DNA of 64,000 nucleotides. It comes from a virus. Shown here piece by piece: positions 1 through 64,000 of the stretch (within the stretch, counting starts at the first letter, position 1; every line of letters begins with the position of its first letter). The stretch covers positions 26,133-90,132 of the IMG/VR virus record IMGVR_UViG_3300023174_000112; one strand, given 5' to 3'. The notes under the pieces are model-generated. The model saw only the letters and a list, made by a program, of their open reading frames with translations. It searched no databases and was not told where the DNA came from. Position numbers and translations under genes: made by a program.

Positions 1-3000
1 CAGCCAATGCTGTAACTGCTGGGTCAGTCAGTGCAAGTGGCAATGTCACTGGCGGCAATGTATTAACCGGTGGATTGATTAGTTCTACTGGTAACATCAC
101 AGGCAGCAATGTCAACACAGGCATTGTCAGCGCCACAGGCAATGTTGTTGCTGGCAACTTGAATGCAGCTGGATTGAGTCTAAGTTCAAATGTTGTATCT
201 GCACTCAATGTCACAGGCAATATTGCTGGTGCAAATGTAACCACACCGGGATTGATTAGTGCCACAGGCAATGTCACAAGTGGCAACGTCAACACTGGCA
301 TTGTCAGTGCAACTGGCAACATTATTGGTGGAAACTTAAATGCAGTTGGATTGAGCCTAAGTGGCAATGTTATCAGTGCATTGAACGTAACTGGCAATGT
401 CAATGCTGGCAATGTCAATGCCACAGCAAACATTTATACTGATGGATACATTTACGCCAACACAGAAATTGGTGGTGCTAACATAATATCACCTGGATTT
501 GTAAGTGCTAATGGCAACATCATTGGTGGCAATGTCAAAACTGGTAATTTAAGCCTAAGTGGCAATGTATTGAGCGCTATCAACTCAACATCAAATATCA
601 CCACAAGTGCTAACATTGCAGCCAACTACTTTATTGGTAACGGGTCACAGTTAACTGGACTGCCAAGTCCTAATAAAATTTACAACGGCACCTCAGAAGC
701 CAACATTGGTACTGCAAACGGCAATGCCAATATTTCTATAAACGGCACATCAAATGTTGCTGTGTTCAGTCAAGACGGACTGGCGGTAACAGGAACTGTT
801 TCCTCTAGTGGTAACATTACCACAGGCGGTTCTATTATCACAGGCGGTACTGGCACTGGTAACATCACAGGTGCCAATGTTGTTTCGGCAATCACATTGA
901 GTGCCACAGGCAATGTCATTGGCGGAAATGTCAATGCTGGCCAATTGTCTGTAAGTGGCAATGTAATCAGTCCATTGGATGTGACAGGCAATATCACCGC
1001 AGGTAATATCATATCTGTGGCTGCTGTTTCGGGTGCAAGTGTTAGTGCAAGTGGCAACATCACTGGCGGCAATTTGAATGCTGCTGGGTTGAGTTTAACC
1101 AGCAATGTTGTCAGTGCATTGAATGTCACAGGTAACATAGCTGGTGGCAATGTAACTACACCTGGACTGATCAGCGCTACAGGCAACGTCACTGGTGGTA
1201 ACGTAAATGCAACCAACTTGAGTCTGAGTGGTAACGTTGTCAGTGCATTGAATGTCACTGGCAACGCCACAGCAGGTAATATTATATCTATTGCTGCTAT
1301 TTCAGGTGCTAGTGTCAGCGCAAGTGGTAACATCACTGGCGGCAATGTCAACACTGGTATTGTCAGTGCCACAGGCAACATTGAAGGTGGCAACATCAAT
1401 GCAACAACATTGAGTGCTACAGGCAATGTCAATGGCGGCAATGTCAACACCAACAATGTTGTTGGTACCGGTACTACAATCAAATCTACAGGCGATTTGA
1501 ATCTGAGTGCAACTGGCAATGTTGTTGTCAATAGTTACATTAACAATGTAACAACTCCTGTGCAAGACTCTGACGCAGCCAACAAAGGCTACGTTGACTC
1601 AGTGGCGCAAGGACTTGACCCCAAAGCATCAGTGGCTTATGCCACAACTGGTGCATTGCCAGCTTATACCTACAACAATGGTACAAGTGGAGTTGGTGCT
1701 ACCATCACTGCCAACACCAATGGTGCTTTGAGCATTGACAGCTCATCGCCTGGCGTCACAAATCGTGTGTTGGTTAAAAATGAAACAGGTGCTAATGCTC
1801 CTTACAACGGCATCTATGTGGTCACTGACACAGGTGGCGCAGGCTCACCATTTATATTGACCCGGGCCAGCGACTTCAATCAGCCTAGTGAAATTCCAAG
1901 TGCGTTTACTTTTGTTGAAGATGGTCCTACAAATGCTGACACTGGTTGGGTATGTACTACTAATGCTCCAGTCACTATTGGAACAACAAACATTGTATTT
2001 TCTCAGTTCTCTGGTGCAGGACAATACACAGCCAACACCTCAGCTGGTTTGAGCCTAACTGGTACAGTATTCAGTGCCAAAGTTGACCAAAATACCACTG
2101 CATTTGATGGGTCAGGCAACATCATTGTCAAGGCCAATGCAAATCTTACAACACCCAATATTGGTGCGGCCACTGGTACAAGTTTAAGCACCACTGGCAA
2201 CATCACTGGCAATGTGTTGATTGGTAACACAATCAGTACCACAGGCAATGTGATTGCAGGTAATTTGAATGCCGCTGGATTGAGTTTGAGCTCAAACGTT
2301 GTCAGCAACTTGAATGTAACTGGCGTTATTGCTGGTGCTAACGTAACAACACCTGGACTGGTTTCAGCCACAGGCAACATCACGGGTGGCAACGTCAACA
2401 CTGGCATTGTCAGTGCTTCAGGCAATGTTCAAGCAGGCAATTTGAATGCCGCTGGATTGAGTTTGAGCTCAAATGTTGTGAGTGACTTGAATGTTACCAG
2501 CAACATCACTGGTGGTAATGTACAGGCTGTCTCATTGTTGAAGACCAATAATTTCAGCATCAGCGGCAATGTCACCGGTGATTTGTTGCCCAGTGCCAAC
2601 ATCACATATGATTTGGGTAGCAGTACACAACGCTGGAAAGATTTGTGGTTGTCTGGCACTAGCATCAAACTAGGTGCACAGACAATATCAGCCAATGCTA
2701 CAGCAGTCAGTGTTGGCGCCACAACTGATATTGCAGCCAACAATGTCACAGCAGTAAGTCAGGTAAGTGGTGCCACAGTCAGTGCAAGTGGCAACGTAAC
2801 CGGTGGCAACGTATTGACTGGTGGATTGATTAGTGCCACAGGCAACGTAACTGGTGGCAATTTGGTCACTGGTGCGGCAGTCAGTGCTGGTAGTGTCAGT
2901 GCAAGTGGCAACGTAACTGGTGGCAATATTGTAACCAGTGCCGCAGTCAGCGCCGGATCAGTTAGTGCAAGTGGCAATGTAACCGGTGGCAATCTAAACG

Positions 3001-6000
3001 CCGCTGGACTAAGTTTGTCAAGCAATGTTGTATCTGCACTCAATGTCACAGGTGACATTGCCGGTGCTAACGTAACAACACCTGGACTGATCTCAGCCAC
3101 AGGCAACGTAACTGGTGGCAACATTGTAACCAGTGCCGCTGTAAGTGCTGGTTCTGTGAGTGCAAGTGGCAATGTAACCGGTGGCAATCTGAATGCCTCA
3201 GGATTGAGTCTAAGTGGCAATGTGTTGAGTGTGATTAATAGCACTTCAAACATCACCACAACTGGCAATATTGCTGCCAACTACTTGTTGGGTAACATTG
3301 CATACGCAAATGGTTACAGTGCCAGCAAAATTTACAATGGCGTCAGCGAAGTCAACATTGGCATTGCCAACGGCAATGCCAATATCAGCATAAACGGCAG
3401 CTCAAATGTTGCTGTGTTCAGCACAAGTGGTTTGGACATCACTGGTACAATAAGTGCCAATGGTAATATCACTGGTGGCAATCTGAATGCAACCAACTTG
3501 AGCCTAAGTGGCAATGTGGTGAGTGCATTGAACATCACTGGCAATGCCACAGCAGGTAACATTATATCTGTGGCAGCTATCTCGGGGGCCAGTGTCAGCG
3601 CAAGTGGTAATGTTCAAGCAGGCAACGTCAATGCCACTGGACTGAGCCTAAGTGGCAATGTGGTGAGTGCATTGAACATCACAGGCAATGCCACAGCAGG
3701 CAACATCATATCTGTGGCAGCTATTAGTGGTGCAAGTGTCAGTGCAAGTGGCAACATCACAGGTGGCAACGTCAACACCGGTATTTTGAGCGCCACAGGC
3801 AACATTGAGGGTGGCAACATCAATGCAACCACACTGAGTGCCACAGGCAATGTCAATGGTGGCAATGTCAATACCAATAGTATTGTTGGTACCAGCACCA
3901 CAATCAAGTCCACAGGTGATTTAAATTTGAGTGCTACAGGTAATGTTGTGGTCAACAGCTACATCAACGGCGTCACAGCCCCTGTACAAGACACAGATGC
4001 AGCCAACAAAGCCTATGTTGATTCAGTTGCACAAGGACTGGATGTCAAAGCATCAGTGCTTTATGCTACAACCACTGCACTGCCTGCTTATACCTACAAC
4101 AATGGCACAGCAGGAGTAGGCGCAACCATCACTGCTAACGCATTTGGTACTTTGAGCATTGACAGCTCATCACCCAGTGCCACAAGTCGTGTGCTGATCA
4201 AGAACGAAACAGGAGCCAATGCACCTTACAACGGTATCTATTTGGTCACCAACGCTGGTGGTGCTGGTGCTGCATTTGTTCTGACTCGTGCCACTGATTT
4301 TGATAACGGATCTCCATCTGGAGAAATTCCTGGCGCATTTACTTTTGTTGAAGATGGTCCTACCAACGCCGACACTGGTTGGGTGTGTACTACCAATGCT
4401 CCAGTCACAGTGGGCACAACAAACATTGTGTTTGCTCAGTTCTCAGGTGCAGGACAATACACAGCCAACACTTCTGCTGGTTTAAGTCTAATTGGTACGC
4501 AGTTCAATGCCAAAGTTGACAACAACACCACAGCGTTTGACGTATCAGGCAATATCATTGTCAAAGCCAGTGCCAATTTGACCACACCCAACATTGGTGC
4601 TGCCACAGGTACTAGCCTAAGCACCACTGGCAACATCACTGGTGATGTGGTAATTGGTAATGTGATCAGCACAACTGGCAACGTAATTGCTGGCAATTTG
4701 AATGCTGCTGGTTTGAGTCTAAGCTCAAATGTTGTTAGTAATCTAAATGTCAGTGGCAATGTTGCTGGTTCAAATATCACAACTCCTGGATTGATCTCTG
4801 CCACAGGCAACGTCACAGGTGGTAATGTTATTACCAGCGCCGCAGTCAGTGCAGGTTCAATGAGTGCAAGCGGCAACATCACTGGTGGTAATTTGAATGC
4901 TGCTGGATTGAGTTTGTCAAGCAATGTTGTCAGCAACTTGAATGTCACAGCAAATATTGCTGGTGGCAATGTAACCACCGCTGGACTGGTTTCAGCCACA
5001 GGCAACATCACCGGCGGCAATTTAATCACCAGTGCTGCCGTCAACGCAGGCAGTGTCAGTGCAAGTGGCAATGTCAATGGTGGCAACATCATATCTGCCG
5101 CAGCAATATCAGGCGCAAGTGTTAGTGCCAGTGGCAACGTTGACGGCGGTAATGTCAATACAACAATATTGAGTGCCACAGGCAACATCATTGGCGGTAA
5201 CTTGAATGCTGCTGGATTGAGTTTGTCAAGCAATGTTGTCAGCGCATTGAATGTAACAGGCGCCATCGCTGGCGCAAATGTAACAACTCCTGGACTGATT
5301 AGTGCTACAGGCAATATCACTGGTGGCAACTTGATTACCAGTGCTGCTGTCAGTGCTGGTAGTATCAGTGCAAGTGGCAACGTTGACGGCGGTAATGTCA
5401 ATACAACAATATTGAGTGCCACTGGCAACATCACAGGTGGCAATGTCAATACTGGTATTTTGAGTGCCACAGGCAATGTTCAAGCAGGCAATGTAAATGC
5501 AACCAACTTGAGTCTGAGCGGCAATGTTGTGAGTGCATTGAATGTCACAGGCAATGCCACAGCAGGCAACGTCATATCTGTTGGTTCTGTCAGTGGTGCA
5601 AGTGTTAGTGCAAGTGGCAACATCACTGGTGGTAACGTATTAACTGGTGGATTGAGCCTGAGTGGCAATGTGTTGAGTGTTATCAACTCAACTTCAAACA
5701 TTACCACAAGTGCAAACATTGCTGCCAGCTACTTTATTGGTAATGGTAGCCAATTGACTGGAGTGTCAGCTAATACTGCCAAGAGAATTGCAAATGGCAC
5801 ATCAAACGTAGACATAGCTGTGGCCAATGGTAACATTACTACCGGTGTAAACGGCACAGCAAACGTTGTAGTAGTAGCTGACTCAGGACAATATGTTACC
5901 GGATTGATTTCAGCAAGTGGTAATGTGACCGGTGGCAACTTGATCACTGGTGCTGCGGTCAGTGCTGGTAGTGTTAGTGCAAGTGGCAACATCACTGGCG

Positions 6001-6623
6001 GCAATTTGAATGCAGCTGGATTGAGTCTAAGCTCAAATGTTGTGAGTGCATTGAATGTCACAGGCGACATTGCTGGTGCAAATGTGACCACACCAGGTCT
6101 AATTTCTGCAACTGGCAATATTGCTGGCGGTAACGTCAACACTGGCATTTTGAGTGCAACTGGCAATATTGTTGGCGGTAACTTGAATGCGGTGGGATTG
6201 AGCCTAAGTGGCAATGTCGTTAGCGCATTGAACATCACTGGCAATGCCACAGCAGGCAATATTATATCTGTTGGGGCTGTCAGCGGTGCAAGTGTCAGCG
6301 CAAGTGGTAATGTTATAGCAGGTAACTTGAATGCAGCTGGACTGAGCCTGAGTTCAAACGTTGTGAGTGCATTGAATGTCACAGCAAACATTGCTGGTGG
6401 CAACATTACCACAGCTGGATTGATTTCAGCAACCGGCAACATCACTGGTGGCAACATCAGCATTATTGGCAACACCGTATCAACCAGCACCAGCACTGGT
6501 GCGCTGATTATCACAGCCAGTGGAGGATTAGGAGTTGGTGGCGCAATTTATGCTACTCAAATTTTTGATGGTGGATCTCGTGTACTAACTGTTGACAGCA
6601 CAGTTGATGGCGGTACTTTCTAA
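1..6623 (+). CDS. Giant repeat-built tail fibre protein (5' end outside window)
   Basis: The frame is open from base 3 to the stop at 6623, so more than 2,200 residues are present and the true start lies upstream. Almost the whole protein is built from degenerate repeats of roughly 20-40 residues rich in G, N, S, T, A and V (typical unit SATGNVTGGNVNTG), as expected of a trimeric beta-helical fibre. Two roughly 240-residue non-repeat domains (around 1484-2190 and 3909-4620) interrupt the array; each contains DAANKGYVDSVAQGLD-type and FTFVEDGPTNADTGWVCT-type segments. The end (IYATQIFDGGSRVLTVDS) lacks the C-terminal domain found in the two fibres downstream. Role inferred: host-recognition or side-fibre shaft. 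It is followed by two relatives. Confidence 0.8.
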   Translation, partial: ANAVTAGSVSASGNVTGGNVLTGGLISSTGNITGSNVNTGIVSATGNVVAGNLNAAGLSLSSNVVSALNVTGNIAGANVTTPGLISATGNVTSGNVNTGIVSATGNIIGGNLNAVGLSLSGNVISALNVTGNVNAGNVNATANIYTDGYIYANTEIGGANIISPGFVSANGNIIGGNVKTGNLSLSGNVLSAINSTSNITTSANIAANYFIGNGSQLTGLPSPNKIYNGTSEANIGTANGNANISINGTSNVAVFSQDGLAVTGTVSSSGNITTGGSIITGGTGTGNITGANVVSAITLSATGNVIGGNVNAGQLSVSGNVISPLDVTGNITAGNIISVAAVSGASVSASGNITGGNLNAAGLSLTSNVVSALNVTGNIAGGNVTTPGLISATGNVTGGNVNATNLSLSGNVVSALNVTGNATAGNIISIAAISGASVSASGNITGGNVNTGIVSATGNIEGGNINATTLSATGNVNGGNVNTNNVVGTGTTIKSTGDLNLSATGNVVVNSYINNVTTPVQDSDAANKGYVDSVAQGLDPKASVAYATTGALPAYTYNNGTSGVGATITANTNGALSIDSSSPGVTNRVLVKNETGANAPYNGIYVVTDTGGAGSPFILTRASDFNQPSEIPSAFTFVEDGPTNADTGWVCTTNAPVTIGTTNIVFSQFSGAGQYTANTSAGLSLTGTVFSAKVDQNTTAFDGSGNIIVKANANLTTPNIGAATGTSLSTTGNITGNVLIGNTISTTGNVIAGNLNAAGLSLSSNVVSNLNVTGVIAGANVTTPGLVSATGNITGGNVNTGIVSASGNVQAGNLNAAGLSLSSNVVSDLNVTSNITGGNVQAVSLLKTNNFSISGNVTGDLLPSANITYDLGSSTQRWKDLWLSGTSIKLGAQTISANATAVSVGATTDIAANNVTAVSQVSGATVSASGNVTGGNVLTGGLISATGNVTGGNLVTGAAVSAGSVSASGNVTGGNIVTSAAVSAGSVSASGNVTGGNLNAAGLSLSSNVVSALNVTGDIAGANVTTPGLISATGNVTGGNIVTSAAVSAGSVSASGNVTGGNLNASGLSLSGNVLSVINSTSNITTTGNIAANYLLGNIAYANGYSASKIYNGVSEVNIGIANGNANISINGSSNVAVFSTSGLDITGTISANGNITGGNLNATNLSLSGNVVSALNITGNATAGNIISVAAISGASVSASGNVQAGNVNATGLSLSGNVVSALNITGNATAGNIISVAAISGASVSASGNITGGNVNTGILSATGNIEGGNINATTLSATGNVNGGNVNTNSIVGTSTTIKSTGDLNLSATGNVVVNSYINGVTAPVQDTDAANKAYVDSVAQGLDVKASVLYATTTALPAYTYNNGTAGVGATITANAFGTLSIDSSSPSATSRVLIKNETGANAPYNGIYLVTNAGGAGAAFVLTRATDFDNGSPSGEIPGAFTFVEDGPTNADTGWVCTTNAPVTVGTTNIVFAQFSGAGQYTANTSAGLSLIGTQFNAKVDNNTTAFDVSGNIIVKASANLTTPNIGAATGTSLSTTGNITGDVVIGNVISTTGNVIAGNLNAAGLSLSSNVVSNLNVSGNVAGSNITTPGLISATGNVTGGNVITSAAVSAGSMSASGNITGGNLNAAGLSLSSNVVSNLNVTANIAGGNVTTAGLVSATGNITGGNLITSAAVNAGSVSASGNVNGGNIISAAAISGASVSASGNVDGGNVNTTILSATGNIIGGNLNAAGLSLSSNVVSALNVTGAIAGANVTTPGLISATGNITGGNLITSAAVSAGSISASGNVDGGNVNTTILSATGNITGGNVNTGILSATGNVQAGNVNATNLSLSGNVVSALNVTGNATAGNVISVGSVSGASVSASGNITGGNVLTGGLSLSGNVLSVINSTSNITTSANIAASYFIGNGSQLTGVSANTAKRIANGTSNVDIAVANGNITTGVNGTANVVVVADSGQYVTGLISASGNVTGGNLITGAAVSAGSVSASGNITGGNLNAAGLSLSSNVVSALNVTGDIAGANVTTPGLISATGNIAGGNVNTGILSATGNIVGGNLNAVGLSLSGNVVSALNITGNATAGNIISVGAVSGASVSASGNVIAGNLNAAGLSLSSNVVSALNVTANIAGGNITTAGLISATGNITGGNISIIGNTVSTSTSTGALIITASGGLGVGGAIYATQIFDGGSRVLTVDSTVDGGTF
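1484..2190 (+). repeat. Fibre insertion domain, copy 1
   Basis: First of three related non-repeat domains in the fibre genes (others at about 3909-4620 and 10214-10950). Copies 1 and 2 are close at protein level, sharing NNGT.GVGATITAN, RVLVKNETGANAPYNGIY and AFTFVEDGPTNADTGWVCT. Boundaries are approximate. Confidence 0.7.
3909..4620 (+). repeat. Fibre insertion domain, copy 2
   Basis: Second copy of the domain described at 1484-2190, within the same protein and in the same orientation, about 2.4 kb downstream. This is evidence for internal duplication during fibre growth. Boundaries are approximate. Confidence 0.7.
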
Positions 6624-6632
6624 ATTGGAACT

Positions 6633-6662
6633 AACTCTGGCGCTCAAAATATTGCCAGAGTT
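6633..6662 (+). other. Intergenic hairpin between fibre genes
   Basis: A perfect 9-bp inverted repeat (AACTCTGGC at 6633-6641, GCCAGAGTT at 6654-6662) with a 12-nt loop lies just after the first fibre stop. The following bases are pyrimidine-rich but lack a real T-run. It may be a weak terminator or an mRNA-stabilising/processing hairpin. Confidence 0.5.
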
Positions 6663-6689
6663 GCTTCTTTAAAGTGATAAGTACACCGT

Positions 6690-8774
6690 ATGACTAACAC
6701 AGTATTAATCAAACGCTCAGCCACAGCAAATGCAGTGCCCACGTCAGGGCAGTTAGCCAACGGCGAAATTGCCATAAATTACGCCGACGGCAACTTGTTT
6801 TTTAAAGATTCTGGCGGATCAGTACAAACACTGGCCAGCCAAAAATTTGTTTCAGTTTCGGGCAACATCACCGGTGGCAACGTCAACACTGGCATTGTCA
6901 GTGCCACAGGTAATGTCACAGCAGGCAATCTAAATGCTGCCGGATTGAGTTTGAGCTCAAATGTTGTTGGTGCATTGGTATCTGCCGCAAATATCACCAC
7001 AACTGCCAACATTGCAGGTGGGTATTTTATTGGCAACGGCTCACAACTGACCGGATTGCCTGCGTCATACAGCAATGCCAATGTTGCCACACTGCTCTCT
7101 AATTTTGGTTCAAACGTCATTTCAACAACTGGAAATGTCACAACTGGTAACCTGACAGTCAACGGCAACATCACTTATGTCAACAGCAATGTTGTTACCA
7201 TAAACGACAAATTTATCAATGTGGCCAACAATGCAGCCACTGCCGGTGCTGCCAATGGCGGTGGACTGGGGGTAGGCCCTGTGGACGCTGAATATGCCAC
7301 ACTTACATTCAACAATGGTACCACAGCCTGGAACACCAACATTCCACTCAGTGTCAACGGCAATGTTGCCGGCAGTTACTTTGTGGGCAATGGATCAGCG
7401 TTGACCAGTATCACAGGTGCCAATGTTACTGGTACTGTGGCCAATGCTACCTATGCGGTCAGTGCTGGTAGTGCTGGATCAGCTATCACAGCAGAACAAA
7501 TAACCTATGCCATTCAATCCAATATCACAGGAGTTGGCACACTGGGCAATTTGAGTGTGTCGGGCAACACCACAGTTGGTAACTTGAGCACTGGTGGATT
7601 TGTATCAGCCACAGGCAACATCACCGGCAGTTATTTCATTGGCAATGGTTCATTGTTAACAGGCATTGCCGTATCAAGTTATGGCAATGCCAATGTGGTG
7701 GCCAATCTTGCCGCACTGGGTAGCAATCCAATATCAACTACTGGCAACGTAACTGGTGGTAACGTATTAGGCGGAGCCAACGTTAATGCCACACTGTTTA
7801 CAGGTACCACTGTGTCAGTAACTGGCAACATCACTGGTGGTAACGTATTAGGCGGAGCCAACGTTAATGCCACAACACACACCGGTACCACTGTTTCAGT
7901 AACTGGTAATATAACTGGTGGTAATATTTTAGGTGGAGCCAACGTCAATGCCACCACACACACAGGCACTACAGTAAGTGTAACTGGTAATATCACCGGC
8001 GGTAACATATCCACTGCTGGTATATTGTCTGGAGCAAATAATTTCATAATCAACGCACCCAGCCCAAGTGCTGAAGGTGCGCAGATTGTTATGGCCTGGG
8101 CCAATATTAGTGGATTGGTTGGACAAGCCAATTCTACTTGGAATCTTGATGTTGATGCCACCAACAACTTCCGTATTTTTTATCAAAATGCCACAGGTGG
8201 TACAGCAGTTCCGATCACTATCACACAAAGTACCAATGCTATAAGCATGATTGGCGCACTGTCAGCGGCCAGTCTGTCAGTATCCACTGGCAACGTTACT
8301 TTAGGCAACATTGTCAATGCAGGCGCCAATGGGGTGGGTAATATTGGAACAGTAGGCGGATATTTCAACACTGTGTTTGCCAAAGCCACATCAGCACAAT
8401 ACGCTGACTTGGCAGAATATTACTCAGCAGACGCTGAATATGAACCTGGAACTGTGGTTAGTTTTGGTGGCGTTCAAGAAATCACAATGTGTACAGCAAT
8501 CAATGATCCACGGGTAGCCGGGGTAATATCTACAAATCCTGCGCATGTGATGAATTCAGGACTTGACAGTGAACATGTGGCCACAGTGGCTCTGACCGGG
8601 CGAGTGCCTACCTTGGTAATAGGCCCAGTATTGCCTGGTGATATGATGGTTTCAGCAGGCGGCGGCCGAGCAAAAGCCTGTGCAACTCCTGCCATGGGCA
8701 CAGTGATCGGAAAGGCCTTGCAAGCACACCCTGGTGGACAGGGTGTAATTGAAGTTGTAATTGGCAGAATATAA
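6690..8774 (+). CDS. Tail fibre protein with conserved C-terminal domain
   Basis: 694 residues. The N-terminus (NTVLIKRSATANAVPTSGQL, then LANGEIAINYADGNLFFKD) matches the attachment domains common in fibre and structural proteins of aquatic T4-like phages. The middle is the same G/N/S/T repeat type as the upstream gene, with YFIGNGSQLTGL-type motifs. The last ~133 residues (ATSAQYADLAEYYSADAEYE onward to VIGRI) form a folded domain nearly identical in layout to the end of the 9014-12208 fibre; such ends are often chaperone or receptor-binding tips. No strong ribosome site is seen; the ATG at 6690 is the first in frame. Confidence 0.8.
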   Translation: MTNTVLIKRSATANAVPTSGQLANGEIAINYADGNLFFKDSGGSVQTLASQKFVSVSGNITGGNVNTGIVSATGNVTAGNLNAAGLSLSSNVVGALVSAANITTTANIAGGYFIGNGSQLTGLPASYSNANVATLLSNFGSNVISTTGNVTTGNLTVNGNITYVNSNVVTINDKFINVANNAATAGAANGGGLGVGPVDAEYATLTFNNGTTAWNTNIPLSVNGNVAGSYFVGNGSALTSITGANVTGTVANATYAVSAGSAGSAITAEQITYAIQSNITGVGTLGNLSVSGNTTVGNLSTGGFVSATGNITGSYFIGNGSLLTGIAVSSYGNANVVANLAALGSNPISTTGNVTGGNVLGGANVNATLFTGTTVSVTGNITGGNVLGGANVNATTHTGTTVSVTGNITGGNILGGANVNATTHTGTTVSVTGNITGGNISTAGILSGANNFIINAPSPSAEGAQIVMAWANISGLVGQANSTWNLDVDATNNFRIFYQNATGGTAVPITITQSTNAISMIGALSAASLSVSTGNVTLGNIVNAGANGVGNIGTVGGYFNTVFAKATSAQYADLAEYYSADAEYEPGTVVSFGGVQEITMCTAINDPRVAGVISTNPAHVMNSGLDSEHVATVALTGRVPTLVIGPVLPGDMMVSAGGGRAKACATPAMGTVIGKALQAHPGGQGVIEVVIGRI
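8373..8774 (+). repeat. Fibre C-terminal domain, copy 1
   Basis: A 402-bp segment to the stop codon that is homologous to 11807-12208, also exactly 402 bp. The first 45 bases of the two copies read identically; the rest diverges at DNA level but keeps protein motifs such as EHVATVALTGRVP and TVIGKAL. Confidence 0.8.
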
Positions 8775-8804
8775 TGAACACAACTTTAAATCTCATTTTG
8801 ACGC

Positions 8805-8810
8805 TAAATA
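8805..8810 (+). promoter_or_regulatory. T4-type late promoter (TAAATA)
   Basis: GCTAAATA in the 67-nt gap between two fibre genes, 31 nt before the ATG at 8842. It leaves room for a leader carrying AGGAAG as ribosome site. Confidence 0.5.
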
Positions 8811-8841
8811 TACCAGTTACTAAAATACAGGAAGAACAAGT

Positions 8842-9003
8842 ATGTCATCAGGACCTTTAACATTTGGACCCGGGATTGTGATTGAAGCCGGCGGCATTCA
8901 AGCAGGCCCAGATGTCATTGTGATAAATTTTGAGTATCTTATAACCGAAACCGGCGATTTTTTAATGACTGAAGCTGGTGAGTATTTAGGCACCGAACAA
9001 TAA
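8842..9003 (+). CDS. Small 53-residue protein between fibre genes
   Basis: ATG at 8842 follows AGGAAG by 9 nt; stop TAA at 9001-9003. The protein (starts MSSGPLTFGPGIVIEAGG, ends GEYLGTEQ) is Gly- and acid-rich, with no cysteine or membrane segment. It contains two similar short units, ITETGDF and MTEAGEY, suggesting a small beta repeat. It lies 10 nt before the next fibre start, under the same probable late promoter, so a fibre accessory, connector or chaperone role is possible but not shown. I recognise no family. Confidence 0.65.
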   Translation: MSSGPLTFGPGIVIEAGGIQAGPDVIVINFEYLITETGDFLMTEAGEYLGTEQ

Positions 9004-9013
9004 TAGGAATATC

Positions 9014-12000
9014 ATGACAACAGTGGCAATTTCAGCCTTACCGGCAACAAATACAGTAGATGCAACCACAGTTGCTCCAGTGGTTTACAATGGTTCAACA
9101 TACAAAGCCACACTGACAACACTAGGTGCGTTTATCAATACCAATGCTGCCACAGTGTCAGCTAGTGGTAATATCACAGGTGGCAACTTAAATGCTGCTG
9201 GATTGAGCCTAAGCAGCAATGTTGTATCAGCACTCAATGTGACAGCAAATATTGCTGGCGGCAATGTAACAACCCCTGGACTGATCAGTGCCACTGGCAA
9301 CATCACAGGTGGCAACATTTTAGGTGGTGCCAACGTCAATGCTACTACACATACAGGTGCCACAGTTTCAGTAACTGGCAACATCACTGGTGGCAACTTA
9401 AATGCCGCTGGGTTGAGCCTGAGTTCAAACGTTGTGAGTGCATTGAATTCTACATCGAATATCACCACTTCGGCCAACATCAGCGGCAGTTATTTCCTGG
9501 GCAATGGTAGTCAATTAACTGGTATTGACGCCACTAGCATACAAAACGGCACCAGCAACGTGCGTGTGCTAAGTTCAGGTGGCAATGTTTCAGTTGGTAT
9601 TGGTGGAACATCAAATGTGGCAGTGTTTGCTACCACAGGTGAATATGTCACTGGTGAGATAAGTGCAAGTGGTAATGTAACCGGTGGCAACTTGATCACA
9701 TCAGCAGCCATTTCAGGTGCAAGTGTCAGTGCGTCAGGCAATGTCACAAGTGGCAATTTAAACGCCGCAGGGTTAAGTTTGTCAAGCAATGTTGTTTCCG
9801 CACTCAATGTTACAGCAAACATTGCTGGTGGCAATGTACGCGGCTCAAGTTTGACTGGTAACGTAATATCAGTATCAGGCAATATCACTGGTGCCAATAT
9901 CATTGGGATTATTGCAGCTGGTTCCAACGCAATCACCACAACTGGCAACATCACCGGTGGTAACTTGATCACTGGTGCCGCGGTCAGTGCTGCTTCTGTG
10001 AGTGTCAGTGGCAATATCACTGGCGGCAATATAGATGTTGGCACAGGCAACATCACTGGTGGCAACATCAGTCTCAGTGGCAACAGCATTCCTGCCAATT
10101 TATTAACTGGTGGTGTTGTCAGCGCCACAGGCAATGTCACTGGCGGCAACATCATTGGTACCACAGCAGTTGTGGTGCCCACAGTTCGCAATACCGCTGC
10201 ACTCACAATCAGCACCAGTGCAGGCAATTTGAATTTGAGCCCAACTGGCAATATTGTGGTCAACAGCAAGTACATCAATGGTGTCACAGATCCTGTGCAA
10301 GATCAAGACGTTGCTACTAAAAAATATGTTGATAATTTTGCCACAACTGGCATTGCATATCACACTCCAGTGGCAGCAGCCACCACTACAACAATGGCCG
10401 CTGCTACAGGTGGTACAATCTCATACACTCAACCTAATGGTGCAGGCAATGGCGTTGGTGCATTGTTGACCACAACTGGTGCATTCAACTTGATTGACAC
10501 TGCTAATGTGCAGACTGTTGGAACACGTATCCTGGTCAAGAATGAAGCCAATGCTGTATACAACGGGGTGTATACCTGGGCCAATGCCACCAACATTGTT
10601 CGCGCCACTGATGCAGACGAATACGGACCAGACTCAATCATAGCGTTGAGTATAAATGATTATTTCTTTACCTCAGGCGGCAACGTCAATGCAGGTTCTG
10701 CTTTTGTGGTCAGCGAACCCTCGGGCACAATCACTTTTGGCACCAGCAACATCACATTCAGCACTTTTAGTACCAGCCAAGTGTACACAGCCAACACTTC
10801 AGCTGGTGTCAGCCTAAACGGCACAGTGATCAATGCCAAAGTTGATGGCACCACAACTGCATTTGACGGCGGCGGCAACATTGCCGTTAAAGCGTCGGCT
10901 GTATTGACCACTCCCAATATTGGTGCTGCCACAGGTACAAGTTTAAGCGTCACTGGCAACATCACAGGTGGCAACGTTAATGTAAGCAGAATTGTGAATG
11001 GCACCAGTGAACTTGCTATTGCTGCCAACGCCAACACCACAATCAAAGTAGGTGGCGATGTGGCAGCAGTATTCAGCGGATCACTGCTTGATTTGAGCCA
11101 ATTGCCCGGCTACCGTATCAGCGCAACTGGCAATATTTCAGGCGCCAACTTGAACGTTGCATCCGGCGGCAAGGTTGGTGTGGGCACAGCCACTCCTGAT
11201 GCAGCAGTTACGATTGTGGCCACTCCACAAACTGTGGTTTACCCAATAACTGGCAACAGTACTGCAGAGGGTACAGACTTGCACATTTCTGGTTCTAACA
11301 GTACAATCACCCGCATCACACAAGATGCATTTGGTACCTCAAATTATCCAGCATTCACTGGACGATCTTCCAGAGGCACAGCCGCCGCACCCACTCAATC
11401 ACAACTCAATGACGTGTTGAATCAGTTCACTGCACGTGGTTTCAGCAATGGTACACTGCAATTTGGCAATGCATCATCTGGACGATTGGACGTTGTTGCA
11501 GCTGAAGCCTTCACTGATACCAGCAGAGCTACCAAGTTGATAGTGTATACCACTCCAGTTGGTTCTATTACACCAGTTGCCACTGCGCTGTTTGACAGCA
11601 CAGGTGCATTCAGTGTAACAGGCAACATCACCGGTGGCAACGTAATTACCGGCGGAGCATTGAGTGCGGCATCATTGAGCCTAAGTGGTGCCAGTCAAGC
11701 AGCCAGTTACAGTGCAGGCACTGGCAACATCACTGGTGGCAACATTGTCAACGGAGGTGCCAACGGTGTAGGCAACATTGGTAATGCCACAACTTATTTC
11801 AACACAGTGTTTGCCAAAGCCACATCAGCACAATACGCTGACTTGGCAGAAAAATACACAGCTGACGCAGAATATGCATCAGGCACTGTGTTGAGTTTTG
11901 GCGGCGCCCAAGAAGTCACTGTAACGTTGATTGACGCAGATCATCGTGTGGCAGGTGTTGTGTCCACCAATCCTGCTACCATCATGAATGCAGGTCTAAT

Positions 12001-12208
12001 TGGTGAACATGTGGCCACAGTGGCACTAACTGGTCGTGTACCATGTTCAGTAACAGGCACAGTGCGCAAAGGCGACAGCATGGTGTCAGCTGGCAATGGT
12101 GTTGCTAGAGCAGAAGCCAATCCTGCTGTAAGCACAGTGATTGGTAAAGCTCTTGCTGATTTTGACGGCGAGTCAGGCGTGATTGAAATTGTAGTTGGAC
12201 GAGTCTAA
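9014..12208 (+). CDS. Large tail fibre protein, third of the array
   Basis: 1,064 residues with AGGAAT just before the ATG. Order: short N-terminal attachment region (TTVAISALPATNTVDATT), G/N/S/T repeat shaft, one insertion domain (about 10214-10950) related to those of the first fibre, more shaft, a unique stretch around 11160-11600 (includes KVGVGTATPDAAV), and the conserved C-terminal domain. The order shaft, inserted domain, shaft, tip suggests exchange of modules between the three fibres. It ends 14 nt before a bidirectional terminator. Probably a virion fibre involved in host binding; the exact position on the virion is unknown. Confidence 0.8.
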   Translation: MTTVAISALPATNTVDATTVAPVVYNGSTYKATLTTLGAFINTNAATVSASGNITGGNLNAAGLSLSSNVVSALNVTANIAGGNVTTPGLISATGNITGGNILGGANVNATTHTGATVSVTGNITGGNLNAAGLSLSSNVVSALNSTSNITTSANISGSYFLGNGSQLTGIDATSIQNGTSNVRVLSSGGNVSVGIGGTSNVAVFATTGEYVTGEISASGNVTGGNLITSAAISGASVSASGNVTSGNLNAAGLSLSSNVVSALNVTANIAGGNVRGSSLTGNVISVSGNITGANIIGIIAAGSNAITTTGNITGGNLITGAAVSAASVSVSGNITGGNIDVGTGNITGGNISLSGNSIPANLLTGGVVSATGNVTGGNIIGTTAVVVPTVRNTAALTISTSAGNLNLSPTGNIVVNSKYINGVTDPVQDQDVATKKYVDNFATTGIAYHTPVAAATTTTMAAATGGTISYTQPNGAGNGVGALLTTTGAFNLIDTANVQTVGTRILVKNEANAVYNGVYTWANATNIVRATDADEYGPDSIIALSINDYFFTSGGNVNAGSAFVVSEPSGTITFGTSNITFSTFSTSQVYTANTSAGVSLNGTVINAKVDGTTTAFDGGGNIAVKASAVLTTPNIGAATGTSLSVTGNITGGNVNVSRIVNGTSELAIAANANTTIKVGGDVAAVFSGSLLDLSQLPGYRISATGNISGANLNVASGGKVGVGTATPDAAVTIVATPQTVVYPITGNSTAEGTDLHISGSNSTITRITQDAFGTSNYPAFTGRSSRGTAAAPTQSQLNDVLNQFTARGFSNGTLQFGNASSGRLDVVAAEAFTDTSRATKLIVYTTPVGSITPVATALFDSTGAFSVTGNITGGNVITGGALSAASLSLSGASQAASYSAGTGNITGGNIVNGGANGVGNIGNATTYFNTVFAKATSAQYADLAEKYTADAEYASGTVLSFGGAQEVTVTLIDADHRVAGVVSTNPATIMNAGLIGEHVATVALTGRVPCSVTGTVRKGDSMVSAGNGVARAEANPAVSTVIGKALADFDGESGVIEIVVGRV
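10214..10950 (+). repeat. Fibre insertion domain, copy 3 (divergent)
   Basis: Third copy of the domain at 1484-2190. It keeps the layout and short motifs (PVQDQDVATKKYVDN, RILVKNEANAVYNGVY, QVYTANTSAGVSL) but is more diverged and has a shortened centre. Boundaries are approximate. Confidence 0.6.
11807..12208 (+). repeat. Fibre C-terminal domain, copy 2
   Basis: Partner of 8373-8774: same length, same position at the gene end, identical first 45 bases. Confidence 0.8.
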
Positions 12209-12221
12209 CTGCAACACCCAC

Positions 12222-12250
12222 AAAAAAACCCGCTTAGGCGGGTTTTTCTT
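12222..12250. terminator. Bidirectional intrinsic terminator
   Basis: CCCGC (12229-12233), loop TTAG, GCGGG (12238-12242), flanked by seven A on the left and a T-tract on the right. It serves both the fibre operon (plus) and the Nudix-gp15-gp14 operon (minus). The last codons of the Nudix gene run into it. Confidence 0.85.
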
Positions 12251-12722
12251 TTTCCAACAATGCAATTTTGTCTTGCACAGCTTCTATGTTCATGGTTGAC
12301 CATAATCCTGGGTGCATTGGTCTAGGCCACTGCCCAGGATCAATCCAGGCATAGCCCAGGTGTTCGTAGTTCAACACCGGCACAAATTCGTCAGCTACTA
12401 CACAAACCCAGGTATTGTATTCAAATTGTCCGTCGGCACTTGTGAATTTTTCCAAAGGAACCAGGCGTGTATACTCAGGAAAAAATCCCAGCTCTTCTAT
12501 GCACTCACGTTCCATGGCACCCAGCAAGGTTTCTCCAGTTTCCACCTTGCCTCCGGGCAGTCCCCAAGCACCTGGGTGTCTGTCATCGTTGCGCAACAAA
12601 TAAAGATACCTGCCGGTGGCACTGCTACGAAACCAAACTCCCACTGCTTTCAAAGCACAATGCTCCAAGTTCCGCCATCGTATACCCCTTGATAGCTTTT
12701 GATCCACTGTGTTCCGGTCCAC
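12234..12722 (-). CDS. Nudix hydrolase
   Basis: A complete Nudix box lies at residues 57-80 counted from ATG 12722: G-x5-E-x7-RE-x2-EE-x-G-F, including GGKVETGE and RECIEELGF. Nudix enzymes hydrolyse nucleoside diphosphates linked to another moiety; the substrate here is unknown (T4 has nudE; similarity beyond the box is not claimed). The ATG at 12722 overlaps the end of gp15 by 73 nt. A TTG at 12653 forms a tight TTGA overlap with the gp15 stop, has GGAG 9 nt upstream and still leaves an intact 139-residue domain (it starts at ALKAVGVWF), so the real start may be 12653. Co-transcribed with gp15. Confidence 0.85.
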   Translation of the reverse strand: MDRNTVDQKLSRGIRWRNLEHCALKAVGVWFRSSATGRYLYLLRNDDRHPGAWGLPGGKVETGETLLGAMERECIEELGFFPEYTRLVPLEKFTSADGQFEYNTWVCVVADEFVPVLNYEHLGYAWIDPGQWPRPMHPGLWSTMNIEAVQDKIALLEKEKPA

Positions 12723-14050
12723 TCGTATTGTGTGCCAGTGTGTATGTTGGTAACATAATTTGCAGTGGACTGATCACTGGACACAAACACCACACGCCAA
12801 CGTGCGCCATCAAATTCAATGATGTCATTGGCCGATGCTACCAGTGGTTGTCCACCAGTACCAGCCCAGGCCGTGGGATTGGCTGGATTGGCATGATCGC
12901 CAGTGCCCTCAGTCAACAAATATCGTTGTCCCAACAGCGCACTGTCTAAGCCGTCACCAGGTCCACTCAACAGCGGATTGATAATGGCATCAATTGGTGC
13001 CAAGGTATTTTGTGGTGCAGTATCTGGGTCCACGTCAAAAATCACCAGTCGGTCATCATTGGGGTTGATTACAATGGTGCCCACAATCACTGATCCGTCG
13101 GCTTGGTCTAAACGTATTTGACTGATGCCTGGACGATACACGCCATAAGCACTGATCAACGCAGGCCACAACAAATTGCTGCCAGCCACAATTTGCGTGG
13201 GTACCAGGGTGTCTAAACTGCCGTCGGGCACTATGGTGGGTGCGTACAAACACTGTATTTGATTTTCAATCACAACCAGTTTGTAGTTCCATGGAGTAAC
13301 TAATAGTCGTGTGCCCAGCAACAAATCATTGTTGGTAATGGCATCATTCAAATCGCCTTGAGCATCGTACATTGACGCAACAACACGTTCCACCACACCC
13401 AATTTCTTGACCTTGGCCGGTGGAGATAACCAAATTGGCATGCTAAATGTCAAAGTAGCAATATCAATGGGATTTTCTGTGCCAATGGGCACAGTACGAC
13501 TTGACCATACTGTTCTGTCCAGGTACATCACACTCAAACTGGTCCAGTCAATGTAGTTGTCTGTGCTTTGAATTTCCAAACTGGGATTGAACAGCGTCAA
13601 AATCTGTTCCAGTAACTGCAATTTCTGATTGGTGTTTGACGTCCATATGTCCACATTGACAGTGAGTTTGAATGGCACAGGCATGAGTCGTTCAACTGTG
13701 AATGCATTGCCTTGTGTGGTTTCGTAACTTTCAGTCACACTGTCATAAGTGCGTTGTCGTACATTGATCTTGCTCACAAAGTATGGATCTTGTGTGCGAC
13801 TTTGTTCGTAGTCCAGGCCGGTGATGTAAAAAGTTATCAACGGAGTTGATGGCAAACTGTTGCGACTGTTTTCTTGTATGATGGTTTGTGCGTTGCGAGT
13901 AGCGTCACCATAGCGCACAGGCACACGGATCAGCGCGGCATTGTTTACCCCGTCATTTTCGTTGCCGTATTCAATTTGAAAACCTGAAAACACTCTTGTG
14001 ATTTGCAACAAGAATCGGCGTATTTGGGCATCATAAAAAAATTGTTGCAT
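12650..14050 (-). CDS. 15: Tail sheath stabiliser/completion protein (gp15-like)
   Basis: 466 residues. The N-terminal two thirds match the gp15 layout: FFYDAQIRRFLLQITRVFSG start, ALIRVPVRYGD, a central PFKLTVNVDIWTSN segment, LEQILTLFNPS, and ATLTFSMPIWLSPPAKVKK. T4 gp15 caps the tail tube and sheath and contacts the neck. T4 gp15 is about 270 residues; this version has a C-terminal extension of roughly 200 residues including a WTGTQWIK-type beta segment. It lies 3 nt downstream of gp14, as expected for neck/tail-terminator partners. Confidence 0.8.
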   Translation of the reverse strand: MQQFFYDAQIRRFLLQITRVFSGFQIEYGNENDGVNNAALIRVPVRYGDATRNAQTIIQENSRNSLPSTPLITFYITGLDYEQSRTQDPYFVSKINVRQRTYDSVTESYETTQGNAFTVERLMPVPFKLTVNVDIWTSNTNQKLQLLEQILTLFNPSLEIQSTDNYIDWTSLSVMYLDRTVWSSRTVPIGTENPIDIATLTFSMPIWLSPPAKVKKLGVVERVVASMYDAQGDLNDAITNNDLLLGTRLLVTPWNYKLVVIENQIQCLYAPTIVPDGSLDTLVPTQIVAGSNLLWPALISAYGVYRPGISQIRLDQADGSVIVGTIVINPNDDRLVIFDVDPDTAPQNTLAPIDAIINPLLSGPGDGLDSALLGQRYLLTEGTGDHANPANPTAWAGTGGQPLVASANDIIEFDGARWRVVFVSSDQSTANYVTNIHTGTQYEWTGTQWIKSYQGVYDGGTWSIVL

Positions 14051-14053
14051 AAG

Positions 14054-15427
14054 TTAACTTGACTTTTGTCCTGGTTGTGTTAGCGGGAAAGGCTTGGGTG
14101 ATTTACCACCATCTTGATTGCCGTTGTCAGCCTTGGGTCGCAGTATTTCGCTGAGACTCTGGCGACTGGGAATGTTGCCTTGATCAGTTGTGTTCACAGT
14201 GTATGTATTGTTTACAAAGGTACTGCGTAAAGTATTGTTGGTAGGCCCATTGTTGAGATTGGTACGCACATTGTCCTCAATTTTGATCCATCTTGTGCCA
14301 TCGTAACGGAACAGTCTATTTGGCATGTAATCCAATCGCAAAGCATAATCTCCAGCCACAGGGTTCAGTGGGAAACTCACACCTGGAGTGACTGGCAAGC
14401 CATTTGGTGCCTGACCATCCCCAGTGAGATAGCCCATGGTATAGCCTTCTCCACGCGGTGTCACATTCATGCCACCTTGTGTTCCGTCCACAGTGTCGCC
14501 AGACTGGTTGGTCAATGACACAGGATTGGCTGGCTGTCCATCCAGTAGTGTGGGCACAATGTAGAACTTGGTAACATCATAACCTGACAGCGGAACGTCA
14601 GCATCTGCTTGAATCAGGATGGCATCATTGATTTGTGTGTCTTTATCGCGAGTGCCCTGGATGTCACTGATTGTGGCAGGAGTGTATGGCTTCCAAAATT
14701 CTGTGTTGTTGATATCTGTGTCAGCAGGAGTATTTTTCTGTGCTTGATAGTAGGTATCGCCATAGTTCACAATAGTGCCAGCAGGATAAAAATTGCCCGG
14801 ATCCCAGATGTTTTCTTGTACAAATGGCTTGTTGGTAATTTGTGCAAACTCTTGTTGATCTTTCATTGGTGTGCATTTTACACGCCACAAGTGAGGCAAC
14901 CAAGTTACTGAAAATCCTTCACTTGCAAAGTCAGCATCTTGTATCACATAGTATCTAGGCAATGCTCTGGGGATGTCCTGATTCAGCGGATGATAGTCTT
15001 TCAAATTGGGAATCTCTATCACATCACCGTTCATGAGCTTGCGACCAAATGTGTCAATCATGGTGTTGTAGTGAAACGTCATGAATATGGTGTCGTTGTT
15101 CAAGAACAAGCCAAATTGTGTCAAGTCAAAGTCCACATCTTGTGTGTTGTACACACCGCGCATGACATACACATCTGGATCATAGATCCTGTCACGGTTT
15201 TCTAGCAACAGCAAGTCTTGAATGTTCAGCACATCTACATCTGCGTAGGTAGGTTGTGTGGCATCAAAGTTTCCTGAGAATGCAGAATCCTCGCCTCCAG
15301 CTTGTGGTCCCATGTAGCGATGGATGTAAATATCAAGGCCACCAACAGTGTACATTTCACGTATGGTGCGGTCCAGGAATTGGTAATCTCTGGTGCGATT
15401 TGGGCGGTATAGGGATAAGCGTGGCAT
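14054..15427 (-). CDS. 14: Neck protein (gp14-like)
   Basis: 457 residues from ATG 15427. A longer frame upstream exists only with a TTG start and would place the late promoter inside the gene. Layout fits gp14: an N-terminal region with REMYTVGGLDIYIHRYMGP, LLLENRDRIYDPDVYVMRG, KLMNGDVIEIPNLKD and SVTWLPHLWRVKCTPMKDQ. The C-terminal half (from about residue 200) is Pro/Gly/Asn-rich and not in T4 gp14; it includes a carbohydrate-binding-like YPAGTIVNYGDTYYQA segment. T4 gp14 forms the neck with gp13. TATAAATA ends only 4 nt before the ATG, leaving no room for a ribosome site. Confidence 0.75.
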   Translation of the reverse strand: MPRLSLYRPNRTRDYQFLDRTIREMYTVGGLDIYIHRYMGPQAGGEDSAFSGNFDATQPTYADVDVLNIQDLLLLENRDRIYDPDVYVMRGVYNTQDVDFDLTQFGLFLNNDTIFMTFHYNTMIDTFGRKLMNGDVIEIPNLKDYHPLNQDIPRALPRYYVIQDADFASEGFSVTWLPHLWRVKCTPMKDQQEFAQITNKPFVQENIWDPGNFYPAGTIVNYGDTYYQAQKNTPADTDINNTEFWKPYTPATISDIQGTRDKDTQINDAILIQADADVPLSGYDVTKFYIVPTLLDGQPANPVSLTNQSGDTVDGTQGGMNVTPRGEGYTMGYLTGDGQAPNGLPVTPGVSFPLNPVAGDYALRLDYMPNRLFRYDGTRWIKIEDNVRTNLNNGPTNNTLRSTFVNNTYTVNTTDQGNIPSRQSLSEILRPKADNGNQDGGKSPKPFPLTQPGQKSS

Positions 15428-15431
15428 TCTA

Positions 15432-15439
15432 TATTTATA
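15432..15439 (-). promoter_or_regulatory. T4-type late promoter for gp14, 4 nt before ATG
   Basis: TATAAATA read on the minus strand; four bases (TAGA) separate it from the ATG at 15427. Transcription from it would begin at or next to the start codon (leaderless or nearly so). Confidence 0.7.
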
Positions 15440-15465
15440 GTACTTTGGGTTTACCGTCAAGCGGG

Positions 15466-15494
15466 TTGACCAATAATTCCCAAAATGCTATAAT
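15466..15494 (+). promoter_or_regulatory. Sigma70-type promoter, repeat 1
   Basis: TTGACC, 17-nt spacer, TATAAT. The 29-bp block is identical to 57156-57184 and 57438-57466, so it is a mobile or conserved regulatory module. It drives the 89-residue gene at 15522 with a leader containing AAAGGAG. Confidence 0.9.
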
Positions 15495-15521
15495 ACGGAC
15501 TTAACAACAAAGGAGCCAACA

Positions 15522-15791
15522 ATGAGTGATTTAGTTACCGATTTGCACAGCGAGATGATCAACAGTGTAGCACCAAATTACAGTATCAATTATGAAGCAG
15601 AGGCTCTTGCTAGTTTTGAAGACTCAGGTTATGACTTGATGGAAGCACTTGAGACTCGTGCTACAGACTTTATTGCAGAGACAACTGGGGCAGATGTGCG
15701 CGAGGACTTGGGTGGGCTCACAGTATTTTTCCGTGGTAATACTTTGGTTGCATTTTACGATTACGAGCGATTTAAAGGGCATGTGTTCTAA
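15522..15791 (+). CDS. Small acidic protein with its own sigma70 promoter
   Basis: 89 residues, start MSDLVTDLHSEMINSVAPNY, strongly acidic, with YDLMEALETRATDFIAE (helical) followed by LGGLTVFFRGNTLVAFYDYERF (beta). AAAGGAG lies 6 nt before the ATG. It stands alone between its own promoter and the next promoter, like the small genes at 57214 and 57497. No family recognised. The promoter type suggests host-polymerase-driven early expression, as for phage host-takeover proteins; that role is inferred. Confidence 0.8.
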   Translation: MSDLVTDLHSEMINSVAPNYSINYEAEALASFEDSGYDLMEALETRATDFIAETTGADVREDLGGLTVFFRGNTLVAFYDYERFKGHVF

Positions 15792-15798
15792 TACCCTG

Positions 15799-15814
15799 AG
15801 CCCGAAAGGGCTTT
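15799..15814 (+). terminator. Weak terminator-like hairpin
   Basis: AGCCC, loop GAAA, GGGCT, then only TTT. It sits between the 89-residue gene and the next -35 box; possibly a partial terminator. Confidence 0.45.
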
Positions 15815-15817
15815 GGG

Positions 15818-15846
15818 TTGACCAATAATTGCCATTCTGCTATAAT
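15818..15846 (+). promoter_or_regulatory. Sigma70-type promoter, repeat 2
   Basis: TTGACC, 17-nt spacer, TATAAT. The spacer begins AATAATT as in repeat 1 but differs later. It drives the gene at 15870, whose ribosome site is AAGGAG. Confidence 0.88.
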
Positions 15847-15869
15847 TACATATAATTTAAGGAGCCCTG

Positions 15870-17003
15870 ATGAACGCAACACGAGCCGCTGTCAAGCCAT
15901 TGAACCCTCGCAGTCCTGATACCAAGTACACAGGGCTGGAGCCCACATGGCGTGTGCAACCCACAGATGACCGCACCAGTCAAATGAGTTCGGCATTTTC
16001 GTGGTACAATTACTTCTACGGCAAAAAAGATGCACGTGAAATGCTGGTAGCATATTTAGAAAGCCATGGACGCCGAGCAGATGTTCGTGCATTAAAAGGA
16101 GTGCCAGATCACGCTATACGACTGACCACTGCATGGTTGTGCCGTATGAGCATGGTGGGATTGGAACTAACAGACACTGAGACAGTGCGATTGGAAGGCT
16201 ACATTCAGGAAATACTAAAATCACGTGAACCCGAAGTGGTACAACAAGAAGTGGTAGCAGTGGCCAAACCCAACATTCAAGACCGGTTGCGAGAAAAGGT
16301 ATCGGAATGTGCCGGAGAGCTGGATGGCATGTTTGATGAGTTTGTTGTTGCTGGCGCTAAAATGTCAGCAGACTACAAACCAATCACAGTTATCCGTGGA
16401 CTGAATGTAGCACCGCAGATGATTTCGGACATTGCAAATATTTGGAAAGCCAAATTGTCAGAGTTTGAAACTGTGATTGAGGGCAAAGATGCACAGTTGG
16501 TAGAAGGCTACAGTCACCTCAGCAAAATCCAAATGCGTAATCTTGTGAAGTTCTGTGAAGCAGTGATCAATGACTGCGGCGCTTATGTGCAGATCAAGAA
16601 AGTTGAACGCAAGCCACGCAAGGTCAAGGCAGTGCCACCTGAGAAACGTGCCGCAAAATTCAAAGTGCTCATGGACTTTGCTGAGCTCAAACTCAAAGGC
16701 CTGCCAGCCGCAAGTCTTGTGGACAAAGCCGAAGCATGGTTGTACGATACCAAGAAGCGCAAGTTGATACATCTTGTTGCTGACAGCCACACACAGGCAT
16801 TCACTGTGAAAAGCAACAGCATCATTGGTTTCAGCACCATAGAGACCATGCAGAAAACTGTGCGCAAACCAGCAGATGTTGTCAAGGCTGTGCAAGCCGC
16901 AGGCAAGCCAGCGGCACGTAAGATCTACAAAGACCTTACCACAACAGAAACCCCGTTCAATGGACGCGGCACAGAGAATTTGATGGTGCTCAAAGCCTGG
17001 TAA
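15870..17003 (+). CDS. Conserved-looking phage protein of unknown function (377 aa)
   Basis: Starts MNATRAAVKPLNPRSPDTKY with AAGGAG 7 nt upstream, under its own sigma70-type promoter. Predominantly helical and basic toward the C-terminus (KKVERKPRKVKAVPPEKRAA), which would suit a nucleic-acid-binding protein. No catalytic motif, membrane segment or cysteine cluster. The gene that follows 7 nt later (radical SAM) may be co-transcribed. I do not recognise a named family. Confidence 0.75.
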   Translation: MNATRAAVKPLNPRSPDTKYTGLEPTWRVQPTDDRTSQMSSAFSWYNYFYGKKDAREMLVAYLESHGRRADVRALKGVPDHAIRLTTAWLCRMSMVGLELTDTETVRLEGYIQEILKSREPEVVQQEVVAVAKPNIQDRLREKVSECAGELDGMFDEFVVAGAKMSADYKPITVIRGLNVAPQMISDIANIWKAKLSEFETVIEGKDAQLVEGYSHLSKIQMRNLVKFCEAVINDCGAYVQIKKVERKPRKVKAVPPEKRAAKFKVLMDFAELKLKGLPAASLVDKAEAWLYDTKKRKLIHLVADSHTQAFTVKSNSIIGFSTIETMQKTVRKPADVVKAVQAAGKPAARKIYKDLTTTETPFNGRGTENLMVLKAW

Positions 17004-17010
17004 GTAGTAC

Positions 17011-17955
17011 ATGCTCGAAAACACTAGATATTTGCTGGACAAGGTCGAATTTTACATCACGAATGTTTGCAACTTAAATTGTGATCAGTGCAACCGATTC
17101 AATGATTATAAATTTACCGGATGGCAACGTTGGAGTGACTATGAGGCCATTCATCAACGTTGGGCTAAATTGATTGACATCAAGCACCTGGTTATCCTTG
17201 GTGGCGAGCCGTTGCTCAATCCTTCTATAAATGAATGGATAACAGGATTAGGCAACATATGGAAAAGGCCGATACAGATCTTAACCAACGGAACACGATT
17301 AAATCAAACACCGGGACTTTATGAAACATTGCTGTCCTGGGATCCAGACCCCACACACCTAAAGCATTGGATTGGTATCAGTGTTCACAATATGGCAGAC
17401 ATGGATTTTTATGTACAAGAAGCCAAAAAATTTCTTCACGGAGATATACAAACTTCAACAGATAAAGCAACCATATATGGAGCTGATTTGGCACTAGTGG
17501 ACGAGAACGGCGTTCGAGTACATTTTTGGATACAAGACAATTTTTACAATGCCGCAGTTACCAACAATAACAACGGCGAGTTAACATTGTTCAACAACGA
17601 TCCAGAACTGGCACACCGACACTGTGGATTTGTACAATGGAAAAACTATCATTTTATACGTGGTACTTTGAACAAGTGCGGTCCTGCCCCATTGTTTCCT
17701 GAGTTTGATCAACAACATCCACTGGCCATCAGCTCAGCTGATCGTGAACTGATCAATGCATATCGGCCCTACATCATAGATCAAGTGGAACAGCAAGGCA
17801 CTGATATTCTAAAGACAATTGACGACATGCTGCCTCAATGCAAATTTTGCCCAGTGCCTGCAGATATGAAATATCGACAAATTCATGCTACACTGAAAAA
17901 TAAAACAATTCCTATATCGCAAATCAAAGCAAAAGAACTGCAGGAATTGCAATAA
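17011..17955 (+). CDS. Radical SAM enzyme with C-terminal cysteines (RSAM-1)
   Basis: 314 residues. The [4Fe-4S] motif C-x3-C-x2-C is at C20/C24/C27 (VCNLNCDQC) right at the N-terminus, followed by LGGEPLLNP (SAM-binding GGEP motif) and a TNGTRLN strand. C-terminal cysteines (RHCGFVQW, LNKCGP, PQCKFCPVP) resemble a SPASM/twitch-type auxiliary cluster. Radical SAM enzymes cleave SAM to a 5'-deoxyadenosyl radical; SPASM types commonly modify peptides or proteins. The substrate is unknown. It lies 7 nt after the previous gene and 22 nt before gp13, i.e. cargo inside a morphogenesis run. First of six radical SAM genes here. Confidence 0.88.
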   Translation: MLENTRYLLDKVEFYITNVCNLNCDQCNRFNDYKFTGWQRWSDYEAIHQRWAKLIDIKHLVILGGEPLLNPSINEWITGLGNIWKRPIQILTNGTRLNQTPGLYETLLSWDPDPTHLKHWIGISVHNMADMDFYVQEAKKFLHGDIQTSTDKATIYGADLALVDENGVRVHFWIQDNFYNAAVTNNNNGELTLFNNDPELAHRHCGFVQWKNYHFIRGTLNKCGPAPLFPEFDQQHPLAISSADRELINAYRPYIIDQVEQQGTDILKTIDDMLPQCKFCPVPADMKYRQIHATLKNKTIPISQIKAKELQELQ

Positions 17956-17958
17956 ATA
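17953..17958 (+). promoter_or_regulatory. T4-type late promoter before gp13
   Basis: AATAAATA overlapping the stop of the radical SAM gene, 19 nt before the gp13 ATG. The short leader contains GGAG. Confidence 0.55.
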
Positions 17959-17977
17959 CAGGGACTTGGAGTCCCAC

Positions 17978-18748
17978 ATGCCAGAACAGCAACAACAATC
18001 ACTGCCCACACTGAAGCAGAACTTAATCGAATATGTCAAGCTACAGTTGGGCGGCGACATAATTGATTTAGAATTAGACCCCTCACACTACGAAGCGGCT
18101 TATCAAAAAACCATTGGCACTTACCGCCAACGAGCCAACAATGCCTATGAAGAAAGCTACAGTTTCATGCAGTTGGTCCAGGACGTTAACATTTATGAAC
18201 TGCCACAAGAAGTCATAAGTGTGCGACAAATCTTTCGCAGAACATTTGGCGACAGTTCAGGTCCGTTTGCATCAAACTTTGATCCGTTTGCACAAGCTTC
18301 GGTCAACGTTTATCTAATGAACTTCAACGTGGCAGGTGGCTTGGCCACTTACGATTTCTACAGTCAATACATTGAACTGGCTGGTCGTATGTTTGGCGCA
18401 TTCATGGCCTACACATACAATCCCGTGACAAAGAAACTGCAACTGATCCGTGACCCCAAAGGCTCAGGCGAAACTGTGTTGCTGTGGAGTTATAACTTGA
18501 AGCCTGAATTTAACTTGTTGAGCGATTATCAAATTAGTCAATGGATCCGTGATTACATGGTGGCCAACTGCAAAATGATCATTGGCGAAGCACGTGAGAA
18601 ATTTGGCACCATTGCTGGACCGCAGGGCGGCGGAACCTTAAATGGCGCTGCCATGAAGACTGAAGCACAGACTCAAATGGACGCTCTCATTGAACAACTC
18701 AAAATGTACGTGGACGGTTCACAGCCACTCACCTGGGTCATTGGATAA
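17978..18748 (+). CDS. 13: Neck/head completion protein (gp13-like)
   Basis: 256 residues from ATG 17978 (GGAG 6 nt upstream); an upstream TTG at 17966 is less likely. Layout matches gp13 of T4-like phages: N-terminal helix TLKQNLIEYVKLQLGGDIID, LDPSHYEAAYQKTIGTYRQR, the strand VNIYELPQEVISVRQIFRR, and a C-terminal QISQWIRDYMVANCKMIIGE region. gp13 with gp14 forms the neck that accepts the tail. Here gp13 is on the opposite strand and about 2.5 kb from gp14, unlike the adjacent T4 order. Confidence 0.85.
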   Translation: MPEQQQQSLPTLKQNLIEYVKLQLGGDIIDLELDPSHYEAAYQKTIGTYRQRANNAYEESYSFMQLVQDVNIYELPQEVISVRQIFRRTFGDSSGPFASNFDPFAQASVNVYLMNFNVAGGLATYDFYSQYIELAGRMFGAFMAYTYNPVTKKLQLIRDPKGSGETVLLWSYNLKPEFNLLSDYQISQWIRDYMVANCKMIIGEAREKFGTIAGPQGGGTLNGAAMKTEAQTQMDALIEQLKMYVDGSQPLTWVIG

Positions 18749-18752
18749 GGAA

Positions 18753-19454
18753 TTGACAATAATAAAAGATGTATTGATTGTAGGGTGCAGTTTTGTTCAT
18801 GCCTTGCAGAATATTAATTACTCAAGAATTGATCGATACGGATCTTGTGCGGCATCAAATACCAGCATTGCGTCAAGAGTAATGTATCAACTTGCCCAGC
18901 AAGAATATAAAAAAGTAGTTGTAATATGGTCCGGAATTAATCGACTCAGTGTCCCGGTAGATGTTGAGTTACACAAGTTATACCAACTTGATAGGGATCC
19001 TTACACGTTTTATGACAATCAAGATCCAATGGTATGGTATCACAGCGGTGGAATACTAGCCGCTGAGGTTCACTCAAATATTCCAAAGTTTATTAAAAAC
19101 TATTTTAAAGCTCAATATAAAACAGTTTCTCCTCGTTACTTAACAGATCAAACATTACAAAACATTATTGGAGTTCAGTCGTTGTTGGAAAATAAAAAAA
19201 TCAAGTACGAGATGAACTTTATATACGATATACACAAAGATTATTCAACATTTAGATGGGGATACTCATTGGGAAAAATTGATACCAGTTCTCCATTGTA
19301 TACCGCAGTGAACTGGGATAAGATTACTCAACACACCAGCCTATATGAATGGGCAAAATTACACGGTCATCTGGCAGATGATCAGTGGCATATTACGTCA
19401 AACGGAATGATCAAATGGTTTGAGTCTGATTTGGGAATAGACTTACTCTCTTAG
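18753..19454 (+). CDS. SGNH-hydrolase-like protein
   Basis: About 233 residues. Block I-like VLIVGCSFVHAL and a later GSCAASNTSIASRV plus VVVIWSGINRL recall the GDSL/SGNH esterase fold as seen in aquatic phages; near the C-terminus QWHITSNGMIKWF could supply the catalytic His. The start is uncertain: TTG at 18753 is the first start after the gp13 stop, with a poorly spaced AAGGA; no ATG is available until well inside the domain. Possible roles are glycan deacetylation or virion tailoring; the enzyme activity is inferred only. Confidence 0.6.
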   Translation: MTIIKDVLIVGCSFVHALQNINYSRIDRYGSCAASNTSIASRVMYQLAQQEYKKVVVIWSGINRLSVPVDVELHKLYQLDRDPYTFYDNQDPMVWYHSGGILAAEVHSNIPKFIKNYFKAQYKTVSPRYLTDQTLQNIIGVQSLLENKKIKYEMNFIYDIHKDYSTFRWGYSLGKIDTSSPLYTAVNWDKITQHTSLYEWAKLHGHLADDQWHITSNGMIKWFESDLGIDLLS

Positions 19455-19455
19455 A

Positions 19456-19484
19456 TAGACACGTATCTAATATCCTGCTATAAT
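19456..19484 (+). promoter_or_regulatory. Sigma70-type promoter for the DexA-like gene
   Basis: TAGACA, 17-nt spacer, TATAAT. Only 5 nt separate the -10 from the ATG at 19490, so the transcript should start at the start codon. Confidence 0.7.
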
Positions 19485-19489
19485 CAATC

Positions 19490-20008
19490 ATGGACTTGAT
19501 GATTGACATTGAAGGTTTGGCCACAGGCCCTGAAGCAACAATCTTAACCATTGCGGCCCAGGCGTTTGATCCTCTTGGCGCTGGCTACTACAAACAGCAG
19601 TATTATGCCAGGGTTGATCTTGAAAGCCAAGAAACACGTACCATTGAACAAGGCACTATTAATTGGTGGGCCACTCAAGGCGCCGCACAAGACGAAGCCT
19701 TTGCAGAAGATGGTCGTATACCCTTGGACCAAGCACTAGATGAATTGCACAAGTTGTGTTGGAAATGCAATCGTATCTGGATGAACGGACCCACCTACGA
19801 CGCCAACATACTTGAGCATGCTTACAAGAGTTATGGTAAGCCTTTACCTTGGCAATATTATAAGATACGTGATGCACGAACAGTGTACAGTTTATATCCA
19901 GGGTTGCCCAAACCTGCGACCAGCCACCATGCGCTGGAAGACTGCCGCAGACAAATCGACATGCTGCAAGCCACTCTTAAACATTTAAACGTTACTGAAT
20001 TGGCCTAA
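19490..20008 (+). CDS. dexA: DEDDh 3'-5' exonuclease (DexA-like)
   Basis: 172 residues. Exo I is MDLMIDIEGL (D/E pair), followed by TRTIEQGTINWWATQG, which parallels the STIEWW region of T4 DexA; Exo II is WMNGPTYDANILEHAYKSYG; Exo III is SHHALEDCRRQ with the H-x4-D arrangement of the DEDDh class. Such enzymes degrade single-stranded DNA or RNA 3'-5'. It overlaps the convergent gene at 19992 by 17 nt. It has its own promoter and no ribosome site. Confidence 0.82.
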   Translation: MDLMIDIEGLATGPEATILTIAAQAFDPLGAGYYKQQYYARVDLESQETRTIEQGTINWWATQGAAQDEAFAEDGRIPLDQALDELHKLCWKCNRIWMNGPTYDANILEHAYKSYGKPLPWQYYKIRDARTVYSLYPGLPKPATSHHALEDCRRQIDMLQATLKHLNVTELA

Positions 20009-21944
20009 TCCAGTTTCCTGTGCCTTGCCAGGGAAATTTGAAAACAAAATCTTTTCCGAATTCACCAGGTGGATGATCCTGTCCATGAATGAAAATTTCA
20101 TGGTCAAAGTCGGCATGCCAATCACCGTTGATATCTATTTTAAATAGGTACCTGGCTTTGTAGTAACTGTTCATCCTTGGTAAATTAAATACGCCTAGTT
20201 CTTGTGTGTCGTACTCAGGATCAAATTTTAAATCTAATTCATATGGACCCAAGGCCAACCATAGCACTCTTAGCAAAGGCCAAATTTCGTTGACCACAGT
20301 GGCATTCAATGGATGGTCAGTTATTTTGATAATATCAAAATCAAACTGTTCGTAAGGTATGTCAGTGATAATGTTTGCTGGATCATATGTTAATGTATAG
20401 TGCTCGGGCTTTTCCAGGCCTGGCCGCTCATTCATAGTATGAAAACCATGTCTGCGATTTTTTATCAAATGGTTCAAAATAACATTGACACATTTATAAC
20501 GTATCAACCGTTGAAAAATAGTGTTGGTAAAATCATTACTACGCCATTGATGAGTCATTTGATGCTCTGAAATTCCAAACTTTGATCGTTCATAGTTCAA
20601 TGGAGTATCCATGCCAATTTGACAAGTACCAAAACTCCGACCAAATATGTTATAATTTCGAGTGCGCCATAGCAGTGTCATGGTATCTGCTACATCATTG
20701 TAGCCTTCGCCAGGGAACCCCACAAACCAATTGGTGTGACACTGAATGCCTGCCTTTGTAAAATCTTTTAAGTTTTGTTCAACTGCATCTCTCTTAACAT
20801 TCTTTTTCATTAGATCAAGCACACGCTGGCTACCAGATTCGATACCAAAGCTCAACATGCCGCACCCACCTTTTTTGAGAATTTTGATATACTCGAGATC
20901 CATTCGCCCGTCACATCTTGCATATCCCATCCAGTGCAAGTAAATTTTACGGTCAATTAATCCTTGGGCAAATTCTTTTAATTCTTTTAAATTGCCGTTG
21001 ACCAAGCTATCAATAAACCATACACTGGTAATTCCAAGGGTGTTGTATTGATATTCCAGTTCATCTAATATGTTGGTTGCTTGCCTACCCCGATATCTCC
21101 AAAAAGTGGTTTCGCTACAAAATTGACACTTTGCCACACATCCTCGACTGAGTTCGGCACTCACGCCTTTTTGGTTATACATTGATAGATCAAAATCGCT
21201 GTAGTCTGGGTATGGTAAACTGTCAAGATCTATTCTGATACTTTTGTCATGCACTAGAAATTTTTCATCAATCTTGATACCAGATTCAATTTTTTCCATT
21301 AAATCTAAGAATACCACTTCTCCTTCGCCCACTACAATATGATCTATTATGCTGGTATCTTCAATTTTTTCTTGTATGGCAGTTGGACCACCTGCAATTA
21401 TAACAATATCAGGTAAAAGGATACGCAGTTGTTGAATCATCCATTTTGTGGCTTTGTTGGTAGTGGTAAAAATACTAAATCCCATGACATCGGGTTTGAA
21501 TGCCACAATTTTTTCCAAGTATTCATTCAACAGGGGTTCGATCATTGGATGTATTTCGGTATAATAATCATCGTTGGTCCACTTCCAATCCTTGTACCCG
21601 CCCCAATAAGTTTTGTCAAATTTTGAATAGCATGCGGCATTTATATCATATGACACAGTTGCAAATCCACTGGCTCTACTGAGTGCAGTGATCCTGGCCA
21701 AGTTATATGGAGGAATGTACGGGGCCCACTCAGGCAGTAGAGCCAATGCCAACCGTGTTTTTCTAGTAGATTGATGATTGATAACAGGTTGAATGAGATT
21801 TTTTTGTGGTGTTGATTTTCTGAGATTGGCCAGCTGCAATGCCTTGAGCATGGCCATATCCCGAGCGCCACCATCGGTGGTTTCAACTAATTTTGTGAGA
21901 TCTGGAGCAGCCGCAGACTGTATATCAAAAATCTTATTATTCAT
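19992..21944 (-). CDS. B12-binding-type radical SAM enzyme (RSAM-2)
   Basis: 650 residues. The N-terminal half resembles a cobalamin-binding Rossmann domain (LLPEWAPYIPPYNLARITAL, KPDVMGFSIFTTTNKATKW, IIAGGPTAIQ, VVGEGEVVFLDL), but I see no clear DxHxxG motif, so cobalamin binding itself is uncertain. The radical SAM motif RGCVAKCQFC is at C269/C273/C276, followed by FIDSLVNGN and SFGIESGSQRVLDLMKKN, as in B12-type methyltransferases/cyclases. The C-terminal ~180 residues are extra. It could methylate an unactivated carbon, but the substrate is unknown. It stands alone on the minus strand with TAAATA 4 nt before its ATG. Confidence 0.88.
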   Translation of the reverse strand: MNNKIFDIQSAAAPDLTKLVETTDGGARDMAMLKALQLANLRKSTPQKNLIQPVINHQSTRKTRLALALLPEWAPYIPPYNLARITALSRASGFATVSYDINAACYSKFDKTYWGGYKDWKWTNDDYYTEIHPMIEPLLNEYLEKIVAFKPDVMGFSIFTTTNKATKWMIQQLRILLPDIVIIAGGPTAIQEKIEDTSIIDHIVVGEGEVVFLDLMEKIESGIKIDEKFLVHDKSIRIDLDSLPYPDYSDFDLSMYNQKGVSAELSRGCVAKCQFCSETTFWRYRGRQATNILDELEYQYNTLGITSVWFIDSLVNGNLKELKEFAQGLIDRKIYLHWMGYARCDGRMDLEYIKILKKGGCGMLSFGIESGSQRVLDLMKKNVKRDAVEQNLKDFTKAGIQCHTNWFVGFPGEGYNDVADTMTLLWRTRNYNIFGRSFGTCQIGMDTPLNYERSKFGISEHQMTHQWRSNDFTNTIFQRLIRYKCVNVILNHLIKNRRHGFHTMNERPGLEKPEHYTLTYDPANIITDIPYEQFDFDIIKITDHPLNATVVNEIWPLLRVLWLALGPYELDLKFDPEYDTQELGVFNLPRMNSYYKARYLFKIDINGDWHADFDHEIFIHGQDHPPGEFGKDFVFKFPWQGTGNWIRPIQ

Positions 21945-21948
21945 AGCG

Positions 21949-21954
21949 TATTTA
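21949..21954 (-). promoter_or_regulatory. Late promoter 4 nt before RSAM-2 ATG
   Basis: GTAAATA on the minus strand, four bases (CGCT) before the ATG at 21944. No space for a Shine-Dalgarno sequence. Confidence 0.65.
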
Positions 21955-22010
21955 CAGCAATTGGATAACTATGATATTGTTTCTTTATTTGAAAGATGTT
22001 AATATACACT

Positions 22011-22667
22011 ATGAGTAAAATTATTGGCGTTTGTGGATTTATTGGTTCAGGCAAAGATACCATTGCAGATTATCTTGTAAATTTACATCACTTCCGTAGA
22101 GAAAGTTTTGCCAACACACTCAAAGACGCTGTGAGTGCTGTGTTTGGCTGGGACCGGACCATGCTGGAGGGCCGCACCAAGCAAGCCCGTGAATGGCGTG
22201 AACAAGTGGATCCTTGGTGGGCCGAACGTCTGGGAATACCACACTTGACACCACGTTGGATATTACAAAACTGGGGCACAGAAGTATGCCGCAAAAATTT
22301 TCACGATGACATTTGGATTGCCAGCTTGGAAAACAAACTACGTGCCAGCACCGACGACATTGTTATAAGCGACTGCAGATTTCCCAACGAAATAGCAGCC
22401 ATCAAAAAAGCTGGTGGGCGGGTGGTGCGTGTGGTACGTGGCGCTGAGCCTGAGTGGTATGGCGCAGCCGTGAGCCGCAATCGTGGACCCAACGGCAACT
22501 CAAGCTGGGCACTCAGTGGCAGGAAACTAGAACAACTGGGCATTCATGACAGTGAAACAGCCTGGGTAGGCACACGATTTGATGCTGTGCTAGACAACAA
22601 TGGTACCTTGGAAGACCTATATCAGCAGGTCAAGCGTCTGGCTCAAGATCCCCCGGCCGCCAAATAG
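22011..22667 (+). CDS. 1: Deoxynucleoside monophosphate kinase (T4 gp1-like)
   Basis: 218 residues from ATG 22011. P-loop GFIGSGKD at residues 9-16, then DTIADYL, a lid-type region around WDRTMLEGRTKQAREWREQ, and DIVISDCRFPNEIAAIKKAGG (Walker-B-like, D followed by RFPNE), all typical of the T4 gp1 dNMP kinase family. It phosphorylates dNMPs released from host DNA to feed phage synthesis. An upstream in-frame TTG (21996) would put the start inside the promoter-like AT-rich stretch. The 3' end overlaps the convergent gene by 38 nt. Confidence 0.88.
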   Translation: MSKIIGVCGFIGSGKDTIADYLVNLHHFRRESFANTLKDAVSAVFGWDRTMLEGRTKQAREWREQVDPWWAERLGIPHLTPRWILQNWGTEVCRKNFHDDIWIASLENKLRASTDDIVISDCRFPNEIAAIKKAGGRVVRVVRGAEPEWYGAAVSRNRGPNGNSSWALSGRKLEQLGIHDSETAWVGTRFDAVLDNNGTLEDLYQQVKRLAQDPPAAK

Positions 22668-22974
22668 TTTCAACACGTGAAATTTCTTCCACACAATTCC
22701 TGCACACTGTGCGAAGATTTTTCAAAGCTGAATTGTTGAGATCTCCATCCACATGATAAACCAGCAGTTGACTGATAATTCTAGCCCTGAACCCACATCG
22801 ATCACATGTGGGTTTTTTCTTGTATCCTGAGGATTGCCAACGAGGCACTGGCGGCTTTAGTTTTTTTCTTTTTTTGATGCAAGTGGTACACTGAGATCGA
22901 TAATACACTCGATCGTATTTGTGGTAAGCAATGGCTCGGTGCCGGATTTTACAAACGCTACACATGGGTCTCAT
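22630..22974 (-). CDS. Zinc-binding HNH-endonuclease-like protein
   Basis: 114 residues from ATG 22974 (MRPMCSVCKIRHRAIAYHK); a second ATG at 22989 would lie inside the TAAATA element. Four CxxC knuckles (CSVC, CTTC, CDRC, CRNC) and LVYHVDGDLNNSALKNLRTV, which has the H-x-D-N-x2-L-x2-L character of HNH nucleases, point to a treble-clef HNH fold. The ending WRPGDLEPD is typical of a small gene found in aquatic T4-like phages. It could be a packaging or repair nicking enzyme, or just a DNA-binding zinc protein; the active-site His pair is incomplete as far as I can see. Confidence 0.72.
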   Translation of the reverse strand: MRPMCSVCKIRHRAIAYHKYDRVYYRSQCTTCIKKRKKLKPPVPRWQSSGYKKKPTCDRCGFRARIISQLLVYHVDGDLNNSALKNLRTVCRNCVEEISRVETIWRPGDLEPDA

Positions 22975-22979
22975 ACGGT

Positions 22980-22985
22980 TATTTA
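22980..22985 (-). promoter_or_regulatory. Late promoter 5 nt before the zinc-protein ATG
   Basis: ATAAATA on the minus strand; five bases separate it from ATG 22974. Divergent from the sheath promoter at 23038. Confidence 0.6.
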
Positions 22986-22989
22986 TCAT

Positions 22990-23014
22990 ACGGACCTATA
23001 TATAGGCCGCCGTA
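22990..23014. other. Palindrome between divergent late promoters
   Basis: The perfect 12-bp palindrome CCTATATATAGG (22995-23006) is nested in an outer inverted repeat ACGG/CCGT (22990-22993 and 23011-23014). It lies between the two divergent promoters at 22980-22985 and 23038-23045. It could be an operator or a cruciform/hairpin; function unknown. Confidence 0.45.
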
Positions 23015-23037
23015 ACACACCTTTTTTTGGATATACC

Positions 23038-23045
23038 TATAAATA
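23038..23045 (+). promoter_or_regulatory. T4-type late promoter for tail sheath
   Basis: TATAAATA, 25 nt before the sheath ATG, with AAAAGGAAG as ribosome site in the leader. The clearest canonical late promoter of the window. Confidence 0.85.
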
Positions 23046-23070
23046 TCTACAACTTGAAAAGGAAGCAATC

Positions 23071-26000
23071 ATGGCACTAACATCACCAGGCGTAGAAGTA
23101 GTAGTAATTGACGAAAGTCAGTATATCCCTTCTGCGGTAAACACAGTACCCTATTTTTTAATCGCCACTGCACAGAACAAAGCTGATGCAGCCGGCGTAG
23201 GCGTTGCAGCCGGCACAACTGCTGCTAATGCAAACAAAGTTTATCTCATTACCAGTCAGCGAGATTTGGCAGCCACTTATGGTGTGCCATTCTTCTACAA
23301 CACCACAACTGGCACACCTATCAACGGATACGAACTCAACGAATATGGTTTGTTGGCAGCGTATTCTGCACTGGGAGTTACAAACCGTGCATATATTCAA
23401 CGTGTGGACATTGATTTGACAGAACTCACTGCAAGTTTGAGTCGTCCCACAGGCAATGCCAACAATGGTTCTTATTGGTTGGATGCCAGCACCAGTCTTT
23501 GGGGCATTTTCCAATGGAATCAAACCACCGCTGCATTCACAAATCAAGTGCCCATGGTACTCACCAGCACAGCTGATGTTGTAGATGCGGCCACTGAAGA
23601 CTACACTCCTTTGCAAACTATTGGTAGCATTGGTGACTATGCAGTCAGCGCAGTCAGCACCGACAATCAAACATATTACAAACGCGGTGGCCCTACTGCT
23701 ACTGAAACTAGTGTCACCGCATTGAGCAATCTTTACAACACCTGGGTACTGGTGGGCAGTGATAATTGGAAAACTTCTTGGCCCGCAGTGCAAGGAACAA
23801 ATTCAGTTAGCGTTGCATTGACCAATGGTTACAACATGTATCTCAATGGTCAGTTGGTCACAGTTGGCGCAGGTGGTACGGCACTTACTGTTGCTGGATT
23901 TGCAACAGCCATCAACAATGCCAACATCACAGGCGTGTATGCAGCCTCTATCAGCAACAAGCTCACAATTTATGCTGATTCAACTGCAAGCAACGACGGA
24001 TCAACTGCTAACGGTGGCGTTGTTTCAGTTATTGCTGGTCCCAATGGTGGTACTTCTTTGTTGACAACATTGGGTATTGCAGATGCTGAATATCGTGCTC
24101 CAAGTTATTTGCCAGGATACAGCTATCAAGCACCACGTTGGTCATCAACTCAACCACAACCAGCACCCACAGGTAGTGTGTGGCAAAACATCAGCTCAGC
24201 AGGCAACGGTATGAGTTTGAAAGTCAAAACATACAGTGCCGCATTGGATACATGGGTACCACAAGTCAGCAACGTTTACGGCAATGACGCTGAAGCCAAC
24301 TACACACTTGACCCCACAGGCGGCGGCAGAAACATTCCAGTAGGCACAACTTATGTGCAATGGGGTGTATTAGACTATGTTGATAACCAGCCCGTTTCGG
24401 CTTTTACTTTGCTTGAAAGAAATGCTCTAGGAGCCACTGTAATTACAGGTGACACTGTGCCTACCACCTTTATAAGTGGTAACAGTTTTAACTTGGCTGC
24501 TTCCCAAGCCGGCTCATCTGCATACATTGACTATACAGTGACTTTGGCTGGCACAACAGTCAGTGCATTTATCAATGCTGTGAGCGCTGCCAACATTCCT
24601 TATGTTAGCGCATCTGTTAATACTGCTGGTAACATTGTGTTTACACACAGCCAAGGTGGATCAATTTATTTGTTGAATGTCACTGGCACGCCAATTACAA
24701 CTGCAGGCTTTACATTGAGCACTACCAATGTAAGACAATCTTCCTACAATGCCACTGAATTGGTTTTGAGTAATTGGGTTACCGCACCTGAATTCACTTA
24801 TACTGCCAGCGACACTGCACCAGATCAAAATCCTGCAGACGGACGTTTGTGGTATTACAGTTCAGTGGATGACGTTGACATCATGATCCAAGAAAATGGA
24901 GAGTGGATGGGTTATCAAAACGTAACCAACGACACACGTGGCTTTGATTTGACATTGACCAATGCATCTGGTCCTATTGTTGCAGCAACAGCACCTACCA
25001 CACAAAACAACACAGCCGAAAGCCCATTGCAATACGGTGACTTGTGGATTGACAGCAGCGACTTAGAAAACTATCCCATGTTGTATCGTTGGGAACAAGT
25101 CAGTGGTGTTGATCAATGGGTGTCAGTCAACACTACAGATCAAACATCATCAAATGGTATTTTGTTTGCTGATGCACGTTGGGCACCAAACGGCACAACA
25201 GATCCAGTGGCAGATCCATTCCCGACCATTGTGAGTTTGTTGACCAGTGACTATTTGGACTTGGATGCGCCTGATCCTGCACTGTACCCCCAAGGTATGT
25301 TGTTGTGGAACACACGCCGTTCAGGGTACAATGTCAAGAGCTTCCAATTGAACTATTTCAATTCAACCACATTCCCTGATGATATATTGCCCACAGTGAC
25401 CAACACATGGCTCACAACGTCAGGCAACAAAGCTGATGGTGCAATGTATGCTGGTCGTCAGGCACAACGTGCATTGATTGTGGCTGCAATGAAATCAGGT
25501 CTTGATACAAGTTTAACAGCAAGAGAAGAGCAAAATCAATTCAACTTGATTGCGGCTCCTGCTTATCCTGAACTGGCACCAAACATGGTTGCACTCAGCA
25601 ATGAACGTGCCAACACACTGTTTGTGGTGGGTGATACTCCCATGCGTTTGGCGGCCAACGGAACTGACCTGGTCACTTACGCCACAGACAACGGTGGATT
25701 AGGATTACCAACAGGAGATGGATTGGTCATTGGATCGCCTTACTCTGCTGTTTTCTATCCTTCATGTCAGACCACAGACTTGTCAGGCAACATAGTTGTA
25801 CAACCGCCAAGTCACATGATGATACGCACAATCTTGCGCAGTGATGCTGTGAGTTATCCATGGTTGGCTCCTGCTGGCACACGTCGTGGTGTGATTGACA
25901 ATGCCACAGCAATTGGTTATATCCAATCAGCCACTGGTGAGTTTGTACAAACCGCCATTGGACAAGGCTTGCGTGATGTGTTGTATTCATACAATATCAA

Positions 26001-26400
26001 TCCAATTACATTTATTCCAGGAGTTGGTATCACTAACTTTGGTAACAAAACACGCCAAGCCACCAACACTGCATTGGATCGTATCAACGTTGCTCGACTG
26101 ATTTGTTTCTTGCGTGGTCGCTTAGAAGAAATTGGCAAACAGTATTTGTTTGAACCCAACGATCAAATCACACGCAATCAGATCAGCAATACCATCAACA
26201 GTTTGATGATTGACCTTGTGGCTAAACGTGCCTTGTACGATTACTTGGTGGTGTGTGATTTGAGCAACAATACTCCATTCCGCATTGACAACAATGAACT
26301 ATGGGTTGACGTAGCTATTGAACCAGTGAAAGCTGTGGAGTTTATCTATATTCCACTGCGCATCAAGAACACTGGAGAAATCAGCGGTGTGGCAGCATAA
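23071..26400 (+). CDS. 18: Tail sheath protein (gp18-like), enlarged
   Basis: 1,109 residues from ATG 23071 (GGAAG upstream, late promoter 25 nt before). The N-terminus MALTSPGVEVVVIDESQYI and the C-terminal half (SYPWLAPAGTRRGVIDNATA, LCFLRGR-like LICFLRGRLEEIGKQYLFEP, FRIDNNELWVDVAIEPVKAV) are the conserved sheath core. T4 gp18 has 659 residues, so about 450 residues are inserted, mainly between about residues 180 and 750, in beta-rich, Asn/Thr/Gly-rich stretches probably exposed on the tail surface. The sheath contracts to drive the tube through the envelope. Upstream in-frame codons have no ribosome site and overlap the divergent promoter region. Confidence 0.92.
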   Translation: MALTSPGVEVVVIDESQYIPSAVNTVPYFLIATAQNKADAAGVGVAAGTTAANANKVYLITSQRDLAATYGVPFFYNTTTGTPINGYELNEYGLLAAYSALGVTNRAYIQRVDIDLTELTASLSRPTGNANNGSYWLDASTSLWGIFQWNQTTAAFTNQVPMVLTSTADVVDAATEDYTPLQTIGSIGDYAVSAVSTDNQTYYKRGGPTATETSVTALSNLYNTWVLVGSDNWKTSWPAVQGTNSVSVALTNGYNMYLNGQLVTVGAGGTALTVAGFATAINNANITGVYAASISNKLTIYADSTASNDGSTANGGVVSVIAGPNGGTSLLTTLGIADAEYRAPSYLPGYSYQAPRWSSTQPQPAPTGSVWQNISSAGNGMSLKVKTYSAALDTWVPQVSNVYGNDAEANYTLDPTGGGRNIPVGTTYVQWGVLDYVDNQPVSAFTLLERNALGATVITGDTVPTTFISGNSFNLAASQAGSSAYIDYTVTLAGTTVSAFINAVSAANIPYVSASVNTAGNIVFTHSQGGSIYLLNVTGTPITTAGFTLSTTNVRQSSYNATELVLSNWVTAPEFTYTASDTAPDQNPADGRLWYYSSVDDVDIMIQENGEWMGYQNVTNDTRGFDLTLTNASGPIVAATAPTTQNNTAESPLQYGDLWIDSSDLENYPMLYRWEQVSGVDQWVSVNTTDQTSSNGILFADARWAPNGTTDPVADPFPTIVSLLTSDYLDLDAPDPALYPQGMLLWNTRRSGYNVKSFQLNYFNSTTFPDDILPTVTNTWLTTSGNKADGAMYAGRQAQRALIVAAMKSGLDTSLTAREEQNQFNLIAAPAYPELAPNMVALSNERANTLFVVGDTPMRLAANGTDLVTYATDNGGLGLPTGDGLVIGSPYSAVFYPSCQTTDLSGNIVVQPPSHMMIRTILRSDAVSYPWLAPAGTRRGVIDNATAIGYIQSATGEFVQTAIGQGLRDVLYSYNINPITFIPGVGITNFGNKTRQATNTALDRINVARLICFLRGRLEEIGKQYLFEPNDQITRNQISNTINSLMIDLVAKRALYDYLVVCDLSNNTPFRIDNNELWVDVAIEPVKAVEFIYIPLRIKNTGEISGVAA

Positions 26401-26406
26401 TGAAAC

Positions 26407-26433
26407 GGGGGCCTGATTACCAGGCCTCCATTT
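26407..26433 (+). other. Hairpin after the sheath gene
   Basis: GGGGGCCTG (26407-26415) pairs with CAGGCCTCC (26421-26429; one G-T pair) around a 5-nt loop, followed by ATTT. It may be a weak terminator that separates abundant sheath mRNA from tube mRNA. Confidence 0.55.
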
Positions 26434-26437
26434 CAGG

Positions 26438-26443
26438 TAAATA
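26438..26443 (+). promoter_or_regulatory. Late promoter for tail tube
   Basis: GTAAATA, 22 nt before the ATG at 26466; the leader carries AGGAG. Confidence 0.65.
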
Positions 26444-26465
26444 AACACAACAGGAGATATAACAA

Positions 26466-27101
26466 ATGCCATCAGCATCACTAAACAATATGACAGTACC
26501 ATTGGCCAGCGATCAAAGCGCTAGTAGCCAAGGTCTGTTGATGCCCAAACTCAAATATCGCTTTAGAGTGAGTTTTGAAAATTTTGGACCACAAAGTGCA
26601 ACCCCAGTAACTGAATTAACCAAACAAGTGATAAGTTTTACTCGCCCTAACTTGACCTTTGAAGAAATTGCATTGCCTATTTACAATTCAACACTGAAAC
26701 TGGCTGGACGTCATTCATGGGCCGACTGCACATGTTCAGTGCGTGATGACGCTGGTGGTAACATTACCACTTTGATCGGACAGCAAATGCAGAAACAAAT
26801 GGACTTTTTGGAAATGAGTTCGGCTGCATCCGGCATCGATTACAAATTCACAACCAAAGTTGAAGTACTTGACGGCGGCAATGGTGCCACTGCTCCAGTG
26901 GTATTGGAAACATGGGAACTGTATGGTTGTTACCTCAAAGGTGCCAACTACGGTGACTTGAACTACGGCACTAACGAAGCAGTCACAGTAGAAATGACCA
27001 TTGCTTACGACAACGCCAATCAAAGCCCAACTGGTGTTGGTGTTGGTACAGGATTTGGACGTACTATTGCAGGTGCTGTTACAGGTGCCGGTCAGGCTTA
27101 A
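26466..27101 (+). CDS. 19: Tail tube protein (gp19-like)
   Basis: 211 residues with AGGAGA before the ATG. The core LKYRFRVSFENFG, RPNLTFEEIALPIYNSTLKL, WADCTCSVRDDAGGNITTLI and VVLETWELYGCYLKGANYGD has the single-domain tube fold of gp19 (T4: 163 residues), with an N-terminal and a small C-terminal Gly/Thr extension. It assembles the rigid inner tail tube immediately inside the sheath; the sheath-then-tube order matches T4 18-19. Confidence 0.9.
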   Translation: MPSASLNNMTVPLASDQSASSQGLLMPKLKYRFRVSFENFGPQSATPVTELTKQVISFTRPNLTFEEIALPIYNSTLKLAGRHSWADCTCSVRDDAGGNITTLIGQQMQKQMDFLEMSSAASGIDYKFTTKVEVLDGGNGATAPVVLETWELYGCYLKGANYGDLNYGTNEAVTVEMTIAYDNANQSPTGVGVGTGFGRTIAGAVTGAGQA

Positions 27102-27103
27102 AC

Positions 27104-28351
27104 ATGTCAAATTTTGGACAAGACTTCCTCAAAGGGGTCACCCAAGGGATTGACTTCAAAAGTTTTGGCAAAAATGTAGTCGAAGGATTCATAGGCAACG
27201 ATGTCTTGCGTGATTACACTCACGCAAGCAAAACTTTTACCACCAACGCCTACGAACTCAAACCAAGATTTAAGTTTTTATTTCATGTCAGCTTCACGCT
27301 GAATGTCACCGAGATTCCTTATTTGAATGGTGCATTCAGTGCCGACGATCAAATGAATCTCAGTCTCACAGTAAAAACTGTTGACCTCCCCAAGTTTACC
27401 ATCGAAACTGACACACTGAACCAGTACAATCGCAAAAGAATTATACAGAAAAAACTCAAGTATGAGCCAGTGAATATAACATTTCATGACACCAGCAATG
27501 ATTTGGTGCGTAAAATGTGGTATTACTACATGAGCTACTACTACAAAGATCCATCAAACCGATACCTAGATCCCAACAACAACAATGGCACCAATGGTGC
27601 CAGTAGCTTGCGACAAGCAGGCTTTGGCTACAACGATCGAGACATCTACGACCGACAACGCATTGGCAATGTCAACGACTGGGGTTACATTGGCGAAGCC
27701 TACAACGATGGCAACACTACTGGTACCACTGGCAAACCCCCATTTTTCAGAGACATCAGAATTTACGGCATGGACCAACGCAAGTTTGCTGAATATGTTT
27801 TGATCAATCCATTGATTACCAGTTGGTCCGGTGACACATACAGTTATGCCGAAGGTGGCGGCATCATGCAGAACACCATGACCGTAGACTATGAAACAGT
27901 GAAATACTATTCAGGTGCTGTAGGCTCGGCACAATCTGGCGGAGATCCAAATGTGCAAGGATTTGCCACTGATGCACACTATGACAAAACAGTCAGCCCC
28001 ATTGCTAGGCCTGGCGCCAATGCCACAGTGTTTGGCCAAGGCGGCCTGTTGGAAACTGGTGCCGGAATCATTGGCGACCTGCAAAGTGGTAGTGTGCTGG
28101 GCTTGATTGGTGCCGCGCAAAAAGCAGCACGTCTCAATCAAACATTCAAAGGCAAAAATCTTGGCAGCCTGGCTGCCAGTGAAGCTGTGAGACTAGGAAC
28201 ACAAACCATTCAACAAGGTGTCACACCAGGTGGTGTCAGAGCAGTGGCCAACAAAGTTGATGGATGGATATTCCCCACGCCACAAAACACTGGACAAAAT
28301 GGATCAGCTCAAGGCAGAACCAATCCCAACCCATTGACAAATCAGAGATGA
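27104..28351 (+). CDS. Second tube-fold tail protein (gp19/gp54-like)
   Basis: 415 residues, starting 2 nt after gp19. FKFLFHVSFTLNVTEIPY, SLTVKTVDLPKFTIETDTLN, KLKYEPVNITFHDTSNDLV and MWYYYMSYYYKDP show the tail-tube fold, followed by a divergent C-terminus with a Gly/Ala-rich helix segment (IIGDLQSGSVLGLIGAAQKA). In T4 the tube-like proteins gp54 and gp48 initiate the tube on the baseplate; that is the best guess here, but a second tube or tail-terminator-type role is possible. It overlaps the next gene by ATGA. Confidence 0.7.
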   Translation: MSNFGQDFLKGVTQGIDFKSFGKNVVEGFIGNDVLRDYTHASKTFTTNAYELKPRFKFLFHVSFTLNVTEIPYLNGAFSADDQMNLSLTVKTVDLPKFTIETDTLNQYNRKRIIQKKLKYEPVNITFHDTSNDLVRKMWYYYMSYYYKDPSNRYLDPNNNNGTNGASSLRQAGFGYNDRDIYDRQRIGNVNDWGYIGEAYNDGNTTGTTGKPPFFRDIRIYGMDQRKFAEYVLINPLITSWSGDTYSYAEGGGIMQNTMTVDYETVKYYSGAVGSAQSGGDPNVQGFATDAHYDKTVSPIARPGANATVFGQGGLLETGAGIIGDLQSGSVLGLIGAAQKAARLNQTFKGKNLGSLAASEAVRLGTQTIQQGVTPGGVRAVANKVDGWIFPTPQNTGQNGSAQGRTNPNPLTNQR

Positions 28352-28707
28352 GTACTGTAAATTACACCAATCCCAACACAGACTTGTCTGTGAGAATTTT
28401 TGACAGCTTCTATGACTATGATGTCAATATTCCCGCTGACGAATATGATGTGGTACACACTTATTTTTTAAGTGTGATGACCACCCGGCAAGCTGCTGGA
28501 AACTTTACTGTGAGTTTGTTCAGAGTAGCACAAGACACTGGCATTAACCCACTGACATTGTTGAAAGAATTTCAAGGTCTCAATGGCACAAATCTCAGTG
28601 CAAGTTTAGCCTATTATCTCAACAGTATTCGCAGTAGAGCTACACTGTTGGGGGTTGGAGCTCCTGTGACTCCAAACTTTTATCAGGCTAGAAATGTATT
28701 GGTATGA
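28348..28707 (+). CDS. Small tail/structural protein, unknown
   Basis: 119 residues from ATG 28348 (ATGA overlap with the previous stop). Starts MSTVNYTNPNTDLSVRIFDS; contains DEYDVVHTYFLSVMTTRQAA and a helix SASLAYYLNSIRSRATLLGV. Translational coupling on both sides (tube-like protein before, gp4 after) suggests a morphogenesis role. It resembles unnamed proteins at this position in aquatic T4-like phages, but I cannot assign a T4 counterpart. Confidence 0.72.
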   Translation: MSTVNYTNPNTDLSVRIFDSFYDYDVNIPADEYDVVHTYFLSVMTTRQAAGNFTVSLFRVAQDTGINPLTLLKEFQGLNGTNLSASLAYYLNSIRSRATLLGVGAPVTPNFYQARNVLV

Positions 28708-29135
28708 GTCACTGGGCACAAGGACCGTACACAGTAATTAACCGCGAAAAATACGTGGGCAATGGCACACCACGTTATAGATCTGGGTGGGAACTCAGCT
28801 TCATGAAGTTTTGCGATAGCAATGATCATGTGTTGCAGTGGGCAAGTGAGAGCATTGCTATTCCGTATCGTCATCCACTCACAGGCAAGATGACACAGTA
28901 CATTCCAGATTTTTTGATCACGTATCGTACCAGCAACAACACAATCAAAGCCGAGTTAATCGAAATCAAGCCTAAAAAACAAAGCGTGGTAGAATCAAAA
29001 ATGAGTGCCAAAGATCGTGCTGTAGTGGCAATAAACTACGCCAAATGGGATGCAGCCACCAAATGGGCACGCCGCAACGGGCTGATGTTTAGAGTCATCA
29101 CTGAGAACGATATGTTTCACAACGGCCGAGCTTGA
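28704..29135 (+). CDS. 4: Head completion nuclease (gp4-like)
   Basis: 143 residues, ATGA overlap with the previous gene. N-terminal YVGNGTPRYRSGWELSFMKF and HVLQWASESIAIPYRHPLTG match the gp4 head-completion family; PD-(D/E)xK-type residues are visible as E30, D69 (YIPDFLITY) and E87-x-K89 (LIEIKPKK). In T4 gp4 acts with gp50/gp65 before head-tail joining and is thought to process DNA ends. The next gene is the small terminase, consistent with a packaging block. Confidence 0.85.
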   Translation: MSHWAQGPYTVINREKYVGNGTPRYRSGWELSFMKFCDSNDHVLQWASESIAIPYRHPLTGKMTQYIPDFLITYRTSNNTIKAELIEIKPKKQSVVESKMSAKDRAVVAINYAKWDAATKWARRNGLMFRVITENDMFHNGRA

Positions 29136-29139
29136 CCCA

Positions 29140-29145
29140 TAAATA
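29140..29145 (+). promoter_or_regulatory. Late promoter 4 nt before gp16 ATG
   Basis: CATAAATA followed by GGGC and the ATG at 29150. No Shine-Dalgarno sequence can be present on a transcript starting here. Confidence 0.65.
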
Positions 29146-29149
29146 GGGC

Positions 29150-29671
29150 ATGACTCGTAAACTGGAAGAACTATTTGATTTGCCCACAACAGAACAGGCC
29201 GAAGTAGCAGCCGCAGTTGATGCCATCAGTCGTGACGATGTGCGCACTCAACTACAAACCCTGGATGAAACCATAGACAAAATTGATTCTGCCTTGCCCG
29301 GAGTGCGTGGCCTAGAAGCCAATGACGAAGAAATGGACAATCTAGCAGACTTGGCCAAAAGCAGTTACAATGATCTCATGGATCTTGGTATGCAAGTGGA
29401 CTCAAGATTTGCCAGCGAAATCTTCAGTGTAGCCAGCAACATGTTGGGACATGCCATCACAGCAAAAACAGCCAAGATGGACAAGAAGCTGAAAATGATT
29501 GACTTGCAGTTGAAGAAGATGCGGCTGGATCAGCAACAAAGTGTGATAGATGCCAAGGCCGCAGATGCCGGCGGCGAAGCCATGCAAACAGCACAGGGCA
29601 TGGTGCTGAGTCGCAATGATCTGCTGGAACGACTGTTGGCCAGCAAAGATCAAAAAGATAAAAAAGAATAA
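29150..29671 (+). CDS. 16: Small terminase subunit (gp16-like)
   Basis: 173 residues, acidic and almost all helical. The segment LADLAKSSYNDLMDLGMQVD and the coiled-coil AKTAKMDKKLKMIDLQLKKM are characteristic of T4-like gp16, which forms a ring on packaging DNA and regulates gp17. The ATG follows a late promoter by 4 nt. Unlike T4, gp17 is not the next gene but lies about 7 kb downstream. Confidence 0.85.
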   Translation: MTRKLEELFDLPTTEQAEVAAAVDAISRDDVRTQLQTLDETIDKIDSALPGVRGLEANDEEMDNLADLAKSSYNDLMDLGMQVDSRFASEIFSVASNMLGHAITAKTAKMDKKLKMIDLQLKKMRLDQQQSVIDAKAADAGGEAMQTAQGMVLSRNDLLERLLASKDQKDKKE

Positions 29672-29674
29672 ATA
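29669..29674 (+). promoter_or_regulatory. Late promoter overlapping the gp16 stop
   Basis: AATAAATA; its last base is the first base of an ATG (29674), so the usable start is the ATG at 29692, preceded by AGGAA. Confidence 0.5.
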
Positions 29675-29691
29675 TGTTACAGGAACCTGAT

Positions 29692-30300
29692 ATGAAAAAT
29701 TTTGCCCATTACCTAGCCGAAAGCGAACGTACCTACAACTATCGTATCAAACTGCTGGGTAAACCACCTGGCGATTTGGTGTCGCAGTTGAAGAAAAAGC
29801 TGGATCAATTTGATCCTGTAAAGATGGGTGATCCCAAGACTACCCCTATACAGATCATACCCACTGACTTTCCCAATCACAAAAATGATTCGGTCACAAT
29901 GTTTGATGTCAGTTTCAAGTATCCAGCCATTGAGCCACAGATCAAACAACTGGCACAGTTGTTGGGTTTTGACCCCAATCACATCATCATGCAGACCACA
30001 CCACACGTGGATGGCCTGGTGGATGAGTACGAACAAATTGATGCTGAAAACAAAGACCTGTTGGGTGACACTGATTACCCTGCTCCTGACGCAGAACAAC
30101 GTGCATTGAGCAAAGACTACTCAACTGGTCCTTATGACCATGCTGTGTTGAAAAATGCATACCGCAGTGACTTCACCATTGCTGGTGGTAAAACACCACC
30201 TGCTAAAACCACAAATGATATTGCTCAAGGCGATAAGAGCCCAATGACCAAGATCAATCGTCCACCCAAGCCAGCTACTGGCGCCAACCCAAGAGGATAA
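29692..30300 (+). CDS. Probable virion/internal head protein with capsid-targeting-like N-terminus
   Basis: 202 residues from ATG 29692 (AGGAA 7 nt upstream; the ATG at 29674 would lie on the promoter). It begins MKNFAHYLAE followed by S: basic-plus-hydrophobic start and an L-x-E cleavage site at residues 8-10, similar to the T4 internal-protein capsid-targeting peptide (MKTYQEFIxE). The body has an alpha/beta segment (IQIIPTDFPNHKNDSVTMFD) and a Pro/Lys-rich disordered tail. Function unknown; packaging into the prohead is inferred from the N-terminus and from its place between the terminase and the large disordered protein. Confidence 0.65.
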   Translation: MKNFAHYLAESERTYNYRIKLLGKPPGDLVSQLKKKLDQFDPVKMGDPKTTPIQIIPTDFPNHKNDSVTMFDVSFKYPAIEPQIKQLAQLLGFDPNHIIMQTTPHVDGLVDEYEQIDAENKDLLGDTDYPAPDAEQRALSKDYSTGPYDHAVLKNAYRSDFTIAGGKTPPAKTTNDIAQGDKSPMTKINRPPKPATGANPRG

Positions 30301-30304
30301 TACA

Positions 30305-32809
30305 ATGACATTTTTTTATGATTTAAACAAAAAGCTAGACAGCATTCGCGAAAAGCCTGAAGTCACACACAAACAATTGAATGAACGTGACGAAGGCAAG
30401 CCAGGCAAAAACTTTGCCAAAATTGCCAAGGATGCTGGTGACCGTTATGGCAGCAAGGCTGCTGGTGAACGTGTGGCTGGTGCTGTGCGCAACAAACTCC
30501 GAGATCAAGGCAAGTTGGAAGAAGAAGGCATGAGCCGTGCTGCCAAAGGCTATGAAAAGTACGGCCGAGAAGGCATGGAAGCCTTGGCCAAAGCCGGACG
30601 CGAAGGCAAATCTCTTGACCCTGTTAGAAAAAAATACGACAAGTATGACGAAAGCCAACAAGTTGATGAGATCAGTGATGAACTAGCAAACAGAGCCGCT
30701 CAAGGTAGACGAGACCAATTTGATGCTGCCAAAAAGAAAAGTCAGGCTGCAATCAATGCTGAACGAAACACTGTTGGCGGTTCTGAGGATGAAAAATGGG
30801 CCAGATGGGATAATTCTTTAGCTCTAAACAATGCTACAAATCAAGCAGGTGTAAAGATGGGTCAAAATATGCAGTTGCAAAAGTCCAGACTGGCACGTCA
30901 AGCTAATGCTGCTGTGGCTGAAGGTGGATCCTACTTGAACTATGCAGATTCCCATGATGAAAATGTTCGTGCTGGAAAAAAACCAGCTGCACCCACAGCA
31001 CCAAAGCCACAAGGCGTAATGGACAAAATGAAAAGTGTTGGCAAGAAAGTTGCTGGCGGTATCAACAAACTAGTTGGCCATGGTTCAGATGAAGAGATGC
31101 GTAAAGACGTGCAACGCAAAGCAGGTGCCGCTGTCACAGGCAAAATGCCACAACAAGTCAAAGAAAAAATGTCACCAGCAAAACAAAAAAGTTTTGCAGC
31201 ATTAGCACCTCCCACAGACAAAATTACTTTTGCTGACAAAATTGCCGGTGCCAAAAAAGAAGTTGACGAAATGCTGGGCCAAGTGGCTGCCGAAGCCATG
31301 CGCAATGCAGTCGGCGGCGGTCAAGGTCGTAATGCTGCCATGGACGAAGAACGTTCCAAAGGCACCGCGTTTGACATGAGCACACCAAGAGCTACCAAGC
31401 CCAAAGTTGGCAGCATTGAACGTGGTCACAAACACGACATCAAACACACAGCTACAGGCCGTATGGTCACACGTCGTGTAGACGACCAAGGCAACAGTGT
31501 AGGCGCTGATGATGATTCAGATACACAAGCAGGGCCACGTGGACGTGGCAGACCAAAAGGCACTAAGGGTGCTATTGGCGCCAAAGGACCCAGCGGCCGG
31601 TCAAAGTTAATGACCAAAGAAGGTGCAAATCAAGGCCAAGCACAACAAATTGTTGATGATCTTGCTGAACTCCGAGCAATGGCAAAGCAAGCACAACGTG
31701 GCGGCGAATTTCCACAAGGATTTGCCAGTCAGTTGGAGGTTGCACTGTATGCGGCAATGACATTGATCAAGAATCAACAGTCAGGCGATGCACAAGTTCG
31801 CGAAGAGTCTACAACCAAAAAAGACGACCGTGCTGAAAAGGCTGGTAAAAAGGTCACTAAAGACATCGAGTACGATGAAGGTCACAAAGGTAAAGATGAC
31901 AACAAAGCTGAAAAGGCTGGCAAAAAGGTCACCAAAGACATTGAGTACGATGAAAAGAAAAAAGACAAAGAAGAAGAAGAAGTTGATGAGTCAACTACCA
32001 GTGGTTCGATTGCTACCAGCACTACCACCAAAGGCAGCAAAGGCGGTGTGTACGGCAAAGGCATTTATGACTCAATGAACTTTGAGTTGGAACAAATGAT
32101 TGCTGAATCAATGAGCATTAACATGAGTGATTCAACTGAAGGCAACAAAAGCCTTACAGTAACAGCCACTGATGATGACGCACTGAAACTGGGCATGATG
32201 TTGAAAAATTCCGGACTGGGTGGCGGAGATTCACACAGTGGTGACATGCACTCACATGAAGAGTCATGCCCCACATGTGGCATGGAAGATTGTGGCTGTG
32301 GCGATGTGCAAGAAGCAGTGGACGAAAATGCACCTGACTGGCCCACAAACACAGAAACTTCAGACAATGCGATGCAATACTCGGGTGGCTTGAACAAGCC
32401 CAAAGCAAGTGGCATGGCTACTGTTCCTGTCACAGACGTTAGTGTAGATGGAGAAGATATGTTTGGAAAACAAGCCAATGAAGATGCACTACGTAGAATG
32501 ATGGAAATGGCTGGTATCAAACAAGCTGAACTTGAGCCATGGAAAGAGACCATGAAGGAAACAGCCGACGACGTCTGCAATGATTGCCACAAAGATCCTT
32601 GCGAGTGCGATGAGAGTGTGGAAGAAAGCATTCAACGCATGCGAGAAATTGCCGGAATCAAGGAAGCCAAAAAGCCAGACTTTTTGGACATGGACAAAGA
32701 TGGCGACAAAAAAGAGCCCATGACCAAGGCCATCAAGGACAAAGAAGAAAAGAAAGTTGATGAAAGCATTTTTGCTTTGACCAACCAATGGAAAGCATAC
32801 CGGGGGTAA
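30305..32809 (+). CDS. Large disordered, charged probable virion/core protein
   Basis: 834 residues, AGGATAA before the ATG. Extreme K/E/D/G content, no globular fold until isolated segments. It holds a tandem repeat (AEKAGKKVTKDIEYDE twice, residues 510-525 and 535-550), two cysteine clusters (CPTCGMEDCGCG near residue 655; CNDCHKDPCEC near 758) and the motifs MMEMAGIKQ and MREIAGIKE. SIRE at residues 13-16, MIAE and GIKE are candidate prohead-protease sites. A basic-acidic disordered protein next to head genes suggests a scaffold/core or DNA-associated internal protein; this is inference. Confidence 0.65.
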   Translation: MTFFYDLNKKLDSIREKPEVTHKQLNERDEGKPGKNFAKIAKDAGDRYGSKAAGERVAGAVRNKLRDQGKLEEEGMSRAAKGYEKYGREGMEALAKAGREGKSLDPVRKKYDKYDESQQVDEISDELANRAAQGRRDQFDAAKKKSQAAINAERNTVGGSEDEKWARWDNSLALNNATNQAGVKMGQNMQLQKSRLARQANAAVAEGGSYLNYADSHDENVRAGKKPAAPTAPKPQGVMDKMKSVGKKVAGGINKLVGHGSDEEMRKDVQRKAGAAVTGKMPQQVKEKMSPAKQKSFAALAPPTDKITFADKIAGAKKEVDEMLGQVAAEAMRNAVGGGQGRNAAMDEERSKGTAFDMSTPRATKPKVGSIERGHKHDIKHTATGRMVTRRVDDQGNSVGADDDSDTQAGPRGRGRPKGTKGAIGAKGPSGRSKLMTKEGANQGQAQQIVDDLAELRAMAKQAQRGGEFPQGFASQLEVALYAAMTLIKNQQSGDAQVREESTTKKDDRAEKAGKKVTKDIEYDEGHKGKDDNKAEKAGKKVTKDIEYDEKKKDKEEEEVDESTTSGSIATSTTTKGSKGGVYGKGIYDSMNFELEQMIAESMSINMSDSTEGNKSLTVTATDDDALKLGMMLKNSGLGGGDSHSGDMHSHEESCPTCGMEDCGCGDVQEAVDENAPDWPTNTETSDNAMQYSGGLNKPKASGMATVPVTDVSVDGEDMFGKQANEDALRRMMEMAGIKQAELEPWKETMKETADDVCNDCHKDPCECDESVEESIQRMREIAGIKEAKKPDFLDMDKDGDKKEPMTKAIKDKEEKKVDESIFALTNQWKAYRG
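31832..31954 (+). repeat. 48-bp direct repeat within the disordered protein gene
   Basis: Copy 1 at 31832-31879 and copy 2 at 31907-31954 (period 75 bp), differing by a few silent changes. Encodes AEKAGKKVTKDIEYDE in both. Confidence 0.8.
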
Positions 32810-32812
32810 ACT

Positions 32813-33001
32813 ATGAGTTCAAACAACATGATGAGACCTTACAGTGAAGTGGCAGCAGAAATTGCACAGCGCAATGCCAACAACTATGTGCCACCTGCTG
32901 TGCCATCAGTGAAACAAACACCTGTGGAAATTCCAGGTGTTATGTATCAAGCACGAGAACTATTTCAACCCATAGTCTCCAACACTCAAGGTGACAAATA
33001 A
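32813..33001 (+). CDS. Small Pro/Asn-rich protein (62 aa)
   Basis: Starts MSSNNMMRPYSEVAAEIAQR, 3 nt after the previous stop, and shares one base with the next ATG. One helix then an extended Pro-rich tail (YVPPAVPSVKQTPVEIPG). Probably a minor structural protein co-translated with its neighbours; no family recognised. Confidence 0.6.
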   Translation: MSSNNMMRPYSEVAAEIAQRNANNYVPPAVPSVKQTPVEIPGVMYQARELFQPIVSNTQGDK

Positions 33002-33327
33002 TGGCTGTTCAAGTAGTTAATTCAGCAAGCAACGTGGCCTGGACCGCAGACAAAGTAGAATTTGCCACCACCGCAGCCAATGTGACTTTTCAAGTTAGTT
33101 TGACTCAAACAACTTATCAACAGTCCAATGGCACACCGGCCAACACCAGTATGCCAACTGGCAACTTGTACGCCAATGCCATTGTTGTGCCAGGTAATTC
33201 AGTGCAAACATACTATGTGGGTGCAGGCAACTATCTAAACATTGTGACAGGCACTGGTTTCACTGCCACAGCAATGGGCACCACTACATCAGGAACAAGT
33301 GGCGTATACGGATCAACATCAACTTAA
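33001..33327 (+). CDS. Small beta-rich probable virion protein (108 aa)
   Basis: TAATG overlap with the previous gene. MAVQVVNSASNVAWTADKVE, then Thr/Asn/Gly-rich strands (VTFQVSLTQTTYQQ, YYVGAGNYLNIVTGTGFTAT) without cysteine or charge. The composition fits a capsid decoration or fibre-tip type beta sandwich; no relative recognised. Confidence 0.6.
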   Translation: MAVQVVNSASNVAWTADKVEFATTAANVTFQVSLTQTTYQQSNGTPANTSMPTGNLYANAIVVPGNSVQTYYVGAGNYLNIVTGTGFTATAMGTTTSGTSGVYGSTST

Positions 33328-33329
33328 TC

Positions 33330-33704
33330 ATGAGAGCCACTGAGTTCCTTGTTGAAAAGCAAGAAGGTAAAATCCGACATAGATACCATCAGGCCACTCG
33401 TGGCTTGAACAAATTTCGTGATCCAGGTGGCTATGATCGTACCTATGAACTCAACCGCGTGATGATGGCAGTGGCCTGTGCTGACGGCACAGATGCTCCA
33501 ATAGACATGGACTCAGCCAGTTGGGTGGGCAAATACAACACAGCACATCCCTACACTGACCAAGAAGCCAAGATGATGAAGCAGGCTTTCAAAGCAGTGG
33601 GCAGTGAAACACATGACATGAACCATGGGGACAATCGCAGTCAAGAACCAGATGACACCAACACCACCAGTCTGTTGAAAGCGTTCAAAGGATATCCCCG
33701 ATGA
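33330..33704 (+). CDS. Internal-head-protein candidate, paralogue A
   Basis: 124 residues. Starts MRATEFLVE followed by K, closely resembling the T4 capsid-targeting peptide with an L-x-E prohead-protease site at residues 7-9, and ends LLKAFKGYPR. The gene after it (33701) starts MRAHEFLTE and ends VKAFAGYPR, so the two are tandem paralogues of a family seen in aquatic T4-like phages. The middle (ELNRVMMAVACADGTDAPID) recurs in altered form in the partner. Suggested role: protein packaged in the head and possibly delivered to the host. Confidence 0.68.
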   Translation: MRATEFLVEKQEGKIRHRYHQATRGLNKFRDPGGYDRTYELNRVMMAVACADGTDAPIDMDSASWVGKYNTAHPYTDQEAKMMKQAFKAVGSETHDMNHGDNRSQEPDDTNTTSLLKAFKGYPR

Positions 33705-34093
33705 GAGCTCACGAATTTCTTACCGAACAAGCAACGTTGCCTGCTGAACAAGCAGATCCCATGCGTTATACCTATGTAATTCCTGGCCTCAGTGCAGCCG
33801 ATCCTTATCGCAACTATCGATTTGGTGTGGCCATGGCACGAGCAAGAAGTGATGCTGGCGCTGATGATCACTCAATAGATCCTTTTAAACCAGCCTGGAG
33901 TCCAGAAACAGCATTTGGAGAACACGGAGTGGTTGTGGGTATGAATAGCAGTATTGAGCAAGTTATTGATCAAGCATTGACAATGACCAACACTCCCGGC
34001 GGCAAAAAAATAGTAAGCACTCCCACAAGCACAGAACCCAACTTTGTTGATGTACAAAGCCCAGTAAAAGCCTTTGCTGGCTACCCTCGTTAA
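33701..34093 (+). CDS. Internal-head-protein candidate, paralogue B
   Basis: 130 residues, ATGA overlap with paralogue A. Starts MRAHEFLTE followed by Q, ends VKAFAGYPR. The central part reads YRNYRFGVAMARARSDAGAD, matching the YELNRVMMAVACADGTDA region of A. The conserved tail (KAF-x-GYPR) and the conserved cleavable head with a variable middle are unusual and suggest selection on targeting and on the C-terminus. Confidence 0.68.
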   Translation: MRAHEFLTEQATLPAEQADPMRYTYVIPGLSAADPYRNYRFGVAMARARSDAGADDHSIDPFKPAWSPETAFGEHGVVVGMNSSIEQVIDQALTMTNTPGGKKIVSTPTSTEPNFVDVQSPVKAFAGYPR

Positions 34094-34127
34094 ACTTCTC
34101 ACCTTTTTATAATAGTCCTTGTTTCGC

Positions 34128-34133
34128 TAAATA
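34128..34133 (+). promoter_or_regulatory. Late promoter for fibre-like gene
   Basis: GCTAAATA, 24 nt before the ATG at 34158; the leader carries TAGGAA. Confidence 0.6.
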
Positions 34134-34157
34134 AAGCAACTTAGGAATATTTAGATC

Positions 34158-34763
34158 ATGGCTAATCCGCCTCCACCATATGACAACATCACAGGCATAA
34201 GCCGTGCTGTAATGAAGGACAACGCACAAGAAACTATTGGTGCATACAACGGTGTTGCACGACCCAGCGAACTTGTGGTTGATCAACTCACACAAAACTT
34301 ATATGTGGGCAACACCAACGGCAATCTAAACTTGATAGCATTTGGCTCTGGGGTCTCAACTCCAACAGCATTTGACCCACAATGGACCGACGGCAGCAGC
34401 ACCACTGCTGGTTCAACAGTCACAGCATCATACACATTGATGGGACCGCTGTGTTATTTTCAAATTTATGTAGACTTTGCAACCTGTACCAACTTTGGCA
34501 CATTGGGGTATCAAATCACTTTGCCATTCCCGTCTGCGCAGACCATACGCATGGCCAATGGCACCTTGCATCAAACATCGGGCACAGGCAGTCCAGCAAA
34601 TTTTCACATTGCTGGCATCACCGACATAGACGTCAGTACCACAGTTCACAAACTGTATTATTCAGGCAGCACCACAGACCTAGCCTGGAAATACAACACA
34701 CCAGTCAACGCTACCAACACTGGCAGCCACTTTGACCTCTGTGGCATCTACCAAATAGCATAA
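34158..34763 (+). CDS. Fibre- or tip-like structural protein (201 aa)
   Basis: N-terminus MANPPPPYDNITGISRAVMK then ARPSELVVDQLTQNLYVGNT, the attachment-type sequence shared with phage fibres (compare LANGEIAINYADGNLFFKD in the 6690 gene). The rest is a beta-rich Thr/Gly domain with a few cysteines (CYFQIYVDFATC, FDLCGIYQIA). Driven by a late promoter. Probably a short appendage or head-decoration protein; partner unknown. Confidence 0.65.
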   Translation: MANPPPPYDNITGISRAVMKDNAQETIGAYNGVARPSELVVDQLTQNLYVGNTNGNLNLIAFGSGVSTPTAFDPQWTDGSSTTAGSTVTASYTLMGPLCYFQIYVDFATCTNFGTLGYQITLPFPSAQTIRMANGTLHQTSGTGSPANFHIAGITDIDVSTTVHKLYYSGSTTDLAWKYNTPVNATNTGSHFDLCGIYQIA

Positions 34764-34771
34764 TATAAATA
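34764..34771 (+). promoter_or_regulatory. Late promoter 5 nt before the secreted nuclease
   Basis: TATAAATA followed by CCCAT and the ATG at 34777; a full consensus late element, giving an essentially leaderless transcript. Confidence 0.75.
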
Positions 34772-34776
34772 CCCAT

Positions 34777-35583
34777 ATGAAAAAACTACTATTTGTGCTG
34801 TTGCTCACAGCCTTTCAATCAGCACAGGCCTGGGATCAAACTGCCCCTCTAGCAGTGGACCACTGTAAAGCCCACAATCCTTATGGTTGGGCACAGACTA
34901 GCAAACCGGTCACAGCCATTTGTCGTAGAGCATACTTTGTTGCTTATGATGCAGCCGCAAAGATTCCCAACTATGTCACATACACATTGACACCACCCAA
35001 TGCACTAGGCTGCTGGCCAAGAACCAATGCGTTTGTGGCTGATGCTAGTGTAGCCAATGGACCACGTCCAGATGACTATGCTGGCACCGGCTACGACAAA
35101 GGTCATGCTGCACCTGATGGTGACTTATCATGGGACCAACAAGTGGAATACGAAAGTTTCTTAATGACCAACATGTATCCACAACTGGGTGGACTTAATC
35201 GTGGCATTTGGAAACTGCTGGAAACTTCAGTGCGTGGCTGGACTGTGCAACAAAATCAAGCCTACACAATCTATGTGGGTGCAGTATACAACACAGCCAC
35301 TGATAAGAAAATTGGCAATGGTGTTGTTGTGCCACATGGTTTCTACAAGATTGTGATCAACAACCAAACAGGTGCCATGGCTGGTTGGTACTTCCGACAC
35401 GAAGGTGGACAGGGCAATGATTTGACCAAGGCTCGTGCAGCCATATCGGCTATAGAAAACAAAGCCGGAGTGAAGTTTGCTTATCCTGCCAATGCCCGGG
35501 AACTGCCCATTGGCAGCGAATGGCCCGTGGACTTTGGCGCACTCACAACGGCCAAACGTGCCAAATGCAAAAACAGTGACTGA
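34777..35583 (+). CDS. Secreted DNA/RNA non-specific endonuclease (NucA/NUC1 type)
   Basis: 268 residues. The first 18 (MKKLLFVLLLTAFQSAQA) form a classical Sec signal peptide with an AQA cleavage site. The body has the beta-beta-alpha-metal nuclease signature: DKGHAAP with catalytic H110 (family DRGH), N132 in TNMYPQ and N141 in LNRGIWKLLE for metal binding, plus paired cysteines. Such enzymes cut DNA and RNA non-specifically with Mg2+. Export to the periplasm or medium is unusual for a lytic phage; it may degrade incoming or released DNA. Under its own late promoter, with a 42-residue membrane protein 2 nt downstream. Confidence 0.88.
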   Translation: MKKLLFVLLLTAFQSAQAWDQTAPLAVDHCKAHNPYGWAQTSKPVTAICRRAYFVAYDAAAKIPNYVTYTLTPPNALGCWPRTNAFVADASVANGPRPDDYAGTGYDKGHAAPDGDLSWDQQVEYESFLMTNMYPQLGGLNRGIWKLLETSVRGWTVQQNQAYTIYVGAVYNTATDKKIGNGVVVPHGFYKIVINNQTGAMAGWYFRHEGGQGNDLTKARAAISAIENKAGVKFAYPANARELPIGSEWPVDFGALTTAKRAKCKNSD

Positions 35584-35585
35584 GC

Positions 35586-35714
35586 ATGATTCACTATCAC
35601 TTGTATCACGCCGCTTGGACAGCGGCGTTTGCATGGTTGATATGGCAACATGGTTGGATTCCGTTTGTCGTAGCGTATCTGGTCATTGGCACCATTTGTT
35701 TCTGGCGAGCCTGA
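35586..35714 (+). CDS. 42-residue membrane protein downstream of the nuclease
   Basis: ATG at 35586, stop TGA at 35712-35714, only 2 nt after the nuclease stop. Sequence begins MIHYHLYHAAWTAAFAWLIW, continues QHGWIPFVVAYLVIGTICFW and ends RA: two hydrophobic stretches split by a short polar turn, a His/Trp-rich N-terminus and a positively charged end. This fits a small hairpin or single-span membrane protein. It may help export or act as holin-like or immunity partner of the nuclease; that is inference from position only. Confidence 0.6.
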   Translation: MIHYHLYHAAWTAAFAWLIWQHGWIPFVVAYLVIGTICFWRA

Positions 35715-35721
35715 TTCACCG

Positions 35722-35727
35722 TAAATA
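35722..35727 (+). promoter_or_regulatory. Late promoter 4 nt before RSAM-3 ATG
   Basis: GTAAATA, then ACGC and ATG at 35732. Confidence 0.65.
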
Positions 35728-35731
35728 ACGC

Positions 35732-36892
35732 ATGTCTAACTTTTATTGTGCCGCGCCCTGGCGGGGACTGCATATCAATCCCCGAGGCGATGTCAAAACC
35801 TGCTGTGCTGGTGACCCCAACATGTTGGGCAACCTCAATGATCATAGCATTGAACAAATACTCAATAGCAATTTAATGACTGAGATACGTGCCAGTCTCT
35901 CACAAGGACAAGCACACGAATACTGTTCAAACTGTGTGCGAGCAGAACGGTTTGGCGCAGACTCAGAACGTGCCTGGCACAACAATGTCAATCCTGACTT
36001 TGATTACAGCACCGCAGGCGATCAATACCATTATCCTGTGATTGTAGACGTGCGTTGGAATACCACATGCAATTTGAGTTGCAACTATTGTGGCGAAGCA
36101 TGCAGTAGTAAATGGGCAGGAATCAAAAACATACCTTTTAAATCTGGTGCTAGGCCCTACTATGAACAAGTGTGTGACTTCATTGAACAACACTATGAAC
36201 ACATACACGAAGTTGCGCTAGTGGGCGGCGAGCCGTTGTTGCTGCCAGAGAACGATCGACTACTGGATGTTATCCCAGACACTGCTATTGTCACACTGAT
36301 CACTAACTTGAATGTGGATTTACAAACAAACAAAATATTCCGTAAATTAGCACAGCGCAAAAGAGTTGGCTGGAGCATGAGCTTTGACAACATAGACCAA
36401 CGTTTTGAATACGTACGACACGGCGGCAACTGGATGGTGTTGCAAGAAAACTTAAAGACCATACAACAGTTAATGAAGTCACAAGGACAGTGGGGCGGTG
36501 TTCATGCAGTGTACAACATGTACAATGCCACACGCATTTGTGAATTCAGACAGTTTGTGCAAGATGCAGGCGCCACTGTATTATGGCAAAACTTGTTTCA
36601 ACCTGAGTACTTGGATCCGTTCCTGCACGGACCTGAGTTAGCTGATTTGGCTGCACAAGAAATTGAAAATTTCTATGCCATGAATATAGCAACACCAGCT
36701 GAACGCCAATTCTTTGATCAGGCATTAAATAATTATCGTGCAATAAAACAAGAACGTCCTGGGATAACACAGCAGTTCCGCCAGCACATACATGACAACG
36801 AATCCAAGTATCATACTGATACTGCTGGTAAGTTCAAACAGTTATGGCCTGAATTAGCAGAAAGAATATTGAATGATATCGCCACCAAATAA
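35732..36892 (+). CDS. Radical SAM enzyme with N-terminal cysteine domain (RSAM-3)
   Basis: 386 residues. The radical SAM motif CNLSCNYC is at C113/C117/C120, followed by ALVGGEPLLLPEN (GGEP) and ITNLNVD. Ahead of it sits a SPASM/twitch-like motif: CAAPW, then NPRGDVKTCCAG, LGNL, and a CSNC knuckle (C6, C24/C25, C65, C68). In most SPASM enzymes this motif is C-terminal, so the order is inverted. Shares EYVRHGGNW and a VRW-N-x-CN-type core with RSAM-5 (paralogues). The last 20 nt overlap terminase gp17. Substrate unknown. Confidence 0.88.
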   Translation: MSNFYCAAPWRGLHINPRGDVKTCCAGDPNMLGNLNDHSIEQILNSNLMTEIRASLSQGQAHEYCSNCVRAERFGADSERAWHNNVNPDFDYSTAGDQYHYPVIVDVRWNTTCNLSCNYCGEACSSKWAGIKNIPFKSGARPYYEQVCDFIEQHYEHIHEVALVGGEPLLLPENDRLLDVIPDTAIVTLITNLNVDLQTNKIFRKLAQRKRVGWSMSFDNIDQRFEYVRHGGNWMVLQENLKTIQQLMKSQGQWGGVHAVYNMYNATRICEFRQFVQDAGATVLWQNLFQPEYLDPFLHGPELADLAAQEIENFYAMNIATPAERQFFDQALNNYRAIKQERPGITQQFRQHIHDNESKYHTDTAGKFKQLWPELAERILNDIATK

Positions 36893-38459
36893 AAATTTAG
36901 AAACGGTGCTGGTCAAAGCACCACACCGTAAAGAAGTATACACTGAAGATGAACTACTAGAGTTTGCGGCCTGTGCTGACCCTGTCACAGGTCCATTGTA
37001 CTTCATGGATAATTTCTTTTTTATTCAGCATCCCACACGCGGCAAAATGCTGTATCATCCGTTTGAATATCAAACCAGACTGATAGAAACCTATCACAAC
37101 TATAGATATTCAATAAGTCTAATGCCTCGACAAACAGGCAAGTCAACTTCGGCAGCCGGGTACTTGTTGTGGTACGCTATGTTTGTGCCAGACAGCACAA
37201 TTTTAGTGGCTGCACACAAATACACAGGCGCACAGGAGATCATGCAACGCATTAGATACGCATATGAACTGTGTCCCAATCATATTAGGGCCGGTGCCAC
37301 TAGTTACAACAAGAATTCACTAGAGTTTGAAAATGGAAGTCGTATTGTGGCACAGACCACAACTGAAACAACCGGACGGGGTATGAGTATTTCACTCTTG
37401 TACGCTGATGAGTTCGCATTTGTGCGACCCACTATTGCCAGGGAGTTTTGGACTTCTATCTCACCCACACTGGCCACAGGTGGTAAAGCTATTATTACAA
37501 GCACTCCCAACAGTGATGAAGATCAGTTTGCGTACTTGTGGAAAGGTGCCAACAAAACTGAAGATGAACATGGCAACACCACAACACTGGGCATCAATGG
37601 ATTCCGTGCTTTTAGAAGTGACTGGCGTGAACACCCTGACAGAGATGAGCAATGGGGACTGGAGCAACTGGCACAACTAGGCGAAGACCGATTCCGCCGA
37701 GAGATGGAATGTGAATTTGTTATCAATGATGAGACCTTGATTGCTCCTACCAAACTGTTGGATCTAGAAGGGGTAGAACCCAATCGCCGTACTGGGCAAG
37801 TGCGTTGGTATAAAACTCCGGTCAAAGACAAGATATACATTGTGGCCTTGGACCCTAGCTTGGGCACAGGTGGCGACCCCAGTGCTATACAAGTGTTTGA
37901 AGCAGACACAACAGAACAAGTGGCTGAGTGGCGACACAACAAAACAGACATTCCCACACAGGTCAAACTGTTGGCAGACATTGTGAACGAGCTGTACGAA
38001 ATCACCAAGGACGACAAAAAGATTTACTACTCAGTGGAAAACAACACCATTGGTGAAGCCGCGTTAATCTCAATCAACGAGTACGGTGAGGAAAACATAA
38101 AAGGGTATTTTCTATCAGACAATTCAGTCACAGGTACCACAGGGCGCAGATTCCGCAAAGGTTTTAATACCACCAACAAAGCCAAGCTCACGGCCTGTAA
38201 TAAATTCAAAATTCTTGTGGAATCTGGGCGTATGAAACTGTACAGTAGGCCGCTAATCAGTGAGCTCAAAACTTTTGTTGCGTCAGGCGGCAGCTACGCA
38301 GCCAAACCTGGAGAAACAGACGATCTTGTGATGAGTTCACTGTTGGTCACACGCATGTTGATGATGTTGCAGACTTATCACGCAGAATTAGACACACAAA
38401 TGAAAGATCACGGCGATAACATCATTGAACCAATGCCGTTCATATCAATGCTACGCTAA
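36873..38459 (+). CDS. 17: Terminase large subunit (gp17-like)
   Basis: 528 residues. Walker A-like PRQTGKST at residues 85-92, Walker B LLYADEFAF at 175-183, coupling motif STPNS, and the RNase-H-type nuclease residues D327 (VALDPSLGTGGDPSA), E389 (SVENNTIGEA) and D483/D484 (ETDDLVMSSL). The ATP-driven packaging motor and headful nuclease of T4-like phages. It starts inside the radical SAM gene (20-nt overlap), so the two are probably translated together. Separated from gp16 by about 7 kb of structural and cargo genes. Confidence 0.95.
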   Translation: MISPPNKNLETVLVKAPHRKEVYTEDELLEFAACADPVTGPLYFMDNFFFIQHPTRGKMLYHPFEYQTRLIETYHNYRYSISLMPRQTGKSTSAAGYLLWYAMFVPDSTILVAAHKYTGAQEIMQRIRYAYELCPNHIRAGATSYNKNSLEFENGSRIVAQTTTETTGRGMSISLLYADEFAFVRPTIAREFWTSISPTLATGGKAIITSTPNSDEDQFAYLWKGANKTEDEHGNTTTLGINGFRAFRSDWREHPDRDEQWGLEQLAQLGEDRFRREMECEFVINDETLIAPTKLLDLEGVEPNRRTGQVRWYKTPVKDKIYIVALDPSLGTGGDPSAIQVFEADTTEQVAEWRHNKTDIPTQVKLLADIVNELYEITKDDKKIYYSVENNTIGEAALISINEYGEENIKGYFLSDNSVTGTTGRRFRKGFNTTNKAKLTACNKFKILVESGRMKLYSRPLISELKTFVASGGSYAAKPGETDDLVMSSLLVTRMLMMLQTYHAELDTQMKDHGDNIIEPMPFISMLR

Positions 38460-38462
38460 ATA
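38457..38462 (+). promoter_or_regulatory. Late promoter overlapping the gp17 stop
   Basis: GCTAAATA; 7 nt separate it from the ATG at 38470. Confidence 0.55.
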
Positions 38463-38469
38463 CACCACT

Positions 38470-40659
38470 ATGACAATGGAAGCATTACCTCAAGATTTAG
38501 CAGATTTCTTGGTCACAAAGAACTTTGACCCAGAATACTTTGACGAACAAGGCCAACCCGCTGAAGCAGGTGACGCCAAAACTATGAAATTTGACTATGT
38601 TGCTGGCACTGGCAAAAACTACGGAACAGCAGTGGTTGTGATTGCTGACAACGAGCTCAGCTTGTTCTACGGTGACAATCTGGGCAGGGGCATGGAGCCT
38701 GAAGACAAACAAGAGTGGTTTGAATTCTTGGAACAACTCAGCAACAAAGCAGCCAGCCATTCAGCAACCTGGAGCCCAAAGGATATCAATCAACTCAAAC
38801 ATACTCTAGCTGGCATTGCTGCCATCAAAGAGGGATTGTTTGAAGGATACTATGGCAACCGCAAGGTCAGCTACATGGGTGAACAGACTCAAGCCAGATT
38901 GGTAATCCAACACAATCGAGTATTAGGCGAAAATGACAAACGTTTCCGTTATGTAGAAAGTTTGTTTATTGAAACAGCAGATCAAGAACGTTTTAGACTG
39001 TCATTCAAAAGTCTAGCAGGTGGCCGAGCCATGTTGGAACATGTGCGCCAAGGCGGACGTCCATACGATGTACGTGGCAACCACATCACAGAGATTGTGA
39101 GCGAAATGGCTGTACTGAGTCGATTCAATCGTGCGCAACACAATCGTGTTTACGAAGGCGTCACCCAAGAACTGGTGGAAAGCGCAAAGCAATACTATCA
39201 CAACCTACAAGAAACAATGAAGCATCTTGGCAGCTCACGTGGCTATCAAGCATACTTTGAAACCTGGGCTCCTGACCAAACCGGTGAGGCCGAAGCTCTG
39301 GTAGAAAATCTACGCGATTTGTTTGTGGAACAAACATTGGACGCTAGAATTGAAGCTGCCTTGCCCACACTGGCCAAGATACAACAACAAGGAAACAACA
39401 TGAAAGAAGCACAAATTTTTGAAAACTGGATCAACAATCTCAGTGAAGGCACCTGGGCATTGCCAGACACTCCTGAATCACAAGAAAAACTCAACCAGCT
39501 GATGAGTGCTGAATTGATTGTTGGTCCAGATGCTACCAATGCCACAGAGTTGTTGTATGACATTGTGGGCGATGACGAGTTGTTTGACATACTAAACGAC
39601 TTAGCCGATCGTTCAGAAGGCCGTGCCAATATTTGGGACGACTCAGATGTACAACGCAGACTGGCTGAACTGGGTATACAAACTCCTCAGAGCACACAAG
39701 CAGAACCGGCTGACGTGCCACAAGACACAGCACCGGCAATGAAAGAAGACTTTACTAGTTTTGGGGACAAACATACCGGTGCCTATAGAGATAATTTTGA
39801 ACTTTGGATCACAACAAAAGGTTTATACAACTACGAAGATGAACTGTTGGGGTATTTTGATAAGTTTGTTGACGGTGGCGGATCACCAAGCACAGCCGGT
39901 CAACAGTCAGTTGAAACCTGGAAGCAGAGAATGAAAAGAGACGGCGAAAGTGTTCAAAAAACCGACGATGTGGCGGAAGGCGACAACATGAGTACATTTG
40001 TGGAAGATCGTGAATTGTCTACCATGCTGAAATATGCTGGCGTGCCCATCAAAGAAAATGTACTGACAGACTCAACTGGCAGCACCTTGGAACACATCAA
40101 AGACACATTCAAACGTGATGTCAAAGACTTTACACAAAACGGTGACATGAGTGATGCATTGTATGACGCACTGTATGACTACTATTTTGATGACATGCCT
40201 TATGGCACAAAGAAAGCCAGAGATGGCGACCCAATGGAGTGGGTGGCAGATCGCTTTGCACAAGACATTGATCTTGATGAAGGTTGGAAAGGTGCATTGG
40301 CCGGTGGACTTGCTGGTGCAGGATTAGGCAGTGTGGTCCCGGCACTGGGCACAATAGCCGGCGGCATTGCTGGTGCCTACGCAGGACACAAAATTGGTGA
40401 CCAAGGAATCAGTGACCCAGACAAAGAATGGAAATCTCCTGAGCCAAAGAAACCAGTCGGCGAATGCAACTACACCATGGAAGGCGAATACTGCCCAGAA
40501 CACGGTTTGGCCGAATGTGGCGGCATGTACGAGGGTGTAGATGATCCAATCAATTACAATGCAGCAATGACCGGAAGTTACTACGAAGGCAAAGAAACCG
40601 AAATACAAGAAGGCGATGCACTTCTGGCAAGAATAAAATCACTGGCTTTGCTCAGATGA
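38470..40659 (+). CDS. Large acidic probable virion protein with glycine zipper
   Basis: 729 residues from ATG 38470 (late promoter just upstream; in-frame codons before it lie within gp17). An N-terminal alpha/beta domain (KNYGTAVVVIADNELSLFYG), a long helical acidic centre (NATELLYDIVGDDELFDILN), the motif MLKYAGVPIKE, and near the end a Gly/Ala zipper (ALAGGLAGAGLGSVVPALG through GIAGAYAGHKIGDQ, residues about 610-645) able to insert in a membrane, then a Cys-rich CNYTMEGEYCPEHGLAEC. Shares the AGIK/IKE-type motif and late Cys patch with the 834-residue protein. Might be an ejected internal protein; function unproven. Confidence 0.68.
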   Translation: MTMEALPQDLADFLVTKNFDPEYFDEQGQPAEAGDAKTMKFDYVAGTGKNYGTAVVVIADNELSLFYGDNLGRGMEPEDKQEWFEFLEQLSNKAASHSATWSPKDINQLKHTLAGIAAIKEGLFEGYYGNRKVSYMGEQTQARLVIQHNRVLGENDKRFRYVESLFIETADQERFRLSFKSLAGGRAMLEHVRQGGRPYDVRGNHITEIVSEMAVLSRFNRAQHNRVYEGVTQELVESAKQYYHNLQETMKHLGSSRGYQAYFETWAPDQTGEAEALVENLRDLFVEQTLDARIEAALPTLAKIQQQGNNMKEAQIFENWINNLSEGTWALPDTPESQEKLNQLMSAELIVGPDATNATELLYDIVGDDELFDILNDLADRSEGRANIWDDSDVQRRLAELGIQTPQSTQAEPADVPQDTAPAMKEDFTSFGDKHTGAYRDNFELWITTKGLYNYEDELLGYFDKFVDGGGSPSTAGQQSVETWKQRMKRDGESVQKTDDVAEGDNMSTFVEDRELSTMLKYAGVPIKENVLTDSTGSTLEHIKDTFKRDVKDFTQNGDMSDALYDALYDYYFDDMPYGTKKARDGDPMEWVADRFAQDIDLDEGWKGALAGGLAGAGLGSVVPALGTIAGGIAGAYAGHKIGDQGISDPDKEWKSPEPKKPVGECNYTMEGEYCPEHGLAECGGMYEGVDDPINYNAAMTGSYYEGKETEIQEGDALLARIKSLALLR

Positions 40660-40661
40660 CA

Positions 40662-40667
40662 TAAATA
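40662..40667 (+). promoter_or_regulatory. Late-promoter-like element before gp32
   Basis: CATAAATA just upstream of the sigma70-type promoter at 40671; it could give late expression of gp32 in addition to the early/middle transcript. Confidence 0.4.
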
Positions 40668-40670
40668 CAC

Positions 40671-40699
40671 TTGACACGTAGACAAGAAGCGCATATACT
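40671..40699 (+). promoter_or_regulatory. Sigma70-type promoter for gp32
   Basis: TTGACA (consensus), 17-nt spacer, TATACT. The leader to the gp32 ATG is about 93 nt, the longest in the window. Confidence 0.85.
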
Positions 40700-40720
40700 A
40701 CTACAGTGTTTGCGCTTTTT
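40687..40720 (+). terminator. Terminator hairpin overlapping the gp32 promoter
   Basis: AAGCGCA (40687-40693) pairs with TGCGCTT (40711-40717) followed by T residues; the loop contains the -10 box. RNA made through this point from upstream late genes can form the hairpin, whereas gp32 transcripts start inside the loop and cannot. Confidence 0.6.
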
Positions 40721-40732
40721 TGTTTGTGTCAC

Positions 40733-40780
40733 AGGCAACAGAGATCTAAACATTTAGATAGGCAACATAACATAGGCAAC
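40733..40780 (+). promoter_or_regulatory. gp32 leader: three AGGCAAC repeats and a hairpin
   Basis: AGGCAAC occurs at 40733-40739, 40760-40766 and 40774-40780; between the first two lies the inverted repeat ATCTAA (40744-40749)/TTAGAT (40754-40759). T4 gp32 represses its own translation by binding its mRNA leader; this could be a functional equivalent, though no pseudoknot was demonstrated. Confidence 0.45.
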
Positions 40781-40798
40781 TTATTAAGGAGAAAAACT

Positions 40799-41785
40799 AT
40801 GGCATCATTAGCAGAAATCAGAGCACGTTTACAGGCAGCAGAAGGCAACAAAGGTGGCGGACAAACAGGTGGAGACAATTCAATCTATCCACACTGGAAC
40901 ATGGAAGAAGGGCAAAGTGCAACACTGCGATTCCTTCCCGACGCAAATACCAAAAACACATTCTTCTGGCAAGAACGAGCAATGATTCGTTTACCTTTTG
41001 CTGGCATCAAAGGCGAAGGAGATAGCAAACAAGTGTACGTGCAAGTACCTTGTGTGGAAATGTGGGGCGAAGCCTGTCCCATCTTGGCAGAAGTGCGTAC
41101 CTGGTTCAAGGACAAGAGCCTTGAAGAAATGGGTCGCAAATACTGGAAGAAACGCAGTTACATCTTCCAAGGCTTTGTGCGTGAGAACCCACTGAGCGAA
41201 GACAAAACACCAGAAAATCCCATCCGACGTTTCATCATCGGACCTCAGATTTTCACCATCATCAAAGGCGCATTGATGGATCCTGAGCTGGAAGAATTGC
41301 CCACAGACGTTTTACGTGGCCTGGACTTCCGCATCACCAAAACTGCCAAAGGTGGTTTTGCTGACTACAACACAAGCAAATGGGCACGTAAGGAATCAGC
41401 ATTGACCGAAGCTGAACAGGCAGCCATTGCTACACATGGCTTGTATGACTTGAGCACATTCCTGCCCAAGAAGCCTGGCGATGTTGAACTCCGAGTCATC
41501 AAAGAGATGTTCGAGGCTTCAGTAGACGGACAGCCTTACGACACAGAACGTTGGGGCCAGTACTTCCGTCCTGCAGGTGTAACAGCACCTGGTGGTAGCG
41601 CAGCCAGCACTGATGAAGATGCGCCTGCAGCCAAGCCTGCACTCAAAGTGGCAGCACCCACACCAGCAAGTGACTTTGACGAAGATGACACTCCTACAGC
41701 AGCCGCACCAGTGGCCAAGCCTGCAGAAGCTGGAAAAAATGCCCAGGACATCCTGGCCATGATCCGTAGCCGTCAAGCCAAGTAA
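40799..41785 (+). CDS. 32: Single-stranded DNA-binding protein (gp32-like)
   Basis: 328 residues from ATG 40799 (AAGGAG upstream). N-terminal basic MASLAEIRARLQAAE (the cooperativity region), core YPHWNMEEGQSATLRFLPD, IRLPFAGIKG, EMWGEACPILAEVRTWF, YWKKRSYIFQGFV, then a long Ala/Pro linker and an acidic tail (SDFDEDDTPTAA) for partner recruitment, ending AQDILAMIRSRQAK. The Cys/His set for zinc is reduced compared with T4: I see only two nearby cysteines. Coats ssDNA in replication, recombination and repair. Stop overlaps the next ATG. Confidence 0.92.
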   Translation: MASLAEIRARLQAAEGNKGGGQTGGDNSIYPHWNMEEGQSATLRFLPDANTKNTFFWQERAMIRLPFAGIKGEGDSKQVYVQVPCVEMWGEACPILAEVRTWFKDKSLEEMGRKYWKKRSYIFQGFVRENPLSEDKTPENPIRRFIIGPQIFTIIKGALMDPELEELPTDVLRGLDFRITKTAKGGFADYNTSKWARKESALTEAEQAAIATHGLYDLSTFLPKKPGDVELRVIKEMFEASVDGQPYDTERWGQYFRPAGVTAPGGSAASTDEDAPAAKPALKVAAPTPASDFDEDDTPTAAAPVAKPAEAGKNAQDILAMIRSRQAK

Positions 41786-42411
41786 TGCGCACAGCTCTGG
41801 ACACAGAGCTGTTTCCAGATTGTAAAGTGGTAGAAATGCCACTTTACAATCAATGGATTTACTCGATTCAAAAAAACGGAAGCAGCAGTTTAAGAATTCA
41901 ACAGTCAAGAGACAATCTTGCTGTGTTTGTCAACGACAAAATAAATGATCTTGACTTTGTAGATGTGTACATTAGAGAGCCCCGAGACAGATACATAAAT
42001 GGTATCAACACCTATTTGCAATTTCTCAAGCGCGATCATCCTGAATTAGATTACAACACTGCGTTTTGGTTTGCTCGACGTTACAAATTTTTAAACACAC
42101 ATTACTTGCCACAATTTCATTGGATAGCAAATCTCAGCAGATATTTGCACAGTGGTGCAAAAATACGTTTTAGAAACTTTCAAGACTTTGGCAAAGTAGC
42201 TCGTATCAATGCCAAGCCCACTGGAGTCACTGCACCCAGTGATGATTTTATTAAAACGCTGTTTAAAGACGACGTGGATGTTGAATTTTGGTTGTTTCTG
42301 GATCAAATTTTATGGGACCTATGTGGTCAAGAATTGTCTTGGCAACAACTGTTAAATCATTATCAGGATCACCATCCTAATATTATAAAAAATGTATTGC
42401 CCAAGACTTGA
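41785..42411 (+). CDS. Sulfotransferase-like protein
   Basis: 208 residues, TAATG overlap with gp32. WIYSIQKNGSSSLR (K30-N-G-S-S-S) resembles the PAPS 5'-phosphosulfate loop, and VDVYIREPRDRYINGINTYL (R64-x-P-x-x-R) the 3'-phosphate motif of sulfotransferases. If active, it would move sulfate from PAPS to a carbohydrate or peptide. It leads a string of overlapping cargo genes (RSAM-4, SDR, RSAM-5) placed between gp32 and uvsX; the catalytic His is not obvious. Confidence 0.65.
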   Translation: MRTALDTELFPDCKVVEMPLYNQWIYSIQKNGSSSLRIQQSRDNLAVFVNDKINDLDFVDVYIREPRDRYINGINTYLQFLKRDHPELDYNTAFWFARRYKFLNTHYLPQFHWIANLSRYLHSGAKIRFRNFQDFGKVARINAKPTGVTAPSDDFIKTLFKDDVDVEFWLFLDQILWDLCGQELSWQQLLNHYQDHHPNIIKNVLPKT

Positions 42412-43360
42412 TCATTTTGTAAGATTCAACCCCAATGGTACAGTGAGCCGTTGTGGTCACATGACTCAAGCACCTGAGTTTTCTTCATTGGAAGAAATGG
42501 AACAAAGTATGTGGTTGCGCAATGCCAAATTGAGTTTTCACAAAGGTATTTGGCCCAGTGAATGCAGTAGGTGTAAACAAACAGAATCAATCAACAGTAC
42601 CAGCATTAGACTCAATGCTGTGAGCTTTGATCAAAAACAAACCAGACAAGATTATTTGACTGTGGGCGGTGTGTTGGACAATGTGTGCAACAGTGCATGT
42701 CAAACTTGTAATGAAAATTTGAGTACAAAGATTGGCAGTTTAAAGTCTCGAGATCATGTTCGTATTGACAACAGCATTCGCTTTTGGTCATTGCCTCTGG
42801 ATCGTGTGGTACACCTAGACATCAACGGTGGTGAACCCAGCGCCAGTAAAAATTATCGTCACATACTGAAAAATATTCCAGCCAATGTCACCAGTGTTAG
42901 AATCAACACCAATTGTTCTGTGGTAATGACCGAAGTTGAAGATCTAGTCAAGCGTGGTATCGAAGTCACAGTCACAGTGAGCCTGGATGGAATTGGTAAA
43001 AAACACGACTACATTCGCTGGCCCATTGCATGGGAAGAATTTGAAAGCAACCTGCTGGCTTATCAACACATGAACATAGATTTAAACACATGGACCACTG
43101 TGAGTGCATTGAACATTAGAGATCTAAAGAATATTTTTTCTTATGTACAACAGCATAAACTAAAACATTCTTGGGCGTTGTTAGAAAATCCACCGGTGTT
43201 AAATGTAAAATACAGCAACCATATGACAAGATCTGCAGATGTGCCAGATGAACTAAAGTCCGTTGTGGCTTCAGCAGAGGATAACACTGTTGAACTGCAA
43301 TTATTTACACTGGCACAAGATCAGTTACGTGGCATTAAATTATGGGATTACTATCAATGA
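42392..43360 (+). CDS. Radical SAM enzyme with N-terminal cysteine motif (RSAM-4)
   Basis: 322 residues; starts within the previous gene (20-nt overlap). The motif VCNSACQTC (C99/C103/C106) is followed by LDINGGEPSASKN and RINTNCS. The N-terminus has the same four-Cys pattern as RSAM-3/5/6: MYCPRL (C3), NPNGTVSRCGH (C21), and CSRC (C58, C61). No C-terminal cluster. The SDR behind it overlaps by ATGA, suggesting coupled function, for example radical-based oxidation or epimerisation followed by reduction; substrate unknown. Confidence 0.85.
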   Translation: MYCPRLDHFVRFNPNGTVSRCGHMTQAPEFSSLEEMEQSMWLRNAKLSFHKGIWPSECSRCKQTESINSTSIRLNAVSFDQKQTRQDYLTVGGVLDNVCNSACQTCNENLSTKIGSLKSRDHVRIDNSIRFWSLPLDRVVHLDINGGEPSASKNYRHILKNIPANVTSVRINTNCSVVMTEVEDLVKRGIEVTVTVSLDGIGKKHDYIRWPIAWEEFESNLLAYQHMNIDLNTWTTVSALNIRDLKNIFSYVQQHKLKHSWALLENPPVLNVKYSNHMTRSADVPDELKSVVASAEDNTVELQLFTLAQDQLRGIKLWDYYQ

Positions 43361-43932
43361 AAATAGCCATAACTGGACACACAGCTGGAATAGGACAGGC
43401 ATTTGCAACTATTTTACAAAGTCGTGGTCATGACATTGTGGGATTGAGCAAACGAAACAGTGACAACATTAGAAATATTCCCAAGATCCTGGAAAAAATC
43501 ACACCGTGTGATTTGTTCATAAACAATGCACAAGCTGGATATGCACAAACTGAATTGTTGTATGCAGTGTGGGAAGCCTGGCAAGATCAACCAGGCAAAC
43601 ATATTTGGTGTATAGGTACAATGATGACATTGATACCAGTTGCCCCACCAGTTGCAGGGCAAGGTGACATGGCCATGACCATGTATAGGAATCAAAAAAA
43701 CACATTGGATGATGCAGTGGCTCAGTTAAGATACAAAAAACATTTACCAGTAATCACCATGATCAGACCAGGCAGTGTGGCCACACAACCTGGACAAACT
43801 GCTGAATGGCCACATTGCGATGCACATGCCTGGGCCAATACAATAATCACTACCATGATAAATGCCAACGAACAAAGCATGCTATTCAATGAGTTGGCAT
43901 TGATGTCGGCAAAAAACAAGATACCTCTATAA
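43357..43932 (+). CDS. Short-chain dehydrogenase/reductase
   Basis: 191 residues from ATG 43357. TGHTAGIGQA at residues 6-15 is the dinucleotide-binding T-G-x3-G-I-G motif; LFINNAQAG (NNAG equivalent, 54-62) and Y110-x3-K114 (MYRNQK) are the SDR signature and catalytic pair; MIRPGSVAT is the PG motif. NAD(P)(H)-dependent oxidoreductase, shorter than the usual ~250 residues. Overlaps both radical SAM neighbours (ATGA before, TAATG after), so it very likely acts with them. Confidence 0.82.
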   Translation: MKIAITGHTAGIGQAFATILQSRGHDIVGLSKRNSDNIRNIPKILEKITPCDLFINNAQAGYAQTELLYAVWEAWQDQPGKHIWCIGTMMTLIPVAPPVAGQGDMAMTMYRNQKNTLDDAVAQLRYKKHLPVITMIRPGSVATQPGQTAEWPHCDAHAWANTIITTMINANEQSMLFNELALMSAKNKIPL

Positions 43933-45089
43933 TGAACAGTCGAGAATATCTAACAAATCGTGCATTTTGCCCTGTGCCGTGGACCAGCATCATGTACAAT
44001 TTTGATGGCTCAGTTAAGAATTGTATTCGCAGTGCCGCACCAATTGGTAATATCAGAGACTCTGATATAGAACAAATACTTGGCAATGATTATCTGATCA
44101 AAGCAGACATGCAAGCTGGGCAAAAGTTTGCTCGATGTAATCCCTGCTACGACCTAGAGCAAGAAAAAAACAATTTCAACATCATAAGTGATCGTGTGTT
44201 TTATCTCAAAGAATTGCGCGATGTCGATCACACCTTGTATGACACCATGAACTTTGCATTGCACACCGTGGACATACGTTGGAGTAATCTTTGTAATTTT
44301 GCCTGTGTCTACTGCAATCCAGATTTTAGCAGCAAGTGGGCCAGCGAGCATGGTGTTGTTATGCTGACGCCGGTAGATCAACAAGTTGAAAAATTCAAAC
44401 AATACATTTTTAAACATGCACCACAACTGAAACATGTGTATTTGGCCGGCGGCGAACCATTATTGATGAAAGAGAATTTGGAATTTTTGGAGTTGTTAAA
44501 ACAGGTCAATCCCAATGTGAACTTGCGTATCAATACCAATTTGAGCAAAGTAGACACTAAAATTTTTGAATTGATTTGTGAGTTCAAAAATGTGCATTGG
44601 ATTGTAAGTGTGGAAAGTATGGAATCAGAATACGAGTACATCAGGCACGGTGGTTCATGGACAGATTTTTCGGCAAATCTCAAATCAATTCAACAGTTGC
44701 CACATAAAATTACTTTTAACATGCTACATTTTTTGTTGAATTACATGAGTATCTTTGAGTGTGTGGAATTTTTACAAAGCATGGGATTTCACGACAACAG
44801 TTTTGTAATTGGGGCACTGTTGAAGCCCGATTACCTAAACATTAGACATCTGCCAGAAGATGTGTTAAACTCTGTAAAAGATAAATTAAAACAAAAGATC
44901 AATCAACAACCAGGCTATCTGTTGGAGAATGGTTTTAGAAATGTGTTGGCATACTTGGATCAACCCATAGAGAAAAATTTGTCAAATTCATTTGAACAAT
45001 TAAGTATCATGGATAAACGACGTAAACTAAACAGTAGAACAATTTTTAAAGACTTATACAAGGAAGAAAATCATGGGAAAACCATTTGA
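43932..45089 (+). CDS. Radical SAM enzyme with N-terminal cysteine domain (RSAM-5)
   Basis: 385 residues, one-base overlap with the SDR. N-terminal FCPVPWTSIMYNFDGSVKNC and the CNPC knuckle (C13, C31, C69, C72) mirror RSAM-3; the core DIRWSNLCNFACVYC has C121/C125/C128, then YLAGGEPLLMKEN and RINTNLS. YIRHGGSW matches RSAM-3 (YVRHGGNW), showing a recent paralogue. The 3' end overlaps uvsX by 17 nt. Probably a twitch-type auxiliary [4Fe-4S] enzyme; peptide or carbohydrate modification are both possible. Confidence 0.88.
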   Translation: MNSREYLTNRAFCPVPWTSIMYNFDGSVKNCIRSAAPIGNIRDSDIEQILGNDYLIKADMQAGQKFARCNPCYDLEQEKNNFNIISDRVFYLKELRDVDHTLYDTMNFALHTVDIRWSNLCNFACVYCNPDFSSKWASEHGVVMLTPVDQQVEKFKQYIFKHAPQLKHVYLAGGEPLLMKENLEFLELLKQVNPNVNLRINTNLSKVDTKIFELICEFKNVHWIVSVESMESEYEYIRHGGSWTDFSANLKSIQQLPHKITFNMLHFLLNYMSIFECVEFLQSMGFHDNSFVIGALLKPDYLNIRHLPEDVLNSVKDKLKQKINQQPGYLLENGFRNVLAYLDQPIEKNLSNSFEQLSIMDKRRKLNSRTIFKDLYKEENHGKTI

Positions 45090-46131
45090 CGTAAGCAAGT
45101 TCCGTAAGGAAATTACAAAAAGCATTGACGGATTAAGCATTGGCTTTAATGATCCAACAGACTGGATCTCAACAGGCAACTATGCGCTAAACTATTTGAT
45201 CTCAGGAGACTTCAATCGTGGCATTCCCCTGGGCAAGGTCACAGTGTTTGCTGGTGATTCGGGCGCAGGCAAGAGTTATATTTGTTCAGGCAATATTGTT
45301 AAGAACGCACAGGAGCAAGGTATCTTTGTGGTGTTGATTGACAGTGAGAATGCATTGGATGAAGACTGGCTCAAAGCACTGGGTGTGGACACTAGTGAAA
45401 GCAAACTGTTGAAACTTTCAATGGCCATGATTGACGATGTGGCAAAAACTATTTCTACATTCATGAGCGATTACAAAGCCCTGCCCGAAGGCGAACGTCC
45501 CAAGGTCATGTTTGTGATTGACAGTTTGGGCATGTTGTTGACTCCCACAGACGTTAACCAGTTTGACGCTGGCGAAATGAAGGGTGACTTGGGTCGTAAG
45601 CCCAAAGCACTCACAGCATTGGTGCGTAACTGTGTCAACATGTTTGGCTCATACAATGTGGGTTTGGTTTGTACCAATCACACATACGCCAGCCAAGACA
45701 TGTTTGACCCTGATGATAAAATCTCCGGAGGTCAAGGTTTCATTTACGCCAGTTCAATTGTGGTGGCCATGAAAAAGATGAAACTCAAAGAGGACGAGGA
45801 CGGCAACAAAGTGTCAGACGTCAATGGTATTCGTGCAGGTTGTAAAGTCATGAAAACACGCTATGCCAAGCCGTTTGAAGGCGTGCAAGTCAAGATTCCA
45901 TACACAACAGGCATGAGTCCTTATTCAGGCTTGACTGACTTGATTGAGAAAAAAGAGTTGCTCAAGCGTGAAGGCAACAGTTTAGTGTTTACCACCAGCG
46001 AAGGTGAAATTATCAAGAAGTTCCGCAAAGCCTGGGAAAAGAATGATGATGGTTGTTTGGACAAGGTCATGATTGACTTCAAGAACATCAAGACAGAGGT
46101 AAGTACAGCCGACACCGCGGAGGAAGAATAA
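45073..46131 (+). CDS. uvsX: RecA-like recombinase (UvsX)
   Basis: 352 residues. Walker A GDSGAGKS at residues 61-68, Walker B VMFVIDSLGML, and the UvsX-typical YALNYLISGDFNRGIPLGKV and ISGGQGFIYASSIVVAMKKM segments, with an acidic tail. It forms the presynaptic filament in recombination-dependent replication together with UvsY, gp32 and UvsW, all encoded here. It starts inside RSAM-5, an unusual insertion point for a cargo gene; the AAGGAAG before the ATG is within the overlap. Confidence 0.95.
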   Translation: MGKPFDVSKFRKEITKSIDGLSIGFNDPTDWISTGNYALNYLISGDFNRGIPLGKVTVFAGDSGAGKSYICSGNIVKNAQEQGIFVVLIDSENALDEDWLKALGVDTSESKLLKLSMAMIDDVAKTISTFMSDYKALPEGERPKVMFVIDSLGMLLTPTDVNQFDAGEMKGDLGRKPKALTALVRNCVNMFGSYNVGLVCTNHTYASQDMFDPDDKISGGQGFIYASSIVVAMKKMKLKEDEDGNKVSDVNGIRAGCKVMKTRYAKPFEGVQVKIPYTTGMSPYSGLTDLIEKKELLKREGNSLVFTTSEGEIIKKFRKAWEKNDDGCLDKVMIDFKNIKTEVSTADTAEEE

Positions 46132-46394
46132 TGTCAGCAGAAGTAGCAAGCGAAATTTGGGGCGAGTTAAAACGATACGTTAATGTAGTAGATCGCATGG
46201 AGGCTGCCGAAAGCATTGTGGCCATCCTGATTGATCATGACCACGATGTAGACGAAATCAAAGATGCCTTCAAAGGCGATTCAGACATCAAAAAAGCCTT
46301 GACTGCATACTTGGACAACGACAAGGATTATGCAGAAGAAGAGGAAGAAGAGCTGGACGAAGAGGACAACTACAATCAAGAAGATGACTATTGA
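46131..46394 (+). CDS. Small acidic protein between uvsX and RSAM-6
   Basis: 87 residues, TAATG overlap with uvsX. Helical N-terminus (EVASEIWGELKRYVNVVDRM, ESIVAILIDHDHDVDEIKDA) and a tail of almost only E/D (AEEEEEELDEEDN). A small acidic gene behind uvsX is common in aquatic T4-like phages; it may be a DNA mimic or a recombination accessory factor. No named family. Confidence 0.7.
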   Translation: MSAEVASEIWGELKRYVNVVDRMEAAESIVAILIDHDHDVDEIKDAFKGDSDIKKALTAYLDNDKDYAEEEEEELDEEDNYNQEDDY

Positions 46395-47565
46395 AAGAGA
46401 TTATTATTGTTCTTACAAGTTTAAATATCTAAAAATTGATCTTGTATCAAACAAAACTCTTAATTGTCATGCGGCAAAATCTCATGCTATTGATTTTGCT
46501 TGGTTAGAAAAAAATCCAGGACAACTGTTCAATACTGATACAAATGTGTCTGAAAGACACATGATGTTGTTGAATCAACGCAATGCCAGTTGTGAACAAA
46601 ACTGTTGGCCCCTGGAAGACAAAGGTGCAGTGAGCGCACGATTATGGCAACATGGACAAACAAAAACTCATACTGATGTTCATGCACAACCAGAAATACT
46701 TGAAATAAAATTAAACGATGATTGTAATTTGTCGTGTTCTTATTGTTGCAAAGACTTTAGCAGTGCCTGGCGCAGAGAATTAGCAGAGCAAGGCAACTAC
46801 AGCGTCGACACCGGTGACGAAAGATTTCAACTGACACAGTACGATAAAATCATGATGAAAGTCAGCCAACGAGAAGTCAAAGGTACTTCAAAATTTCAAA
46901 CGTTGATGTCTGAAATAAAAAGTTTCAGTCACGATCTCAAAGAAGTAGTTGTCACGGGCGGAGAACCTTTGCTGGACAATCAATTGTTTGATGTATTAGA
47001 TGCGGTATCAGCCACATCAGCTGTGATCAACATTTACACCGGGCTAGGAGTGGAACTCCAAAGATTTCAACGCATGATAGATAAAATCAAACAGACACCC
47101 AACGCAATGATATCCATCAGCGCTGAATGCACGGACAAATTCTATGAATTCAATCGTTATGGCAACACATGGCATGAATTTTTAAATCGCGTAGAGATTG
47201 TAAAATCCAGCGGAATTGATTTCAGGTTCAGCACAGCAATTACCAATCTCACTGTCTTTGATTTGCCAGCATTTATTCGACAGTTCATTGATCAACGAAT
47301 AGGATTGGTATTTGCCAATCATCCTTACATGATGGCACCTTATGTGTTAGATGTTGAAAGTAAAAAACTGATCTTAAAAGATATTCAGTCATTGCCAGAT
47401 CATTATCAGGAACAGATTGCACAGTCTATACAGGCCGATCCCAGCGAATCTCAACGTCAACAAATGTCAGAATTTTTAAAAGAATATGTGACTCGTAGAA
47501 ATCTTGATGTGAACATTTACCCAAAAAGTTTTTTAGAATGGTTGGACATACATGTGGTACAGTAA
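46384..47565 (+). CDS. Radical SAM enzyme with N-terminal cysteine motif (RSAM-6)
   Basis: 393 residues from ATG 46384, overlapping the previous stop by 11 nt. CNLSCSYC at C114/C118/C121, VVTGGEPLLDN, then RYGNTWHEF (the counterpart of RHGGNW in RSAM-3/5). N-terminal cysteines C9, C28, C70, C74 (SCEQNC) again give the auxiliary-cluster pattern with one extra residue in the last pair. Overlaps uvsY by 14 nt, so it is embedded in the uvsX-uvsY block. Confidence 0.87.
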   Translation: MTIERDYYCSYKFKYLKIDLVSNKTLNCHAAKSHAIDFAWLEKNPGQLFNTDTNVSERHMMLLNQRNASCEQNCWPLEDKGAVSARLWQHGQTKTHTDVHAQPEILEIKLNDDCNLSCSYCCKDFSSAWRRELAEQGNYSVDTGDERFQLTQYDKIMMKVSQREVKGTSKFQTLMSEIKSFSHDLKEVVVTGGEPLLDNQLFDVLDAVSATSAVINIYTGLGVELQRFQRMIDKIKQTPNAMISISAECTDKFYEFNRYGNTWHEFLNRVEIVKSSGIDFRFSTAITNLTVFDLPAFIRQFIDQRIGLVFANHPYMMAPYVLDVESKKLILKDIQSLPDHYQEQIAQSIQADPSESQRQQMSEFLKEYVTRRNLDVNIYPKSFLEWLDIHVVQ

Positions 47566-48004
47566 AGTTGTAGCAGATCTTGGCAATATACCTGACTTCA
47601 TTGCACATTTTGAAAATGAACTGCAAGACGCCAAGCGTGATTGCAAGATTGGTGGCCTGGTAGAAAAGAACATCACCGCACTGCCAGGCATAACTGAACA
47701 CAGATTTAACCAACTGCAAGAGATTGAAGCTGTGTTGAACTATCTCAACATACAACTGCGCAAAATACGCAGACGACATTTTCAAAAGTATCTAGAAGGA
47801 TATGCCCGTGCGCTGACCAGTCGTGACGCTGAAAAGTATGTGGATGGTGAAGAAGAAGTTGTGGACTTTGAAACCATCATCAACGAAGTGGCATTACTAC
47901 GCAACCGTTGGTTGGGCATAATGAAAGGCCTGGACACCAAACAGTGGCAAATGGGTCACGTGGTCAGACTGCGAACAGCAGGCATGGAAGATATCACAGT
48001 ATGA
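47552..48004 (+). CDS. uvsY: Recombination mediator (UvsY)
   Basis: 150 residues. MWYSKVVADLGNIPDFIAHF, FNQLQEIEAVLNYLNIQLRK, RRRHFQKYLEGYARALTSRD and the C-terminal EVALLRNRWLGIMKGLDTKQ give the helical layout of UvsY, which loads UvsX onto gp32-coated DNA. T4 UvsY has 137 residues. It starts inside RSAM-6 and ends overlapping the methyltransferase ATG. Confidence 0.88.
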   Translation: MWYSKVVADLGNIPDFIAHFENELQDAKRDCKIGGLVEKNITALPGITEHRFNQLQEIEAVLNYLNIQLRKIRRRHFQKYLEGYARALTSRDAEKYVDGEEEVVDFETIINEVALLRNRWLGIMKGLDTKQWQMGHVVRLRTAGMEDITV

Positions 48005-48633
48005 ACTCGTACATAGACAATCCGGATAAAGGTGCAGATGACTCAGCACAGTGGGCTAGAAAATGGACCACAGACAAATACATTGCCAAAAGACGTGCCA
48101 ACTTTGAAACAGTTGATGCTTACTTGAATCAGCCCATTGGTCGATTGTTAGACATCGGCTGCGGCTTTGCTTGGGAATCACGTTGGTTTGGAGAAAAGTA
48201 TGGCACCGAACTGTGGTTGCTGGATGGTGATCAAAAACAGAACACCAACAAACCCGACACTGCTTCTTATGGTAATTGGAATGAGACATCTGATGCACTG
48301 TATTTTTATCACAGTTTTGATTTTTTAGATGCCAAACTGCAAGAGCTTGGTACAAAAAATTACCACCTGGTTGATGCCAACAGCATCAACATACCTGCAG
48401 ATGTTAAATTTGATGTAATAACTTCGTGGCTCAGTTGCGGACATCACTACCCTGTAAAGACCTATATTGATCTGATGAAAAAACATTCTCATGAACACAC
48501 ACGCATCATCCTGGACATACGATGCAAAGGTACCAGCACTAATTTTATAGGTGTGGACGGGTTTGAAATTGTCAATGTAGTATCAAACGCTGGCGGCAAA
48601 AAACGAGCCACTGTGGAAATAAAGTTGCTTTAA
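48001..48633 (+). CDS. Class I SAM-dependent methyltransferase
   Basis: 210 residues from ATG 48001 (ATGA overlap with uvsY). Motif I RLLDIGCGFAWESRWFGE at about 48-65, followed by LWLLDGDQ (acidic residue for the ribose) and VITSWLSCGHHYPVKTYIDL. Acceptor unknown. It marks the start of the carbohydrate-type cassette that follows and overlaps the recombination genes in the same transcription unit. Confidence 0.82.
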   Translation: MNSYIDNPDKGADDSAQWARKWTTDKYIAKRRANFETVDAYLNQPIGRLLDIGCGFAWESRWFGEKYGTELWLLDGDQKQNTNKPDTASYGNWNETSDALYFYHSFDFLDAKLQELGTKNYHLVDANSINIPADVKFDVITSWLSCGHHYPVKTYIDLMKKHSHEHTRIILDIRCKGTSTNFIGVDGFEIVNVVSNAGGKKRATVEIKLL

Positions 48634-48747
48634 ATGACTGATCAAGAACGCTGGCAAAGAGACTTGGCAGAAATGGAATTCTTTTTGCTAATATTCTTTA
48701 TTGAAGCCTGGACGGGTTTTTGGTGGTGTGTGAGTCATGTCAGTTAA
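48634..48747 (+). CDS. 37-residue membrane peptide
   Basis: ATG 48634 directly after the methyltransferase stop; stop TAA 48745-48747 lies in the next promoter. A charged N-terminus (MTDQERWQRDLAEMEF) and one hydrophobic helix (FLLIFFIEAWTGFWWC). Looks like a single-span micro-protein. No homology claimed. Confidence 0.5.
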   Translation: MTDQERWQRDLAEMEFFLLIFFIEAWTGFWWCVSHVS

Positions 48748-48750
48748 ATA
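48745..48750 (+). promoter_or_regulatory. Late promoter 5 nt before the cytidylyltransferase fusion
   Basis: TTAAATA then TTCAC and ATG 48756. Confidence 0.6.
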
Positions 48751-48755
48751 TTCAC

Positions 48756-49523
48756 ATGAAAATTGTAATTGTCACGGGTGGATTTGACCCACTGCATTCC
48801 GGGCACATAGCCTATTTCCAAGCAGCCAAGGCCCTGGGGCACAGACTGGTAGTTGGACTCAATTCGGACGACTGGTTGGTACGCAAAAAAGGCCGACCAT
48901 TCATGCCCATGACCGAGCGCAGAGCCATTGTGGAAAATCTCTCCATGGTGAATCGTGTGATTGAGTTTGATGACTCTGATGACAGTGCTCGGGATGCTAT
49001 ACGCCTGGCCAAATTGTACTATCCCATGCCTGGTGCCAAGTTTATCTTTGCCAATGGCGGCGATAGAACACAAGACAACATTCCTGAAATGTCAGAAATC
49101 AACGTGGAATTTGTTTTTGGTGTTGGCGGCGAAAACAAAAAGAATTCTAGTTCGTGGATATTGGAAGATTGGAAAAAACCCAAGACCGAACGTACCTGGG
49201 GTTACTATCGTGTGTTGCATGAAGTCGGACCTTATACCAAACTCAAAGAACTCACTGTAATGCCCAAGACCTGCTTGAGCATGCAACGCCATGACAGTCG
49301 TGCAGAATTTTGGTTTGTGGCCGAAGGCAATGCCACAGTGTACACACTAGATGAGGCCAGTACAGATCAAGAAGTCAAATGTCACTTGACTGTGCATGAA
49401 AACACATTTATTGCTGTAAATGAATGGCATCAATTGTGCAATGAAAGCGATCAACCGTTGAAGTTGATTGAAATCCAATACGGTGAACGCTGTGTTGAAG
49501 AGGACATTGAACGCAAACCATGA
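48756..49523 (+). CDS. Cytidylyltransferase fused to mannose-isomerase-type cupin
   Basis: 255 residues from ATG 48756. N-terminal nucleotidyltransferase: TGGFDPLHSGHIAY with HSGH at 14-17, a GRPFMPMTERRAIVENL loop, and NSSSWILE (the SSTxI-type end motif). From about residue 143 the sequence changes to a cupin like the C-terminal part of type II mannose-6-phosphate isomerase/GDP-mannose pyrophosphorylase: RTWGYYRVLHEVGPYTKLKE, LSMQRHDSRAEFWFVAEGNA, HQLCNESDQPLKLIEIQYGE. The two together would activate and isomerise a sugar phosphate, perhaps a heptose/CDP or mannose intermediate for a surface glycan. ATGA overlap with the next glycosyltransferase. Confidence 0.85.
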   Translation: MKIVIVTGGFDPLHSGHIAYFQAAKALGHRLVVGLNSDDWLVRKKGRPFMPMTERRAIVENLSMVNRVIEFDDSDDSARDAIRLAKLYYPMPGAKFIFANGGDRTQDNIPEMSEINVEFVFGVGGENKKNSSSWILEDWKKPKTERTWGYYRVLHEVGPYTKLKELTVMPKTCLSMQRHDSRAEFWFVAEGNATVYTLDEASTDQEVKCHLTVHENTFIAVNEWHQLCNESDQPLKLIEIQYGERCVEEDIERKP

Positions 49524-50209
49524 CACCTATACCTATCTTTGTGGGTTACGATCCTAGAGAAGCTGTGGCATATCATGTGTGCGTGAACAGCATTATCAGA
49601 CATGCCAGTCAGCCAGTGGCCATTGTGCCTGTGGCCTTGAACTTGTTTCAAGACTATGATGAAACACACACTGACGGCAGCAATCATTTTATCTACACAC
49701 GGTTCCTTGTGCCACACTTGATGGACTATCATGGTTGGGCCATATTCATTGACGGTGATATGATTGTACGTGACGACATTGTAAAACTGTGGAATCTACA
49801 AAGTCCTTACAATGATGTCATGGTTGTCAAACACGATTACAAAACAAAGATGACTGAAAAGTACCTGGGTTCAAAGAACGAAGACTATCCAAGAAAAAAC
49901 TGGTCAAGCGTGATACTATGGAACTGTAACAGTTATCCCAATCGCCAACTTACTCCTGAATTTGTGCAAAGCAAGCCTGGCAGTTTCCTGCACAGATTTA
50001 GCTGGTTAGATGATACTCGTATAGGCGAATTACCCCCAGAATGGAATTGGTTGCCTGATGAATACGGGCCAAACCCCGATGCCAAGCTCTTGCACTACAC
50101 CTTGGGCACTCCATGCTTTGATGAATTCCATGATACACCACAAGGTGAAGAATGGCACCACGAACGCACACTAACCGATTACTGTCAGCAAAGAACACAC
50201 AATGAATGA
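49520..50209 (+). CDS. Glycosyltransferase (GT-A, DxD)
   Basis: 229 residues. IPIFVGYDPREAVAYHVCVN is a GT8-like opening; WAIFIDGDMIVRDD has the metal-binding DGD (78-80), with HYTLGTPCFDEF near the end providing the GT8-like terminal His. It transfers a sugar from a nucleotide donor; donor and acceptor unknown. Overlaps the previous gene by ATGA and the next by 8 nt, inside a glycan operon. Confidence 0.8.
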   Translation: MTPIPIFVGYDPREAVAYHVCVNSIIRHASQPVAIVPVALNLFQDYDETHTDGSNHFIYTRFLVPHLMDYHGWAIFIDGDMIVRDDIVKLWNLQSPYNDVMVVKHDYKTKMTEKYLGSKNEDYPRKNWSSVILWNCNSYPNRQLTPEFVQSKPGSFLHRFSWLDDTRIGELPPEWNWLPDEYGPNPDAKLLHYTLGTPCFDEFHDTPQGEEWHHERTLTDYCQQRTHNE

Positions 50210-51191
50210 TTGGGAACTGGAAGACGAAACATCATATCTGCCGCCAGCGAAGCCAGCGCCGCATGAATTTGATTTGTTACCACCTGAGGTTAAAAAAATA
50301 CTCCATGACATAGTAAAGTATCGAGTAGACCCAGCGGGAGATTATTATGGTATGAATTTTGATGTGATAGCTGAAAAGATTCGTGCATTAGACACACAGG
50401 CCATACATGCCATCGAAAGCGAATACAGATATGAAAGAAAAGGTCACATGTACGATCCCATCTTAGAAAGTTTTGTGCGAGGTTGCGGTGGGCAAATAAC
50501 CACCTGGAGCAAAACAGAGTCAATGCCTACTCCAATAGTGTTGCGAGGAATTACCAAACGCAAACAAATGGACGCATGCCGAACCATGGGCAAAGACTTT
50601 TATTATATAGACACCGGATACTTTGGCAACGGTAAGAAAAAACTTTATCATAGAATTACAAAGAATGATGTGCAAAATTTTGGACCTGTGATTGACCGCC
50701 CCAGTGATAGATTTGCCCGCACCGGTATTCAGCTCAAAAAAGTACGTGCAGATGGCAGCAAAATATTGTTGGCTCCGCCCAGTCAAAAGTTGTTGAACCT
50801 GTATGACATAGACCTTGAACAATGGTTACAACAAACACTGGCAGAAATCAGCGCTCATACAGATCGTGAAGTAGTGATACGCCGCAAACAAGGGCGCAGT
50901 GTTCGAATCAATGATGACACAATAGAAATGGCCCTGGACCAAGACATTTATTGTTTGATAACTTATTCCAGCATTGCTGCTGGCGAAGCCATACTGCATG
51001 GCAAGCCAGCTATCACACTTGGACCCAATGCCGCTGCCGCTGTGTGCAGTACTTCAATCTCTGAAATAGAATCAATACGACGACCCGGCCTTGATGAAAT
51101 TGCAACCTGGGCACATCACATGGCCTACTGCCAATTTACGGAAGCAGAAATGCGCGATGGCACAGCTTGGAGAATATTGCAAGGTGGTTGA
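50202..51191 (+). CDS. GT-B-like glycan enzyme, paralogue A
   Basis: 329 residues. One of four related proteins (others at 51184, 53963 and 55580). Shared features: PIVLRGITKRKQMDACRTMG and FYYIDTGYFGN in this and paralogue C; a TDR-x-V-V-I-R strand (TDREVVIRRK) and a late LITYSSIAAGEAILHGKPAI Rossmann-type segment in all four. The layout recalls capsule/Kdo-transfer-type GT-B enzymes. N-terminal ~90 residues (Pro/acid-rich) are unique. Exact reaction unknown. Confidence 0.68.
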   Translation: MNDWELEDETSYLPPAKPAPHEFDLLPPEVKKILHDIVKYRVDPAGDYYGMNFDVIAEKIRALDTQAIHAIESEYRYERKGHMYDPILESFVRGCGGQITTWSKTESMPTPIVLRGITKRKQMDACRTMGKDFYYIDTGYFGNGKKKLYHRITKNDVQNFGPVIDRPSDRFARTGIQLKKVRADGSKILLAPPSQKLLNLYDIDLEQWLQQTLAEISAHTDREVVIRRKQGRSVRINDDTIEMALDQDIYCLITYSSIAAGEAILHGKPAITLGPNAAAAVCSTSISEIESIRRPGLDEIATWAHHMAYCQFTEAEMRDGTAWRILQGG

Positions 51192-52125
51192 TTGTGTGGT
51201 TTACATCAGTTCAGTGGCCAACGTTCGCAAACACACAAGAAAGATTGAATGCTTGGAAAGTTTTGCTGAAGGGGTACGTGCCACAGGCAATTCAGTTGTG
51301 ACCGAATGGGAACACCGATACACACCCAGCCGACTGGCAGTGATGTTGGGCTGGGCCACCACAAACACAGGTGGTCGAAACATTGTGTTGCGCAAACAAA
51401 TCATTGCAGATCAACGTCGACTTGGCAATCACACCATGTGCATTGACGCCAGTTGTTGGAAGTATCTTGACGAGCAAGGCAGTTATCTACGCTACAGTCT
51501 CAACGGACCATTTTATGACCGTGCAGAGTATGCCAATCGCAACAGCACTGATGCCAAATGGCAGGAAATAAGTCAGACCTTGGGAGTGACTTTGCAAGCA
51601 CATCAGCGCAACGTCAACGGACACATACTGATCTGTATGCAACGTGATGGCGGCTTTGCAATGAAAACGCTGAGTCCCATGGATTGGTTGCAAAACAAAA
51701 TACACGAGATTAGGTCAGTCACACAACGTCCCATACACATTAGACCACACCCCGGCAAATACAACATGCAAGACTTCAATGCGTACAGTGGAAGAGACGC
51801 AAAAAGACAAAGCATTACCTTGATTGATCCCAGTCGAAGCCGACTGTTAGACAATTTACAAAATGCACACTCAGCAGTGTTTTTTAACAGTTCAGCCAGT
51901 GTGGCAGCGGCGTGTGCTGGCATACCTGTGTTTGTGGATGATGCCAGTTGTGTGGCATGGACAGTGGCCAATCATGATATCGCCAAGATTGAAACACCTG
52001 CTGAGTTTTCTCGAGAGCAATGGATATATGATCTAGCCGCTGCTCATTGGAGTGATGAAGATGCACGACAGGGCCGCATCTATCAAAAATTCTTGCCTTA
52101 TTTGACTTCCACAGTAACGTCATAG
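51184..52125 (+). CDS. GT-B-like glycan enzyme, paralogue B
   Basis: 313 residues from GTG 51184 (GGAG 11 nt upstream; 8-nt overlap with paralogue A). By comparison with paralogue D the first strand (DCVVYISSVANVRKHTRK) should follow the start immediately, which favours GTG 51184 over ATG 51157 (322 residues). QRPIHIRPHPGK and AVFFNSSASVAAACAGIPVF, then VANHDIAKIETP, are the family motifs. Its 3' end overlaps the convergent methyltransferase by 28 nt. Confidence 0.68.
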   Translation: MVDCVVYISSVANVRKHTRKIECLESFAEGVRATGNSVVTEWEHRYTPSRLAVMLGWATTNTGGRNIVLRKQIIADQRRLGNHTMCIDASCWKYLDEQGSYLRYSLNGPFYDRAEYANRNSTDAKWQEISQTLGVTLQAHQRNVNGHILICMQRDGGFAMKTLSPMDWLQNKIHEIRSVTQRPIHIRPHPGKYNMQDFNAYSGRDAKRQSITLIDPSRSRLLDNLQNAHSAVFFNSSASVAAACAGIPVFVDDASCVAWTVANHDIAKIETPAEFSREQWIYDLAAAHWSDEDARQGRIYQKFLPYLTSTVTS

Positions 52126-52655
52126 ACTTGGCCCACGACGCCAGGCCATTTTTGACTTTTATCAAACACAGCAATTTCTTCTTTGACTATGGTCACATTC
52201 ATGTTGGCCAACAGTTGTTTGCGCCACCAGTCTGGTGATTCCACAATCAAGTGAGCATTGCGACCATCAGGCAAGTGTTTTTTTGCAGGATAGCAAGCAA
52301 TTCTAAACCATCCGGCAACAATTATTCGGTCACTGATCAACTGCAACGTGCTGGCCAGGTGTTCTGGTTCTATGTGCTCAAACACATCAGCACTGACCAC
52401 TGCATCAAATGATCTTTTGGGCATGCGATTGTGTTCAGGATTTCCTGGATCGTAACCTTCCACACGTATGTTGGGATATGCTTGTGAAATACTGGCCATC
52501 AAGGCACCGTGCCCGCAGCCAAAATCCATGATACTGGTAGGCAGATACTGATCAATAAATGGGCTGATGGCTCCCAGCATTTTGCTACCTCTGACAAATT
52601 GTCCTTGGCTGTGCATTTTGGCCAGTTGTGCTTGATATTCAGGATCAATTATCAT
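52098..52655 (-). CDS. Class I SAM-dependent methyltransferase
   Basis: 185 residues. Motif I SIMDFGCGHGALMASIS (DFGCGHG 44-50), VEGYDPGN (acidic loop) and FDAVVSADVFEHIEPEHL (post I) are the UbiE/COQ5-like arrangement. Last gene of the five-gene minus-strand glycan operon, coupled by ATGA to the gene before it. Acceptor unknown, probably a sugar. Confidence 0.8.
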   Translation of the reverse strand: MIIDPEYQAQLAKMHSQGQFVRGSKMLGAISPFIDQYLPTSIMDFGCGHGALMASISQAYPNIRVEGYDPGNPEHNRMPKRSFDAVVSADVFEHIEPEHLASTLQLISDRIIVAGWFRIACYPAKKHLPDGRNAHLIVESPDWWRKQLLANMNVTIVKEEIAVFDKSQKWPGVVGQVYDVTVEVK

Positions 52656-53329
52656 CGGTGATTTACTTCCACAAACTCATACTTACCAACAAATGTTTCT
52701 GGCACATCTTGCCAAGTACCGGACAACTGATCATCCATCCACTCTGGGTAGTAAGGTCGATCCTTGAACCACCAAAACAAATCACTGCCTGACCAATTGG
52801 CATAGTATTTTTTAAAAAATTCTCGTGTTCTGGGTTCACAAAAATAATCAGGGTCATACATGGTCTTTTTGTCTTTGGCTTGTCGTTGAAAATTTATACC
52901 AATAAAACAAAATTTTCCAGCATGTTGTTCTAACATTTCGCGGACCCAAGTCATATCGTCATCGGGTATACTGTTTAATACCTGTGTGCATATCACCCCG
53001 TCAAACTTTTTGTTTTTTGGAGGTTTCCGATTTAGTCCCTTGACGCATGGATCATATTTGAATACTTTGACCCCAAGGTATTGATCAAATGTTTGCCACT
53101 GGTCTATGGGCAACTCTTCGCCTGGTTCAGCACCATAAGGCAAAGGTTCAGTGTACTGTAATCCTTTGCCGCAGCCGTAGTCTAGTATGGTCTTGGCACC
53201 ATATCGAACCACTAGGTCTTTGATCTTTTTTTGATATTTGATAACATCGTAGCCCGCCCAGCTTTTGTTTTCTTGTTGAAACTGAGTGCCCAGTTTGACA
53301 CTTTTCTTGTAGTAAGAACTCACCGCCAT
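52652..53329 (-). CDS. Second class I methyltransferase
   Basis: 225 residues from ATG 53329; an upstream TTG at 53341 lies deeper in the FkbM gene. TILDYGCGKGLQYTEPLPYG (DYGCGKG 50-56), VKVFKYDPCVKGLNRKP, FDGVICTQVLNSIPDDDM and FCFIGINFQRQAKDKKT indicate a class I fold. Long aromatic C-terminus (YYANWSGSDLFWWFKDRPYY) of unknown use. Overlaps the FkbM gene by 10 nt. Confidence 0.78.
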   Translation of the reverse strand: MAVSSYYKKSVKLGTQFQQENKSWAGYDVIKYQKKIKDLVVRYGAKTILDYGCGKGLQYTEPLPYGAEPGEELPIDQWQTFDQYLGVKVFKYDPCVKGLNRKPPKNKKFDGVICTQVLNSIPDDDMTWVREMLEQHAGKFCFIGINFQRQAKDKKTMYDPDYFCEPRTREFFKKYYANWSGSDLFWWFKDRPYYPEWMDDQLSGTWQDVPETFVGKYEFVEVNHR

Positions 53330-53970
53330 CCCATGATCCAATCGTCACGCACTTGATCTAGTTTGATCATGCCCCATTCTTGCAACAGCGCCACTGCCGC
53401 AAACTGTCCGTATTGCTTGCTGTATGCATCATGTGGTTTTTGTTCTATCACTACTACAGGTCTGCAACGGCAAATGGTTTGTTCTGCACCTTGCAATATG
53501 CGATACTCGTAACCTTCGCAGTCAATTTTGATATAACTCACATCATGAAAATTCAGCGTATCCAGTCGAACCACTTGCACATCGCCGGTGCCCATGGTAG
53601 CAGGATCAAGATGGCTGTGTCCTGAATTATCTTCAGTGATGATCATGGTTCCTTGTGTGTCTTGATCGCCCAAGGCAATTGGTTGAACTTCAAAGTTCTT
53701 GCCTTGCACATTGTGCTCTAAACATTCTCTAAACACAGCCACTGGTTCAAATGCTATCACACGTTTGAAACTGCCAACAAAGTCGCGGCTCCACAAGCCC
53801 ACATTGGCACCAATGTCCAGGGCCAGGTCTCGATTTTTACACAGTTCAATACTTCGTCGACGCACAGCAACTTGATATTCAGCTGGGAGACCTTTGTCCA
53901 CACTTTTCTTCAACATTCGCGGAAGGTGTGTTTCAAAGTCCGGGAATTTCCATCCATAATGCTCAACCAT
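53320..53970 (-). CDS. FkbM-family methyltransferase
   Basis: 216 residues. ALDIGANVGLWSRDFVG (motif I at 50-66), VIAFEPVAVFRECLEHNV, VQVVRLDTLNFHDVSYIKID and the FkbM hallmark YIKIDCEGYEYRILQGA, followed by VVVIEQKP. FkbM enzymes O-methylate sugars or polyketides; in surface-glycan operons they methylate terminal sugars. It sits between paralogue C and two other methyltransferases with overlaps on both sides. Confidence 0.85.
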   Translation of the reverse strand: MVEHYGWKFPDFETHLPRMLKKSVDKGLPAEYQVAVRRRSIELCKNRDLALDIGANVGLWSRDFVGSFKRVIAFEPVAVFRECLEHNVQGKNFEVQPIALGDQDTQGTMIITEDNSGHSHLDPATMGTGDVQVVRLDTLNFHDVSYIKIDCEGYEYRILQGAEQTICRCRPVVVIEQKPHDAYSKQYGQFAAVALLQEWGMIKLDQVRDDWIMGWR

Positions 53971-54766
53971 TTAATATCTCCTCAGTTTGTTTAATTATAC
54001 GTTCGGCTGTGCCGTTTTTGAATTCGCTGATATGAAACTGAGCATAGGCCAAGTGATTGGCCCAGGCCTGTATCTGGTCTGTATCTGGAAACCACGGTGT
54101 TTCAATTTGTGCTAAATCCAAATTGGCCACAGGACGAGCTGCATTGCACGGAGCCAGCACAAACACAGGTGTGCCAGCCAACACAGATTCGGTTGCGGCA
54201 ATGCTGTTGAAGGTGACCACAGCGTGTGTATCAGTCATTGATTGCTCTACACGATTTGTTTTTCTTTCATTGCGGCTGCGAGTGCGTTCACGAACAACAA
54301 TGGGTCGATCTGTGTGTTGTTTGATGGTGTCAATGGTTTGCGTGAGCCAGACATCTAATTCTATGCCGTAAAATTTGCAAGGCTTTTCATCAGGAGCAAC
54401 AATCAGTATTGAACTGCCACGCCGCCGACGTGATATTTCAAGTCCTAGTCGGTGCCATCTATCACTGGCTCGGGGTATCACTTGATCGTGTTGCAAGTTG
54501 TTGGGCACAACGCGATGCCACAGTTTCCATCCATGTGGGTTGTTGAATCCTGGCCGATTGCCCAGGTATCCAGAGTCCATGTACCTAAATGGTCGCCCAT
54601 CAGCCCAGCATTGTTTGATGATCTTGTGTTTCATTATGCCACGCAACATCAAGGGTTCTGTGCTGTCCTCATAGCGCCATGACTCCAATGGTGTGGGCTG
54701 TTGTCCTAGTCCATGCGCATACATGTCAATGTATTCGTCATCGCCATTCTTGCTGAGAAAAATCAT
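53963..54766 (-). CDS. GT-B-like glycan enzyme, paralogue C
   Basis: 267 residues, ATGA overlap with the glycosyltransferase before it. LMLRGIMKHKIIKQCWADGR and FRYMDSGYLGNRPG match paralogue A closely; TDRPIVVRERTRS, AVVTFNSIAATESVLAGTPV and VANLDLAQIETP match A and B. Same family on the opposite strand, so the cassette has been duplicated and inverted. Reaction unknown. Confidence 0.68.
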   Translation of the reverse strand: MIFLSKNGDDEYIDMYAHGLGQQPTPLESWRYEDSTEPLMLRGIMKHKIIKQCWADGRPFRYMDSGYLGNRPGFNNPHGWKLWHRVVPNNLQHDQVIPRASDRWHRLGLEISRRRRGSSILIVAPDEKPCKFYGIELDVWLTQTIDTIKQHTDRPIVVRERTRSRNERKTNRVEQSMTDTHAVVTFNSIAATESVLAGTPVFVLAPCNAARPVANLDLAQIETPWFPDTDQIQAWANHLAYAQFHISEFKNGTAERIIKQTEEILNG

Positions 54767-55566
54767 CTCCAGTAACTTTCGTTTCTTTTGACTCGTAAAT
54801 CAGATGACCGACTCTTACCCAGACCTTTGCGTTCGCCTTTGAGGTGATCAATATACGCACCCCATTCGCAATTGATCAGTGGATGACCTTCGCCCATTTG
54901 CAAGTGTGCTGTCCAATTTAGTTCACGCAAGGCGTGTCGTTTTCTCACTGCGTCAAACACATAACTGTCATGCCATTCGTCTAAAGTAAAGATTCCTTGG
55001 TCAGCATCATCATACATGTGTTGGAAATCTTTTAACCAGAATCGCACCGCGGGTTGAGTAATGTGCATGCCATACAGGCCACATTCGGTAAATTTTTTAC
55101 TGCGTCCAGCAAAACAAAGATCGGTCGAATCTGGAAAAAACTCTGCCAACTTTTGAACAGTCATTGGGCTGTGGCACACCATGTCAGCATCCATCCAAAT
55201 CAACCACTCTGTTGTGGCATGTTCAGCGGCATGAAATATAGCATACACTTTGTGAGCAAATCTCACAGCATGCCATTTGAATCCTTTGCCTGCATCTTTT
55301 CTTTTTGATCTAATAGGATCTGCTGTGACATCACCATTGGCCTTGGGCACGTTGCGCCAGGTGTTTTTAAATGCAACCAACTCAGGACTTGACCCTTCTA
55401 AATTCAACACCTCTAAATTGGGTGCTGTTTCGGTCACACGACAACCTTCAGCATACACTTTGAGCAACACATCTTGTGGCCATGTTTGTAAAAAAGTTTC
55501 AATCATACGCCGTCCGTATTTCTCATGACCGCTGGCATTAAAGGTGGTAACTACAGTGTATTTCAT
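54763..55566 (-). CDS. Glycosyltransferase-like protein (GT-A, DxD)
   Basis: 267 residues from ATG 55566, which follows a TAAATA element by 5 nt. KYTVVTTFNASGHEKYGRRM, then HAAEHATTEWLIWMDADMVC with the metal-binding DAD (126-128), ECGLYGMHITQPAVRFWLKD and a C-terminal HPLINCEWGAYIDHLKGERK. First gene of the minus-strand glycan operon; donor unknown. Confidence 0.78.
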   Translation of the reverse strand: MKYTVVTTFNASGHEKYGRRMIETFLQTWPQDVLLKVYAEGCRVTETAPNLEVLNLEGSSPELVAFKNTWRNVPKANGDVTADPIRSKRKDAGKGFKWHAVRFAHKVYAIFHAAEHATTEWLIWMDADMVCHSPMTVQKLAEFFPDSTDLCFAGRSKKFTECGLYGMHITQPAVRFWLKDFQHMYDDADQGIFTLDEWHDSYVFDAVRKRHALRELNWTAHLQMGEGHPLINCEWGAYIDHLKGERKGLGKSRSSDLRVKRNESYWR

Positions 55567-55571
55567 CGGTG

Positions 55572-55577
55572 TATTTA
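55572..55577 (-). promoter_or_regulatory. Late promoter 5 nt before the glycosyltransferase
   Basis: GTAAATA on the minus strand, then CACCG and ATG 55566. It probably drives all five minus-strand glycan genes. Confidence 0.65.
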
Positions 55578-55579
55578 CA

Positions 55580-56431
55580 GTGATCAAAACCATAGCCTAT
55601 TTTCCTGCTCAGTGTGCAATGAATTCAAAATCTGTGATGGCAGCTTTTTTGGATTGTTGCCAAGCCGCGGGCATACAAACAAGAGAAAATGCCTGGGACG
55701 CAGATGCCGCTGTGATTTGGTCAGTGCTGTGGCACGGTAGAATGCGGCCAAACAAAGCAGTGTATGAGCACTATCGCAGTCAAAACCGACCAGTGATAAT
55801 CATTGAAGTGGGGGCATTGTATCGTGGCGAAACATGGAAAGTGTCTGTGAATCATATTACCAGTGCAGGATATTATGGACATCAGGAAAACTTGGATCGC
55901 AACCGCCCTGCACAATTACGCATAAGTTTGGCCAATCAGACCACTCCGAGTCCCGAAATTATCATTGCCGCACAGCATCAACGCAGTTTACAAGTGGCCG
56001 GCATTGACAGCATGGAATCTTGGATACTGACGCAAATTCAACTGTTGCGAAACTCAACCGATCGTCCCATACGTATAAGACCACACCCAAGGTCACCCGT
56101 AAATTTGTCAAGGTTACCTGCAGGAGTCAGCATGGAACAACCAAGACCTGTGCCCAATACCTATGATGGATTTGACATGCACTTCAATTGTCATGCAGTG
56201 GTGAACCTCAATTCAGGACCAGGCATACAGGCAGCAATTTCAGGTTGCAGGCCTGTTGTGGATCAATCAAGTTTGGCATATCCTGTGGCAGTGGGATATG
56301 CGGACATTGAACAACCTTATGAAGTAGACAGGGAAGCCTGGTTGATCAAGATATGCCACACTGAATACACAGTACAAGAACTACGAGAAGGACTATGGCT
56401 AAAAAGAATCCAATCCGCACTAACAACATAG
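55580..56431 (+). CDS. GT-B-like glycan enzyme, paralogue D
   Basis: 283 residues from GTG 55580 (start IKTIAYFPAQCAMNSKSV, aligning with the first strand of paralogue B); ATG 55619 would cut this strand off. TDRPIRIRPHPRS, AVVNLNSGPGIQAAISGCRP and the tail PVAVGYADIEQPYEVDREAW are the family motifs. Divergent from the minus-strand operon with only 13 nt between starts. Overlaps the next glycosyltransferase by 37 nt. Confidence 0.68.
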   Translation: MIKTIAYFPAQCAMNSKSVMAAFLDCCQAAGIQTRENAWDADAAVIWSVLWHGRMRPNKAVYEHYRSQNRPVIIIEVGALYRGETWKVSVNHITSAGYYGHQENLDRNRPAQLRISLANQTTPSPEIIIAAQHQRSLQVAGIDSMESWILTQIQLLRNSTDRPIRIRPHPRSPVNLSRLPAGVSMEQPRPVPNTYDGFDMHFNCHAVVNLNSGPGIQAAISGCRPVVDQSSLAYPVAVGYADIEQPYEVDREAWLIKICHTEYTVQELREGLWLKRIQSALTT

Positions 56432-57138
56432 TCGATTGTGCGTGTGTGATACATAGTTCAGGATACAGTTGGACTTATGTAGAACACTTGTACAACATGT
56501 TGACACGTAATTTACCACAAGGCATAAGATTCCATGTGTACACAGAACATGATCGATCAGTGCCGCCGCACATGATCAAGCATTGCTTGACTGAGTGGGA
56601 AGGTATTTCGGGCCTGAAACGATCATGGTGGTACAAAATGCAGTTGTTCAATCCTGAACATCATCAAGGCAACATGTTGTATTTTGATCTTGATTGTGTA
56701 ATAATAAATGATTTGAGTTGGATCACAGCGTTGCACACAGACTACTTCTGGACCATTAGGGATTTTAGATATTTACAAAGTGCTGGTTTTAGTGGAATGA
56801 ACTCTAGTGTGATGTGGTGGAACGTGAACAAATTTGCACACATATGGCACGACTTTGAAAAGCTCAATGTCAACGATGTCACACGCCGGTACCAAGGCGA
56901 TCAAGATTACATAGGTGCAGTACTGTCTCCCACTCAGCGTAGACATTTTGAACAACAGCATTTGCAAAGCTGGCGTTGGCAAGTGGCTGATGGCGGATTT
57001 GATTTTGCAAAAAGAAAACCCAAGCTGCCTGGCACAGGCGCACAGGTCAGCGGCGATGCCAGTATACTGGTATTCCACGGCCGTCCCAAACCGCACGAAT
57101 GCTTGGATTATCCAGTGGTTGCTTCGCACTGGCGATAG
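56395..57138 (+). CDS. Glycosyltransferase-like protein (GT-A, DxD)
   Basis: 247 residues. CACVIHSSGYSWTYVEHLYN, RSWWYKMQLFNPEHHQGNML, YFDLDCVIINDL (DLD at 98-100) and GMNSSVMWWNVNK show a GT-A fold like hexosyltransferases with a product-side HGRPKPHECL end. It starts inside paralogue D and is the last gene of the glycan block, just before the repeated promoters. Target unknown. Confidence 0.78.
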   Translation: MAKKNPIRTNNIVDCACVIHSSGYSWTYVEHLYNMLTRNLPQGIRFHVYTEHDRSVPPHMIKHCLTEWEGISGLKRSWWYKMQLFNPEHHQGNMLYFDLDCVIINDLSWITALHTDYFWTIRDFRYLQSAGFSGMNSSVMWWNVNKFAHIWHDFEKLNVNDVTRRYQGDQDYIGAVLSPTQRRHFEQQHLQSWRWQVADGGFDFAKRKPKLPGTGAQVSGDASILVFHGRPKPHECLDYPVVASHWR

Positions 57139-57155
57139 TAGTACTTAGGTAGTAC

Positions 57156-57184
57156 TTGACCAATAATTCCCAAAATGCTATAAT
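57156..57184 (+). promoter_or_regulatory. Sigma70-type promoter, repeat 3
   Basis: TTGACC, 17-nt spacer, TATAAT; identical in all 29 bases to 15466-15494. The preceding 4-6 bases (TAGTAC) are also shared with the copy at 57438. Confidence 0.92.
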
Positions 57185-57213
57185 TGTGGCTTACAAACAA
57201 ACAGGAGCCAGCC

Positions 57214-57423
57214 TTGGGATATCGTGTAGTTGACACCCTAGACGTCATGCGTGACAAATACGGCCCTCGCAAGGGCTTGGAAGGCCCGTTCAACTTCAGT
57301 GGTCGTGTGTTGTATTATGACAACAAACAGGGCCAGTACTACGATCCTACTACTGACTTCTACGTAGAGCAAGCAGAAATGGATGCTATCAACACCCGTT
57401 TCTTTGAACAGTTCAAAAAGTAA
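57214..57423 (+). CDS. Small protein with TTG start (69 aa)
   Basis: The TTG at 57214 sits at exactly the spacing (GGAG + 6 nt) that ATG has in the sister genes at 15522, 57497 and 57743, so it is taken as the start. Protein LGYRVVDTLDVMRDKYGPRK then GRVLYYDNKQGQYYDPTTDF and a helical end: a short beta hairpin that could bind a polymerase or nucleic acid. Unknown function. Monocistronic, sigma70 promoter; early expression inferred. Confidence 0.72.
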   Translation: MGYRVVDTLDVMRDKYGPRKGLEGPFNFSGRVLYYDNKQGQYYDPTTDFYVEQAEMDAINTRFFEQFKK

Positions 57424-57437
57424 TACTCTAGTAGTAC

Positions 57438-57466
57438 TTGACCAATAATTCCCAAAATGCTATAAT
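57438..57466 (+). promoter_or_regulatory. Sigma70-type promoter, repeat 4
   Basis: TTGACC, 17-nt spacer, TATAAT; identical in 29 bases to copies at 15466 and 57156. Confidence 0.92.
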
Positions 57467-57496
57467 AACCACATACAAAGCAAAAAGGAGCCAGCA

Positions 57497-57679
57497 ATGC
57501 AGATCACCACAGCAATCAAACAAATACAAAAAGAAGCAGACTTCATGGGCATGGGCCTGTTGGAAACTTTGCAAGATATCCAAAAGCACGGCAAGATGCT
57601 TTACTGTGAAAAAACAATGGAAGCATTTGTTGTTTTTGTGCAACAAGGACAAGAACTGTTTGCCCCGGTTGACCAATAA
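57497..57679 (+). CDS. Small helical protein (60 aa)
   Basis: AAAGGAG 6 nt before ATG. MQITTAIKQIQKEADFMGMG then TLQDIQKHGKMLYCEKTMEA, all-helical with a single Cys; its last codons (VDQ) lie on the -35 box of the next promoter. No family recognised. Promoter and compact layout suggest a host-directed early protein. Confidence 0.7.
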   Translation: MQITTAIKQIQKEADFMGMGLLETLQDIQKHGKMLYCEKTMEAFVVFVQQGQELFAPVDQ

Positions 57680-57697
57680 TCCAACATTTGCTATAAT
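57669..57697 (+). promoter_or_regulatory. Sigma70-type promoter, repeat 5
   Basis: TTGACC, 17-nt spacer, TATAAT; the first seven spacer bases vary slightly from repeats 1, 3 and 4. It drives the AAA+ ATPase gene with a 46-nt leader. Confidence 0.9.
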
Positions 57698-57742
57698 AGA
57701 CACATAAACAGTAAACAACAACGCATTTCAAAGGAGCCAACA

Positions 57743-58771
57743 ATGAGTGCAATTCGAGTTATCAAAGGTGAGTATCGCAACAAACCCGTTCGCAATATCG
57801 CTTTCAATCTTGTGTCAGGTTATCAAACTGGCGCCAAAGGTAATTTTGTGACAGTAGAAAACAATGGGACATTTCCTAATTGTCCCGACACCATCCGTAT
57901 CAAAGTCAACAACATTAAAGACATCGAGTATGTCAATGGAGAAGAAGTGAGTAACAACAACACCGTGGCATTTGTTGCCCCCCAAGCAGAGACTGAAACT
58001 GAAGATCAAATTATGACTCGTATTCGCGAGCGTTTTGACATCCTGAATGAGATGACAAAGGCTTGTGTCAACGGTGACATCCGTGCTATGATTGTATCGG
58101 GTCCTCCCGGAGTGGGCAAGAGCTTTGGCGTTGAGCGCGAGATCGAAAAGGCCACACTGTTTGACAAATTAGCAGGCAAGCGCCTTCGTGCCGAAGTTGT
58201 CAAAGGTAGTGCAACACCTATTGGTTTGTATCAAACCTTGTACAAGTATTCAGATGCCAATTGTGTGTTGGTGTTTGATGACTGTGACAGCATTTTGCTC
58301 GACGACGTGGCCCTGAACTTGCTGAAGGGTGCCTTAGACAGCGGCAAGAAACGTACTATTTCATGGTTGTCAGAATCCAGTGCTCTGCGCCGTGAAGGCA
58401 TTCCTGATCGTTTCGAATTCAAAGGCAGTGTTATCTTTATCACCAACTTGAAGTTTGACACAATGAAGAGTCAAAAATTGCGTGATCACTTGGATGCATT
58501 GCAATCACGCTGTCACTATCTTGACTTGACACTGGACACCATGCGTGACAAAGTGTTGCGTATCAAACAAATTGCCAAAGACGGCGTGTTGTTTGCAGAC
58601 TATGATTTTGAAGAGTGTGTGCAAGACGAGATTGTTGAGTTCATGGAAGCCAATCAGAATCGTTTGCGTGAGATGAGCCTGCGCATGGCGCTGAAGATTG
58701 CAGACTTGCGCAAGAGCTTTTCAGGCAATTGGAAACGCATGGCAGAAACTACATGTATGAAGAGTGCCTAA
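57743..58771 (+). CDS. AAA+ ATPase
   Basis: 342 residues, AAAGGAG 6 nt before ATG. Walker A GPPGVGKS at 120-127, Walker B CVLVFDDCDS (about 174-183), sensor-1-like SVIFITNLKFDTMKSQKLRD and an arginine-bearing HLDALQSRCHYLDL. The first ~95 residues form a separate beta-rich domain. AAA+ proteins of this size remodel protein or nucleic-acid complexes. The gene has its own strong promoter and may be co-transcribed with two tiny membrane genes up to the terminators. Confidence 0.85.
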   Translation: MSAIRVIKGEYRNKPVRNIAFNLVSGYQTGAKGNFVTVENNGTFPNCPDTIRIKVNNIKDIEYVNGEEVSNNNTVAFVAPQAETETEDQIMTRIRERFDILNEMTKACVNGDIRAMIVSGPPGVGKSFGVEREIEKATLFDKLAGKRLRAEVVKGSATPIGLYQTLYKYSDANCVLVFDDCDSILLDDVALNLLKGALDSGKKRTISWLSESSALRREGIPDRFEFKGSVIFITNLKFDTMKSQKLRDHLDALQSRCHYLDLTLDTMRDKVLRIKQIAKDGVLFADYDFEECVQDEIVEFMEANQNRLREMSLRMALKIADLRKSFSGNWKRMAETTCMKSA

Positions 58772-58772
58772 T

Positions 58773-58922
58773 ATGACAGCCTGGGACATTGTCAATCTTA
58801 TGTTTGCGTTTTTTAGTGCATACATAGCCTTGGAATGTTTCCGGTCCGGCGTAACATTTTGGGGTTGGTTTAATTTATTTGCCAGTGCCTCAAATGCGGC
58901 ATCGTTGGTTGCAAGGATCTAA
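58773..58922 (+). CDS. 49-residue membrane protein
   Basis: ATG 58773 one base after the ATPase stop; stop at 58920-58922. Starts MTAWDIVNLMFAFFSAYIAL, then ECFRSGVTFWGWFNLFASAS; two hydrophobic segments, few charges. Typical of small phage membrane proteins near terminators (holin, spanin or superinfection-exclusion candidates); not assignable. Confidence 0.55.
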   Translation: MTAWDIVNLMFAFFSAYIALECFRSGVTFWGWFNLFASASNAASLVARI

Positions 58923-58923
58923 C

Positions 58924-59013
58924 ATGGCTTGGCTTGCTGTGCTACTGTTGGTGATTGTAGGTGAGCCTTGGTTAGCATTGATGTTGGCATTTCTTATTTT
59001 GATACTTGAATAA
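58924..59013 (+). CDS. 29-residue membrane peptide
   Basis: ATG 58924 one base after the previous stop. MAWLAVLLLVIVGEPWLALM then LAFLILILE: a single long hydrophobic helix interrupted by GEPW. Could be a single-span micro-protein; small size makes chance possible, though tight packing supports it. Confidence 0.45.
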   Translation: MAWLAVLLLVIVGEPWLALMLAFLILILE

Positions 59014-59022
59014 GAGTTTTAC

Positions 59023-59055
59023 CCCGGGGATTGGTTGGCTCCGCCCCGGGTTTTT
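59023..59055 (+). terminator. Intrinsic terminator 1
   Basis: CCCGGGG (59023-59029) pairs with CCCCGGG (59044-59050), 14-nt loop, then T5. Confidence 0.75.
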
Positions 59056-59057
59056 AC

Positions 59058-59083
59058 ACAGGGACTTCGGTCCCTGTTTTTTT
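59058..59083 (+). terminator. Intrinsic terminator 2 (UUCG loop)
   Basis: CAGGGAC (59059-59065), TTCG tetraloop, GTCCCTG (59070-59076), then T7. Very stable. Its T-tract overlaps the -35 of the promoter at 59082. Confidence 0.9.
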
Positions 59084-59110
59084 GACTTTTGTTTTGCAAG
59101 AGTATATACT
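59082..59110 (+). promoter_or_regulatory. Sigma70-type promoter for the 59116 gene
   Basis: TTGACT, 17-nt spacer, TATACT, 5 nt before the ATG: a leaderless arrangement directly behind a strong terminator. Confidence 0.8.
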
Positions 59111-59115
59111 GTGTT

Positions 59116-59973
59116 ATGTCTCAGCGTCTTGTAATTAAATTAGACAACAATTTTGAATTGTGTTTTAACATAAGAAGCACACCCTTGGCCGAGTTGTGGC
59201 TTGAACGTATGCATCAACGTCATGCCTGGCCCATGGACAATCCAGATCGATTCTATGGCTTTGGCACTGTTCAACAAGAACAACAACGTGCAGTTGATAT
59301 GATCCAACAATGCATTGCCACAATAAATAATCATAGACCAATTGTTGATCGTGAGTTTGAGTACACACAAGATGGTCTTAATTACTTGCACAATATATTT
59401 GAACGCTATCACGGGCTGTTGGATCAACAAACATCTGAATATTGGCACTCAGCACCTGACACAGTTAGACAAGCCTTGGCCAATTTAAACTTAGCAGTGC
59501 ATCGAGCCGAAGCCGCACAGCGTTCTCCAAGGCCAGAATTTATCTGTACTTGGTTCGGTATGCCTAAAACACAATGCTTATCCTCAGAACTACAACATCA
59601 GTATGGCGAGCCAGCAATTAAATTTGGAACAGTATATCTAAACTATTGTGAAATTGGTAAGACCGTGGAAGACTTGACCCGAGACAATGATCAGTACATA
59701 GGCGAAGAGGCATTTCGACCTTTTGGACATTACAGTGCTGATTTTTTTGTTGCATTTTATGACTTGGACTTGACATCGATGTATCCTCGTATTCAAAATT
59801 ACATTGAATCTCAACAAAACTTTTTCAACAAGTATAATATATACAATGCCTACAACATCCAAGCAAGCCCGTTGCGTTTTCCTGTGGCAGATTTAGAATG
59901 TACAACCGGTCAAGAACAATTGATAACTCAAATAAGGTCACGACAACTTGTGCGTGAAGTAACTGTACAATGA
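59116..59973 (+). CDS. Unknown protein upstream of uvsW (285 aa)
   Basis: ATG 59116 lies 5 nt after the -10 box. Starts MSQRLVIKLDNNFELCFNIR; a helical centre (QQEQQRAVDMIQQCIATINN), FICTWFGMPKTQCLSSELQH and YDLDLTSMYPRIQNYIESQQ. Acidic and aromatic; no catalytic motif I can name. It overlaps uvsW by ATGA, and a gene of this type precedes uvsW in other aquatic T4-like phages, so a replication-linked role is possible. Confidence 0.7.
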   Translation: MSQRLVIKLDNNFELCFNIRSTPLAELWLERMHQRHAWPMDNPDRFYGFGTVQQEQQRAVDMIQQCIATINNHRPIVDREFEYTQDGLNYLHNIFERYHGLLDQQTSEYWHSAPDTVRQALANLNLAVHRAEAAQRSPRPEFICTWFGMPKTQCLSSELQHQYGEPAIKFGTVYLNYCEIGKTVEDLTRDNDQYIGEEAFRPFGHYSADFFVAFYDLDLTSMYPRIQNYIESQQNFFNKYNIYNAYNIQASPLRFPVADLECTTGQEQLITQIRSRQLVREVTVQ

Positions 59974-61439
59974 AACGATGCACCATACAAATACGTGACG
60001 AAGTAAACATCAAGATTGAAGGCCTGGACTTGGATGCTCGCAAGTCTTTGGTCAATGCTTTCAAATATGAAAACCCTGCGGCACGTTATCTGCCAGCGGT
60101 GAGACTGGGACGGTGGGATGGCAAGGTAGCATACTTTCAACTGGGTGGATCAACTTATGTGAACCTGTTGCCTGAGATCATGCCCATATTGGAAAAGTTT
60201 GATTATGATGTTGAGCTGGATGATCAACGCGACTACTCAAACACATTCAACTTTGAGTCAGTAACTGAAACAAGTTTTGAGCATGTGAAGTGGCCCCGGA
60301 CACACCCGGCTGCAGGCGAACCCGTCATGTTGCGTGACTATCAAGTGGAGATCATCAACAACTTTTTGGCCAATCCACAGTGCATACAAGAAGTGGCCAC
60401 TGGTGCAGGCAAGACTATTATGACTGCGGCCTTGAGCAATGCTGTTGCCCCCTATGGTCGGAGTATTGTGATTGTGCCCAACAAAAGTCTTGTGACACAG
60501 ACCGAAGCAGACTATATCAACATGCAACAAGACGTTGGTGTGTACTTTGGCGACAGAAAAGAATATGGTCGTCAGCACACAATATGCACATGGCAAAGTC
60601 TAAACAACCTGTTGAAGAACACCAAGGCAGGCATCGGCGACTGCACCATTGGTGAGTTCCTGGAGGATGTTGTGTGTGTTATTGTGGACGAAGTACACAT
60701 GGCCAAAGCAGACGCACTGAAAACACTGTTAACAGGTGTAATGGCCACAGTGCCAATTCGCTGGGGTTTGACTGGAACTGTGCCCAAAGAAAAGTTTGAA
60801 AGCCAAGCCTTGTTGGTCAGTCTTGGTCCTGTGATTGGCCGGCTCAGTGCCAGCGAACTGCAACAACAAGGTGTGCTGGCCAACTGTCATGTGAACATTG
60901 TGCAGTTGATTGATCACGTGGAGTATAAAGATTACCAAAGCGAACTTAAATACCTACTTGAAGAATCTGGACGCTTGGATACCATGGCCGATCTTGTGCG
61001 CAATGTAAATGAAACTGGCAACACCCTGGTGCTGGTGGATCGTACTGAATGCGGTAGACAACTGGTTGCACGGTTGGGTGACAAAGCAGTGTTTGTGTCG
61101 GGCGCCACCAAAGGATCAAAGCGGCAAGCAGAATATGATGAAGTGGCCGACGCAACAGACAAAATCATCGTGGCCACATATGGTGTGGCAGCGGTTGGAA
61201 TTAACATACCTCGAATATTCAACCTTGTTCTTGTGGAGCCTGGCAAAAGTTTTGTTAGAGTCATCCAGAGCATTGGCCGTGGTATTAGAAAAGCAGAAGA
61301 CAAAGATCACGTCCAAATCTGGGACATAACATCGACATGTAAATTTGCCAAGCGTCATTTGACCAAGCGCAAACAGTTCTACAAAGAAGCCAACTACCCC
61401 TTCACACAAGAAAAACTTGATTGGATGACGTTAGGTTGA
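59970..61439 (+). CDS. uvsW: ATP-dependent helicase (UvsW)
   Basis: 489 residues, ATGA overlap with the previous gene. An N-terminal duplex-binding domain, MLRDYQVEIINNFLAN (Q-like region), Walker A VATGAGKT at 142-149, DEVH box at 240-243, WGLTGTVPKEKF (motif III), and VIQSIGRGIRKAED (motif VI). It unwinds branched DNA and R-loops and promotes branch migration, ending origin-dependent replication in T4. Its stop codon overlaps the -35 of the next promoter. Confidence 0.95.
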   Translation: MKRCTIQIRDEVNIKIEGLDLDARKSLVNAFKYENPAARYLPAVRLGRWDGKVAYFQLGGSTYVNLLPEIMPILEKFDYDVELDDQRDYSNTFNFESVTETSFEHVKWPRTHPAAGEPVMLRDYQVEIINNFLANPQCIQEVATGAGKTIMTAALSNAVAPYGRSIVIVPNKSLVTQTEADYINMQQDVGVYFGDRKEYGRQHTICTWQSLNNLLKNTKAGIGDCTIGEFLEDVVCVIVDEVHMAKADALKTLLTGVMATVPIRWGLTGTVPKEKFESQALLVSLGPVIGRLSASELQQQGVLANCHVNIVQLIDHVEYKDYQSELKYLLEESGRLDTMADLVRNVNETGNTLVLVDRTECGRQLVARLGDKAVFVSGATKGSKRQAEYDEVADATDKIIVATYGVAAVGINIPRIFNLVLVEPGKSFVRVIQSIGRGIRKAEDKDHVQIWDITSTCKFAKRHLTKRKQFYKEANYPFTQEKLDWMTLG

Positions 61440-61464
61440 CATTTGTCACATAACCCTGTATTAT
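61436..61464 (+). promoter_or_regulatory. Sigma70-type promoter for the 61471 gene
   Basis: TTGACA, 17-nt spacer, TATTAT; 6 nt separate the -10 from the ATG at 61471 (leaderless pattern). Confidence 0.78.
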
Positions 61465-61470
61465 AACAAC

Positions 61471-61971
61471 ATGCGAATACTAACACTTGACAACATCCAT
61501 TACGACCTAGATCATCTGCCCGAAGAAGTAGATGACATGCGATTTGCCATACTAGATAACTCAAACCCACAAGAGCCAGACTACCATTTTATTCCACTAA
61601 TCTTTTTAGAGAGTTTCAATGCTCCTGCACTTGTGCTACGTATTGGTGAGAACACCATAAAGATGCCCATGGATTGGCAAATACTCATAGGCGAACCCGA
61701 AATAGGTGACTTAGAAGTGTTGCCGCTGACATCCATAAACGATCGTGGCTTTAGAGTGTTTCAATTCAATCCACTCACAAGTTTTCGTCCAAGTTTTCCA
61801 GACATTGAAATATTAGATGTGTATCATGAAGTATCGTGGTATGCACCCAAATTAAAGAATGGGCAGTTACTTGCAGTGCCCTTGAACGATGATCCGGATC
61901 CTGACTGTGTGTACTTTGTCAAAGACGTCAGTCGCAACTGTGAGATAGTAGACTACAACAAAGCATGGTGA
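61471..61971 (+). CDS. Conserved-type phage protein, unknown (166 aa)
   Basis: MRILTLDNIHYDLDHLPEEV, LVLRIGENTIKMPMDWQILI, GDLEVLPLTSINDRGFRVFQ and VSWYAPKLKNGQLLAVPLND: a beta-rich, aromatic protein like unnamed genes near uvsW in T4-like aquatic phages. No enzyme motif, no membrane part. ATG is right behind the promoter, no ribosome site; a late-transcription or replication regulator would suit the location but is not supported directly. Confidence 0.7.
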   Translation: MRILTLDNIHYDLDHLPEEVDDMRFAILDNSNPQEPDYHFIPLIFLESFNAPALVLRIGENTIKMPMDWQILIGEPEIGDLEVLPLTSINDRGFRVFQFNPLTSFRPSFPDIEILDVYHEVSWYAPKLKNGQLLAVPLNDDPDPDCVYFVKDVSRNCEIVDYNKAW

Positions 61972-61974
61972 TTT

Positions 61975-62121
61975 ATGCCTTACACTGAACCACAAATATT
62001 TGAAATCGTCAATCGCTTGGCCAAGATTTACTTGGAAAGTTACCCAGAAGATCGGGAAGGTTTGGAACGTTTCCTGCGCTGGGCACACATTCAATATGGC
62101 TACAAGTATGGGAACTCTTAA
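61975..62121 (+). CDS. Small helical protein (48 aa)
   Basis: ATG 61975, 3 nt after the previous stop. MPYTEPQIFEIVNRLAKIYL, then a SYPEDREGLERFLRWAHIQY segment, end GYKYGNS. Two helices; charged. Overlaps the next gene by 14 nt, so a genuine co-translated gene is likely; no family known. Confidence 0.6.
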   Translation: MPYTEPQIFEIVNRLAKIYLESYPEDREGLERFLRWAHIQYGYKYGNS

Positions 62122-62407
62122 ACCTGGTGCCACTCTCATTTACGAACGTGTGGGCAACGAAGTCTATGCCCGCGAAGCTGGTGCCGACCCCAGGACCAGA
62201 CAGCTTGTGGGCTACAGTTACGATCCTGTGACTGGGCACCAAATTGATTATACCAAACAAACATCAGATGGAGATAGATTGTTTGACCGTCTGCAGGAAG
62301 ATAAAATGTGGGGCGATATTCGGCGACTGGCCCGGACCAATCCAACTTTACAAGACGCTGTGGATCGTGTTATAATGATATACAAACTAATCAAAGTAGA
62401 CAAGTGA
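62108..62407 (+). CDS. Conserved-type phage protein, unknown (99 aa)
   Basis: ATG 62108 gives MGTLKPGATLIYERVGNEVY, the start type usual for this small gene in T4-like aquatic phages; ATG 62096 would add four residues. AREAGADPRTRQLVGYSYDP, then an acidic loop and the helix KMWGDIRRLARTNPTLQDAV. No known function. The next gene starts with GTG overlapping its stop. Confidence 0.68.
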   Translation: MGTLKPGATLIYERVGNEVYAREAGADPRTRQLVGYSYDPVTGHQIDYTKQTSDGDRLFDRLQEDKMWGDIRRLARTNPTLQDAVDRVIMIYKLIKVDK

Positions 62408-62856
62408 GCGACAAATTAAACATTGTGAATGAGATGCGACAATTGGATCGCAAAAACAGAAACTTCTATCGTGATCTCACAGACGAGGAACGCAAGAAGT
62501 TTTCAAACTACCTTATGATTCGTTGGGCGTCATGTGTAGAAGGATCTCGAGAGATGCAAGAGTTTTATTTGATCTCCACCAACGAGCGATTGAACAAACA
62601 CTTTTTCAACATCAATAAACACCCTGAATTGCAATGGTTGTGTGCTACCACAGTGAGTCCAGACATGGGCACACCCAGACACAACTGGATTTCACCCAAG
62701 AAAAAAGAAGCAGGTGCAGGGGCAAGTGCCGTCAAAAAGCAACTGGCAGAGTTGTTTCCCACATACAAAGAAGATGAAATAGCCATGCTGGCCGCAATGA
62801 CCACAAAGAAAGAACTTGATCAATACATCCGAGACCATGGCCGAGACACTAAGTGA
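62404..62856 (+). CDS. Possible clamp-loader small subunit-like protein (gp62-like, tentative)
   Basis: 150 residues from GTG 62404 (GTGA overlap). SDKLNIVNEMRQLDRKNRNF, FSNYLMIRWASCVEGSREMQ, NKHFFNINKHPELQWLCATT and PRHNWISPKKKE, then a Lys/Glu-rich helical end. The order (short N-terminal helices, a compact helical core with a basic W/R-rich segment) faintly resembles gp62 of T4-like phages, but similarity is weak and I cannot confirm it. Unrecognised otherwise. Confidence 0.55.
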   Translation: MSDKLNIVNEMRQLDRKNRNFYRDLTDEERKKFSNYLMIRWASCVEGSREMQEFYLISTNERLNKHFFNINKHPELQWLCATTVSPDMGTPRHNWISPKKKEAGAGASAVKKQLAELFPTYKEDEIAMLAAMTTKKELDQYIRDHGRDTK

Positions 62857-63526
62857 ACTCACTTGCGGCTACTGCAAGAAAACATTTCGACGTGCAGAAA
62901 GTCTTGTGGTGCATTTGTGTGAACCCAAACGTCGACGTCAAGAACGGTCAGAGCGTGGAGTTGAACTGGGCTTTCAATCCTATTTGAGATTCTATGAGAT
63001 TGCACAAGGATCAGCACGACTCAAAACATTTGATGACTTTGCAGACTCACCGTACTACAAGGCCTTTGTAAAGTTTGGCAGGTACTGTGTGGCTACTCGG
63101 GCAATCAATCCCAGACAGTTTACAGAGTGGTTGCTCAAGCACAACAAAAAGATTGACAACTGGGCATCAGACAAGATCTACACAGAATACCTGTTGGATT
63201 ATTTAAAGGTGGAAGCAGTGGCAGATGCATTAGCACGAGCAGTGGAGTTTGGTATAGACTGGAGTGAAAAACATTCAGCACCTGCCCATGATTGTTTGCG
63301 TTATGGCAGCACTCATGCCATGTGCTATGCTGTGACAACAGGACGTATTAGTCCTTGGGTGATATACAACTCAGAGTCAGGACAGAAGTTTCTAGGTGAA
63401 CTCACAGCCGATCAGGTCTCAATGATATGGCCTTACATAGATTCAGACATATGGCAAAAGAAATTCTCAGATTATACTGCAGACACAGAATACGCACGAG
63501 AAATTTTACGACAAGCAGGATGGTAA
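62837..63526 (+). CDS. Zinc-finger-containing phage protein, unknown (229 aa)
   Basis: ATG 62837 (20-nt overlap). N-terminal C2HC-like finger: LTCGYCKKTFRRAESLVVHL followed by CEPKRRRQ. The rest is helical and aromatic (YYKAFVKFGRYCVATRAINP, FTEWLLKHNKKIDNWASDKI, ISPWVIYNSESGQKFLGELT). A gene of this kind follows the gp62-like gene in several aquatic T4-like phages; its role is unknown. A nucleic-acid-binding adaptor would fit the finger. Confidence 0.7.
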   Translation: MAETLSELTCGYCKKTFRRAESLVVHLCEPKRRRQERSERGVELGFQSYLRFYEIAQGSARLKTFDDFADSPYYKAFVKFGRYCVATRAINPRQFTEWLLKHNKKIDNWASDKIYTEYLLDYLKVEAVADALARAVEFGIDWSEKHSAPAHDCLRYGSTHAMCYAVTTGRISPWVIYNSESGQKFLGELTADQVSMIWPYIDSDIWQKKFSDYTADTEYAREILRQAGW

Positions 63527-63527
63527 C

Positions 63528-63887
63528 ATGATCAAATCAATAATGAGCATGGGCAAGTACGTCACAGTGGGCGGTGGTAACAGTGCCAGCAACTACATCA
63601 ACACCGGTGCTGGCATGATGGGCGTGGGCGACCTAAGATTCAACACCAGCACTCAACAAATTGAATTCTACAACGGCCAGAGTTGGCAAACATTTATTAT
63701 GGCACAGGCCACTGTGGGGCTTGCTGGTCATGCCGAATCAGCTATTGACTGGGCATTGAATAAAATGGAACAAGAAAAGGAAGCTCTACGCATGGCCGAA
63801 CAGTATCCGGCTGTGGCCGATGCCTTGGGTGCTGTGCGTGAAGCCGAACAGCAATTGAAAATGGTTGTGGCGCTGTGTAGAACATGA
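63528..63887 (+). CDS. Small structural-type protein (119 aa)
   Basis: ATG 63528, one base after the previous stop. Gly/Asn-rich start (GKYVTVGGGNSASNYINTGA), a fibre-type strand pair GDLRFNTSTQQIEFYNGQSW, and a C-terminal coiled-coil helix (ALNKMEQEKEALRMAEQYPA). Resembles a small virion protein of aquatic T4-like phages; could bridge fibres or baseplate parts. No enzymatic motif. Confidence 0.65.
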   Translation: MIKSIMSMGKYVTVGGGNSASNYINTGAGMMGVGDLRFNTSTQQIEFYNGQSWQTFIMAQATVGLAGHAESAIDWALNKMEQEKEALRMAEQYPAVADALGAVREAEQQLKMVVALCRT

Positions 63888-63919
63888 GTGCAGAGTATCT
63901 ATGATATTGATGTTGCTGA

Positions 63920-63925
63920 TAAATA
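63920..63925 (+). promoter_or_regulatory. Late promoter 5 nt before the window-end gene
   Basis: ATAAATA, then TTATT and ATG 63931. Confidence 0.6.
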
Positions 63926-63930
63926 TTATT

Positions 63931-64000
63931 ATGAATTTTATTGACAACAAATATACATTATGGTATCAACATCTTATTGCAACTAGGAAGAATCGAGTTC
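63931..64000 (+). CDS. Start of an HNH-type endonuclease-like gene (partial)
   Basis: Only 23 complete codons are in the window: MNFIDNKYTLWYQHLIATRK then NRV. The NKYT-x-WY-x2-L/I-I pattern is the usual opening of HNH endonucleases encoded in T4-like phages (a W-Y-x2-I-I motif ahead of the zinc/HNH core). The catalytic part lies beyond the window, so this is tentative. TAAATA lies 5 nt before the ATG. Confidence 0.5.
   Translation, partial: MNFIDNKYTLWYQHLIATRKNRV

Follow-up and report, generated by a model that had tools for sequence, protein, structure and literature searches.

Gene content of the cassette

The locus described here lies in a window of 64,000 nucleotides (bases 26133-90132 of the 90-kb IMG/VR record IMGVR_UViG_3300023174_000112) from a freshwater bacterial virus. 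The genes of UvsX, UvsY, gp32, terminase, tail sheath and helicase found near the cassette point to a T4-like myovirus. The terminase of the window is nearest to those of Pseudomonas jumbo phages of the Arenbergviridae (51%), and in two phages of this group, Paride and PA5oct, no cassette is annotated in the region adjoining the shared ATPase gene. All the open reading frames named in a first-pass annotation of the window are present at their coordinates. The genes of the cassette and of its flanks, numbered from the first letter of the window, are as follows.

45073-46131, plus strand: UvsX, left flank
46330-47565, plus strand: radical SAM protein, left flank
47552-48004, plus strand: UvsY, left flank (whole left flank, 45073-48004)
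48756-49523, plus strand: N, fusion of a HIGH-type nucleotidyltransferase and a mannose-6-P-isomerase-type cupin (PF01467, 3e-12; PF01050, 3e-21)
49520-50209, plus strand: G1, GT8-like GT-A glycosyltransferase with DxD (PF01501, 2.8e-7; phrog_28018, 1e-36)
50202-51191, plus strand: A, predicted GT-B-like paralogue with about 84 extra N-terminal amino acids (homology to B and C)
51184-52125, plus strand: B, predicted GT-B paralogue (AlphaFold2 model, Foldseek match to KpsC)
52098-53341, minus strand: variable slot between B and F, holding M1 and M2
52098-52655, minus strand: M1, class I SAM methyltransferase in the slot (PF13489, 6e-8)
52652-53341, minus strand: M2, class I SAM methyltransferase in the slot (PF13489, 5e-5)
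53320-53970, minus strand: F, FkbM methyltransferase (PF05050, 2.7e-20)
53963-54766, minus strand: C, predicted GT-B-like paralogue, nearest to A (AlphaFold2 model, Foldseek match to KpsC)
54763-55593, minus strand: G2, GT-A (GT2-like) glycosyltransferase with DxD (PF00535, 1.1e-8)
55580-56431, plus strand: D, predicted GT-B paralogue (homology to B and C)
56395-57138, plus strand: G3, phage glycosyltransferase with DxD (phrog_1962, 2.6e-24)
57743-58771, plus strand: conserved T4-like ATPase, right flank (phrog_1250)

Several adjacent pairs of cassette genes overlap by 4-8 bases, as expected for a compact operon. T4-type late promoters (TATAAATA) occur three times in the window against 1.2 expected and none stands near the cassette, hence the timing of expression is not readable from promoters.

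The nucleotidyltransferase fusion proposed in the first-pass annotation was recovered in N, which consists of a CTP_transf_like domain (residues 6-107) and a MannoseP_isomer cupin (residues 143-253) of the type-II phosphomannose-isomerase kind. The nearest PDB chains of N are CDP-forming enzymes, the ethanolamine-phosphate and glycerol-3-phosphate cytidylyltransferases. Within the N family, HxGH is present in 73 of 73 members and the Q/H/E/W/H set of the cupin is invariant. N is predicted to make the activated sugar or alditol donor. Cyanophages carry relatives of its two halves as separate proteins. The three proposed DxD glycosyltransferases likewise hold up, as the motif is invariant in each of the families of G1, G2 and G3 (DGD 78/78, DAD 117/117, DLD 86/86), and G1 is fused to A in several relatives. 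The expected FkbM and two other methyltransferases are F, M1 and M2, the last two being distant paralogues (blastp 6e-5). The products of the cassette all look soluble; the highest 19-residue Kyte-Doolittle mean is 1.58 and no transmembrane stretch is predicted in any of them.

Paralogy and age of the four GT-B-like proteins

A, B, C and D are members of one family, with a similarity far beyond chance. In blastp comparisons the closest pair is A and C (36.6% identity, 6e-52), followed by B and D (28% identity, 7e-15) and by the weaker pairs B-C (2e-10), C-D (3e-8), A-D (3e-4) and A-B (2e-3); the non-paralogue pairs of cassette proteins, M1-M2 excepted, give values above 0.05. The four paralogues noted earlier at 50202, 51184, 53963 (minus strand) and 55580 are thus real, and so is the TDRP-type strand they were said to share. 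The residues invariant in the four-way alignment are, in B numbering, R182 and R187 of this TDRPxxxR-type strand, S236, G246 and IE269-270. The N-S-[SI]-A segment described along with it is only loosely kept, as NSSA in B, NSIA in C, SSIA in A and NSGP in D.

Searches of Pfam and PHROG with A, B, C and D, and of PDB sequences with A, returned nothing above cut-off, and the four proteins are placed by profiles and folds only. Profile searches of the fetched loci gave a superfamily of about 605 open reading frames in 191 loci, near-copies included. Its weak profile matches are to two families of putative glycosyltransferases, PF20471 (DUF6716; 29 of 44 A/C-side members, best 3e-4) and PF05159 (Capsule_synth; few members, best 4.6e-4). 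A-D all lie below the Pfam cut-off, and one outgroup member (L072:6310-7119) passes that of PF05159 narrowly, with 20.2 against 20 bits.

In a tree of 102 representatives, a supported branch separates each of B, C and D from the rest, and A forms one clade except for one divergent row. The A and C subfamilies are neighbours in the tree, set apart from B and D. As each of the four is a separate subfamily, the copies are old, and judging from this tree A-D are ancient subfamilies that predate the radiation of this phage lineage. The description of the locus as duplicated and inverted is accurate for its present layout but not for a recent event, as an origin of A-D by recent inverted duplication is ruled out by the tree. 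Three outgroup contigs (L062, L068 and L078) have a single A/C-type gene, which comes after N or G1 and has the same orientation. A bacterial origin was also considered and rejected. A scan of 84,980 genomes based on C gave no bacterial relative, and the pattern of the B family matched a single gene of SAR11, which lies close to guaA and engA on a contig (L195) that is apparently chromosomal, besides contigs L196-L198, which have phage neighbours.

Fold and active-site motifs

For B and C, AlphaFold2 models (mean pLDDT 95.4 and 95.7) support the GT-B-like character of the paralogues that had been proposed from sequence. The top PDB match in Foldseek is KpsC for both, with 6mgc for B (4.8e-7, probability 1.00) and 8fuw for C (5.7e-6, probability 1.00), and the top solved matches comprise KpsC (GT107), WbbB (GT99) and KrkA (GT140), which are retaining beta-Kdo transferases. 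The TM-scores of B and C to these enzymes are moderate (0.3-0.55) and the rmsd is about 7-13 A, hence the arrangement differs in detail. A GT-B-like fold of A and D is supported through their homology to B and C. Identity of A-D to the Kdo transferases is about 10-14%, and A-D are compact, stand-alone proteins with no capsule or O-antigen context. Among viral predicted structures, the B model matches four proteins of Tetraselmis virus 1 (TM-score to the query 0.64-0.73), two of which bear the name capsule polysaccharide biosynthesis protein, and a protein of CcrColossus. Among cultured phages, Pelagibacter phage Mosig and Caulobacter phage CcrColossus (gp126-128) carry relatives of the cassette genes.

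In WbbB and KrkA, the Gln of a QXXXD motif binds the carboxylate of the donor and the Asp is the nucleophile, while a (K/R)XHP motif, which sialyltransferases have too, binds the cytidine nucleotide (PMC9587256; PMC12887879). B and D have the R-x-H-P, the partner Gln and a C-terminal S...G element in common with KpsC, WbbB and KrkA. The R, H and P of this motif and the Gln are invariant in 51 of 51 rows of the B/D side, corresponding to Q153 and R187-x-H189-P190 in B, where S236 is invariant too, and to RPHP with its Gln in D. The spacing from Gln to His is 36-37 residues in most of these rows, against 37 in WbbB (Q228, H265). The Asp nucleophile of the three Kdo transferases, however, is missing in A, B, C and D alike; the position four residues after Gln is Gly in B (12/12) and Ser in D (18/18). 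A and C are also without the Gln and the His-Pro, with Pro in place of Gln and Lys or Arg in place of His, both in 38 of 38 rows of the A/C side. They retain the Arg and the later Ser, and C keeps the acidic D64, R159 and S188. By its motifs, the nucleotide site of A and C is degenerate.

All superfamily rows but one have an acidic residue (D/E) in the same column of the N-terminal half, a putative counterpart of Glu102, the acidic general base of KrkA. The full set of QXXXD and RXHP is found in four outgroup members only, three from phages and one from the Manatee Spring podovirus. These members, among them the one past the Capsule_synth cut-off, tie the superfamily to capsule transferases, and the distribution of the motifs suggests that the cassette lineages lost the nucleophile.

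A conserved frame with a variable slot

The order N, G1, A and B on the plus strand, the slot, F, C and G2 on the minus strand, and D and G3 on the plus strand is found in dozens of IMG/VR contigs. The usual site of the cassette is between uvsX/uvsY and the conserved ATPase gene, with N at most 3.5 kb from uvsY in 87 of the 111 loci that have both, and the ATPase gene at most 1.5 kb from G3 in 69 of 72. The slot between B and F is as short as 7 bases and as long as about 2,540. In the relatives it is empty or holds one methyltransferase, a methyltransferase pair as in the window, a fifth GT-B paralogue, a GT25 with a second FkbM, or a methyltransferase with a radical SAM protein and a GT25. 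The alleles of F also diverge among otherwise similar cassettes, with identities of either 93-98% or 51-79%. For example, F of locus L012 is 60% identical where its neighbours are 77-93%, and F of L113 is 97% identical. Serotype loci show this kind of layout, a constant frame in which the decoration is exchanged.

The flank proteins average 84% identity to those of the window and the cassette proteins 65%, and the flank is the higher in 85 of 86 distinct profiles. Cassette proteins served as the queries that retrieved the loci, a bias that runs against finding the flanks more conserved. The flanks consist mostly of slow-evolving replication proteins, hence the faster divergence of the cassette is by itself no proof of diversifying selection.

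Proposed pathway and its acceptor

The gene content, the invariant catalytic motifs and the conserved gene order support the phage-borne glycan pathway suggested at first, and a cytoplasmic oligosaccharide pathway is well supported and very probable. The substrate that N activates would be the phosphate of a sugar or an alditol, with CTP as the probable nucleotide. B and D may use a donor activated with cytidine and transfer it in a direct, inverting displacement, aided by the acidic residue found across the superfamily; their inverting mode and the cytidine-based donor chemistry are inferred from motifs. With His-Pro and Gln lost, A and C may be either diverged transferases or non-catalytic partners, and A may guide G1, given that the two are fused in some phages. 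G1-G3 would attach further sugars, and FkbM and the slot enzymes would cap the glycan with methyl groups or other decorations. A virion protein is proposed as the acceptor, an arrangement that would give the particle a lineage-specific, serotype-like glycan coat.

Further gene families were searched for in 12 related records (that of the window and 11 others) of 90-353 kb, most of which are fragments, and the controls were detected each time. None of the 12 carries a Wzx-type flippase (PF01943), a Wzy_C polymerase (PF04932), an ABC2_membrane exporter (PF01061) or a CMP-Kdo/CMP-Sia synthetase (PF02348). The lack of flippase and polymerase remarked in the window therefore extends to its whole record and to the 11 others, and the lack of PF02348 argues against a self-supply of CMP-beta-Kdo. 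Thymidylate-synthase family proteins (PF00303, dCMP/dUMP hydroxymethylase-type) are likewise found in none of the 12 possibly fragmentary records, three of which are 342-353 kb long. The absence of flippase, polymerase, exporter, synthetase and hydroxymethylase families weakens the readings as a surface polymer and as hydroxymethylated DNA. The N-type nucleotidyltransferase is present in all 12 records, and epimerase-family sugar enzymes in eight, a short one near the radical SAM genes of the window being at the edge of detection.

That the oligosaccharide is built on a virion protein is given a probability of about 0.5; this last step is a guess that rests mainly on the missing membrane machinery. 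In its favour are the soluble enzymes, the lack of an export system, the variable decoration, the fold relatives in giant viruses and a precedent in mycobacteriophages. The giant algal virus with fold matches belongs to a virus group whose own glycogenes serve the virion (PMC9614988). Mycobacteriophages use glycosyltransferases of their own to modify capsid and tail tube, according to one report (PMC12363180).

The enzymes might instead place methylated sugars on the LPS core or another surface glycan of the host, where an exporter of the host would flip the product and the altered surface would block superinfection or the re-adsorption of progeny. This possibility is the main rival, though a less probable one, and several observations accord with it. 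GT8, GT25 and GT2-like enzymes are typical of LPS cores. The GT25 of the slot and the GT8 are of such LPS-type families, the fold relatives of A-D make parts of capsule and O-antigen, the variability of the cassette is like that of O-antigen loci, and a cytoplasmic LPS-core pathway likewise requires no flippase of its own. Similar cyanophage clusters with HIGH nucleotidyltransferase, cupin isomerase and glycosyltransferases have been interpreted in this way (Iyer et al. 2021, PMC7824862). The empty search of the 12 records for export and polymerase families speaks against a host-surface acceptor, as does the little surface turnover that a lytic infection may be expected to allow.

The cassette is improbable as a producer of a small glycosylated metabolite or as a modifier of a host protein for takeover. 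A second set of cyanophage clusters has been proposed to make secondary metabolites (PMC7824862), and radical SAM genes lie near or within some cassettes; however, no scaffold-making enzyme was seen, and at least seven predicted glycosyltransferase-fold proteins suggest an oligosaccharide. Least credible is hypermodification of DNA, in which the transferases would glycosylate modified phage bases, as happens in T4 and in those phages whose DNA bears multi-sugar glycans. The phage is indeed T4-like, and DNA cases with multiple glycosyltransferases have been described (Pyle et al. 2024, cited in PMC12619734), but the hydroxymethylase-type gene was found in none of the 12 records, and the isomerase-nucleotidyltransferase fusion, FkbM and the GT-A set suit an oligosaccharide better.

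Comparison with known systems

Clusters of phage glycan genes that include HIGH nucleotidyltransferases, cupins and glycosyltransferases are already known. The 'capsular polysaccharide modification' clusters of jumbo phages and cyanophages contain these and methyltransferases too, and are polymorphic among relatives (PMC7824862). Unlike in those clusters, the nucleotidyltransferase and cupin are fused here, no PfkB kinase or epimerase/dehydratase lies inside the cassette, and four KpsC-fold paralogues stand in a constant frame with one variable slot. As far as open-access papers show, the new features are a KpsC/WbbB-fold superfamily that loses its catalytic motifs step by step, the fusion in N, and a conserved gene frame that encloses a variable slot.

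The mycobacteriophages Che8, Corndog and Myrna also have phage glycosyltransferases and, as proposed here, a particle-protein acceptor. The report on them names one essential glycosyltransferase each for Che8 and Corndog and does not describe a multi-gene variable locus (PMC12363180). In mimivirus clades, clade-specific glycogene clusters set the glycans of the virion (PMC9614988); their hosts are eukaryotic, unlike here, as is that of Tetraselmis virus 1.

Taken at its widest, the virion-glycan reading would place a new viral glycosyltransferase superfamily derived from retaining Kdo-type transferases behind a serotype-like locus. B and D would have kept the binding of the cytidine nucleotide and, with the nucleophile lost, changed over to direct displacement, A and C would have lost the nucleotide motif and become partners or a new type of transferase, and the superfamily would also serve giant algal viruses. 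This full scheme is speculative and, taken whole, unlikely. If the virion-glycan reading itself is true, abundant freshwater phages vary their sugar coat as bacteria vary their O-antigens, by swapping the decoration slot inside a constant frame, and the surface glycans of phages and the selection on them become directly testable. A-D are also a natural series of a retaining Kdo-type active site that loses its nucleophile and subsequently its nucleotide motif.

The linkage of the cassette to radical SAM genes, to which the first-pass annotation had drawn attention, is loose. A radical SAM gene between uvsX and uvsY is found in only 17 of the 74 loci with both markers, which rules out such linkage as a requirement, and some slot modules include a radical SAM gene of their own.

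Gene fusion and distribution of the glycosyltransferase-like paralogues

Several phages (L021, L029, L045, L101, L129, L169, L177) encode the GT8-like glycosyltransferase G1 and the GT-B-like paralogue A as a single fused ORF, and this suggests that the two proteins work jointly. The wider superfamily of these paralogues extends to other viruses. For example, Caulobacter phage CcrColossus carries the following group between a tail gene on one side and lysis genes on the other, a placement that may speak for a late role linked to the virion:

L003:8390-12943, two superfamily members, a sialyltransferase-like gene and a GT9 gene

Likewise, BFVD matches show the superfamily fold in at least four proteins of the giant algal Tetraselmis virus 1 (A0A2P0VNK4, A0A2P0VP54, A0A2P0VP72 and A0A2P0VP74).

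Homologues also occur on contigs filed under cellular organisms. A homologue from the subfamily of paralogue B (27-29% identity; motifs RGHP and QRNGG) lies at L195:8992-9900 in a SAR11 single-cell genome, with guaA on one side and AhpC/engA on the other, and the contig looks like a bacterial chromosome. The phage-type cassette described here is found on L196, L197 and L198, assigned to Marinimicrobia and Euryarchaeota MAGs; these are probably misbinned phages, as the cassette is accompanied by a phage helicase and, on L197 and L198, by uvsX and uvsY.

Radical-SAM genes

In the window, the gp32, UvsX and UvsY genes are interspersed with four divergent radical-SAM genes, two of which flank a short epimerase-like gene:

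35732-36892, radical-SAM gene 1
42392-43360, radical-SAM gene 2
43342-43932, NAD-epimerase-like protein, 196 aa (first quarter alone of the Pfam model covered)
43932-45089, radical-SAM gene 3
46330-47565, radical-SAM gene 4

Among the 74 loci having both markers, a radical-SAM gene is present between uvsX and uvsY in 17 and absent (a gap of <300 bases) in 53, a distribution that makes the gene look like an insertion that is mobile or optional.
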